Positions 1-37,779 of a DNA stretch of 37,779 nucleotides are shown one piece after another. Numbering within the stretch: the first letter of the stretch is position 1; each line of letters opens with the position of its first letter. A program made the translations under genes and the position numbers. Location: contig JACRAL010000140.1 in NCBI GenBank assembly GCA_016213435.1, positions 1 to 37,779 of the forward strand, in the 5' to 3' direction. This DNA is from Bacteroidota bacterium (GTDB lineage Bacteria > Bacteroidota > Bacteroidia > Palsa-948). The notes beneath the pieces were generated by a model that saw nothing but the letters and a program-made list of their open reading frames with translations, made no database searches and had not been told where the DNA came from.

Positions 1-173
1 ATTTCAACAGCAATTCATCAACAACATTGCCTTAAAGTTTGAGTAAATAAAATTAAAACAAAATTTACGTTTATCTAAACTCTTTTGCATCAGGCAATGT
101 TGATAACTTTTTCCCAGCACCTCAAAATAAGATCTCACGAAAATAATATTTAGCCGTTTATTAAAAAAAATCT

Positions 174-251
174 TATATTTGCACTTGCGTTTCGTATTTA
201 GTTAAACTTAACTGAAAATATCCGGTTTTGTATTATTTTTGTAAGTGCAAA
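174..251 (+). promoter_or_regulatory. Promoter/operator region of the toxin-antitoxin pair
   Basis: Two matches to the Bacteroidota -7 element TAnnTTTG are visible, TATATTTG at 174-181 and TATTTTTG at 234-241. A perfect 9-bp inverted repeat (TTTGCACTT at 178-186, AAGTGCAAA at 243-251) brackets the second match. The layout suits autorepression by an antitoxin or toxin-antitoxin complex, but that is inference. No convincing -33 box was fixed. Confidence 0.4.
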
Positions 252-271
252 ATATATAAATTATAAATAAA

Positions 272-466
272 ATGAAAGCAATTTCACAAACAGATACTCT
301 TGAAAAAAAAATAATAAAAGTCATTAAAGAAACAATAAAGGAAGAATTAATGAATTTTAGAACAGAATTTATACCTTACATTTCTGATGAGGAACAAAAA
401 GAAATAGAAAAATTATACAAAAAACCTAATACTGATATAGTAAAAAGCAGAAAAGTTAAAATATGA
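272..466 (+). CDS. Small antitoxin-like protein of a type II TA pair
   Basis: This 64-residue, highly charged, probably helical protein has the composition and size of the short antitoxins encoded just upstream of RelE/ParE toxins. No named antitoxin family was recognised, and the call rests mainly on its partner: its stop codon overlaps the start of the toxin gene (ATGA at 463-466), the usual translational coupling of TA operons. The N-terminal half is amphipathic (repeated K/E with I/L), and the C-terminal end is basic, where toxin wrapping or DNA binding often lies. A promoter-like element and a 9-bp inverted repeat lie just upstream. No Shine-Dalgarno sequence is present. Confidence 0.55.
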   Translation: MKAISQTDTLEKKIIKVIKETIKEELMNFRTEFIPYISDEEQKEIEKLYKKPNTDIVKSRKVKI

Positions 467-732
467 ATTGGCAAATAGATTTTAGTAAGGTTTCAGTAAA
501 ATTTTTAGAATATAATAAAATTACTGATGATATAATTATTTCTCATTTATTACGAGTTATTAAAAAGTTTAGAGGTGAAAATATCAGTATTGATTTAAAG
601 AAAATGAAAGGCGAATGGAAAGGGTTTTATCGCTTAAGAATTGGAAAAATTAGAATTATTTTTAAAATTGAATTTCAAAACCAACAGATATATATTGATA
701 GAATTGATTTTAGAGGCGATATTTATAAATAA
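463..732 (+). CDS. RelE/ParE-family toxin
   Basis: An 89-residue protein with the RelE/ParE superfamily pattern: an N-terminal helical region, then a middle segment GEWKGFYRLRIGKIRIIF (about residues 46-63) and a C-terminal strand ending IDFRGDIYK. This corresponds to the family signature of G-x-YRLRxGxYRxxF followed by a late His/Arg-Gly-x-x-Y motif. RelE members cleave mRNA on the ribosome, while ParE members inhibit gyrase; the sequence alone does not decide between them. The normal family length is about 85-100 residues, so it is probably intact. It is coupled to the upstream antitoxin by a 4-bp overlap. Confidence 0.8.
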   Translation: MNWQIDFSKVSVKFLEYNKITDDIIISHLLRVIKKFRGENISIDLKKMKGEWKGFYRLRIGKIRIIFKIEFQNQQIYIDRIDFRGDIYK

Positions 733-792
733 TATTATACTTTGCTAGGGTAAATTAGTACATTTTATTTATGTTAAAAAAGTTTGTCGTTT

Positions 793-820
793 AACTACGA
801 ACAACAAACTACGAACAATA
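793..820. repeat. Heptamer tract (4 units)
   Basis: Four consecutive 7-bp units: AACTACG, AACAACA, AACTACG, AACAATA. It lies between the toxin gene and the 3' end of the convergent hydrogenase protease gene. It belongs to the intergenic heptamer class seen across the window. Confidence 0.7.
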
Positions 821-833
821 AAATTGTACGATT

Positions 834-1334
834 TTATCCCGTTTTGTGTATAATAATCTCATTTATCCTTTTGCAAACTACAGGTATTGCATCAGTTAAT
901 TTTTTTGAAATAGAACCGGTAACCTCTTCCGGAATACTTTCAACCTGACAAACGATAATTATAACATCAACTTTGCAAAATTCTTTTAATTCTTTTAACA
1001 GATTTGAAGTTGGAAGTTGATGCATTGAGAAATCATCAATCTTTTTTTCAGGAATTTCATCTATTGGAAGTTCGAATATTTCACCGGGTGTTTTTCCGGC
1101 GTCTATAGCATCAACGATGATAATTTTTCCCGGCTTTTTTTCAGAGAGTGTAATATCAAATAAAAATTTTCTCACACCGCTGCCCGCATTTATTACCATT
1201 ACATTTTCCGGGAGATGACAATTCTTCTGGAGTTCTTCAGCGACCTGAGGACCAAATCCATCATCGCCAAACAGGATATTACCGCATCCTAAAATAAGGA
1301 TTTTACAATTACAATATGAAGGTGTGATTTCCAT
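834..1334 (-). CDS. [NiFe]-hydrogenase maturation protease
   Basis: A 166-residue HyaD/HycI/FrcD-family endopeptidase. It is expected to remove the C-terminal tail of the hydrogenase large subunit after nickel insertion. The N-terminal signature ILGCGNILFGDDGFG (about residues 13-27) contains the conserved G-N-x(4)-D-D-G-x-G nickel-sensing region. The VDAIDAG segment and a later SMHQLP supply the other expected metal ligands (Asp, His). Its likely substrate, MvhA, is encoded just upstream and carries a 25-residue tail after the DPCLSCATH motif. A Rho-independent terminator lies between mvhA and this gene, so it may be expressed by read-through or from its own weak promoter. Length is normal for the family. 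Confidence 0.9.
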   Translation of the reverse strand: MEITPSYCNCKILILGCGNILFGDDGFGPQVAEELQKNCHLPENVMVINAGSGVRKFLFDITLSEKKPGKIIIVDAIDAGKTPGEIFELPIDEIPEKKIDDFSMHQLPTSNLLKELKEFCKVDVIIIVCQVESIPEEVTGSISKKLTDAIPVVCKRINEIIIHKTG

Positions 1335-1370
1335 TTACGATTTAGGATGTAAAACATGATCACGTGAACA

Positions 1371-1417
1371 TAAAAAAAAACACAGCGTTTAATGTATTAT
1401 TGCAACAAAACGCTGTG
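1371..1417 (-). terminator. Rho-independent terminator after mvhA
   Basis: Read on the minus strand, a 10-bp stem (arms 1408-1417 and 1381-1390, CACAGCGTTT and its complement) is followed by a run of nine T (complement of 1371-1379). It lies between mvhA and the maturation protease gene. Confidence 0.8.
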
Positions 1418-1441
1418 CTTCTGATTTTCAATGATGATTCT

Positions 1442-2881
1442 CTAAAAATTTGTTAATGTATCAATCAATTCATTGTTTTTTAAAATTTCGATCTTAACGG
1501 CAATTCGTCCGTCAAGATTGTGGGTTGCACAGGAAAGACAAGGGTCATAAGCTCTGTAACACATTTCAATTTTGTTTATCAATCCCTGGTCATATATCCC
1601 GTTTTTTATCAGGTCAACTGCAGCTCTTTTAACCGACATATTAATAGGAGCATTGTTATGAGTAGTGCCAACAATAATATTTACATTTGTTACAAGACCG
1701 TTTGCATCGGTTTCATAATCATGGATTAAAGTTCCTCTCGGAGCTTCTACACTGCCAATACCTCTTGCCGCTCTTGGCGTTACCGGTACTCTTATATCTT
1801 TTGAAGTAATCGCCGGGTCTTTTAACAACTGAACAGCATATTCTGCATTGTAGAGTAATTCAATAAGCCGCGCCCAGTGATAAAGAAGAGTCAACTGGCT
1901 TGGTCTTCCAAATTTTTCTCTGAATTCCATGAGTTCTTTCTGTGCAAGCGGTGTTCTGATTTTATCGCAGACATTTAATCTTGCAAGTGTATTTGTCCTG
2001 TAAACTCCAACCGGGTTATCCAAATCCATAGAGAGTTTGCCGACTTTTTTCATATATGGGAATTTCAAATATGACCAGGGTTCAATATGTTCCCCAATAT
2101 AGTCAGTATAGTTTTCATATTTAAAATCTTCAAATTTACCATCGGCATCCATCATTCTGAATTTACCATCATACAGGTCAAGTGTTCCATCATCAGTTAC
2201 TGTACCGAGGAATCCTGTTTTAATTATGCCAAGTGATTTAACTGCATCAAGGTAGTTTGGGAAAATATTATTTTTTGCAAAATCAATGGAGAATTTTGCA
2301 AATTCCAACACTTCTTCTGCCAAAGGCAATGCAGTATCTCTTTCTTTTTCAGTCAATGGTTTACTGAAACCGCCTGGTACAGCAGTTACCGGGTGTATTG
2401 ATTTTCCTGATACAATTTCAAGCATTTCTGCACCGAGCCATCTTGCACGGATAACTTTCTTTGCAATATCCGGAACTTTTCCGGCAATTCCTATAACATT
2501 TCTAACCGACGGATCAGCATCGGGTCCCATCACAAAATCTGCTCCTGCAAGGAAATAGAAATGCAAGATATGCTCTTCACAATAAGCAAGGCTATTACAT
2601 AGTTCTCTTAGTTTTTTTGCAGCAGGAGGTATTGTTACCCCAAATATTGCATCATTTGCTTTTGCTGCTGCAAGATGGTGTGACCACGGACATACGCCGC
2701 AGATACTTGTAACAATTCTTGGCAATTCTTCTACCGGTTTTCCAAGACAAAATTTTTCAAAGCCCCTTAAATCTATTACCTGCAATTTTACATCATCAAC
2801 ATTACCTTCATCATTGAGTAATATCGTGATTTTGGCATGTCCTTCTAATCTTGTTGCCGGTTGTATTACTATTTTCTTCAT
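1442..2881 (-). CDS. mvhA: [NiFe] hydrogenase large subunit, group 3 (MvhA-like)
   Basis: A 479-residue catalytic subunit that binds the Ni-Fe(CN)2CO centre. The L1 region (RLEGHAKI, residues 11-18) and L2 region (ICGVCPWSHH, residues 60-69) supply Cys61 and Cys64. The C-terminal motif DPCLSCATH (residues 446-454) supplies Cys448 and Cys451. Cleavage is expected after His454, removing a 25-residue tail. The DPCLSCATH form and overall length fit group 3 (cytosolic, bidirectional, Mvh/Hox-type) enzymes. The usual Arg two residues before the first L2 cysteine (RxCGxC) is Ser here. The start is supported by a Shine-Dalgarno GGAGG 9 nt upstream. It follows mvhG by 19 bp. Its electrons should pass to MvhG, MvhD and HdrA. 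Confidence 0.95.
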   Translation of the reverse strand: MKKIVIQPATRLEGHAKITILLNDEGNVDDVKLQVIDLRGFEKFCLGKPVEELPRIVTSICGVCPWSHHLAAAKANDAIFGVTIPPAAKKLRELCNSLAYCEEHILHFYFLAGADFVMGPDADPSVRNVIGIAGKVPDIAKKVIRARWLGAEMLEIVSGKSIHPVTAVPGGFSKPLTEKERDTALPLAEEVLEFAKFSIDFAKNNIFPNYLDAVKSLGIIKTGFLGTVTDDGTLDLYDGKFRMMDADGKFEDFKYENYTDYIGEHIEPWSYLKFPYMKKVGKLSMDLDNPVGVYRTNTLARLNVCDKIRTPLAQKELMEFREKFGRPSQLTLLYHWARLIELLYNAEYAVQLLKDPAITSKDIRVPVTPRAARGIGSVEAPRGTLIHDYETDANGLVTNVNIIVGTTHNNAPINMSVKRAAVDLIKNGIYDQGLINKIEMCYRAYDPCLSCATHNLDGRIAVKIEILKNNELIDTLTNF

Positions 2882-2900
2882 ATTATTTATCCTCCATTTT

Positions 2901-3845
2901 TTAATTTTTCTTTGGTATTGGTCTTAATCTCCCTTGTGCGCCGACATATCTGTTAAATGTTGCGGCTCTGTCAGAAATCTCCTGTGCATTTAGTCCGATT
3001 GATGAGATTGCGCCCATCATATCAACCATTGGATTTGCATCTTTTCTTATAGGTCCGAAGCAGCCTCTGCAGGGCATAAGTCCTTTAATACATCTTGGAA
3101 TATGGGGTTGTTCTTCGCCGCTTGTCATGTAGCACCCTGTTTTTGTAACCGGGCCTAAACACAGAAATCCTTTTTCCATAAAGCATCTGGAACCAACCAA
3201 TTCTTCTTTTTCCAAATCAAGCATGCTTTCAAGAGGTCTTTTAATTGAAACAAGCGCTTTCTTTTCTCTTTTAACCGGACAATCATCACAAACACTTCTT
3301 TCCGGTAATGAAAATGGTTTTCCTTCAAGTAGTGAAACCAGCGCCTGTGCAACAATCTGTGGAGCCGTAGGACATCCCGGAAGATACACATCAACCTTTA
3401 CAATTTCATCCACAGCATATACTTTGTCAAGCAGCGGCGGAATATCATAATTTGGCGTATCAGCGCTGTCGGTTGAGACAGAACCTTTGTAAACTTTGTC
3501 ATATAGCTCCTGCAACGGAAACTGGTTTGCCAATGCCGGTATTCCACCGAAGCAGGCACAGGAACCAATGGCAATTAAAGTCTTACATTTATTTCTCATT
3601 TCATGTGCAATCTCTTTATGTTCCTCGTTCCTGATTGCACCTGAGATTATTCCGACATCTGCATCCGGAATTTCCAATTTGTCTTTTTCTCCTGTTTGTC
3701 CAAAATGTTTATGGTCTGCCAAAACAGGAATGTGGACAAATTCCAGTTTAGGTAATAAATCAAGCAGCGGTTCGCCAATATCAAGTATTGTTACTTCACA
3801 TCCGCCGCAACTTGCTAACCATTCTTCTGCAACTTTTACTGCCAT
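2901..3845 (-). CDS. mvhG: [NiFe] hydrogenase small subunit (MvhG-like)
   Basis: A 314-residue electron-transfer subunit carrying three Fe-S clusters between the Ni-Fe site and MvhD/HdrA. The proximal-cluster motif LASCGGCEVTILD (Cys13, Cys16) is followed by GSCACFGGIPAL and VYLPGCPTAP. The C-terminal half has further cysteine groups (CDDCP, FLCLGPVTKTGC, MPCRGCFGPI) for the medial and distal clusters. There is no Tat signal, so it is cytoplasmic like other group 3 small subunits. A strong Shine-Dalgarno (GGAGG, 7-nt spacing) fixes the start. Gene order MvhD-(insert)-MvhG-MvhA matches methyl-viologen-reducing hydrogenase operons, except for the genes inserted between mvhD and mvhG. Confidence 0.95.
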   Translation of the reverse strand: MAVKVAEEWLASCGGCEVTILDIGEPLLDLLPKLEFVHIPVLADHKHFGQTGEKDKLEIPDADVGIISGAIRNEEHKEIAHEMRNKCKTLIAIGSCACFGGIPALANQFPLQELYDKVYKGSVSTDSADTPNYDIPPLLDKVYAVDEIVKVDVYLPGCPTAPQIVAQALVSLLEGKPFSLPERSVCDDCPVKREKKALVSIKRPLESMLDLEKEELVGSRCFMEKGFLCLGPVTKTGCYMTSGEEQPHIPRCIKGLMPCRGCFGPIRKDANPMVDMMGAISSIGLNAQEISDRAATFNRYVGAQGRLRPIPKKN

Positions 3846-3875
3846 AATTAGTCCTCCATTTTTATAAATTATTAT

Positions 3876-4070
3876 TTATTGTTTTTCTAAAACGATTTCC
3901 GTAACTACTCTTCGTGTAAACAGAAAATATTTCTCTTCTTCCTGAACAGCGCGGGTTTCAAAATTGTTCGTCTCATATTCGGTTTTCATTTTTTGAACAT
4001 CATTTTCGTTCCCGTGAGTTTTACCATCCCACATAAATTTTTTTTCGTCGAAAAATCTTACATTATCCAT
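3876..4070 (-). CDS. Small hypothetical protein upstream of mvhG
   Basis: A 64-residue, strongly charged protein with no cysteines, no signal peptide and no recognised domain. It lies 30 bp upstream of mvhG in the same orientation and is the first gene after the intergenic region that carries the duplicated palindromic operator (4125-4174). The C-terminal half (about residues 45-64) alternates hydrophobic and charged residues, as in a beta-hairpin. No Shine-Dalgarno precedes it, unlike mvhG and mvhA. Its position suggests a small accessory or assembly factor for the hydrogenase, but the sequence does not show a function. Confidence 0.55.
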   Translation of the reverse strand: MDNVRFFDEKKFMWDGKTHGNENDVQKMKTEYETNNFETRAVQEEEKYFLFTRRVVTEIVLEKQ

Positions 4071-4124
4071 TTTTATTTATTATTTTTTTTAAATAATTAA
4101 TAGACTTACAATAATAAATTATAT

Positions 4125-4174
4125 GTAATTATAATTTTATGATTTCAATTTCATAAAAAATATGATTTTTATCC
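4125..4174. promoter_or_regulatory. Duplicated operator-like element, copy 1
   Basis: Aligned by eye, this 50-bp element matches 17689-17737 at about 45 positions with one single-base gap. Its core is the inverted repeat TTATGA-N8-TCATAA (4137-4156), followed by TATGATTTTTATCC. It lies upstream of the 64-residue gene and mvhGA on the minus strand, while the second copy lies upstream of the 5' end of the hydrogenase operon. Conservation of both arms suggests binding by a shared regulator; the identity is unknown. Confidence 0.55.
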
Positions 4175-4273
4175 ACTTTTTTTTTGTAAATTGCAAAGAA
4201 TTCTATCCATAATATTAACTGATGTTACGCGGAACATATTTTTTTATATTGCAGTTTATCAACATAAGTGAAA

Positions 4274-4558
4274 TCATATCGGCTGAGTAGTTTCGATTTT
4301 TTTTCTTCTGTTTTCAATGGCACGATACATTTTAAGAGGATTGGTTTTAATAATAAAATATATCTGATTTCCGTATTTATTTTTCATGTTATATAGTTCA
4401 TCTGCAAATGCACCGGAGAAAAATTTCACACGGGTGAAATCAATATTTATTTTTTCAAATCCTTTTTTGAAAAAAGAGGCAACAGTACGATTTATCTCTT
4501 GTGCTTGTTCACGCGAGAATAAAACCTGCTGGGTTATATTGATGTTTTTTGATGCCAT
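4274..4558 (-). CDS. DUF4325 (STAS-like) protein
   Basis: A 94-residue protein resembling the STAS-like DUF4325 family, with the core segment INIDFTRVKFFSGAFADEL (about residues 38-56). In that family a beta strand is followed by a Ser-rich turn and a helix, as in anti-anti-sigma factors. It directly follows the HATPase gene: that gene's TAA and this ATG are adjacent with no spacer, so the two are translationally coupled. DUF4325 is often fused or adjacent to a histidine-kinase-like ATPase, implying a partner-switch or nucleotide-dependent regulatory pair. It sits between mvhD and mvhG, interrupting the usual contiguous mvhDGA order. Confidence 0.75.
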   Translation of the reverse strand: MASKNINITQQVLFSREQAQEINRTVASFFKKGFEKINIDFTRVKFFSGAFADELYNMKNKYGNQIYFIIKTNPLKMYRAIENRRKKIETTQPI

Positions 4559-5107
4559 TTATGAGAGCAGTTTATAGAAATCAAAATTCCTGATTTTGTT
4601 ATTAACAAATACTCTAACGCCTTTAATCCGCTTTTTAGCCGTTTCAGAAGTTGAAGTGTTTTTAGTGGAAATAATTCGCCCTTTCCCTGATTCCACAATC
4701 ATTTTTCCTTCAAGGTGATTGGTTATTTTCCGAATACTGTAAAGTCCATATCCACGTTCTTTCTGGTTTTTAGTTGAAAGTCCGGATAGCGCATACTCAA
4801 TGGCTGCAATATCGTCTTTCGGAATAATGGACTTGGCAAGATACGTGTTTTTGATACCAATCCCGTTGTCTGTAATTAAAATGGTGAAGAAACCTTTATC
4901 AATATGAAGTTTCAGAGAAGTGGATGTTGATTTTGCATGCTCATTGATGTTGCTTGCCAGTTCATTTATTGAATACAATATAAATTCTTTTGAAGCATTA
5001 TTAATCTTTAACTCTATTATTTTATCTGTAACCTGATTGATAATTTCGCAGAGTTTATCAGGATGGATTTTTTTTTGAAACGAATATTTTAAAAATTTAT
5101 CAGACAT
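4559..5107 (-). CDS. HATPase-fold ATP-binding protein (anti-sigma/kinase-like)
   Basis: A 182-residue single-domain GHKL ATPase. The N box (ELASNINEHA, about residues 50-59), G1 box (ITDNGIGI) and G2 box (ERGYGLYSIRKI) of histidine-kinase-type ATP-binding domains are all visible. There is no dimerisation/phospho-acceptor domain and no sensor, which is typical of RsbW-like anti-sigma kinases or stand-alone switch ATPases. Its partner is probably the DUF4325 STAS-like protein encoded immediately downstream with zero spacing. On the minus strand a -7-like TAATTTTG (5136-5143) lies about 30 bp upstream of the start, so the pair may have its own promoter inside the hydrogenase cluster. Confidence 0.8.
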   Translation of the reverse strand: MSDKFLKYSFQKKIHPDKLCEIINQVTDKIIELKINNASKEFILYSINELASNINEHAKSTSTSLKLHIDKGFFTILITDNGIGIKNTYLAKSIIPKDDIAAIEYALSGLSTKNQKERGYGLYSIRKITNHLEGKMIVESGKGRIISTKNTSTSETAKKRIKGVRVFVNNKIRNFDFYKLLS

Positions 5108-5243
5108 TTGAAATGAAATACGAATATTGACGCAACAAAATTAAATAAAATTGCTTCGTTAAAAAAATATTTATCAACATAAATCTAATAAATTTGTAAC
5201 TTCTCAATACCCAACATGGACAAGCCACCGAATCCCATGGCTG

Positions 5244-5660
5244 TTAAACCTTATACGGGCTCGGTCCCAAATTTTTAATTTCTTCTGTAAAATCCTTCAT
5301 TACCTGTGCAAATCTTTCACCTTCTGATGCTGAAACCCATTCAATTCTGAATCTTTCATCCTCAATACCAAAATCCTGTAACATAAGTTTTATTGCTTCT
5401 GCTCTGCTTTGTGCTTTTAAATTTCCTTCCAGGTAATGACAATCTCCTATGTGACAACCGCAGATTAAAACACCATCAGCGCCTTTTGTCAAGGCATTAA
5501 TTACCAGGTTTGGATGAACCATACCAGAGCACATAACGCGGATTATAAGAATATTTGTGGGATATGGTAATCTTGATACTCCTGCAAGGTCAGCACCTGC
5601 ATACGAACACCAGTTACAACAAAAAGATAAAATTATCGGGTCAAAATTATTATTTGTCAT
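5244..5660 (-). CDS. mvhD: Hydrogenase iron-sulfur subunit MvhD
   Basis: A 138-residue [2Fe-2S] protein of the MvhD/FrhD-like family that links MvhAG to HdrA. Conserved cysteines appear in LSFCCNWCSYAGAD (about residues 11-24), in IIRVMCSGMVHP and in GVLICGCHIGDCHY. The start is fixed by an ideal Shine-Dalgarno (AAGGAGG, 7-nt spacing). Length is normal for the family. It lies just downstream of the HdrA-like gene, an order that fits direct HdrA-MvhD contact. The 5' neighbour is separated by 148 bp containing a heptamer tract. A 17-codon open frame (5185-5238, minus) starts 5 nt after its stop; its status is unclear. Confidence 0.93.
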   Translation of the reverse strand: MTNNNFDPIILSFCCNWCSYAGADLAGVSRLPYPTNILIIRVMCSGMVHPNLVINALTKGADGVLICGCHIGDCHYLEGNLKAQSRAEAIKLMLQDFGIEDERFRIEWVSASEGERFAQVMKDFTEEIKNLGPSPYKV

Positions 5661-5707
5661 ATATTATCCTCCTTATTTAGTACGAGATAAATTTATATAT
5701 TCTTTAA

Positions 5708-5752
5708 AAGACCCAAGACCCAAGTCCCAAGTCCCAAGTTCCAAGAACCAAG
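5708..5752. repeat. Heptamer tract (6-7 units)
   Basis: Units of the form AAGNNCC: AAGACCC twice, AAGTCCC twice, AAGTTCC, AAGAACC, then AAG. The phase is exactly 7 bp. It lies between the HdrA-like gene and mvhD. Confidence 0.75.
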
Positions 5753-5808
5753 ATTTACGCTACAAGTCCTCTTTGAATTTGGGGCTTTGAATTTGGAATT
5801 TGGGACTT

Positions 5809-8800
5809 TCATACTGTTTGTAATGCTGCTTCAACTTGTGCAGTAATATGTTCTAATGTAAAATTCCTTACATAAATACCTTTTTTTGGACAGGTTGCCA
5901 TACAAGTTCCGCAACCTTTACACTTTAGCTCATCTACTTCAACTGTTTTCTTAATTGAGCCTTCTCTCATATATTCGAACAATGTTAATGCTTTATAAGG
6001 GCATGGGTCAATACAGTAGGCGCATCCGTCACAATTTTCATCTACAACATTAGAAATCACAGCCGCAAGTTCAATTTTTTCTTTAGAAATTATTGTACTT
6101 GCCCTTGAAGAAGCGGCTAAAGATTGTGCAATGCTTTCATCAACTGTTTTTGGAAAGTGAGCAAGACCGCACAGGAAAACGCCGTCGTTAGCAAAGTCAA
6201 CAGGACGAAGTTTCATATGTGCTTCCAGAAAGAAACCGTCTTTTGTTAACGGCACTTTGAGTTTCTGGGCAAGGTCTTTGGCATCGTCTCTGGGAATAAC
6301 TCCAGTTGACAGGATCAAAAGATCTGTCTTTATATTTACTTTGGCATCCAGAACAGGATTATACACAGATACTTTTAATTGTCCATTAATTTTTTCTACC
6401 TCAGGTTTTTTATCTGCATTATACGCAATAAACCGAACATCTTTTTCTCTTGCCTTAGTATAGTATCCTTCATTAAATCCATAAGTTCGTATATCCCTGT
6501 ATAGGATAAACACATCAGTGTCGGGGCTTTTCTCTTTAATCAATAAGGCATTTTTGATTGCCTGCTGACAGCAAATCCGACTGCAGTATGGTCGCTTTTC
6601 ATCGCGTGAACCAACACACTGAATCATAACTACTGTTTGTTGTTTATGGCGTGTGCCACGTTGTGGCGTGGCAACGCTACTCTCGTGGTTTGTGGTTTGT
6701 CCCGACAATTGTCGGGATCCCTTTGCGAGATTTTCTTCTAATTCTGTCTGTGTTATTATCTTTTTATCCTGACCATACATATATTCAGTCGGCTTATATT
6801 CCTCTGCACCAGTAGCCACAATAACAACCCCGTGATTAATTGTGTGAACATTACCATCGGACTTAAATTCTGTTGAGAAATTACCAACCGACCCATCAAT
6901 CTTAACTATTTGTGAATTAGTGAAAATATGAATCTTAGGGTGATGTTTGACCATATCAATCAATGAATTTAATTTTTTTTGAGGGTCATCACCATTTAGC
7001 AGGAATTTCACTTGCTTCAGATTACCACCGAGAGTATCACTTTTTTCAAGCAGATAAACTTCAAAATACTGCTCCGCTAAATTAATCGCTGATGTAATAC
7101 CGGATACGCCACCGCCAATTACAAGGGCATCTCTGTATATTTTCACTTTTCTTTTATAAAGAGGTTCAAGGAACCGGGCTTTTGCTACAGCCATCCTGAC
7201 AAGGTCTTTTGCTTTCTGTAAGGCGAGCTTAGGTTCGTGCATGTGAACCCATGTACACTGGTCTCTGATATTAGCCATCTCAAAGAGGTATGGATTAAGC
7301 CCTGCCTCCTGAATAATGCTCTGGAACAAAGGTTCATGTGTTCTCGGCGTGCAGGAAGCAACAATAACACGATTCAGATTATGTTCATTAATTGCCTGCT
7401 TGATTTTCTCGCCCGACTCGGCAGAACAAGTGAAAAGATTATCCTCAGCATGTACCACATCAGGTAATGTCTTTACATAACCAACTACTTCAGGAACACT
7501 TATTACTCCACCAATATTTCTCCCGCAATGGCATACAAAAACCCCAACCCTTGGTTCTTCTCCTTTAACATCCTTCTCGGGTGGATACACTTTTTCCTTC
7601 ACCAATTTACCTTTTTCTGTATAAAGGAGCGAAAGTATCCTCGCGGCAGCAGCGCTTCCCTGCATAACGCTTTCAGGAATATCTTTTGGTTCAGTAAACA
7701 CACCTGTAATAAAAACACCTTCTTTTGGAGAATCTACAGGTGCAAATGAACTGGTTTCACAAAAGTCATACTTATTTAATTCAAGGCCGAACTCTTTGGC
7801 AAGTTTCTTCGCATTTCCGGGGGAGGTCAAACCGGTTGACAGTATAACCAAATCATATTCTCCGGATAATTTCCTGTCATCTTCAGTCAGATAATCAATA
7901 ATGAGATTATTTGTTTCAGGTAGTTCTTTGATGGAAAGCGGACGACATCGTATGTAATTTACACCGAGTTTTTGTGCTCTTATATAATACTCCTCAAAAC
8001 CTTTGCTAAATGCACGGATATCCATATAAAATATATCACATTTTAATTTCTCACCCTCATGCTCTTTAGCAATGATTGCTTCTTTTGTAGCATACATACA
8101 GCAGACGGCAGAACAATAATCTCTTTCGTGGTCGCGTGAACCAACACATTGAATCCATGCGATTTTTTCCGGATCGGTTTTATCAGAAGGTCTTATAATT
8201 TTTCCCTGAAATGGACCGGAAGCTGAAAGAATTCTTTCAAACTCAAGTGCTGTTATAACATTTTTGAATTTTCCATAACCATAATCTGGTTTTAAGTCAG
8301 GGTTAAAGAGATTATATCCTGGCGAGAGAATAATTGCCCCAACATTCAATTCTAATTTTTGTTCTTTTTGTTCATAATCAATTGCTTTTGCTTCACAAAC
8401 TTCCTTACAGATACCACATACATCATAATTTAAGTGGAGACAAGTGTTATTATCAATAGCAGGTTTATTAGGAATTGCCTGGGGATATAAAACATTAACA
8501 ACTGCTCTTTCATTTAATCCCATATTAAAAGAATCCGGAATGGGTATAGGAAGTCTGTCACTTGTGAAGGTTTGCACTTTTTTTCCTACGGGACAGATAA
8601 AGTTACAGGCGCCGCATATCCAGCACATTTCATTATGTTTACCAAAAGGAGTTTCCTGTTTTCTTCTGGGACCTCTTCCTGTAAACCCGATAGCGCTTCT
8701 GCCCATTCTCTGTTCACACATACGGACACAGAGTCCGCAAAGGATACAATCTTCATTTTTCTTCTTAATTCTTGGTTCTTTAACACCATATTCATCAGCG

Positions 8801-9117
8801 ATCTTTTTGATTGTCTCAGAATCAGGACATCGGACAAGAAGAAGTTCTGCGACAATTTTTCTTGCATTTCTTATTCTTTCGTTATCTGTGGTTACAGTTA
8901 TTCCACTAATAACAGGATAAGAACAGGAGGCTTGTAATGATGCAGCCCTTTCGGGAACCTGGACCTCCACAACACAGAGCCGGCAGGCGCCATATGGAAT
9001 AAGAGCTTTGTGGTGGCATAAAGTCGGTACTTTGATTCCAATGCCTTCAATTGCCGTTAAAAGAGTTATCCCTTCATTTACTTCAATTTTCTGGTTATTT
9101 ATCGAAAGAGTTACCAT
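5809..9117 (-). CDS. hdrA: HoxU-like ferredoxin / HdrA fusion, 1102 residues
   Basis: A large soluble iron-sulfur flavoprotein. Residues 1-70 form a [2Fe-2S] ferredoxin domain (Cys34, 45, 48, 64). Residues 120-180 add two CxxCxxCxxxC [4Fe-4S] sites, as in HoxU or the N-terminus of NuoG/HydA. Residues about 190-500 match the C-terminal part of HdrA (FNMGLNERAV, WIQCVGSRD, YMDIRAF, GPKDIPES-like VFTEPKDIPES) but lack the N-terminal Rossmann FAD segment. Residues about 520-1100 are a second, complete HdrA module with GGGVSG (668-673), IQCVGSRD (832-839) and two C-terminal [4Fe-4S] motifs (CDGCAYC, CKGCGTC). The missing N-terminal segment is found on the NuoE fusion at 14750-15619. Residues 801-827 are encoded by an inserted repeat. 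No Shine-Dalgarno is seen. It is the likely flavin-based bifurcation hub. Confidence 0.9.
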   Translation of the reverse strand: MVTLSINNQKIEVNEGITLLTAIEGIGIKVPTLCHHKALIPYGACRLCVVEVQVPERAASLQASCSYPVISGITVTTDNERIRNARKIVAELLLVRCPDSETIKKIADEYGVKEPRIKKKNEDCILCGLCVRMCEQRMGRSAIGFTGRGPRRKQETPFGKHNEMCWICGACNFICPVGKKVQTFTSDRLPIPIPDSFNMGLNERAVVNVLYPQAIPNKPAIDNNTCLHLNYDVCGICKEVCEAKAIDYEQKEQKLELNVGAIILSPGYNLFNPDLKPDYGYGKFKNVITALEFERILSASGPFQGKIIRPSDKTDPEKIAWIQCVGSRDHERDYCSAVCCMYATKEAIIAKEHEGEKLKCDIFYMDIRAFSKGFEEYYIRAQKLGVNYIRCRPLSIKELPETNNLIIDYLTEDDRKLSGEYDLVILSTGLTSPGNAKKLAKEFGLELNKYDFCETSSFAPVDSPKEGVFITGVFTEPKDIPESVMQGSAAAARILSLLYTEKGKLVKEKVYPPEKDVKGEEPRVGVFVCHCGRNIGGVISVPEVVGYVKTLPDVVHAEDNLFTCSAESGEKIKQAINEHNLNRVIVASCTPRTHEPLFQSIIQEAGLNPYLFEMANIRDQCTWVHMHEPKLALQKAKDLVRMAVAKARFLEPLYKRKVKIYRDALVIGGGVSGITSAINLAEQYFEVYLLEKSDTLGGNLKQVKFLLNGDDPQKKLNSLIDMVKHHPKIHIFTNSQIVKIDGSVGNFSTEFKSDGNVHTINHGVVIVATGAEEYKPTEYMYGQDKKIITQTELEENLAKGSRQLSGQTTNHESSVATPQRGTRHKQQTVVMIQCVGSRDEKRPYCSRICCQQAIKNALLIKEKSPDTDVFILYRDIRTYGFNEGYYTKAREKDVRFIAYNADKKPEVEKINGQLKVSVYNPVLDAKVNIKTDLLILSTGVIPRDDAKDLAQKLKVPLTKDGFFLEAHMKLRPVDFANDGVFLCGLAHFPKTVDESIAQSLAASSRASTIISKEKIELAAVISNVVDENCDGCAYCIDPCPYKALTLFEYMREGSIKKTVEVDELKCKGCGTCMATCPKKGIYVRNFTLEHITAQVEAALQTV
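6637..6717 (-). repeat. In-frame translated repeat insertion within hdrA
   Basis: An 81-bp segment, a multiple of three, encodes residues 801-827 of the HdrA-like protein. It lies between the expected continuous motifs EENLAKG and TVVMIQCVGS. It contains an 18-bp perfect palindrome (6700-6717, TCCCGACAATTGTCGGGA), two CAAACCA heptamers, a 7-bp hairpin (6654-6660 with 6667-6673) and an AAACAAC-type heptamer patch. This composition matches the intergenic repeats elsewhere in the window, not HdrA coding sequence. Confidence 0.75.
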
Positions 9118-9173
9118 AAACCTAAATTGTTATATTGCTAAATTGCTATTATATGTAAATTGTTAAATTGTTT

Positions 9174-9251
9174 GATGTTAGATGTTAGACGTTGGACGTT
9201 GGACGTTTTTGTATTCAACTTCTAACCTCAAACCTCTAACTTCTAACATAA
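9174..9251. repeat. Two adjacent heptamer tracts
   Basis: Five units of GAYGTTR type (GATGTTA twice, GACGTTG twice, GACGTTT) at 9174-9208, then five units of AACYTCT type at 9217-9251 (AACTTCT, AACCTCA, AACCTCT, AACTTCT, AACATAA). Both keep a strict 7-bp phase. They occupy the gap between the HATPase gene and the HdrA-like gene. Confidence 0.75.
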
Positions 9252-9260
9252 TCCTAAATC

Positions 9261-9677
9261 CTAAATTTTTACATAATCATAATTTAAAATTATTTCCGGA
9301 TGCGTAACTTTTAAACATTTAATTGTTTCATTCAAATTTCCAAGTGGCTTTCTGTCTATATGCCCCAGCCTGAAAGTAGCTGTAATTTTTGTACCTATGC
9401 CCGGTTCACTTTCTATTTTCATAGCTCCACCTGCTTCCTCTGCTGATTGGGAAAGAAAGGCTAAACCGAGACCAATTTTTTTACCTTTTTTTGTGGTAAA
9501 GAACGGACTTATAACATTCTTTTTTGTTTTGTCATCCATACCCTCGCCATCATCTTCTATCGTAAGAGTAAGTATGTCGTTCTTCTTGTCTTCCTGAATC
9601 AATATATTTATATTTTTCGCATTTGCTCTTATTGAATTTTCTGCAATATCAAGAATATGTAAAGAAATATCCTCCAT
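9261..9677 (-). CDS. Stand-alone HATPase of the hydrogenase regulatory block
   Basis: A 138-residue GHKL-fold ATP-binding protein. The N box (ILDIAENSIRANA), G1 box (EDDGEGM), F-box-like SPFFTTK and G2 box (KIGLGLAFL) of sensor-kinase ATPase domains are all present. No phospho-acceptor or sensor domain is seen. Small HATPases of this kind recur beside NuoE/NuoF genes in bifurcating hydrogenase operons, where they accompany PHP and DRTGG proteins. The preceding PHP gene ends in TAA immediately adjacent to this ATG (9675-9680), so the two are coupled. The role in hydrogenase control is inferred from context only. Confidence 0.82.
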   Translation of the reverse strand: MEDISLHILDIAENSIRANAKNINILIQEDKKNDILTLTIEDDGEGMDDKTKKNVISPFFTTKKGKKIGLGLAFLSQSAEEAGGAMKIESEPGIGTKITATFRLGHIDRKPLGNLNETIKCLKVTHPEIILNYDYVKI

Positions 9678-10409
9678 TTACTGAATAATTACCTCTCTTT
9701 CATTTTCTTTACGGAGACATTTCCTGATTTCTTCAAATGTGCTCTCTTTCATCTGAAAACAAGAGTATCGTTTGCCAATATCATTAATAAAATGTGCATC
9801 AGATGAAGTTATATATACAAAGTCATTACCTGTGTTAATTTTATCTCTCATAGAAGGTTCAATTATCTCAAGCGCATCGAGTTTTAGACCTTCAGGGATG
9901 AACCCGAGGTTTGCTATGATACTGAAACCCTCTCTGTCAACATGAGCGGCAATGGCAATACCATTAAATTTATGTATTAAATCAACCACTTCCTCAACAG
10001 ACATTTCTGTAGCGCCAATAAGCAACTTGTTATTAAAACCGAGAACCTCATCATTTTCATTGACAACTACCTGGAGGCCGTATCGTTCTTCATCATTAAT
10101 TCCATGTAAATTTAAGTAAACAGCCTCCTGCATCTGAAACAAATCTTTTTCGTTTCCGAACAGGCCCAGAACATGAACTTCTTCCTTAGTTGTAATCTCA
10201 ATACCTCCGATAACCTTTATTCCTTCTGTATTAGCAGATTTTTCCACTGCAGGAAAATTTTCAGCAGAGTTATGGTCGCATATTCCTATTATATCCAATC
10301 CTTTCTTTTTTGCCTCCTTTACTATATTTCCGGGAGACATTTCCAAATCTGCGCATGGAGAAAGACAGGTATGGATGTGCAAATCTGCCTTATATTCATT
10401 CATGTGCAT
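9678..10409 (-). CDS. PHP-domain metal-dependent phosphoesterase
   Basis: A 243-residue PHP-domain protein with the N-terminal HxH metal site (ADLHIHTCLSPC, His11 and His13), the second site DH (Asp45-His46), a Glu in GGIEITT, then AAHVDREGF and a C-terminal SSDAHF. These are the usual ligands of the trinuclear PHP phosphoesterase centre. The substrate is unknown; related proteins act on nucleotides or other phosphoesters. Start choice is between ATGs at 10409 and 10403. It is coupled with zero spacing to the downstream HATPase gene and belongs to the regulatory block shared with bifurcating hydrogenase operons of Firmicutes and Thermotogae. Confidence 0.85.
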   Translation of the reverse strand: MHMNEYKADLHIHTCLSPCADLEMSPGNIVKEAKKKGLDIIGICDHNSAENFPAVEKSANTEGIKVIGGIEITTKEEVHVLGLFGNEKDLFQMQEAVYLNLHGINDEERYGLQVVVNENDEVLGFNNKLLIGATEMSVEEVVDLIHKFNGIAIAAHVDREGFSIIANLGFIPEGLKLDALEIIEPSMRDKINTGNDFVYITSSDAHFINDIGKRYSCFQMKESTFEEIRKCLRKENEREVIIQ

Positions 10410-10431
10410 ATAATTTTGTATTTTATTTTCA

Positions 10432-10512
10432 ATTGTTATACTGTTATATTGTTAAACTGTTATATTTTTTACAGCAATTTAACCATTTAACCATTTAACA
10501 ATATAACCATTT
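10432..10512. repeat. Octamer tracts
   Basis: Four 8-bp units of WYTGTTAW type at 10432-10463 (ATTGTTAT, ACTGTTAT, ATTGTTAA, ACTGTTAT), then four units of AACCATTT type at 10481-10512. The second tract runs into the stop codon of the DRTGG gene (10511). Confidence 0.65.
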
Positions 10513-10846
10513 ACCTGATTCCAATTTCATATAACCTTCCTGCAACTTCGTAGGTTAATAAATTGCTGATCATTACAGGTATTTTTTCTTCTTTTGCTTT
10601 CTTCAGGGTTTCTTCCTCCGGCTTTCTTCCATTAACGATTATTATTCCGGAAAGCTGCTTTGAACTCGCAACTGCAATGATATTCTGATGGATTTGTAAA
10701 GTAATCCATATATTTCCTTTTTTTGGATTTGCAAGGACATCGCTTAATAAGTCCCCTGCATACCCTCCGGTAACTTCTCTTTCCAATAAATCTTTCCCTG
10801 TTTTCACTTCAAGGTTCAATGCTATAATTATATCCTTAAGCTTCAT
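10511..10846 (-). CDS. DRTGG-domain protein (first copy)
   Basis: A 111-residue stand-alone DRTGG domain. The family core reads EVTGGYAGDLLSDVLAN (about residues 24-40), followed by a strand-rich segment IWITLQIHQNIIAVAS and IIIVNGRKP. Known DRTGG domains occur next to CBS domains or phosphotransacetylase and are thought to bind a ligand, but the ligand is unknown. Here it lies between a CBS-HATPase gene and the PHP gene in the regulatory block. A second DRTGG gene (12078-12440) is only distantly similar in sequence. No Shine-Dalgarno is seen. Confidence 0.82.
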   Translation of the reverse strand: MKLKDIIIALNLEVKTGKDLLEREVTGGYAGDLLSDVLANPKKGNIWITLQIHQNIIAVASSKQLSGIIIVNGRKPEEETLKKAKEEKIPVMISNLLTYEVAGRLYEIGIR

Positions 10847-10890
10847 TTTCTATTTTCTGTTTTTTATTTCTATTTTTTCTCCTGCAAACT

Positions 10891-10916
10891 CTGTCAGGAG
10901 CTTCGCACTCTGACAG
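10891..10916. repeat. Palindromic element, 7-bp stem
   Basis: CTGTCAG at 10891-10897 pairs with CTGACAG at 10910-10916 around a 12-nt loop. It lies in the gap between the CBS-HATPase and DRTGG genes, beside a heptamer tract. There is no T-run on the minus-strand downstream side strong enough to call it a terminator. Confidence 0.55.
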
Positions 10917-10941
10917 GTTTTCCCACTTCCATACTATCAAA

Positions 10942-10976
10942 CTGATTACTGATTACTGATTACTGATTACTACTTA
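10942..10976. repeat. Heptamer tract (5 units)
   Basis: CTGATTA four times, then CTACTTA, in strict 7-bp phase. The tract overlaps the stop codon of the CBS-HATPase gene (10970-10972). Confidence 0.75.
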
Positions 10977-11908
10977 CTGCTTTTTCCCTCCTTATAAACA
11001 ATAAATTGAAGATTTGTTCCATTTCCAACTTTGGATTTGATTTTCATCTCGTCTGAATAATTTTTTATATTAGGAAGTCCCATTCCGGCGCCAAATCCCA
11101 ATTCTCTGACCCAGTCGGGCGCTGTGGAATAGCCCTGACGCATTGCCTGCTTTACATCAGAAATTCCCGGGCCCGAATCAATTGCATTTACCGTTATTTT
11201 ATCCGGCTGGATCTTTGCCACAAGTTCTCCTTCAGGAGTGTAAATAACGATGTTCATCTCGGCTTCGAAAGCTGCAATAGCAACTCTTCTTATTGTTTCA
11301 GGCAGGAATCCCAATCTCAATAAATTTTTTCTAATCTTACTGGTTTGTTCTCCTGCTTTTTTAAAGTCGCCTCCTTTTATACGGTATTTCAAAATCAGAG
11401 TAGAATTGTCAGAGATTACATCTTCAAAAATATGACTTGCCCTGTATCTGTGAATTTCTTCTTCATGATAATCAATCTCAAGTTTTTTCAGCAAACCCTC
11501 TATGATATTCCCCTTTGTTATAATTCCAACAAGTTTCTTTGTATCTCTGTCAATAACGGGAAACCGCCCATAGCCATCCCTGTCAAATTTACATACCACC
11601 TGAACAATGGGATCATCGGAATAAACTGTAACGACATTTTTTGTCATTCTATTCTCAATTTTTTCATTTATCCCTCCATCTTCAAGAAGGCAAATTATAA
11701 AGTCGTCTATGGTTACTATTCCAACCAATCTATCATCATCCACGACGGGTATTCCTGATATTTTGTTATCTCTGAGAATCCTTCTTACATCGTTCATTGT
11801 ATCATCCGGTTTTAAAGTAATAACATTATCACGCATTACTTGTTCTACCTTTAACTCATAAGTTAACTCCTGAGTCTTAGATGGTTTTTTATGATGTATA
11901 GGTTTCAA
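10970..11908 (-). CDS. Tandem CBS domains fused to a HATPase (anti-sigma-like)
   Basis: Residues about 20-75 and 85-140 are two CBS domains (VMRDNVITLKPDDTM..GIPVVDDD, then MTKNVVTVYSDD..RFPVIDRD), which usually bind adenine nucleotides. Residues about 165-305 form a GHKL ATPase with G1 DSGPGI and G2 GFGAGMGLPNI, close to RsbW-type anti-sigma kinases. It could couple energy charge to control of the hydrogenase cluster; that is inference. The start is uncertain. The longest frame begins with TTG at 11908 inside a heptamer tract, while the first in-frame ATG, at 11836, would clip the start of the first CBS domain. An N-terminus near 11908 therefore fits the domain better. Confidence 0.85.
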   Translation of the reverse strand: MKPIHHKKPSKTQELTYELKVEQVMRDNVITLKPDDTMNDVRRILRDNKISGIPVVDDDRLVGIVTIDDFIICLLEDGGINEKIENRMTKNVVTVYSDDPIVQVVCKFDRDGYGRFPVIDRDTKKLVGIITKGNIIEGLLKKLEIDYHEEEIHRYRASHIFEDVISDNSTLILKYRIKGGDFKKAGEQTSKIRKNLLRLGFLPETIRRVAIAAFEAEMNIVIYTPEGELVAKIQPDKITVNAIDSGPGISDVKQAMRQGYSTAPDWVRELGFGAGMGLPNIKNYSDEMKIKSKVGNGTNLQFIVYKEGKSSK

Positions 11909-11925
11909 GTTTCAAGTTTCAAGTT
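11902..11925. repeat. Heptamer tract GTTTCAA (3 units)
   Basis: Three exact GTTTCAA units in 7-bp phase. The putative TTG start of the CBS-HATPase gene (11906-11908, minus) lies inside this tract. Confidence 0.7.
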
Positions 11926-11963
11926 TTCATTCGCTTTGCTTCCCTACGAATTACGAATAATCT

Positions 11964-12093
11964 ACCAAGTACCAAGTACCAAGTACCAACTACCAACTAC
12001 CAAGTACCAACTGCCAACTACCTACTACCAACTGCCTCCCTGCCTGCCGGCAGGCAAGGCTGCCAACTGATTACTGTTTACTGTTTACTGATT
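11964..12093. repeat. Composite repeat: heptamers, palindrome, heptamers
   Basis: Ten consecutive 7-bp units of ACCAAST type (11964-12033) keep perfect phase. A 16-bp perfect palindrome follows (12041-12056, TGCCTGCCGGCAGGCA), then four ACTGNTT units (12066-12093). The last tract runs through the stop codon (12078-12080) and final codons of the second DRTGG gene. The composite fills the entire gap between two operon genes and is the longest such tract in the window. Confidence 0.85.
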
Positions 12094-12440
12094 TCAGAAT
12101 ACCCCATGAGTCCATTTTTATATAGTATGCCACAACTCTCAAACATTGGGATTTTCGTGACAAGAAGAGTTATTTTTTTCTCCTTTGCAAGGTCAACAGT
12201 TTCTTTGTGTGGTTTTTTCCCTCTCACAAAACATACTACATTGACTCCTGCGTTCTCAGCAGTATATACAACCTGTGGAGTCGTCAATCCTGTTAAAAGA
12301 AGGGTGTCAGGCTGTACAAAAGCCAGCACATCGCTCATCAGATCGGCTCCACAAGCCTTAGTAATATCGGAATTTAACTTATTTTTAACAATGCATAATA
12401 TTTCGGCATCAAGAACTGAAATTATTTTATCAAGTTTCAT
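12078..12440 (-). CDS. DRTGG-domain protein (second copy)
   Basis: A 120-residue stand-alone DRTGG domain with the core DITKACGADLMSDVLAF (about residues 25-41), followed by LLLTGLTTPQVVYTAENAG and VVCFVRGKKP. It overlaps the preceding nuoF gene by 4 bp (ATGA at 12437-12440), so it is translated with the diaphorase subunit. The last residues (SKQ-stop) lie in a heptamer tract, so the native C-terminus may have been altered by repeat expansion. Ligand and function are unknown; co-occurrence with CBS-HATPase, PHP and HATPase genes marks a conserved regulatory block. Confidence 0.82.
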   Translation of the reverse strand: MKLDKIISVLDAEILCIVKNKLNSDITKACGADLMSDVLAFVQPDTLLLTGLTTPQVVYTAENAGVNVVCFVRGKKPHKETVDLAKEKKITLLVTKIPMFESCGILYKNGLMGYSEISKQ

Positions 12441-14302
12441 TTTTCCTTCTTTTTGACAGGATAGGGTTCTTCTATTCCTGTTATATTTTCCGTTTCTTTA
12501 CCGGATACTTTAATAATAGCAGATACCTTTGGAGGACAGACATCAAGACATGTCCCGCATTTTGTACATTTGGACTGGTCAATAATATGAATATGTTTCA
12601 ACTCTCCTTTAATAGCACCTGGAGGGCAGTTTTTTAAACATAGTTTACATCCGGTACATTTTTCAGGAAGAATATAATATTTAATTAAATTTTTACAAAC
12701 AAGGGCAGGGCACCTTCTCTCCTTGATATGCGCTTCATATTCATCTCTGAAATATTTAAGAGTTGACAGAACAGGATTTGGAAGAGTTGTTCCAAGCCCA
12801 CACATTGAAGCATCCTTGATAGCATTACCGGCTTCCTCAAGAAATTCCAAATCCTCCTCTTTTCCGTTACCATTTGTTATGTTAGTCAGAACTTCAAGCA
12901 AGGCATCGCTTCCATCCCTGCAGGTTGTGCATTTTCCGCAAGATTCATCATTTGTAAACTGAATAAAGAATTTCGCTACATCCACCATACAGGTATCTTC
13001 ATCCATAACAATCATTCCGCCTGAACCCATCATAGAGCCGGCTTTTGTCAAACTCTCATAATCAATAGGCACATCAATCATACTGTGAGGAATACATCCT
13101 CCGGATGGTCCACCGGTCTGGACTGCTTTAAATTTTTTATTATCCGGAATTCCTCCGCCAATATCATAAACCACCTCCCTAAGGGTAATACCCATTGGAA
13201 CTTCTATAAGTCCTGTATTATTTATCTTACCGACAAGTGAAAAAATCTTGGTTCCTTTGCTTGTTTCAGTTCCTATTTTCGAAAACCAGTCTGCTCCCCT
13301 GTTTATTATAACCGGAACATTTGCCCATGTTTCAACATTATTAATAACCGTAGGACAATCCCATATTCCTGATTGTGCAGGAAAAGGGGGTCGTTGTCTG
13401 GGTTCGGGACCCTTTCCTTCAATTGAATGAATGAGAGAGGTCTCCTCTCCGCATACAAAAGCGCCTGAACCTTCTCTTATTTCCATATCAAAATTGAAAC
13501 CGGAACCCAGTATATTTTCACCTAGCAGTCCATACTCCCGTGCCTGAGTCAATGCAAGTTGCATTCGTTTTATTGCAAGCGGATATTCTGTTCTGGCATA
13601 TATATAGCCATGCGAAACGCCGATAGCATAAGCGCCAATTATCATTCCTTCAATTACTGTATGCGGGTCTGATTCAAAAACACTCCTGTCCATATATGCT
13701 CCGGGGTCGCCCTCGTCGCAATTGCAGATAATGTATTTAGGCGTCTTTTGTTCTGTTCTGCAAATCTTCCATTTAGTCCCTGTTGGAAATCCTCCGCCGC
13801 CTCTTCCTCTCAATCCTGAGCGAATAATTTCATCAATAACATCATCCGGCGTCATTGAACTCAGAATCTTTTCAAGAGCAGTATAACCATCCCTTGCAAT
13901 ATAATCATCAATTTTTTCAGGATCAATTATTCCTTTATTTCTTAAGGCAACGAGCATCTGTTTTTTGAAGAATGGAATCTCAGATAATAACGGAACCGGC
14001 TCTTTCTTTTCAGACGGCGTAAACATCAATTTTTTAACAGGTCTGCCTTTCAGTAAATGCTCCTGAACAAGAAAGGGAATATCCTCCTCGTTTAAAAATC
14101 CATAGAAGATATTATCGGGTTGAACCACCATAAGAGGTCCCTGTCCGCAAAAACCATTACAACCGGTTATAATAACAGAAACTTCCTTATCAAGCCCCTG
14201 CTTTTGGATTTCTTTTTCAAGTGTTTCTTTAATTCTAAATGCTCCGCCCGCAACACATCCTGTGCCTGTGCAGAGCATTAATTCTATTCTTCTTACTGCC
14301 AT
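12437..14302 (-). CDS. nuoF: NuoF/HydB-like FMN and Fe-S diaphorase subunit
   Basis: A 621-residue NAD(P)H-binding flavoprotein. Residues 1-90 are a thioredoxin-like [2Fe-2S] domain (Cys11, 16, 48, 52). The middle is the NuoF core with the FMN/NAD glycine-rich loop RGRGGGGFPTGTKW (about 168-181) and NCDEGDPGAYMDRS. An SLBB segment and the SCGKCTTCRDG [4Fe-4S] motif follow. The C-terminus adds two ferredoxin motifs (CTGCKLCLKNCP, CTKCGTCLDVCP), as in HydB of trimeric bifurcating hydrogenases. Length is typical for HydB. A perfect Shine-Dalgarno (AAAGGAGGT, 6-nt spacing) precedes the start. It should exchange electrons with NAD(P)+ and pass them to the NuoE domain and HdrA proteins. Confidence 0.95.
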   Translation of the reverse strand: MAVRRIELMLCTGTGCVAGGAFRIKETLEKEIQKQGLDKEVSVIITGCNGFCGQGPLMVVQPDNIFYGFLNEEDIPFLVQEHLLKGRPVKKLMFTPSEKKEPVPLLSEIPFFKKQMLVALRNKGIIDPEKIDDYIARDGYTALEKILSSMTPDDVIDEIIRSGLRGRGGGGFPTGTKWKICRTEQKTPKYIICNCDEGDPGAYMDRSVFESDPHTVIEGMIIGAYAIGVSHGYIYARTEYPLAIKRMQLALTQAREYGLLGENILGSGFNFDMEIREGSGAFVCGEETSLIHSIEGKGPEPRQRPPFPAQSGIWDCPTVINNVETWANVPVIINRGADWFSKIGTETSKGTKIFSLVGKINNTGLIEVPMGITLREVVYDIGGGIPDNKKFKAVQTGGPSGGCIPHSMIDVPIDYESLTKAGSMMGSGGMIVMDEDTCMVDVAKFFIQFTNDESCGKCTTCRDGSDALLEVLTNITNGNGKEEDLEFLEEAGNAIKDASMCGLGTTLPNPVLSTLKYFRDEYEAHIKERRCPALVCKNLIKYYILPEKCTGCKLCLKNCPPGAIKGELKHIHIIDQSKCTKCGTCLDVCPPKVSAIIKVSGKETENITGIEEPYPVKKKEK

Positions 14303-14305
14303 GTT

Positions 14306-14689
14306 TTAACCTCCTTTTTCTGAGCCAATGCCAATAGCATATTCTGTAACAATATTACCACCAATAATATGTTCTTTGAAAATCCTTTTTGCTTTATCAG
14401 TTGTCAGGTTACCATATTTGACTGATGGTGAATTCAGGAGTTCAACAGTAGCCATCGGTTCCATTGAACAAAGGCCTGCACAACCTGATGCTGTTAGCAT
14501 CACATTCTTTTCAGTTAAGTTTTCGATCTCCCCGAGAAATGCAGAAACTATCTCTCTTGCACCAGCAGCAATGCCACATGTTCCCATATGAACAATTATC
14601 TTGCTTTTATATTCTCCTTCTCTAAGGTAAATTTCCTTCCGTGCTTCTTTCCTTTTTTTTCTTAGTTCATCTAAAGTTAGTGGCGCCAT
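14306..14689 (-). CDS. Thioredoxin-like [2Fe-2S] ferredoxin
   Basis: A 127-residue member of the small [2Fe-2S] proteins found between NuoE and NuoF genes in HydABC-type operons. The motif VHMGTCGIAAGAREI (about residues 33-47) supplies one cysteine (Cys38), and TASGCAGLCSMEP (67-79) supplies Cys70 and Cys74. The residue expected as a fourth ligand, five positions after Cys38, is not Cys, so cluster ligation may be incomplete or use another residue. The gene ends 3 bp before nuoF. It probably relays electrons between the NuoE domain and NuoF. No Shine-Dalgarno is seen. Confidence 0.85.
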   Translation of the reverse strand: MAPLTLDELRKKRKEARKEIYLREGEYKSKIIVHMGTCGIAAGAREIVSAFLGEIENLTEKNVMLTASGCAGLCSMEPMATVELLNSPSVKYGNLTTDKAKRIFKEHIIGGNIVTEYAIGIGSEKGG

Positions 14690-14749
14690 AAATATATTTT
14701 TTATTTTTCATTGATTATTGATTAAAAAAAAATCAAAAATCAAAAGTTG

Positions 14750-15619
14750 TTATGCCATTGTTTTATATTTTTCAATAATTTTCGGAATATCCTTTGTAGA
14801 TAATTTACCATAAACATTATCTCCTATCATTGCAGCGGGTGCGAGACCGCAGCAACCAATGCATCTCACCGACTTAAGAGTAAACAACATGTCGGGAGTA
14901 GTTTCATTTTCTTTTATTTCAAGGACATCGCTAAATCTTTCCATCAGCCTTTCGCTTCCTTTCACATAGCAGGCTGTTCCCATACAAATATTTATTATAT
15001 GTTTGCCTCTTGGAACAATGCTAAAACTGCTGTAAAAGGTCGCTATCTTTAAGATATGAGATAGAGGATACCCGACTTCCTGTGAGACATATTTTAAAGC
15101 ATTTTCCGGAAGATAGTTGAATGTGGAATTAATTTGCTGAAGGATTGCCATCAGGGGACCTTCTCTATTCTTATTGAACCTGATTATTTCCAGAACCTTT
15201 TCCTCGTATTGAGGTTCAAGTTCCACTTTTGTCTTTTCAAGGAGCTGGACTTTATTTCTTGTCGGGCAGTTAGATACACATGTTCCGCATCCTGTACATT
15301 TTTCTTCATTTATGTATCTGGGTCTTTTATTAAGGAGCACTTTAAAATTTCCTGCCTCACCCTCTATCTTTTCAATATCCGATAATGTAATTATCTCTAT
15401 ATCTTTATGCCTTCCTATTTCAACTAATCTTGGCGCCATAGTACACATAGCACAATCATTAGTAGGGAAGGTTTTATCTAATTGAGCCATAACTCCCCCG
15501 ATGGAGGATTTATTGTCAACAAGGTAAACTTTAAGCCCTGATTCAACTAAATCTAATGCGGCTTGCATGCCGCTTATGCCGCCGCCTAAAACTGCTACTG
15601 CTCCTATTTTATCCGCCAT
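14750..15619 (-). CDS. HdrA N-terminal half fused to NuoE/HydC
   Basis: A 289-residue fusion. Residues 1-120 match the HdrA N-terminus: FAD dinucleotide loop LGGGISGMQAA (11-21), GGVMAQLDKTFPTNDCAMC (41-59) with Cys56 and Cys59, EIGRHKDI, then the [4Fe-4S] motif CTGCGTCVSNCP (108-119). The HdrA homology stops there. Residues 130-289 form a complete NuoE/HydC domain with [2Fe-2S] ligands Cys212, Cys217, Cys253 and Cys257. The absent rest of HdrA is what is found, without its own N-terminus, at residues about 190-500 of the 1102-residue protein. An ideal Shine-Dalgarno (GGAGGTGA) precedes the start. It lies 1 bp after the QmoC-like gene. I know of no described protein with this architecture. 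Confidence 0.9.
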   Translation of the reverse strand: MADKIGAVAVLGGGISGMQAALDLVESGLKVYLVDNKSSIGGVMAQLDKTFPTNDCAMCTMAPRLVEIGRHKDIEIITLSDIEKIEGEAGNFKVLLNKRPRYINEEKCTGCGTCVSNCPTRNKVQLLEKTKVELEPQYEEKVLEIIRFNKNREGPLMAILQQINSTFNYLPENALKYVSQEVGYPLSHILKIATFYSSFSIVPRGKHIINICMGTACYVKGSERLMERFSDVLEIKENETTPDMLFTLKSVRCIGCCGLAPAAMIGDNVYGKLSTKDIPKIIEKYKTMA

Positions 15620-15620
15620 T

Positions 15621-16868
15621 TTATTTCACCTCCGTTGTAGATAATTTATTTTCATTTTGCATTTGTAACTGGGTTGCCTTTTCTTTAATCCTGTAAAAAT
15701 AAATAGCAACCGGTCTGTATGCAAGATGTGCCCATTTTGAAAACGGCACTTCTATCATTAGCATTGGAATAGCAACCATCAGGTGAATTAAATACATATA
15801 AAATCCAACTAATGGGGCGTTATTAATTCTGCAAATATATATTGCAATACCTGTGAGAGTTGTTAATAGTAATAGTATAAGAAAAGTCCAATCGGTAGCG
15901 TGAGAGAATTTACTTTTTTCATTATCCTTTTTAATTCTTCTGATTAAAAAGTAAATTGTCCCGATAATAAGCCCTATTGTTCCATAAAAACCTACTATTC
16001 TTTGTATATTCCACCAGTGGTAAGATTCGTCTTTACCCTGAAACCATGATAAGAAAAAGACAATCATAAGGAATAACAAAGCATAACTGGACATAAGCAG
16101 GAAATGGATTATCCAGTAATTATACTTTCCTTCACGAAGTCGTTTAAAGAAAGATTCAGGGTCTTTTTCACATTCGGAGAAACGCCATTGAAAGAGAAAA
16201 TTAAAAACCATATTTCCCATCTCAGTGACATATAATTTAAGCGGTATTTTTAATGTCTTATCGCTTATTAATGTTTTCAAATACATATTGAAGACAAAGG
16301 ATAGTAATAAACCGGCAAGTAAAATGGCAACAACCATATCAACGAAATGAACAACATTTGCCGGTGCAAGTTTGTTAAAAAGCATTCCTTCAGAACTTGT
16401 TGGCAGCCCCAATAATAAAGCCCAGACAAGAAAAACTATTCCTGCTAAAAAGAAAATTGCACCAAATTCCCAAACTTTGGAAGTGTATAACTTTTTTGCA
16501 AGACCTGTCCAATCGTATTGTGCAGTGAGAAAACGTCTGAGTGTCATCATCGTTTCTCCAGGATCTGCCTGCCTCGGACATGATGTAGAGCAGTCACCAC
16601 AGTAGTAGCAAAGCCACGGCCCCAGATTATTTAGCAATCTTTCTCTCAATCCTGTCCGTACATACTGAAGACATCTGCGGGGGGAAAAACTTGTTTCGTT
16701 TGACGATAAAGCACAGGTGATTGTGCAACCCCCACAATTAAGGCAAGCATTGGTATCGAATTTCCCATACTTACGAACTTCCTTTAATAGTTTTGGGTCA
16801 GCCCATCCTTCCCCGCCTGCTCCCGCCTTTGGCTGGATTCGGCGGGCAGGTCTTTCAACTTTTTTCAT
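15621..16868 (-). CDS. QmoC-like HdrC/cytochrome b membrane protein
   Basis: A 415-residue protein. Residues 35-105 hold two HdrC-type [4Fe-4S] motifs: CLNCGGCTITC (42-52) and CYYCGDCSTSC (87-97). About six transmembrane helices follow (near 136-155, 170-197, 250-276, 292-310, 326-348, 355-375), with His residues at helix ends (His174, His255, His362) that could ligate heme b. This order matches QmoC, which connects HdrA-like flavoproteins to menaquinone. Residues 7-18 are encoded by a palindromic element, and family members usually start nearer the DPKLLKEV segment. A putative Fnr-like box lies 71 bp upstream. It is the only membrane component of the operon and suggests quinone coupling. Confidence 0.88.
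   Translation of the reverse strand: MKKVERPARRIQPKAGAGGEGWADPKLLKEVRKYGKFDTNACLNCGGCTITCALSSNETSFSPRRCLQYVRTGLRERLLNNLGPWLCYYCGDCSTSCPRQADPGETMMTLRRFLTAQYDWTGLAKKLYTSKVWEFGAIFFLAGIVFLVWALLLGLPTSSEGMLFNKLAPANVVHFVDMVVAILLAGLLLSFVFNMYLKTLISDKTLKIPLKLYVTEMGNMVFNFLFQWRFSECEKDPESFFKRLREGKYNYWIIHFLLMSSYALLFLMIVFFLSWFQGKDESYHWWNIQRIVGFYGTIGLIIGTIYFLIRRIKKDNEKSKFSHATDWTFLILLLLTTLTGIAIYICRINNAPLVGFYMYLIHLMVAIPMLMIEVPFSKWAHLAYRPVAIYFYRIKEKATQLQMQNENKLSTTEVK
16816..16850 (-). repeat. Palindromic element translated in the QmoC-like N-terminus
   Basis: CCCGCC (16822-16827) pairs with GGCGGG (16841-16846), and CCTG (16816-16819) with CAGG (16847-16850), giving a bulged 10-bp stem with a 13-nt loop. The element encodes residues 7-18 (PARRIQPKAGAG) of the membrane subunit, just before the conserved domain begins. 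It is GC-rich in an AT-rich gene. Confidence 0.55.
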
Positions 16869-16913
16869 TCCTTTAATTTTTTTTCTACTATATGATTTGA
16901 TATTTGACTTAGG

Positions 16914-16929
16914 TGTCTGTCGGCAGACA
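16914..16929. repeat. Palindrome TGTCTGTCGGCAGACA
   Basis: A 6-bp stem with a TCGG loop. It is a covarying variant of the palindrome at 12041-12056 (TGCCTGCCGGCAGGCA): both changed stem positions are compensated. It lies 45 bp upstream of the QmoC-like gene. Confidence 0.55.
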
Positions 16930-16938
16930 GATTAATAA

Positions 16939-16952
16939 ATGATATTTATCAA
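16939..16952 (-). promoter_or_regulatory. Candidate Fnr/Crp-type box upstream of the QmoC-like gene
   Basis: ATGAT-ATTT-ATCAA matches the Fnr consensus TTGAT-N4-ATCAA at 9 of 10 positions. It is centred about 77 bp upstream of the QmoC-like start codon. The same ATGAT-N4-ATCAA form occurs upstream of hypF, and a Crp/Fnr gene lies between the two operons. Confidence 0.45.
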
Positions 16953-17032
16953 GAAAATTATTGGCAATATTAAAAATAGTTTTTAATATAAGTCAAGTTT
17001 TTTTTATTTTTTTTTTATTTTAAATAAAAATC

Positions 17033-17337
17033 TCATATTCTTGCAATTATCCTTGCTGCATCCATGACTTTTGCAATGTCAACATCTTGTGGACATCTTG
17101 CGGTGCATGTTTCACAGGAAGCACAAAGCCATATAGTATTGCTGTTAAGAACTAATTCTATCATTCCAAGCCGCACAGCATGAATTATCTGTGATGGAGA
17201 ATAATCCATTTCAAAAGCTATCGGGCATCCGGAAGCGCATTTTTACACTGATAGCATAGATTTATATTTTGTCCGGTTATTGATTGTACTTTTCCTGTAA
17301 AGTCCCAATTAAATGTATCATACAATATATTTTTCAT
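17033..17337 (-). pseudogene. hdrC: Frameshifted and truncated hdrC
   Basis: The frame begins ATG at 17337 and encodes MKNILYDTFNWDFTGK and the start of an HdrC motif (CYQCK). It then hits a stop 8 codons later because one A is missing from the A-run at 17240-17244 (minus). Adding one base restores CYQCKKCASGCP, then LCASCETCTARCP and DVDIAKVMDAARIIARI before a TGA at 17033-17035. Both four-cysteine [4Fe-4S] motifs of HdrC are therefore present, in two frames. Even when repaired the product is only about 101 residues, short of a full HdrC (roughly 180). No HdrB gene follows. A homopolymer sequencing error could explain the frameshift, but not the truncation. Confidence 0.82.
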
Positions 17338-17772
17338 GTGTTTTTTATTTTAACGCTGAGACGCTGAGATGCCGAGTTTTACTTTAATTCATGTATTTCT
17401 ATTTTTCCTCTGCGACTCTGCACCTCTGCGTTTATTTTATTAATCATTCCTGGTTGATGTGATATTTTATCTCATGGGTATTTCATACTATTTTTTTTCT
17501 GCTATAATATATTCCCTTTGACGGTGTTTAACTGTTTAAAAAAAATTAGATTATTCTTGAAAAGTTTGTAATAAAACTTAAGGATATATTCCGTGAAGAG
17601 AAGTAAGTCAGAGCGATTAATCATTATACTATTGCGTTCTAAAATGAAATATTTTATCAAAATAAACTGACACAATAATATATTAAACGCAATTATAATT
17701 TTATGACTTCGATTTCATAAAAATATGATTTTAATCCTTTTTTTAAATGATTTTTTAAAATCGAAATGATAA
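17338..17772. other. 435-bp non-coding region between hdrC remnant and Crp/Fnr gene
   Basis: No gene was found. The region holds three 8-bp units at 17353-17376 (ACGCTGAG twice, ATGCCGAG) and three CTCTGCNN units at 17408-17431 that are roughly their reverse complement, so the two tracts could pair. It also holds copy 2 of the duplicated operator (17689-17737). It should contain the promoter of the hydrogenase operon, but no TAnnTTTG element was found on the minus strand. Confidence 0.6.
17689..17737. promoter_or_regulatory. Duplicated operator-like element, copy 2
   Basis: Second copy of the element at 4125-4174. The inverted repeat TTATGA-N8-TCATAA (17701-17720) has both arms conserved, while the spacer differs at two positions. 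It lies about 350 bp upstream of the hdrC remnant that heads the hydrogenase operon and just beyond the 3' end of the Crp/Fnr gene. Confidence 0.55.
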
Positions 17773-18489
17773 TCATTCATAAATATTACCTACCCGCATC
17801 AAACCTTTAATATCACGTAGTGTAATTTTACGTCCTTTAATGGTAATCAGATTATCTTTTTTAAATTCGGAAAGTAATCGTATTACAGTTTCGGTTGAGG
17901 TGCCTACTATATTAGCGATATCTTTCCTTGTGAGTGAAATTGTCAAATTGGAATGGTCGGTATATCCGTTGTCAATTTCTCCATGAAATGTTTTTTTCAA
18001 AATTAGTAATGATTCTGCGAGCCGCTCACGTACTGGTTTTTGGGCAAGGGAAGTAATTTTATTATCTGCATCTTCCAACAGTTGGCTCAAAGCAGCCATA
18101 ATACGGGTAGCGATCTGTGGATATTTATTTAAAATATCAAAAAAATTTATTTTATTAATTGTACATACAACCGAATCTTCCAGGACAGTGGCTGTGGAAT
18201 TGTAATTTCTATCACTCAGCAAGGCTCGAAGGCCAAATAATTCACCCGGCATAACAAAACGTATGATTTGTTCTTTTCCGAAAGAGCCGTATTTGAATAT
18301 TTTAACTTTGCCCTGATTCAGGCAATAGATACCGCTGGGACGAGTGCCGGCACAGAAGATAGTTTTTTCCTTTTTATATAAGTTGCAATTTTTTTTAAGG
18401 TTTAGTGTGTTCAAATCACTTTTATCGAGCTTATCAAAAAATGATTTCTGAAGGGCATTGCAGTTTTCACAAGATTGCCTTACTATCAT
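17773..18489 (-). CDS. Crp/Fnr-family transcription regulator
   Basis: A 238-residue regulator. Residues about 25-150 form a cyclic-nucleotide-binding-type beta barrel (GIYCLNQGKVKIFKYG, PGELFGLRALL). The C-terminus holds a winged helix-turn-helix, with recognition-helix segment TRKDIANIVGTSTETVIRLLSEF (about residues 188-210). Cysteines at positions 7, 10, 35, 46, 56 and 109 are compatible with an Fnr-like oxygen-sensing [4Fe-4S] cluster, the CxxC at 7-10 resembling Fnr's N-terminal pair; this is not proven. The cAMP-binding signature is degenerate. It lies between the hydrogenase operon and the divergent hyp operon, both with Fnr-like boxes upstream, and is the best candidate for their local regulator. 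Confidence 0.9.
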   Translation of the reverse strand: MIVRQSCENCNALQKSFFDKLDKSDLNTLNLKKNCNLYKKEKTIFCAGTRPSGIYCLNQGKVKIFKYGSFGKEQIIRFVMPGELFGLRALLSDRNYNSTATVLEDSVVCTINKINFFDILNKYPQIATRIMAALSQLLEDADNKITSLAQKPVRERLAESLLILKKTFHGEIDNGYTDHSNLTISLTRKDIANIVGTSTETVIRLLSEFKKDNLITIKGRKITLRDIKGLMRVGNIYE

Positions 18490-18573
18490 TAGCGGTAATT
18501 GTAAAAATAAAATTTAGTTTTGCAAAATAAACAAAATAATTGAAATATGTTATACAACTATTAAATTAATTAT

Positions 18574-18623
18574 TTGAAGATTATCAAACAAAATAATAAA
18601 TGCGAATGAATGATTTATATCAA
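18574..18623 (+). promoter_or_regulatory. Two candidate Fnr-type boxes upstream of hypF
   Basis: TTGAA-GATT-ATCAA at 18574-18587 and ATGAT-TTAT-ATCAA at 18610-18623 each match TTGAT-N4-ATCAA at 9 of 10 positions. Their centres are 36 bp apart, in the divergent region between the Crp/Fnr gene and hypF. If transcription starts about 7 bp after the -7 element at 18674-18681, the nearer box is centred near -71. Confidence 0.45.
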
Positions 18624-18673
18624 CCATCATAATGAAATTGTTCTTAATTAATAATGTATATTCCAAAGATTAT

Positions 18674-18681
18674 TAATTTTG
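18674..18681 (+). promoter_or_regulatory. Candidate -7 element of the hyp operon
   Basis: TAATTTTG matches the Bacteroidota -7 consensus TAnnTTTG, 48 bp upstream of the hypF start. No good -33 box is spaced correctly, which would fit an activator-dependent promoter. Confidence 0.4.
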
Positions 18682-18728
18682 AAACTTTTTTCTGAAATAT
18701 TTTTTCTGAATTTTTATCAAAATGTTTA

Positions 18729-21011
18729 ATGAAAGCTACCGGAGATGATATTAAATCAAAACTGATTCATGTAAAGGGGCTTGTTCAGGGCGTAGGGTTC
18801 AGGCCCTTTGTGTACCGGATTGCTTATAAATGTTCCCTGAATGGTTGGGTGGAGAACCGAAATGATGGCGTACATATAAAAGTTGAGGGTTCTGGAGAAA
18901 AGATTGATGTTTTTTTGACATTGTTAAAAATTACTGCCCCTCCTGCATCTAATATCGAAAATATATATTTAATTGATTCAGAAACTGAATGCTTTAATAA
19001 ATTTGAGATTAAAAAAAGTGAAAACACCTCGGATGAAGTTACAGAGGTCAGCCCGGATATAGCTGTCTGTGCGGAATGTCTTGAGGATATGCAGACTCAA
19101 CCGAACAGGATAGATTACCCTTTTATAAACTGTACCAATTGTGGTCCCCGCTTCACCATTATTAAAGATTTGCCTTACGACAGGGAAAAGACTACAATGA
19201 GCCCTTTCGTGATGTGTGCAGATTGCCGGAAGGAATACACTGACATCATAGACCGCCGCTTTCATGCGCAGCCCGTAGCATGTAATGTGTGCGGCCCGCA
19301 ATATGAACTATATTATGAAAAGAAGGCGATAAAAGATTTTAGGGAGATATTGCCGTTAACCGCTTCGGTGATAGATAATGGAAAGATTGTCGCAATAAAA
19401 GGCACAGGCGGTTTTCACTTAGCCTGCGATGCTGCAAATGATGAAGCGGTGAAAAGACTCCGATTATTGAAACACCGGGAGAATAAACCTTTTGCTGTTA
19501 TGTTCGCATCTATAGAAGAGATAAGGAGAAATGCAGAAGTAAATGAAACTGAAGAAAAGATATTGCAATCGTGGCGGAGACCTATTGTATTACTTTTCCA
19601 AAGAAAGAATACTGAAATTGCCCCATCAGTTGGAATCGGTTTAAAAACCATTGGTTCGTTTTTACCTTATATGCCCGTTCATTATTTGCTGTTTGAAAAA
19701 TTAAAAACAAAAGCAATCGTCCTCACAAGCGGAAATATTTCTGATGAACCCATTGTTATTGATAATGAAGAAGCAAAGCAAAAACTAACGGCTATTTCTG
19801 ATGCACTATTAGTTTATAATCGCGACATTTATAATCGTACAGATGATTCCGTAATTACGGTGGTAAATGGAAAAGAATCAATTATAAGACGTTCGAGAGG
19901 ATTCGTTCCCAACCCGGTTCATCTTGATCTGAACGTTGAAGGAATCGTTGCTGCAGGCGCTGAACTGAAAAATTGTTTTTGCATAGGAAAAGGAAATCAG
20001 GCAATAATGAGCCAGCATATTGGCGATATGAAGAATATTGAAACATACAATTTTTATATTGAATCATTGGCACGATTTAAAAAAATCTTCAGGGTTAAGC
20101 CGGAATTGTTTGTTGGCGATCTGCATCCGGATTATCTATCGACAAAGTTTGTGAATAAAGTTGCAGGAAAAAAAATGTTTGTACAGCATCACCATGCGCA
20201 TATAGCCTCATGTATGGCAGAGCATAAACTTGACGAAAAAGTTATTGGCGTCAGTTTTGACGGTACAGGCTATGGTACGGATGGAAATATCTGGGGAGGA
20301 GAATTTTTAATTTGCGATCTTTCTGAATTTCAAAGATACGCTCACTTTAAATATATCCCGGCGCCCGGCGGCGACAAGGTTACAGATGAACCGTGGCGTA
20401 TGGCGGTGTCATACCTATATAATATATATGGTATGGATTTTTTGAACCTGAAATTATCTTTTTTAAAAAGTATTCCGCGTGCAAAACTTGATTTACTGTT
20501 GATAGCCCTTGATAAAAAAATTAATTGCCCGTTAACTTCAAGCGCAGGCAGGCTTTTTGATGCGGTATCCGCTTTGAATAATATTTGCTGTTATGCTGGA
20601 TTTGAGGCCGAAGGCCCGATGCGATTGGAATCAATAATTGCCAAAAATAATCAGGAGAAATATCCATTCGATATTGGCAATTGTATTTCATTTAAAAAGA
20701 CTTTTCAGGGCATATTAGATGATATCAATCATAAAACTGATATTTCAATTATATCGGCAAAGTTTCATAATACGATAATTTTTATAATTTTGGAAGTTGT
20801 TTTAAAAATCAGAAATGAGACCGGATTGAATAAAGTAGCGCTGTCTGGCGGAACATTTCAAAACAGGTATCTGCTTGAAAATACAGAAAAAGTTTTAGAG
20901 GAGAATAAATTTGAAATATTCACTCACAGTAAAGTTCCGGCCAATGATGGAGGTATTGCATTAGGGCAACTGGCAGTGGCTGCGAAAAGAAGGAGCATGA
21001 ACTGTTTGTAA
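18729..21011 (+). CDS. hypF: Carbamoyltransferase HypF
   Basis: A 760-residue enzyme that converts carbamoyl phosphate to carbamoyl-AMP and transfers it to HypE for CN ligand synthesis. The domains are in canonical order: an acylphosphatase domain (VQGVGFRPFVYRIA, about residues 16-29); two zinc-finger pairs (CAECLEDM, INCTNCGPRF, CADCRKEY, ACNVCGPQ, about 107-193); a YrdC-like domain (KGTGGFHLACDAAND, about 223-237); and a Kae1-like C-terminal domain (QHHHAHIASCMAEH, FDGTGYGTDGNIWGGEF, about 489-530). Length is normal. It heads a hypFCDEAB operon that reads divergently from the Crp/Fnr gene. There is no Shine-Dalgarno, in line with Bacteroidota style. Confidence 0.97.
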   Translation: MKATGDDIKSKLIHVKGLVQGVGFRPFVYRIAYKCSLNGWVENRNDGVHIKVEGSGEKIDVFLTLLKITAPPASNIENIYLIDSETECFNKFEIKKSENTSDEVTEVSPDIAVCAECLEDMQTQPNRIDYPFINCTNCGPRFTIIKDLPYDREKTTMSPFVMCADCRKEYTDIIDRRFHAQPVACNVCGPQYELYYEKKAIKDFREILPLTASVIDNGKIVAIKGTGGFHLACDAANDEAVKRLRLLKHRENKPFAVMFASIEEIRRNAEVNETEEKILQSWRRPIVLLFQRKNTEIAPSVGIGLKTIGSFLPYMPVHYLLFEKLKTKAIVLTSGNISDEPIVIDNEEAKQKLTAISDALLVYNRDIYNRTDDSVITVVNGKESIIRRSRGFVPNPVHLDLNVEGIVAAGAELKNCFCIGKGNQAIMSQHIGDMKNIETYNFYIESLARFKKIFRVKPELFVGDLHPDYLSTKFVNKVAGKKMFVQHHHAHIASCMAEHKLDEKVIGVSFDGTGYGTDGNIWGGEFLICDLSEFQRYAHFKYIPAPGGDKVTDEPWRMAVSYLYNIYGMDFLNLKLSFLKSIPRAKLDLLLIALDKKINCPLTSSAGRLFDAVSALNNICCYAGFEAEGPMRLESIIAKNNQEKYPFDIGNCISFKKTFQGILDDINHKTDISIISAKFHNTIIFIILEVVLKIRNETGLNKVALSGGTFQNRYLLENTEKVLEENKFEIFTHSKVPANDGGIALGQLAVAAKRRSMNCL

Positions 21012-21039
21012 AGTTTGTTAGTATTAGTAGGGTGAAAAA

Positions 21040-21117
21040 ATGAAATTTGAGAAATTAAAAGATTTAACCATGATAATTTCCAAGATGCTTTCGGCATTAA
21101 TAAAAACATTAAAATAA
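21040..21117 (+). CDS. Possible 25-residue ORF between hypF and hypC
   Basis: ATG at 21040 opens a 25-codon frame ending TAA, encoding a basic, amphipathic peptide (begins MKFEKLKDL and is rich in Leu, Lys, Ile). It is preceded by an A-rich stretch like other start sites in the hyp operon. It may be chance or a remnant; no family was recognised. Confidence 0.2.
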   Translation: MKFEKLKDLTMIISKMLSALIKTLK

Positions 21118-21158
21118 AAACATTTTATAAACATTACAAACATTATAAACTAAAAATT

Positions 21159-21407
21159 ATGTGTCTAAGCGTACCAGCAAAAATCATCTCCATTGAAGGA
21201 GATATGGCTCAGGTAAAAATCGGAGGAACCACTCTTACCACAGGACTTCAACTTCTGGAATATCCGAAAATCGGCGAATATGTTTTGATTCACTCCGGCT
21301 TCGCGATTTCAAAACTCAGTGAAGAAGACGCGGCAGAAACCCTGAAACTTTTACAGGAGCTTGGTGAAATTGACGAACAAATACGGAACAGTGAAAATAC
21401 TATATAG
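21159..21407 (+). CDS. hypC: Hydrogenase assembly chaperone HypC
   Basis: An 82-residue HypC/HybG/HupF-family chaperone. The invariant N-terminus MCLSVPAKI supplies Cys2, which binds the Fe(CN)2CO precursor with HypD and later contacts the hydrogenase large-subunit precursor. The small beta-barrel core continues as GGTTLTTGLQLLEYPKIGEYVLIHSGFAISKL. Length is normal. It lies 147 bp after hypF, with repeated ACATT-type AT-rich sequence in the gap, and precedes hypD. Confidence 0.96.
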   Translation: MCLSVPAKIISIEGDMAQVKIGGTTLTTGLQLLEYPKIGEYVLIHSGFAISKLSEEDAAETLKLLQELGEIDEQIRNSENTI

Positions 21408-21453
21408 AGTTTACAGTTTCCTGTTGATGGAAGCAATTTCCCCAATAATACTC

Positions 21454-21502
21454 AACTGAAAACTGAAAACTTGAAACTTTAAACTTTAAACATTAAACTA
21501 TG
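21454..21502 (+). repeat. Heptamer tract running into the hypD start codon
   Basis: Seven units of AACNNNN type in strict 7-bp phase: AACTGAA twice, AACTTGA, AACTTTA twice, AACATTA, AACTATG. The last unit supplies the ATG of hypD (21500-21502). Confidence 0.75.
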
Positions 21503-22579
21503 AAATATATTGACGAATACCGCGACAAAGTTCTTGTTCTGAAACTGGCGAATCAGATAAAAGCTATTTCTAAAAAAGAGATCAGGCTGATGGAAGTATG
21601 CGGAGGCCATACCTTATCCATACAAAAATTCGGAATCCCTTTTTTATTACCGGAAAGTATCCGGTTGATATCCGGGCCCGGTTGTCCGGTCTGTGTTTCA
21701 AGCAGAAAGTTTATAGACAAAGCCATTGTATATTCAAAAATGCAGGATGTTATCATAACAACTTTTGGCGACCTTATCCGAGTACCGGGTTCCGTATCAT
21801 CGCTTGAGAAGGAAAAGGCAACGAGTGCGAACATACAGATTGTTTATTCTCCGTTACAAGCCATTCAGATTGCAAAAGAAAACAAAACAAAAAAAATTGT
21901 CTTCCTCGGAATAGGTTTTGAGACCACATCTCCCACCAGCGCTGCATCGGTTTTAAAAGCGTATGAAGAGAAAGCGGATAATTTTTTCTTATTCAGTTCT
22001 CACAAGATAATGCCGCCTGCAATGGCCGGAATCATTGACGAGGGCGTGAAGATTAACGGATATATTTGTCCCGGCCATGTGAGCACTATCACCGGATCGG
22101 AAATATATGAAGGCATTGCGGCAAAGTATAAATTAGGTTGTGTAATCTCTGGTTTTGAACCCGTGGATATACTTCAGACTATTTTGATGCTGGTTCGGCA
22201 ATTTGAGAATAATGAAGCAAAAGTTGAGATTCAATATTCAAGGGCTGTAAGGCCGGAAGGAAACCTCAAAGCAAAACAGGCGATAAATGAGGTTTTTGAA
22301 CTGCGTGATGATTGGTGGCGCGGATTGGGAATCATACCGATGAGCGGAAATAAAGTAAAAGAAAAATATCAGAGGTTTGATGCTGAATTCATGATGCCGG
22401 TTGAGGTACCGGAACCTGTAGAACCTAAGGGCTGTATCTGCGGAGAAATATTAAAAGGAATAAAAAGCCCGAAAGAATGCAAGTTGTTTGTAAAAGTATG
22501 CAATCCTTCAAATCCAATCGGTGCATGTATGGTTTCCGGTGAAGGGGCGTGCCAGGCATATTATAAGTATAACAGATAA
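21500..22579 (+). CDS. hypD: Hydrogenase formation protein HypD
   Basis: A 359-residue [4Fe-4S] scaffold protein on which, with HypC, the Fe(CN)2CO group is built. Conserved segments are LMEVCGGHTLSIQKFGI (about residues 31-47), ISGPGCPVCVSS (about 58-69) with the redox cysteine pair, and GYICPGHVSTITGSEIY (about 189-205). The C-terminal cluster cysteines are in KGCICGEILKG, KECKLF and GACMVSGEGAC. Length is normal. The start codon is the last part of a heptamer tract, and no Shine-Dalgarno is present. Confidence 0.97.
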   Translation: MKYIDEYRDKVLVLKLANQIKAISKKEIRLMEVCGGHTLSIQKFGIPFLLPESIRLISGPGCPVCVSSRKFIDKAIVYSKMQDVIITTFGDLIRVPGSVSSLEKEKATSANIQIVYSPLQAIQIAKENKTKKIVFLGIGFETTSPTSAASVLKAYEEKADNFFLFSSHKIMPPAMAGIIDEGVKINGYICPGHVSTITGSEIYEGIAAKYKLGCVISGFEPVDILQTILMLVRQFENNEAKVEIQYSRAVRPEGNLKAKQAINEVFELRDDWWRGLGIIPMSGNKVKEKYQRFDAEFMMPVEVPEPVEPKGCICGEILKGIKSPKECKLFVKVCNPSNPIGACMVSGEGACQAYYKYNR

Positions 22580-22588
22580 AACTTTTTT

Positions 22589-22616
22589 AAACTTCAAACC
22601 TGAAACTTCAAACTTC
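22589..22616 (+). repeat. Heptamer tract (4 units)
   Basis: AAACTTC, AAACCTG, AAACTTC, AAACTTC in 7-bp phase. It occupies most of the hypD-hypE gap. Confidence 0.7.
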
Positions 22617-22621
22617 TTTAT

Positions 22622-23635
22622 ATGGACGATAAAATTTTACTGAACCATGGCAGCGGAGGAAAAATGACCCACGATCTGATCGGAAGTCTTTTTGTCCGGT
22701 GTTTTGATAACCCTGTTTTAAAGGATCAGACAGATTCTGCCTTGATATCTATTGATAAAAATCTCATTGCTTTTACAACCGATTCCTATGTTGTTGACCC
22801 CATATTTTTTTCGGGAGGCAACATCGGGAAGCTCGCTGTCTGCGGGACAGTGAATGATCTTGCCGTGTCCGGCGCAAAACCTTTATATATCAGTTGCGGC
22901 TTTATCATTGAAGAAGGTTTTTTAATGAAAGACCTTGAAGCAATAGTCAACACTATGGCTGATGAGGCAAAGAAAGCGGGTGTACTGATTGTAACAGGTG
23001 ATACCAAAGTTGTTGATAAAGGCAAGTGTGATAAAATATTTATTAATACTTCCGGTATCGGCATTCTTGAAGAAAAACATCAAAGAATCAGTTACGGAGA
23101 TACCATTGAAACTGGTGATAAAATACTTATCAACGGCAGCATCGGCGATCATGGAATTGCCGTGATGAGCGCGAGAAATTCCATTCATTACAGCGCTGAA
23201 ATAAAATCAGACTGTGCTTCATTAAATCACCTGATCCGGCAGGCGCTTGGTGTGAGCGACAACATAAAATTCATGCGCGATGCCACACGCGGCGGATTAG
23301 CAACCATTTTATGCGAACTTGCTGAAAAAGGTAAATACGGAATAGTCCTGCATGAAGAACGCATTCCGGTTGAAGAAAGCGTTCGCGGAATGTGCGAGAT
23401 ATTCGGCTATGATCCATTTTACATAGCCAATGAAGGTAAAGTGGTTATGGTGGTGGGGAAGGAAGATGCAGACAAGGTATTGAAGGAATTACAAAAAGAT
23501 GAATCAGGGAAAAACGCTTCAATTATTGGCGAAATTACAGAGAAAAATAAAGGGATGGTTGTTCTCAATACCGGAGTGGGAGGGAAGAGGATTGTTGATA
23601 TGCTGGCAGGGGAACAGTTGCCGAGAATATGTTAA
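22622..23635 (+). CDS. hypE: Carbamoyl dehydratase HypE
   Basis: A 337-residue PurM/AIR-synthetase-fold enzyme that dehydrates the S-carbamoyl group on its C-terminal cysteine to thiocyanate, the CN donor. The ATP-binding region includes HGSGGKMTHDL, FTTDSYVVDPIFFSGGNIGKL and VNDLAVSGAKP. The protein ends QLPRIC, with the essential C-terminal Cys in place. FMRDATRGGLATILCELAEK (about residues 218-237) is a family signature. It ends 6 bp before hypA. Confidence 0.97.
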   Translation: MDDKILLNHGSGGKMTHDLIGSLFVRCFDNPVLKDQTDSALISIDKNLIAFTTDSYVVDPIFFSGGNIGKLAVCGTVNDLAVSGAKPLYISCGFIIEEGFLMKDLEAIVNTMADEAKKAGVLIVTGDTKVVDKGKCDKIFINTSGIGILEEKHQRISYGDTIETGDKILINGSIGDHGIAVMSARNSIHYSAEIKSDCASLNHLIRQALGVSDNIKFMRDATRGGLATILCELAEKGKYGIVLHEERIPVEESVRGMCEIFGYDPFYIANEGKVVMVVGKEDADKVLKELQKDESGKNASIIGEITEKNKGMVVLNTGVGGKRIVDMLAGEQLPRIC

Positions 23636-23641
23636 GAAAAA

Positions 23642-23983
23642 ATGCACGAACTATCCATAGCCATAAATATAATTGAGATTGTTGAAGAGCAGGCACGAGG
23701 CTTGAATGCAGAATCTGTTCTATCTGTTGAACTCGACATTGGAACTGTTGCCGGTATTATACCCGATACGCTTATTTTTTCATGGGAAATAGCAACCAAA
23801 GGAACCATCATGGAGAATTCAGAGTTGATAATTAACACGATTCCTGCCAGGGCCCGGTGTGCAGAATGTAACCTTGAATTTGAAATTGAAGACTTGCTGG
23901 CAGTATGCCCCCAATGCAGTTGTATGCAGTATGATCTGTTGCAGGGAAAAGAATTAAAAGTAAAATCAATAAACATTAAATAG
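23642..23983 (+). CDS. hypA: Nickel insertion protein HypA
   Basis: A 113-residue HypA/HybF protein that delivers Ni2+ to the large subunit together with HypB. The N-terminus MHELSIA holds the nickel ligand His2, and the zinc site is two cysteine pairs, CAECNLEF and CPQCSCMQ (about residues 76-99). Length is normal. It follows hypE by 6 bp; the hypA-hypB gap of 140 bp holds a heptamer tract. Confidence 0.96.
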   Translation: MHELSIAINIIEIVEEQARGLNAESVLSVELDIGTVAGIIPDTLIFSWEIATKGTIMENSELIINTIPARARCAECNLEFEIEDLLAVCPQCSCMQYDLLQGKELKVKSINIK

Positions 23984-24004
23984 ATTTGTGAAAAAAATAG
24001 ATAT

Positions 24005-24039
24005 GTTTCAAGTTTCAAGTTTGATGTTTGATGTTTGAG
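24005..24039 (+). repeat. Heptamer tract (5 units)
   Basis: GTTTCAA twice, GTTTGAT twice, GTTTGAG in exact 7-bp phase, between hypA and hypB. Confidence 0.75.
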
Positions 24040-24123
24040 ACGGTGAACTATGAAAGAACCCGAAAACATTCGAACAAATAAAAAGTTAAAAGCAAATTTC
24101 AAAATCTAAAATCTGAAATAATT

Positions 24124-24975
24124 ATGTGCGATACCTGCGGATGCGGAGAACCGGGAAATGAAGTAACCATAAGGAAACCCGGAGAAGATCATGATCACTC
24201 CCATGAACACGATGATAAAAAACATCATCATCAACACAAGCATTCTCACAGCCATAAAGATCATCCGCATACCCATGATCACGATCATCACCACGATCAT
24301 GAAAACGACCATCATCACCATCACGAGCATGGCGCTAAAATCGTTCTGGAGCAAAATATCATGCAGAAGAACGACTTATTGGCCGAACGCAACCGCGGAT
24401 ATTTTGAAGCCAAAAATATTTTTACGCTTAACTTGGTAAGCTCACCTGGATCAGGAAAAACAAGCCTGTTGGAAAAGACCATCCGGAACTTAAAAAATGA
24501 TTTAAAATTTTATATCATAGAAGGAGACCAGCAGACCATGAACGATGCGAACCGGATAGAAGCTGCCGGCGCCCCGGTGGTTCAGATCAACACCGGCAAC
24601 GGATGCCACTTAGATGCAGATATGATTAACAAAGCCGTTAAAAAACTTGATGTGGCAGATAATTCCGTATTGATAATCGAGAATGTCGGCAACTTGGTTT
24701 GCCCCTCGTTATTCGATCTTGGTGAAACGCACCGTATAGTTATTATCAGTGTTACCGAAGGAGAAGACAAACCTGCAAAATATCCTACGATGTTTCAATC
24801 CTCTGATATTTGTATTATCAATAAAACAGACCTCCTGCCGTATGTTGATTTCAATGTTGAGAAGGCAAAAGAATATGCGTTGCGGGTGAATCGCAATTTG
24901 AAATTCTTTGAACTCTCGGCAAAGACAGAAGAAGGGATGGACAAATGGTATGAGTGGTTAAAGGCAGGCAGGTAG
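24124..24975 (+). CDS. hypB: GTPase HypB with long His-rich nickel-storage region
   Basis: A 283-residue GTPase for nickel insertion. The N-terminal CDTCGCG (residues 2-8) matches the high-affinity nickel motif. Residues 23-69 contain 25 histidines, a storage stretch as in nickelin-type HypB proteins. The GTPase domain has the P-loop SSPGSGKTSLL (about 107-117), the metal/GTP switch region with EGDQQT and TGNGCHLD (nickel/zinc-site Cys-His), and the guanine motif NKTD (about 234-237). It ends the hyp operon; its 3' end lies 10 bp from the convergent nucleoside-hydrolase/FmdE gene. Confidence 0.97.
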   Translation: MCDTCGCGEPGNEVTIRKPGEDHDHSHEHDDKKHHHQHKHSHSHKDHPHTHDHDHHHDHENDHHHHHEHGAKIVLEQNIMQKNDLLAERNRGYFEAKNIFTLNLVSSPGSGKTSLLEKTIRNLKNDLKFYIIEGDQQTMNDANRIEAAGAPVVQINTGNGCHLDADMINKAVKKLDVADNSVLIIENVGNLVCPSLFDLGETHRIVIISVTEGEDKPAKYPTMFQSSDICIINKTDLLPYVDFNVEKAKEYALRVNRNLKFFELSAKTEEGMDKWYEWLKAGR

Positions 24976-24985
24976 ACGTCATATT

Positions 24986-26434
24986 TTATTCTTTAATTTC
25001 AGAAATTTCAAATATTTTATTTCTGTCTAATTCCATCCAGTGTTTGATTGATACCTTGCGAATGAGTTTCCAGTAGCCTTCTGTGAGGTTTCCGTATTTT
25101 ACAATTCCATCGCTTATATCCTTATCAATTAATTGTTGAATCTCTTTTTTCAGGGTGAGTTTTACTTTTTCCCCTTTATAAAAAAATATTGCTGCCGGGC
25201 TGAAGATTGTGTCTTTTGCGATTTTTATCTTGCCTACGCCAATCGTTGCCCCGGTGCTTATCTGCAGCCCGTCGTTCATGCAACTCAATGGAGGGTTTGA
25301 GCCTGCAAGCGAATATACATCAAGCCTGTCAACTTCTGCGCCCAGAAATTCTCTTGCCTTTATTCCCATTTTTGCCCCGATAATGGAATAGGAGCCAAGG
25401 TGCCCGTGTATCTCATTGGTGAGAACGCATTTTTTCCACTCCTCCAGACCGTACCGTTTTATGATTTCATTCACAGATGGTTTTACATCCCATGCAAAAT
25501 CAGAGCTGTCTGCAGGAAACTTATCAAATACAATGTTTTTTTCGATGGAATAGTTTTGAGAAAATATCTGTATCATTTTTTCTTTTACTGCATCTGCATT
25601 ATAGTCTTTGCAAAAAGTAAGTTTCGGATTTTTAATGTCTGTTTCCATATCGAAGATATCGGGGCAAAGCAAATAAACCGGTATGAGCTCGTCCCACAAT
25701 TTGAAATGATTGTTTTTTAAGCGTTCCTGTACTGATGCCTCTTTGTGCGATTCGAGGATAATGCTTGTATAAATATTTTTTGTTTGTGTGATTTTGTTGA
25801 AAAGATCAACATCAAATACAGAATTTGGCTTTTTCAGGTTGGCAAGGATAGCCATTGGAATACCGGATGATAGCACATATTCTGCAGCCTCTTTATCCCT
25901 CTCTAAATTGGAACCGGTCTTTTCTTTTGTTCCGTCATTATACCAGATGATTTTGTTAATATTTTTGGCAATAGCCGGATCGTATTTTAGTGCATCGTGT
26001 ATGTTGGAGAGAGGGCCTAAACATACAATCGTGGATTTTTTGTTATTAACGGTTAGAAGCTGATGTAGCAATTCTGATGCGGAAATTAATTCCGGTTTTC
26101 TGTTGCAGGGTTCACTCCATGCAAGGTTCTCGGCAATACTTCTGAAAAATGGGGCAGGAGAGGTGTTTTCTTTTCCTGTTCCGATCGGTATCCCCGGTTT
26201 ATTAAACGCTACAGACAGGCAATTGAGTTTTGATGTTCCTTTGGCAGGAGAGCATCCTCCGTCTGATGTCAGATAAGCAATAATATTTATTGTGCTTAAT
26301 GAATTCAGAGCGCATATAGCACGGAGATCGTCAGTGGCGCAATCGGTATCAATGATAATGTTTTCTTTTAAAGTCTGTGAAAAACTGAAACATACATACA
26401 GCAATAATAATAAAAGTGCGAATATGATTTTCAT
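24986..26434 (-). CDS. Secreted nucleoside-hydrolase-like / FmdE fusion protein
   Basis: A 482-residue exported protein with an N-terminal signal peptide (residues 1-20, ending CFSFSQ). Residues about 25-300 resemble inosine-uridine nucleoside hydrolases: IIDTDCATDD (27-36) keeps the Asp ligands, CLGPLSNI fits the family, and LWDELIPVYLLCPDIF replaces the usual HDP-type end. Residues about 345-445 resemble FmdE (formylmethanofuran dehydrogenase subunit E family): HGHLGSYSIIGAKMG, then LSCMNDGLQISTGATIGVGKI. The first FmdE motif normally has Cys after HGHL but has Gly here. It lies directly downstream of nikR, and its promoter region contains two GTGTTAC heptamers resembling NikR half-sites, so a link to nickel is possible. 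The activity is not known. Confidence 0.75.
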   Translation of the reverse strand: MKIIFALLLLLLYVCFSFSQTLKENIIIDTDCATDDLRAICALNSLSTINIIAYLTSDGGCSPAKGTSKLNCLSVAFNKPGIPIGTGKENTSPAPFFRSIAENLAWSEPCNRKPELISASELLHQLLTVNNKKSTIVCLGPLSNIHDALKYDPAIAKNINKIIWYNDGTKEKTGSNLERDKEAAEYVLSSGIPMAILANLKKPNSVFDVDLFNKITQTKNIYTSIILESHKEASVQERLKNNHFKLWDELIPVYLLCPDIFDMETDIKNPKLTFCKDYNADAVKEKMIQIFSQNYSIEKNIVFDKFPADSSDFAWDVKPSVNEIIKRYGLEEWKKCVLTNEIHGHLGSYSIIGAKMGIKAREFLGAEVDRLDVYSLAGSNPPLSCMNDGLQISTGATIGVGKIKIAKDTIFSPAAIFFYKGEKVKLTLKKEIQQLIDKDISDGIVKYGNLTEGYWKLIRKVSIKHWMELDRNKIFEISEIKE

Positions 26435-26510
26435 GATGCATTTATCATATTATGAATTTAAAAATAATAACACTGCAAAATAAATTGAAAAATTAAAATT
26501 CAAAATAAAA

Positions 26511-26537
26511 GTGTTACTTTTTATAAAAAAGTGTTAC
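26511..26537 (-). promoter_or_regulatory. Two GTGTTAC sites, candidate NikR half-sites
   Basis: GTGTTAC occurs at 26511-26517 and 26531-26537, 20 bp apart on the same strand, with an inverted TAACAC at 26468-26473. The heptamer equals one arm of a NikR recognition motif proposed for other bacteria, GTGTTAC-N13/14-GTAACAC. It recurs just upstream of nikR. Direct spacing of the two copies differs from the classical inverted arrangement. Confidence 0.4.
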
Positions 26538-26552
26538 CTATAGTTCAAAAAA

Positions 26553-26571
26553 AGCGCTACTTAGTAGCGCT
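26553..26571 (-). terminator. Rho-independent terminator overlapping the end of nikR
   Basis: AGCGCTAC (26553-26560) and GTAGCGCT (26564-26571) form an 8-bp stem with a 3-nt loop. On the minus strand it is followed by a T-run (complement of 26547-26553). The hairpin contains the last codons and stop of nikR. Confidence 0.85.
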
Positions 26572-26958
26572 CATAACTAATTTTCCATGCCTGACGCCTT
26601 TCAGGCTGATAAGTTTATCAGCCAACTGCTGGAGTTTCTGCGCTTTGCCTTTAACGGCAATGGTCTCAAGGCAATTGCAGTGATCCAAGTGAACATGCTG
26701 AACAGACAGGATCAGGTCGTGATAATTATGCTGAATTGCCTGCGATTTTGCAGTAAGCTCCCTTTTATGATGGTCAAATACTATGACAATTACCCCGGCT
26801 ACATCCTTGTTCTTTTCCCATTTTTCTTCCACTTCGGTTTGTGTGATCAGAAAACGGATTGCCTGCGAACGGTTCGGGAATTTGTTCTTCTTTGCAAAAG
26901 AATCAAGCTTTTTCAGCAGGTCGTCTTCAAGTGAAACGCCAAATCTTTTTACCAGCAT
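26557..26958 (-). CDS. nikR: Nickel-responsive regulator NikR
   Basis: A 133-residue ribbon-helix-helix repressor. Residues 1-45 are the DNA-binding RHH domain (KRFGVSLEDDLLKKLDSF, NRSQAIRFL). The C-terminal ACT-like domain has the nickel ligands in HVHLDHCNCLE (about residues 88-98), matching the His-x-His plus Cys pattern, and an earlier His in FDHHKRELT. Length is normal. It probably represses nickel-uptake or nickel-related genes when nickel is sufficient. A GTGTTAC heptamer lies 2 bp upstream of its start, consistent with autoregulation. Its last codons are inside a terminator hairpin. Confidence 0.96.
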   Translation of the reverse strand: MLVKRFGVSLEDDLLKKLDSFAKKNKFPNRSQAIRFLITQTEVEEKWEKNKDVAGVIVIVFDHHKRELTAKSQAIQHNYHDLILSVQHVHLDHCNCLETIAVKGKAQKLQQLADKLISLKGVRHGKLVMSATK

Positions 26959-26959
26959 A

Positions 26960-26981
26960 GTGTTACGTTTTTAAATTAACA
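26960..26981 (-). promoter_or_regulatory. Candidate NikR site at its own promoter
   Basis: GTGTTAC (26960-26966) is followed by an imperfect inverted arm, TAACA (26977-26981), together TGTTA-N11-TAACA. It lies immediately upstream of the nikR start codon on the minus strand. Confidence 0.4.
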
Positions 26982-27014
26982 TGGCACAAATATACAATAT
27001 TTATTTACTAAAAC

Positions 27015-27046
27015 AAAAAATGCCGCATGTTTCATGTAGCATTTTT
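27015..27046 (-). terminator. Rho-independent terminator after malic enzyme
   Basis: AAAAATGC (27016-27023) and GCATTTTT (27039-27046) form an 8-bp stem; on the minus strand a T-run follows. The loop contains a nested ATG/CAT pairing. It ends the malic enzyme transcript before nikR. Confidence 0.7.
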
Positions 27047-27092
27047 ACGATTACATCTTTCATCGGATTCAATACCGAATACCCAATAGCTA

Positions 27093-28550
27093 TTATAAGG
27101 AAACTTGCTTCACAGTCCAGTCCAATGCTTCCTGCAACATTCCTTCCGGAGGTTGTTTGATGAATCCCTGGTTAACTAATGCATTGGTCATTTCACGTGC
27201 ATGCATGATATCGGTTTTTGCTTTTTTGTAAGCTTCTTCCCGGGTTAATGTGATGCGGGCGACACCGTCTTTAATTGCTTGCATGGCTACATCAGCGGCT
27301 TCTTCTGGAAATACTCCTGCTTCTTCCATATCAGGTACGATATTTTCAGGATTGATTCCACGTTTTTCAGCAAAATTTGCTAAAGAATGTGCGGCAGCTA
27401 TTGCCATATTATCGGTTACTTTACGCGCCCGTACCATTAAAGCGCCTTTCAATATTCCGGGGAATCCTATAGAATTGTTCACTTGATTTGGAAAATCGCC
27501 CCTGCCAGTGGCAACGATGAAAGCTCCGGCTTCTTTTGCAGCATAAGGATATATTTCCGGTACCGGGTTAGCGCAAACAAAAACAATGGATTTTGGAGCC
27601 ATCGCTTTAACCCATTCCGGTTTGATGGTATTTGGCCCGGGAGTGGATAGAGAAACTAATACATCTGCGCCTTTCATGGCTTCGTCCATAGTCAGGATTT
27701 TGTTTGGGTTTGTGGTTTCGCAAAGTTCCCACTTGCGGTAGAAGCGCGTATCTTTTTTAATGTCTTCACGGTCTGTATGTAAAGATCCTTTTGTGTCGAA
27801 CAGAATCAGGTTTTCCGGCTTTACTCCGTCTGTAATAAGAAGTCTTGCAATGGTAGTATTTGATGCGCCTGCCCCGAACAAAACGAATTTTGCATCAGCC
27901 ATTTTTTTACCTGCAAGTTTCAATGAATTGATAACTCCTGCCAGCGTAACGCATGCTGTTCCCTGAGCGTCGTCATGCCAAACCGGGATATCGCATTCTT
28001 CACGGAGAACGTCTAGCACTTTGAAACAATTGGGTTGTGAAATATCTTCCAGGTTCACAGCGCCAAAACTAGGTTGCGCCATTTTTACAAACTGGATGAT
28101 TTTATCAGGATCGTTTTCGCCTTTTTCATTTTTGCTGTCAACACACAGGGCAATAGCGTCAATGCCTCCGAGATATTTCATGAGAAATGCTTTTCCTTCC
28201 ATAACGCCTAAACCGCCTGGAGGCGTGCAGTCTCCATCGCCGAGTACGCGGGTTGAATCGCTCACAACGCCTACTAAGTTTGCACGGTTCGATAACGCAA
28301 ACGAGGTATCGTTGTTATCCCGGATATTTGTCGAAACCATGGAAACACCCGGTGTATACCACACATTGAACCAGTTGAAACCTGGAACCGGAGCTTTCGG
28401 AACAGTCTGTATTTTGCCTTCATAAAATGTATGAGCCAGTTCTGCCAGTTTTTTCAGAAACAATGTTTTTGCTTTTGCAACCTGCGCTTGTGTGAAATTA
28501 TCAGGAAACGCTTTCTCAAGATTTTTAAGGTCTAATTTTAATTTTTCCAT
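27093..28550 (-). CDS. Malic enzyme, NAD(P)-dependent
   Basis: A 485-residue oxaloacetate-decarboxylating malate dehydrogenase (malate to pyruvate plus CO2 with NAD(P)H). The malic-enzyme N-domain includes NWFNVWYTPGVSMV and the catalytic Tyr region, then GLGVMEGKAFLMKYLGGIDA, and CDIPVWHDDAQGTACV supplies metal-binding Asp residues. The Rossmann domain begins KFVLFGAGASNTTIARLL (about residues 218-235). VSLSTPGPNT and VFVCANPVPEIYP are the second signature. There is no phosphotransacetylase extension. No Shine-Dalgarno is present. It is divergent from the aldehyde oxidoreductase gene and could supply NAD(P)H that the hydrogenase complex could use. Confidence 0.95.
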   Translation of the reverse strand: MEKLKLDLKNLEKAFPDNFTQAQVAKAKTLFLKKLAELAHTFYEGKIQTVPKAPVPGFNWFNVWYTPGVSMVSTNIRDNNDTSFALSNRANLVGVVSDSTRVLGDGDCTPPGGLGVMEGKAFLMKYLGGIDAIALCVDSKNEKGENDPDKIIQFVKMAQPSFGAVNLEDISQPNCFKVLDVLREECDIPVWHDDAQGTACVTLAGVINSLKLAGKKMADAKFVLFGAGASNTTIARLLITDGVKPENLILFDTKGSLHTDREDIKKDTRFYRKWELCETTNPNKILTMDEAMKGADVLVSLSTPGPNTIKPEWVKAMAPKSIVFVCANPVPEIYPYAAKEAGAFIVATGRGDFPNQVNNSIGFPGILKGALMVRARKVTDNMAIAAAHSLANFAEKRGINPENIVPDMEEAGVFPEEAADVAMQAIKDGVARITLTREEAYKKAKTDIMHAREMTNALVNQGFIKQPPEGMLQEALDWTVKQVSL

Positions 28551-28866
28551 AATATTTATAATTTATAATTTAACTTGTTTTTTCGGTTTTAAAAGTAGAT
28601 AAATTAAAAGTCTGAAACATGATAAAAGTTATGTTTGAGAATATTTTTTTTTATGCAACCCTAATATGTTAAACAACAAACATGATTTTTGTCAGATTTA
28701 TGCTGTGTTTTGAAACTCTTTTATTCGGGTTTTTTAACTCTGATGCAAGTTTAATGATAAAAGTATCTTTTCACGATATGTAGAAACTTTTATATTGTCA
28801 TAATATTGTTCCGACACGTAAATTTAATATTTTTGTCCGCTGTTCAATAAATTAAAACAATAAGAT
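28551..28866. other. 316-bp divergent intergenic region, malic enzyme / aor
   Basis: No gene was seen. It contains the aor promoter (28806-28835) and, on the other side, AT-rich sequence with a near-match TACTTTTA (minus) upstream of the malic enzyme start. No strong inverted repeat or riboswitch-like structure was recognised. Confidence 0.5.
28806..28835 (+). promoter_or_regulatory. Bacteroidota-type promoter of aor
   Basis: TTG at 28806-28808 and TATTTTTG (TAnnTTTG) at 28828-28835 with a 19-bp spacer. This predicts a start near 28842 and a short leader of about 25 nt. Confidence 0.6.
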
Positions 28867-31020
28867 ATGAATATTCAGGAAATGAAAAACCAGCACAAAC
28901 TGAATAAAGAATGGGCCTATACATTAGCTCCGGTTGACAGGGGTTACAATAACAGAACTTTATACATTAACCTCACGGATAATACCATTAAAGAAAAGCC
29001 GGTGAGCGAAGAGATGAAAGAAAAGTTCACCGGCGGAAAAGGTTTTGGCATGAAACTGTTGTGGGATGCTACAAAACCGGATACAAAATGGGACGATCCT
29101 GAAAATGAAATAGTGATTAATACCGGCCCTATTTGCGGGATCACACAATATTCCGGGACCGGAAAATCTCTTGTTGTTGCAATTTCGCCGCAAACGGATA
29201 TTGTTATTGACAGCAATGTGGGCGGTTTTTTCGGACCCTTTTTAAAATTTTCGGGTTTCGATTCTTTAGAAATACAAGGTAAAGCAAAAAACGAAACGAT
29301 TGTTTACATTGACGGATGCACCGGTAAGATCGAAATCTTTGAAACTCCTGCAGAGCCTGCAGATAGCCATATCCTTGCCGAAGTTCTTACGGAAATGTAT
29401 GCTAATGATGAAAAAGACAAAGTGAATGTATCCGTCGTATCAGCAGGTATTGCTGCAGATCACTCCCTGATAGGTATGCTCAACTTCAGTTTTTATGATC
29501 TGAAACGTAAAGTGGTCCGCCTGAAACAGGCCGGCCGCGGAGGTATCGGAACAGTTTTCAGAGATAAAAAAATAAAAGCCCTTGTTTGTAAAGTACCCGG
29601 GATAAAAGGAAATCTGAATAACGTGGTTGACCTGAAAGCGATTCTTGAAAGAGGCCAGCGCTTCAACAAAGAAATGCGTGATTTCGATGATTCGCAGTGC
29701 GAAATGAGAACCAAAGGAACCGCTCATCTTACCAACGTGATGAACGAATACGATTTGTTCCCTACTCACAATTTTAAATTCGGAAGCCACAAAGACGCTT
29801 ATAAAGTACATTCCAATATTTATAAAACATATTTTTCGCAAAACATGCCTGATGGTTGCTGGATTGGCTGCAACATGATGTGCGCAAAAGGCGTTGATAA
29901 TTTTGAATTGAAAACAGGGCCTTACAAAGGAACTAAAGTTTTGGTAGAAGGCCCGGAATATGAAACTGCAGCTTCTTTGGGAGCATGTCCCGGAATCTTT
30001 AACCCGGAATGGACCATTGAAACAAATTTTTATTGCGATACCTATGGTATCTGTACTATCACCTGGGGAACCATTCTTGGTTTCATGATGGAATGTTACG
30101 AAAATGGTATTTTAACTAAAGAACGTACGGGTGGATTAGACCTGCACTTTGGAAGCGAAGCCGATGCGTTGGAATTACTGCATCAACTGGCAAGAGGCGA
30201 AGGAATGGGTAAAATAGCAGGTATAGGCGTGCGTAAAATGAAAGAACTGTTCATTGAAAAAGGCTGGGGCGATGCTCAGTTTCTCCAGGATATAGGAATG
30301 GAAAACAAAGGACTTGAATATTCACAATATGTTTCAAAAGAATCTCTTGCGCAGCAGGGCGGTTATGCGATGACCAACAAAGGCCCGCAGCATGATGAAG
30401 CATGGCTTATATTTATGGATATGGTGAACAACCAGATTCCGACTTTCGAAGACAAAGCCGAAGCGCTGCATTATTTCCCGATATTCCGCACATGGTTTGG
30501 ATTACAGGGTCTTTGTAAACTCCCATGGAATGATATTGAACCGGAAGGCAACAAACTTACCGATGAACCGGCAAAAGTCACTGAACATGTAGATAATTAT
30601 ATTACGATTTTTAATGCTGTGACAGGCCGGAAAATTGATAAAAACGGTCTGTTTGCACAATCGGAAAGAGTATATAATTTTCAGCGTGTATTCAATATCC
30701 GCAGGGGATATGGCTTGCGCAAGCATGATGCACAGCCGTATCGTGCAGCAGGACCTGTAACCATTGAAGAATACGAGTCACGCCAGGAAAGATACGACAA
30801 GCAACTCAAAGAAAAAGTAGGCATTGATCCAACAGGTATGAGTTCAAAAGATAAAGTTGCTGCACTCAGAAAATACAGAGAAGAACAATATGAAAAACTT
30901 CTTGATGCTGTTTACTTTAGAAGAGGCTGGACCAGCAACGGGGTTCCCAGGATTGAGCATCTTAAAAAAATCGGGATGGACCTTCCGGAAGTGATCGAAA
31001 TCGTTGCTCCGCTTCAATAG
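28867..31020 (+). CDS. aor: Tungsten-type aldehyde:ferredoxin oxidoreductase
   Basis: A 717-residue enzyme interconverting aldehydes and carboxylates with ferredoxin. The N-terminal AOR domain begins near residue 28 (NRTLYINLTDNTIKE) after a short extension; GGKGFGMKLLWD, NTGPICGITQYSGTGKS and GRGGIGTVFRDKKIKAL are family signatures. The [4Fe-4S] ligands are in DGCWIGCNMMC (about residues 330-340), with the fourth Cys in GLQGLCKLPW. It is longer than archaeal AOR (about 605 residues) because of the N-terminal extension and extra C-terminal helices before LLDAVYFRRGWTSNGVP. Expression is from its own promoter, and a terminator follows. Reduced ferredoxin from this enzyme could feed the HdrA-type hydrogenase complex. 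Confidence 0.95.
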   Translation: MNIQEMKNQHKLNKEWAYTLAPVDRGYNNRTLYINLTDNTIKEKPVSEEMKEKFTGGKGFGMKLLWDATKPDTKWDDPENEIVINTGPICGITQYSGTGKSLVVAISPQTDIVIDSNVGGFFGPFLKFSGFDSLEIQGKAKNETIVYIDGCTGKIEIFETPAEPADSHILAEVLTEMYANDEKDKVNVSVVSAGIAADHSLIGMLNFSFYDLKRKVVRLKQAGRGGIGTVFRDKKIKALVCKVPGIKGNLNNVVDLKAILERGQRFNKEMRDFDDSQCEMRTKGTAHLTNVMNEYDLFPTHNFKFGSHKDAYKVHSNIYKTYFSQNMPDGCWIGCNMMCAKGVDNFELKTGPYKGTKVLVEGPEYETAASLGACPGIFNPEWTIETNFYCDTYGICTITWGTILGFMMECYENGILTKERTGGLDLHFGSEADALELLHQLARGEGMGKIAGIGVRKMKELFIEKGWGDAQFLQDIGMENKGLEYSQYVSKESLAQQGGYAMTNKGPQHDEAWLIFMDMVNNQIPTFEDKAEALHYFPIFRTWFGLQGLCKLPWNDIEPEGNKLTDEPAKVTEHVDNYITIFNAVTGRKIDKNGLFAQSERVYNFQRVFNIRRGYGLRKHDAQPYRAAGPVTIEEYESRQERYDKQLKEKVGIDPTGMSSKDKVAALRKYREEQYEKLLDAVYFRRGWTSNGVPRIEHLKKIGMDLPEVIEIVAPLQ

Positions 31021-31044
31021 CATACATTTAAAAATGTTCAGGTC

Positions 31045-31074
31045 AAAAAGCACTGCAAACTGTGGTGCTTTTTT
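31045..31074 (+). terminator. Rho-independent terminator after aor
   Basis: AAAAGCAC (31046-31053) pairs with GTGCTTTT (31065-31072) and the T-run continues to 31074. It lies 25 bp after the aor stop codon. Confidence 0.8.
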
Positions 31075-31116
31075 AATGCCTGATAAAAAATTGTTGATAT
31101 TTATATCATACTTTGT

Positions 31117-31147
31117 TTTGATGAGATACGAAAAACACGTATCTTTG
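31117..31147 (+). promoter_or_regulatory. Bacteroidota-type promoter of the CBM48 gene
   Basis: TTTG (31117-31120) and TATCTTTG (31140-31147), 19-bp spacer. A 14-bp perfect palindrome, TGATATTTATATCA (31095-31108), lies just upstream and could be an operator. Confidence 0.6.
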
Positions 31148-31201
31148 TATTATCAAACTATGATAAACAATTAGAAATATTAATTTAATTTTAAAATTTA
31201 T

Positions 31202-31510
31202 ATGGCGCTTAAAAAACAATTTTTAAAAACCAAAGCTGTTTGTAAGGTTACATTTACATTACCCGCAGAAGCTGTTATATCGGCTAATTCAGTACATCTT
31301 GTAGGTGATTTTAATGATTGGAGTTATACTGCTACACCCATGAAACGGGCAAAAGACGGATCTTGCTCTGCAACGCTTGAATTGCATACCGGCAAAGAAT
31401 ATCAGTTCCGTTACCTTTTGGATGGCGCCCGCTGGGAAAACGATTGGGATGCGGATAAATATGTGGCTACAGCATTTGGCGATTCCGAAAATTCGATTAT
31501 TATTCTTTGA
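31202..31510 (+). CDS. Stand-alone CBM48 / isoamylase N-terminal-like protein
   Basis: A 102-residue protein consisting of one early-set (CBM48/AMPK-beta-like) glycogen-binding domain: VHLVGDFNDWSYTATPMKR (about residues 35-53) with the conserved Asp-Trp pair, and EYQFRYLLDGARWENDWDADKY (about 62-83). No catalytic domain is attached. Such stand-alone domains in Bacteroidota probably bind alpha-glucans or regulate a partner. It has its own promoter and a terminator before pyk. Confidence 0.88.
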   Translation: MALKKQFLKTKAVCKVTFTLPAEAVISANSVHLVGDFNDWSYTATPMKRAKDGSCSATLELHTGKEYQFRYLLDGARWENDWDADKYVATAFGDSENSIIIL

Positions 31511-31531
31511 GTAATTAGTATTTCAGAAAAA

Positions 31532-31567
31532 ACAAAAGCCGCATTTATACGGCTTTTGTTTTTTTGT
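31532..31567 (+). terminator. Rho-independent terminator between CBM48 gene and pyk
   Basis: ACAAAAGCCG (31532-31541) pairs with CGGCTTTTGT (31550-31559), an 8-nt loop between, followed by a T-run. It is a strong intrinsic terminator. Confidence 0.88.
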
Positions 31568-31597
31568 TGATTTTTATTGCTTTTTCCTATACTTTTG
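31563..31597 (+). promoter_or_regulatory. Bacteroidota-type promoter of pyk
   Basis: TTTG (31563-31566) or TTG (31567-31569) and TACTTTTG (31590-31597). The -33 box is part of the T-run of the preceding terminator. It supports a pyk start at 31630 rather than 31564. Confidence 0.55.
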
Positions 31598-31629
31598 ATA
31601 ATTTTACAATGCACTTTAAATCCAACATT

Positions 31630-33054
31630 ATGAATGTAACTTCAAGAACCAAAATTATTGCAACAATGGGGCCTGCTTCTGCGCCTAAGGAAATATTACG
31701 GGAAATGTTCCTGGCCGGCCTAAATATATGCCGGTTAAATTTTTCTCACAGTTCATACGACGAGCACCTGAAAATTATTAATACCATACGGGAACTTAAC
31801 CAGGAACTGGGTACGTGTGTTGCAATTCTTGCCGATTTGCAGGGTCCGAAATTAAGGATCGGCGAAGTGGAAAATAATGCCGTGCAATTGACAGAAGGGA
31901 AAGAGATCCTGTTTGTGAATGAAAAATGTATAGGGACAGCACAAAGGGTTTATATGACCTATCAGGAATTTCCGAATGACGTTAAAGCCGGAGAATTTAT
32001 TCTTATTGACGATGGCAAGCTGAAATTACAGGTTATTGAGACAAACAGAAAAGATACGGTTAAAGCGAAAGTTATATATGGCGGTATACTTTCATCAAAG
32101 AAAGGCGTGAATCTTCCCAATACCAAAGTTTCGCTGCCAAGCCTCACGGAGAAAGATATTAAGGACGCCAATTTTGCCATAGATAACGATGTGGACTGGA
32201 TTGCGCTTTCTTTTGTAAGGACTGCAACAGATATTGTAGATATTAAAGAAATTATCAAACACAAAAAGAAAAACACTTCGGTGATTGCAAAAATTGAAAA
32301 ACCCGAAGCGCTGAAAGAAATTGACAATATTATTGATCTTACGGACGGTATCATGGTTGCCCGCGGCGACCTTGGCGTAGAAGTTTCTTTTGAGCAGGTT
32401 CCTTTGATTCAGAAGCATCTTGTTCAGAAATGCCTGAAGGCTTCGAAACCGGTTATTATTGCCACCCAGATGATGGAAAGCATGATTACCAATTTCCGTC
32501 CTACGCGCGCTGAAGCCACCGATGTAGCAAATGCTGTGATTGACGGCGCAGATTGTTTGATGCTGAGCGGTGAAACCTCTACAGGTAAGTATCCGGCCGG
32601 CGTTATCGAAGCCATGCATAATATAATCGGATATACCGAACAGCAGGGATATTGCTATTACAGATCACACCCTCCCGTGGAATTCAACCGCACAATCCTT
32701 ACGGATTCGATCTGTCATACGGCGTGCAAACTTGCAGAACAATCGAATGCCAAAGCAATCATTACGTTTTCCAATGCAGACAATGCCGCTTTTAAAATTG
32801 CCGGTTACAGGCCCAATGCAGACATATATTTCTTTACGAACCATAAAGAAATTGTAAACAGAATGTCGCTGATATGGGGTATCAAGGCATTTTATTTTGA
32901 TAAAAACGATACCATAGACCAGGCGATTGAGTATACTATAAATTTTCTTAAAGAAAAGGGTTTGATTTCAGCAGATGATATGGTGGTACACGTTGCAAGC
33001 ACTCCATTTCATAAGAACGACAGGGCGAATATGCTGAAGTTGACATATGTGTAA
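31630..33054 (+). CDS. pyk: Pyruvate kinase
   Basis: Converts phosphoenolpyruvate and ADP to pyruvate and ATP. The frame is open from 31564, but the promoter and terminator occupy that stretch, and the conserved N-terminus (NVTSRTKIIATMGPAS) begins at the ATG at 31630, giving 474 residues, normal for the family. Signatures are NICRLNFSH, VDWIALSFVR, VIAKIEKPEALKEID (catalytic Lys and Glu), GIMVARGDLGVEV (Mg site), IIATQMMESMI and MLSGETSTGKYP. The C-terminal allosteric-like domain is short and regular. No Shine-Dalgarno is present. Confidence 0.96.
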   Translation: MNVTSRTKIIATMGPASAPKEILREMFLAGLNICRLNFSHSSYDEHLKIINTIRELNQELGTCVAILADLQGPKLRIGEVENNAVQLTEGKEILFVNEKCIGTAQRVYMTYQEFPNDVKAGEFILIDDGKLKLQVIETNRKDTVKAKVIYGGILSSKKGVNLPNTKVSLPSLTEKDIKDANFAIDNDVDWIALSFVRTATDIVDIKEIIKHKKKNTSVIAKIEKPEALKEIDNIIDLTDGIMVARGDLGVEVSFEQVPLIQKHLVQKCLKASKPVIIATQMMESMITNFRPTRAEATDVANAVIDGADCLMLSGETSTGKYPAGVIEAMHNIIGYTEQQGYCYYRSHPPVEFNRTILTDSICHTACKLAEQSNAKAIITFSNADNAAFKIAGYRPNADIYFFTNHKEIVNRMSLIWGIKAFYFDKNDTIDQAIEYTINFLKEKGLISADDMVVHVASTPFHKNDRANMLKLTYV

Positions 33055-33068
33055 AATGCATACCTGAA

Positions 33069-33098
33069 TTTGATATTTGAATTTTAATATTATTTTTG
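33069..33098 (+). promoter_or_regulatory. Bacteroidota-type promoter of the universal stress protein gene
   Basis: TTTG (33069-33072) and TATTTTTG (33091-33098), 18-bp spacer. The predicted transcript starts near 33105, about 24 nt before the ATG at 33129. Confidence 0.6.
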
Positions 33099-33128
33099 CA
33101 GGTATAAACATTGAAAATTAAAAAAGAT

Positions 33129-33974
33129 ATGAAGACAATTATTGTTCCGATTGATTTTTCAGAATATTCCCTTAAGGGTTTGCAACTGGCTGTCCTTTTT
33201 GCAAAAAAAATAAAAGCAAATATCGAGATGGTTTATGTGCAAAAGAAAACCGGTGAATATTTTCCAAGCATTAGAGAACAGCAGCTTAAATGGGCGTCTG
33301 AAAAATTTGAAGAGATTAAAAAGAAATATTGCGGCCAGTTGCACAGGAAAAATAAATTGGATTATATCATCAAGCATGGGAAAGTGCATCAGGAAGTGGT
33401 TCACCAGGCCCAATCCTATAAAGATTCCATGATTATTACGTCCACGCATGGCGTTTCCGGTTTTGATGAAATCTTTCTCGGAAGTAATGCCACCAAAATA
33501 ATTGCGTTGAGCGACAGGCCGGTGATTACTATTAATATTGGCAATTGCCCGGTAAATATTTATAAAATTGTGATGCCGATAGACCATACAAAAGAAACCC
33601 GGCAGAAAGTGAATTTTACGATTGAAATAGCCAAAGCATTCCATGCCGAGATACATGTTGTCCCTGTTATTGCATCAAGGCAGGATGACCTTTCCAAAAA
33701 GGCAGAAACGTATGCAAAACAGGTCTGCGCGATCCTTGAAAAAGAAAAGATACAGTATAAATATAAAATGTTATGCGGGAAAAATGTTCCGGATATGGTA
33801 ATTAAATACGCTGAACATAAAAAAGCCGACCTTATTTCCATAATGTCTGAACAAACGCCCAGCATTTCAAGCCTGTTGCTCGGATCACAGGCAGAATTAG
33901 TCCTGACAAAATCCAAAATCCCTGTTCTGACAATCACGCCCAAGGATTTATACATGACTGTAAGATCGTATTAG
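33129..33974 (+). CDS. Universal stress protein, two UspA domains
   Basis: The ATG at 33129 starts directly with MKTIIVPIDFSEYSLKGLQ, the usual UspA N-terminus, so it is preferred over an upstream TTG at 33111; the product has 281 residues. Domain 1 covers about residues 1-145 and includes the ATP-type glycine pattern STHGVSGFDEIFLGSNAT. Domain 2 (about 146-275) begins IVMPIDHTKETRQK and ends with a more degenerate loop SISSLLLGSQAELVL. Tandem Usp proteins help cells survive starvation, redox or oxygen stress. No clear terminator follows. Confidence 0.93.
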   Translation: MKTIIVPIDFSEYSLKGLQLAVLFAKKIKANIEMVYVQKKTGEYFPSIREQQLKWASEKFEEIKKKYCGQLHRKNKLDYIIKHGKVHQEVVHQAQSYKDSMIITSTHGVSGFDEIFLGSNATKIIALSDRPVITINIGNCPVNIYKIVMPIDHTKETRQKVNFTIEIAKAFHAEIHVVPVIASRQDDLSKKAETYAKQVCAILEKEKIQYKYKMLCGKNVPDMVIKYAEHKKADLISIMSEQTPSISSLLLGSQAELVLTKSKIPVLTITPKDLYMTVRSY

Positions 33975-34321
33975 CACCTTATCTTTCAAATTTGTGTATA
34001 TATTTCGGCAGGCTCAATATAAATTTTAGTAAAAATATTTTGTCTTAAGTTGAAGGGTTAAGCAGTTGGTTTGGTAAGTTGTTATTAGTCATCAGTCATC
34101 AGCCATTAAAATATCGGATTATATTATCCTATTGACCAATGACTATTGACTAAACCAGTTGCCCTGACTAAAAACTATTGACCTGTATGGTTGTGGTTTG
34201 TCCATGTTAGGATATCGGGAATACCATATTAGTAAAGTTTTTTTTTAAAATACAGTAAATATTTTTCCCGGGCCCGCGTCCAAATCGTGGGCTTTATGAT
34301 AAATATTAGAAGTTTTCGGAT
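33975..34321. other. 347-bp non-coding region before the lipoprotein genes
   Basis: No gene was found. It holds heptamers (AGTCATC twice plus AGCCATT at 34087-34107; TATTGAC/CAATGAC/TATTGAC at 34130-34150) and a GC-rich hairpin GCCCGCG/CGTGGGC (34272-34292, one G-T pair) 30 bp before the lipoprotein start. No TAnnTTTG promoter was recognised. Confidence 0.6.
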
Positions 34322-34879
34322 ATGAAATTATTTATTTGGATTGTTTCTGTTTTGGGCCTGATGTTTTTTGCATCCTGCCAAAATAAAAATATTGAACAAA
34401 AGATTGCTCAAACAGACAGTTTGCTGAGTGTCGTTGCAAGAGTTAAAGAAAAAATCAAAAATACGGAATTCGACGAATACGAGATCATCTATACAAAAGT
34501 TAAAACAATTGACGGATGTTTTAAAAAACTCACAGCGGATTTTCCGAAAGACCAGGATTTCAGAAACAAATTTGCCATGTACAGTTCTATTGAAAAAACA
34601 TATAAAAGAATATTCTATAATTATAATAAACTGAAAGAAGATATTCCTTTTACAGAGAAGCAGTTTAATGATCTAAAAAGCGACCTTCAGAGCGGCGCGC
34701 TGAAAGATGAAACTAAAATTAATACGTATTATAATCAGGAAAAAAATGTTACAGAAAGACTAAAAAATAATCTGGATGAAATTCTCGGAGACGCTGCAGA
34801 TCAGAAAGAGCTTTATGAAAAGGTAAAGGAAGATGTTGAAAAATTTGCCGAAGCGTTACAAGCAAAGAACCAGAAATAA
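34322..34879 (+). CDS. Small coiled-coil lipoprotein
   Basis: A 185-residue lipoprotein. A hydrophobic signal segment (residues 1-18) ends in the lipobox FASC, with Cys19 as the lipidation site, followed by QNKN. The mature part is charged and helical, probably a coiled coil (residues about 25-180). There is no recognised catalytic domain. The next gene begins 2 bp after its stop, so the pair is an operon of envelope proteins. Confidence 0.75.
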   Translation: MKLFIWIVSVLGLMFFASCQNKNIEQKIAQTDSLLSVVARVKEKIKNTEFDEYEIIYTKVKTIDGCFKKLTADFPKDQDFRNKFAMYSSIEKTYKRIFYNYNKLKEDIPFTEKQFNDLKSDLQSGALKDETKINTYYNQEKNVTERLKNNLDEILGDAADQKELYEKVKEDVEKFAEALQAKNQK

Positions 34880-34881
34880 TA

Positions 34882-36705
34882 ATGCACAGATATTTAATCT
34901 TACTGTTATTTTTTATCACAGGAGCAGCCTGTTCCCAGGAATCAGCCTCTAACAGCCAGCTTGCGCTTATATATTTTCAGAACAAAGATTTCGAAAAGGC
35001 TGCTGTTTTCTATAAAGAACTTTTTGAAGAATCGAATGCCAAAGTATATTTTGATTATTATATAAAATGCCTTATTGAACTTGGCGATTTTGATACAGCA
35101 GAAAAATATATCCGGAAGCAGATCAAGAAATCAGGAAACACATTGCTTTACACGATTGAGATGGGTTCTCTGTATAAGCAGGCAAACAAGCCGGATAAAG
35201 CTACCGAACTGTACGAAACGGTTATAAAAAAAATGACCGCCGACCAGAACGAGATCATCCAACTTGCAAATAATTTTTTAACAAAACAGGAATTTGAGTG
35301 GGCTGAGAAAGTGTATCTGCAGGCAAAAAAACTCCTGAAAGAATATTACACATTCAGCTTTGAGCTGGCAAATGTTTATTATTTTCAGCGCAATTACACC
35401 AGAATGATTGATGAGTATCTCGACCTGCTGGATGAAAGCGAAGGGTATATTCAGAGTGTGCAGAACCGCCTTCAGAACCAGGTTTACGACAATATAGAGA
35501 ATAATGTGAACGACCTGCTGAAAAGCTGCCTGCTGAAAAGGATTCAGAAACATCCGGATAAGACGATATTCAGCGATCTCCTGATCTGGCTGTATGTCCA
35601 GGAAAAAGAGTTTGAAAATGCCTTCAACCAGTCGAAAGCGCTTGACAAAAGAAATAAAGAGGGCGGAGACCGCCTGATGGCATTGGGAAATATTGCCGCT
35701 TCGAACCAGGCCTATGATGTTGCGATAAATTGTTACAAATATGTTATTGATAAAGGGCCTGACAAAGAATTTTACATTTCCGCAAAAAGCGATTACCTGA
35801 GCGTGTTATACCAGAAGATCGTGAATACCGCAGAGTATTCGGTAAATGAACTCTCCGAATTGGAATCTACATACATAAGCACTTTGAGTGAACTAGGAGA
35901 AAATACAAATACATTCACGCTGATATACAATCTTGCGCATATACAGGCATTTTATCTGAGCAAGGCCGATACTGCGATTAATATGCTTGAGAAAACATTA
36001 AAGGCAAATATTTTAAAACCGAGCCAGGTTGCCGAATGTAAAACAGAACTTGCCGATATATTGCTGTTTGCCGATGATCCATGGCAGGCCACCCTCTATT
36101 ATGCACAGGTCGAAAAAGCCAATAAAGATATGCCCATAGGCCATGAAGCAAAATTCAAAAAAGCAAAGCTTGCCTATTTTATGGGCGATTTCAAATGGGC
36201 GCAGGCGCAACTGGATGTGTTAAAAGCAAGCACTTCGAAACTTATCGCCAATGATGCTTTGGATCTTGCGCTATTGATCAGCGAAAATACAGATCTTGAT
36301 TTTGATACCGCCGATGTGGCAATGAGGCTTTTTGGAAATGCCGACTACCTGTTTTATCAGAACCAGGATACAGCAGCTTTGCGAACCCTTGATTGTATTA
36401 TTGAGAAATTTTCCAGCCATCCGCTGGCCGATGAGATTCTTCATAAGAAATACGAGATCATGTATAAGGAGAAAAAATTTCAGAATGCCGCCGCCTTTCT
36501 GCAAAATATTATTGATAAATTTCCTGAGGATATTCTTGCCGACCGTGCCTTATATAAACTTGCAGAATTGAATGAACTAAAACTGGGCGATTCTGAAAAA
36601 GCCAAAGAACTTTATAAAAATTTAATGACAAAATATCCCGGAAGCATTTATGTGGCAGAAGCCCGGAAACATTACAGGAAGCTGAGAGGGGATAATATTG
36701 AGTGA
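34882..36705 (+). CDS. TPR-repeat lipoprotein
   Basis: A 607-residue envelope protein. The signal peptide ends GAACSQ, a lipobox with Cys17. The rest is a long array of tetratricopeptide-like repeats, for example residues 25-55 (ALIYFQNKDFEKAAVFYKELF), 60-90 and 95-125, and again near the C-terminus (residues about 495-600, ALYKLAELNELKLGDSEKAKELYKNL). TPR arrays bind protein partners. It is encoded just upstream of ruvC, a gene order I recall from other Bacteroidota, but it has no known functional link with RuvC. It is 2 bp from the upstream lipoprotein gene. Confidence 0.85.
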   Translation: MHRYLILLLFFITGAACSQESASNSQLALIYFQNKDFEKAAVFYKELFEESNAKVYFDYYIKCLIELGDFDTAEKYIRKQIKKSGNTLLYTIEMGSLYKQANKPDKATELYETVIKKMTADQNEIIQLANNFLTKQEFEWAEKVYLQAKKLLKEYYTFSFELANVYYFQRNYTRMIDEYLDLLDESEGYIQSVQNRLQNQVYDNIENNVNDLLKSCLLKRIQKHPDKTIFSDLLIWLYVQEKEFENAFNQSKALDKRNKEGGDRLMALGNIAASNQAYDVAINCYKYVIDKGPDKEFYISAKSDYLSVLYQKIVNTAEYSVNELSELESTYISTLSELGENTNTFTLIYNLAHIQAFYLSKADTAINMLEKTLKANILKPSQVAECKTELADILLFADDPWQATLYYAQVEKANKDMPIGHEAKFKKAKLAYFMGDFKWAQAQLDVLKASTSKLIANDALDLALLISENTDLDFDTADVAMRLFGNADYLFYQNQDTAALRTLDCIIEKFSSHPLADEILHKKYEIMYKEKKFQNAAAFLQNIIDKFPEDILADRALYKLAELNELKLGDSEKAKELYKNLMTKYPGSIYVAEARKHYRKLRGDNIE

Positions 36706-36785
36706 GTTTGAAAGTTTGACACTTCGACTGCGCTCAGTGGAGCAGTTTGAGGTTTGAATAATTCTAACGCAATTAAAAATTCAGA

Positions 36786-37343
36786 ATGCCGGATCAGGAC
36801 AAAATCATATTAGGCATTGACCCGGGCACTACCATTATGGGATATGGCGTATTGCATATTAAGGGTAGGAAAATGATATTGCTCACGGCAGGCGTCATAG
36901 AACTTCATAAAATTAACGACCATTTTACAAAACTGAAAAGAATTTTCGACCGGGTTGTTCAGTTGATCGATGAATACAAACCCGATGAACTGGCCATAGA
37001 AGCCCCGTTTTACGGTAAAAATGTTCAGTCAATGTTAAAGCTGGGCCGCGCCCAGGGCGTTGCTATTTCAGCAGCATTATCGCGTATGATTCCTATTTTT
37101 GAATATGCACCGCGTAAAATAAAAATGGCGATCACCGGCAATGGCAATGCATCGAAAGAGCAGGTGGCGGCGATGCTTCAGAAGATACTTCAGATAAAAG
37201 AAATGCCTGCCAAATTAGATGCTACCGATGGATTGGCTGCCGCTGTATGCCATCATTTTCAGAATGCAACGCCTTTGCCGGCAGGCAAGACTTACAACAG
37301 TTGGAAAGATTTTATCAGTAAGAATCCGGGCAGGGTAAAATAA
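36786..37343 (+). CDS. ruvC: Crossover junction endodeoxyribonuclease RuvC
   Basis: A 185-residue Holliday-junction resolvase. The four catalytic acidic residues are in view: [14 protein letters not shown] (Asp11), [10 protein letters not shown] (Glu about 71), and the C-terminal [15 protein letters not shown] (Asp pair about 143-146). [20 protein letters not shown] is the family's DNA-binding loop. Length is normal for Bacteroidota. Near the C-terminus the coding sequence contains TTGCCGGCAGGCA, 12-13 bases in common with the intergenic palindrome at 12041-12056, encoding LPAGK; this may be a third translated copy, but the match is short. Confidence 0.96.
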
Positions 37344-37400
37344 ACCTTGTATTTCTTTTGATTATTAGATAAAGCTTTCTATTTTTGTAACTCAATTTTT

Positions 37401-37464
37401 TGGGGTGCAGCCCCGCCCGGTTCATTGCGTCCCGACTATTGTCGGGAAGACCGCAAGTTCATTG
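37401..37464 (+). pseudogene. Truncated tRNA-Pro-like sequence
   Basis: Aligned by eye without gaps to the tRNA-Pro 22 bp downstream, positions 37402-37429 match the acceptor 5' strand and D-arm well (GGGGTG, then GCCCGG-T/C-TCAT-T/C-GCG). The anticodon arm is replaced by TCCCGAC-TATT-GTCGGGA (37430-37447), a near copy of the palindrome inserted in hdrA. The T-arm is only begun (CGCAAGTTC) and the 3' acceptor strand is absent, so it cannot fold as a tRNA. A 7-bp direct repeat, TTCATTG (37421-37427 and 37458-37464), flanks the replaced arm. Confidence 0.6.
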
Positions 37465-37485
37465 AAAAATTATTGATTTATATTA

Positions 37486-37564
37486 CGGGGTGTAGCGTAG
37501 CCCGGCTCATCGCGCCTGCTTTGGGAGCAGGAGATCGCAGGTTCGAATCCTGCCACCCCGACCA
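37486..37564 (+). tRNA. tRNA-Pro (anticodon TGG)
   Basis: The acceptor stem CGGGGTG/CACCCCG pairs fully. The D-arm is AGCGTAGCCCGGCTCATCGC, and the anticodon stem-loop is CCTGC-TTTGGGA-GCAGG with anticodon TGG at the loop centre. The T-arm is CAGG-TTCGAAT-CCTG. The CCA end is encoded (37562-37564). It reads proline codons. Confidence 0.96.
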
Positions 37565-37649
37565 CTTCTCTGAAAAAATCAAAATCTTAGTTTTAACATA
37601 GTTTTATCTTTTTTTATTTTGCAAGAAAATCACTACCTCTGGAAAAAAC

Positions 37650-37779
37650 GGACAAATTGACCACCTCACGGTGGAGTAAATTGACCACCCTCTTAGCCGG
37701 GAGAAATTGACCCGCAAAAAAGTGACATAAAAATTCTTAAGCCGGAGAAAACTGACCCCCTTTCGGCCGGAGTAAATTG
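37650..37779. mobile_element. Partial end of an IS21-like element (multiple terminal repeats)
   Basis: Five related copies of a unit like CCGGAGTAAATTGACCCCC occur near 37650-37664, 37672-37689, 37698-37713, 37742-37760 and 37767-37779 (cut by the window edge). Multiple repeats of this kind, with AAATTGACC cores, are typical of IS21-family ends. No transposase is in the window, so the family is inferred from the repeats alone. Confidence 0.5.

Follow-up and report, generated by a model that had tools for sequence, protein, structure and literature searches.

Probable gain of intergenic-type repeat DNA in a permissive loop of a Bacteroidota HdrA-like protein

The hdrA-like gene and its variable loop

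The window, meaning the whole stretch of 37,779 nucleotides of a Bacteroidota bacterium that was analysed here (contig JACRAL010000140.1), encodes on its reverse strand an HdrA-like protein of 1102 amino acids (positions 5809-9117), recognised by its open reading frame, its Pfam domains (Fer2_4, Fer4, Pyr_redox_2) and a PDB match to HdrA 5odc (E=2e-168). The product is laid out as an N-terminal 2Fe-2S/4Fe-4S part and two HdrA flavin modules. This hdrA is absent from all six congeners in our collection (G001-G006) and present in the genome of the window (G000), a patchy distribution within the genus.

The reading frame runs uninterrupted across positions 6637-6717 (residues 801-827), where a preliminary description had seen an insert of 81 bp, or 27 codons, breaking into a conserved HdrA segment. 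Conserved segments do flank this site on both sides, but the site itself is a loop whose length varies across all HdrA homologues. In an AlphaFold2 model (residues 640-1102, built with a 43-sequence alignment) that is of low confidence at the insert, the latter appears to sit in a disordered loop of the second flavin module (approximately residues 800-827), with a helix on one side (790-799) and a strand on the other (828-835); pLDDT is below 50 at residues 805-824, versus a model mean of 81.7. The loop comprises 34 residues in the window versus mostly 9-24 in the other homologues from which it was extracted, the exceptions being L006 (49 residues), L066 (35 residues) and L029, for which the pattern match is not comparable. 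Matching at a lag of seven nucleotides reached p<0.01 in five of 60 HdrA loops (L004, L006, L046, L002 and L008), as against 0-1 at other lags, and heptamer tracts are found at this same loop in other phyla (L004, L006, L046, L008). The 49-residue loop of L006, on a contig labelled Actinomycetota, consists largely of period-7 units of the ACCGG type.

Composition of the 81-bp stretch

The stretch at 6637-6717 is a mosaic and not a single element, and its tract parts span 6633-6717. Read 5' to 3' on the coding (reverse) strand, it consists of a palindrome, two heptamers, a piece of 39 nt and a heptamer-like stretch. The perfect 18-bp palindrome TCCCGACAATTGTCGGGA lies exactly where it had first been noticed (6700-6717), encodes SRQLSG (residues 801-806) and is the sole perfect palindrome of this length in the window, with 0.2 expected from Markov-1 simulations. 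Next to it, two CAAACCA units (6686-6699) encode QTTNH, and on the far side of the 39-bp piece a remnant, TAAACAA CAAACAG (TAAACAACAAACAG, 6633-6646), encodes KQQ. The heptamer patches of hdrA are made of ACAAACC units; the patch TACAAACCATAAACAACAAACAG is present both in the window and in the sister species described below. Lag-7 periodicity of the complete 81 bp was not significant (p = 0.12).

The 39-bp piece CGAGAGTAGCGTTGCCACGCCACAACGTGGCACACGCCA (6647-6685) encodes ESSVATPQRGTRH and combines a GTAG head with a bulged 11-bp hairpin, the second hairpin of the preliminary description. Its predicted DNA fold has an energy of -12.1 kcal/mol (z = -4.2), and none of 200 shuffles was as good. 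GTAG stands at the foot of the hairpin, its last G pairing in the predicted stem (GAGAGTAGCGTTGCCACG..CGTGGCACACGC). The trinucleotide CCA occurs on either side of the piece, the edges of which are ambiguous by up to 3 nt. Two copies of this hairpin exist in the genome, and the second is intergenic (G000:C134:25579-25619), with a match of 83% to the one in hdrA across 45 nt (E=1e-5). A plasmid search gave no match. As the frame is open, the peptide is probably translated.

Comparison with the nearest relative

The closest relative carrying this gene (L002; L176 in our set, G040:C217) comes from a second MAG, which bears the label Bacteroidales; its contig measures 12.7 kb and is syntenic with positions 2805-16812 of the window at about 87-90% identity. 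A stretch of two small genes at 4274-5107, ATPase-like and STAS-like by appearance, is missing from this position in the sister contig. At the HdrA loop, the sister encodes EKLANGYLQTTNHKQQT versus ENLAKGSRQLSGQTTNHESSVATPQRGTRHKQQT in the window, and the two DNAs differ in frame at two separate places. Where the window has CCCGACAATTGTCGGGA, the sister has ACCTT, so that the window is longer by a net 12 nt at the palindrome, which the sister lacks; the 39-nt hairpin piece is likewise absent from L002 (+39 nt in the window), and no copy of it was found in the sister genome (G040) at up to 1 mismatch. Each difference is a multiple of three, and together they amount to 51 nt net, or 17 residues. 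Both heptamer patches, in contrast, are common to the two species, and the sister loop is itself periodic at lag 7 (p=0.002).

This comparison upholds the claim that repeat DNA of the kind found between genes lies in frame within hdrA, as the sister lacks palindrome and hairpin and both have intergenic copies, and it changes the size and limits of the insert. An element of 81 bp is ruled out, since the sister keeps the heptamer part, and 27 codons overstates the insertion because two events were merged with an older, shared tract. Position 6637 is not an element edge, and instead of the gap of exactly 27 residues that had been anticipated, the 89%-identical sister protein lacks 17. Since other HdrA loops are mostly 9-24 residues long, a gain in the lineage of the window is the simpler reading, and we infer that DNA was gained there rather than lost in the sister; this polarity draws on one close relative with hdrA in the data and otherwise on loop lengths in distant homologues.

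Repeat tracts at the neighbouring intergenic junctions

The preliminary description had seen the same ingredients between the genes, and six intergenic junctions of the shared block do contain 58-136 nt more in the window than in the sister, nearly all of it short-period repeats that the sister lacks. Four are heptamer tracts, each with a lag-7 p=0.0005: 5680-5813 (lag-7 match 0.54), 9123-9266 (0.59), 10852-10987 (0.49, with ACTGATT units) and 11940-12030 (0.76, with TACCAAG/TACCAAC units). The tract at 10406-10511 has a period of eight, not seven (lag-8 match 0.61), and the one at 14690-14749 is made of short repeats in which TRF reports period 7 at 14710 and 14728. In the reverse direction, the sister has no internal insertion longer than 6 nt, two longer ones being alignment-edge effects.

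A family of 18-bp palindromes

The exact sequence of the hdrA palindrome is unique in the genome, and it could have been taken for a singleton. When paired variants are allowed, the genome-wide search proposed in the preliminary description yields 33 copies of the family TCCCGAYARYTRTCGGGA in G000, while a reversed control gave 0 matches. The six congeners contain 0, 10, 23, 31, 5 and 20 copies, and some other families of the class up to 36. In fully palindromic variants the arm changes from T-A to C-G are paired. Many copies are intergenic and several lie inside conserved genes, where the palindrome is read in each of the three frames (SRQLSG, PIAIG/PITIG and PDSYRD); one frame of the T-variants contains a stop codon, so that SRQLSG can be encoded by C-variants only. 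The palindrome sequence was not found in the literature searched, the coverage of which was partial, so this is not proof of novelty.

Across 72 sites, no flank or tag was conserved beyond the 18 bp, which rules out an extended element around the palindrome. Nor was a clean target-site duplication found: repeats of 4 bp abut the palindrome at 7 of the 72 sites versus 0.6 expected, a weak excess confounded by heptamer tracts, within which some of them lie. Short direct repeats are enriched nearby (6-mers within 14 nt, 18 versus 2.0), and a period of seven exceeds background in the flanking DNA of G003 and G013, and marginally in that of G000. Palindrome and heptamer repeats are thus associated, though not proven to form a single element. 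We also considered RAYT-type transposases. Y1_Tnp (RAYT-like) genes are present, but the flanks examined contain neither hairpin nor palindrome, and the Y1_Tnp gene on C173 is flanked by GGGCTTTAGCCC instead; the link was not retained for these repeats.

Palindromes and heptamer tracts inside other genes

Copies within genes were counted after exclusion of those at the first residues of an ORF. HemL owes the residues IPITIG to the palindrome and is a net 7 aa longer than in a 91%-identical congener, which has 0 copies in its genome. An MBL-rhodanese protein carries it in frame with a net gain of 5 aa relative to three congeners. In RNase HII (L286), the palindrome falls within approximately 28 residues that are unmatched in PDB relatives; this insert also contains CCCCCTCACCCCCTTCAAAGGGGGA, another hairpin-forming stretch, making it a second mosaic like that of hdrA. 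Por_Secre_tail domains with palindromes were found in L245, L251, L255, L256 (two) and L288, and in several of these unrelated proteins the palindrome occupies a similar position in this type IX secretion sorting domain. The same SRQLSG peptide is found near the C terminus of L130. In DnaX (L254), an abhydrolase (L294) and SpoIIE (L258), the palindrome is in the gene, and an insertion was not demonstrated; the PDB alignment of DnaX has small gaps only.

Among the HemL proteins compared (L193-L199 of G000, G001, G003-G006 and G012), congeners G003, G004, G005 and G006 have different heptamer tracts (p = 0.0002 to 0.009) at the loop that holds the palindrome in G000, and most other families have none. 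Because heptamer tracts recur at the HdrA loop among lineages and at the HemL loop among congeners, such loops seem to have been filled repeatedly.

Relation to known repeats

The preliminary description had drawn a parallel to the Rickettsia palindromic elements (RPEs). In the accounts given in PMC10969869 and PMC3733652, RPEs (Ogata et al. 2000/2002) are palindromic repeats that lie in frame inside unrelated conserved genes and also between genes, and are tolerated and apparently translated; their families are of ~150 bp (units of about 100-150 bp) with a conserved encoded peptide, and a CGTC tag marks RPE-4/6. The likeness extends to in-frame presence inside conserved genes and absence in relatives, seen here for hdrA, HemL and the rhodanese, and to the in-frame copies in RNase HII and the secretion tails. 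However, the palindrome family measures 18 bp and has no conserved flank, tag or single peptide, heptamer tracts form part of the mosaic in hdrA, and the phylum is different.

REPs tagged with GTAG/CGTC are small hairpins that are mostly intergenic, with copies in genes encoding 20-30 residues (PMC3733652). The 39-bp piece resembles them in its GTAG head at the stem foot beside a hairpin of 20-40 bp, yet its two genomic copies are far from a high copy number and the RAYT-like genes are not flanked by it, and the 18-bp palindrome bears no tag at either end. TAACTGA heptamer tracts of Bacteroidetes, cyanobacteria and Beggiatoaceae are intergenic and vary between close relatives, the few copies in genes being mostly at protein ends (PMC4679880). 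The four junction tracts of the window that are missing in the sister are of this period-7 intergenic kind; in contrast, the tracts reported here also occupy internal loops of HdrA and HemL, differ in unit sequence between species and lie next to palindromes. Overall, these repeats behave like RPEs and intragenic REPs, while the palindrome departs from both in length, peptide and tag.

Origin of the insert

We consider it very probable that a permissive HdrA loop received repeat DNA of the intergenic type while the enzyme gene stayed open. The loop would first have held a heptamer tract, common to the sister species, and in the lineage of the window it would then have acquired two more pieces without loss of frame, an 18-bp palindrome of the family (net +12 nt) and the 39-bp REP-like hairpin (+39 nt). 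Repeat DNA may arise or land at many sites and would be free to persist between genes; copies in genes could be the survivors of a mainly intergenic insertion process, retained where frame and loop permit. The likeliest candidates for their spread are template switching at hairpins during replication or a transposase of the REP type that acts in trans. The encoded peptide is presumably made and harmless.

Two other explanations are both rather unlikely. The palindromes might be functional protein-binding or structural DNA sites (for a nucleoid protein, modification, or terminator-like) under selection, their position in genes being incidental. The strong conservation of 18 bp without their flank and the T-A and C-G variants that keep the arms complementary would fit such sites, and so would copy numbers differing widely among congeners; but congeners with 0 and 5 copies are hard to reconcile with an essential site, and loops larger by several codons in HemL, the rhodanese and hdrA are not needed by site selection. 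About equally doubtful is that the whole insert was built locally, by replication slippage and hairpin-templated error, with nothing copied from elsewhere. The heptamer patch shared with the sister, surrounded by similar units, suits this explanation, and the HemL-loop heptamer units differ among species as slippage and drift would give. Slippage is nevertheless insufficient, because it cannot produce the same sequence at distant sites, and the near-identical palindrome is found at 33 sites and the hairpin in the intergenic copy.

It is highly improbable that the 27 residues are a true extension of HdrA, conserved for a function. The open frame and the two net changes in multiples of three would agree with it, yet none of the ~40 displayed homologues shares the residues, the sister manages without 17 of them, and the loop is variable in length and sequence and modelled as disordered. 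An artefact of assembly or binning, with the insert misassembled or the contig foreign, has an equally slim chance: the genome is at contig level and hdrA is absent from six congeners, but the syntenic block recurs at 88% in a second MAG, each of the six congeners matches the contig elsewhere at 68-74%, and copies of the repeat family are spread over the genome.

Beyond the insertion of intergenic-type repeat DNA into this loop, we tentatively raise the unlikely possibility of an active process in these Bacteroidales that builds repeat modules (period-7 tracts with changing units, often with an 18-bp palindrome near) at intergenic junctions and in permissive protein loops, in which the step of seven and not the sequence would be inherited. 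If so, a fixed-length enzyme or template would be a better candidate than ordinary slippage or a classical transposon.

Most accounts of palindromes that code for protein concern Rickettsia, or the tagged REPs of certain other bacteria. In these Bacteroidales, ordinary enzyme loops and secretion tails contain heptamer tracts and a family of short palindromes lacking a tag, and congeneric species with different tracts at one loop offer natural empty, filled and refilled sites, on which the conversion of repeat DNA into protein, and the tolerance of individual loops for it, can be tested. Caution is warranted in reading lineage-specific loops of these proteins as functional, as some may be derived from repeats.

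An Rfam scan of the window returned a single family hit, a tRNA. A relative of the palindrome, TCCCGACTATTGTCGGGA (37430-37447), occupies the anticodon-arm position of a truncated tRNA-Pro-like copy (37402-37460), which lies just upstream of an intact tRNA-Pro (37486-37564).
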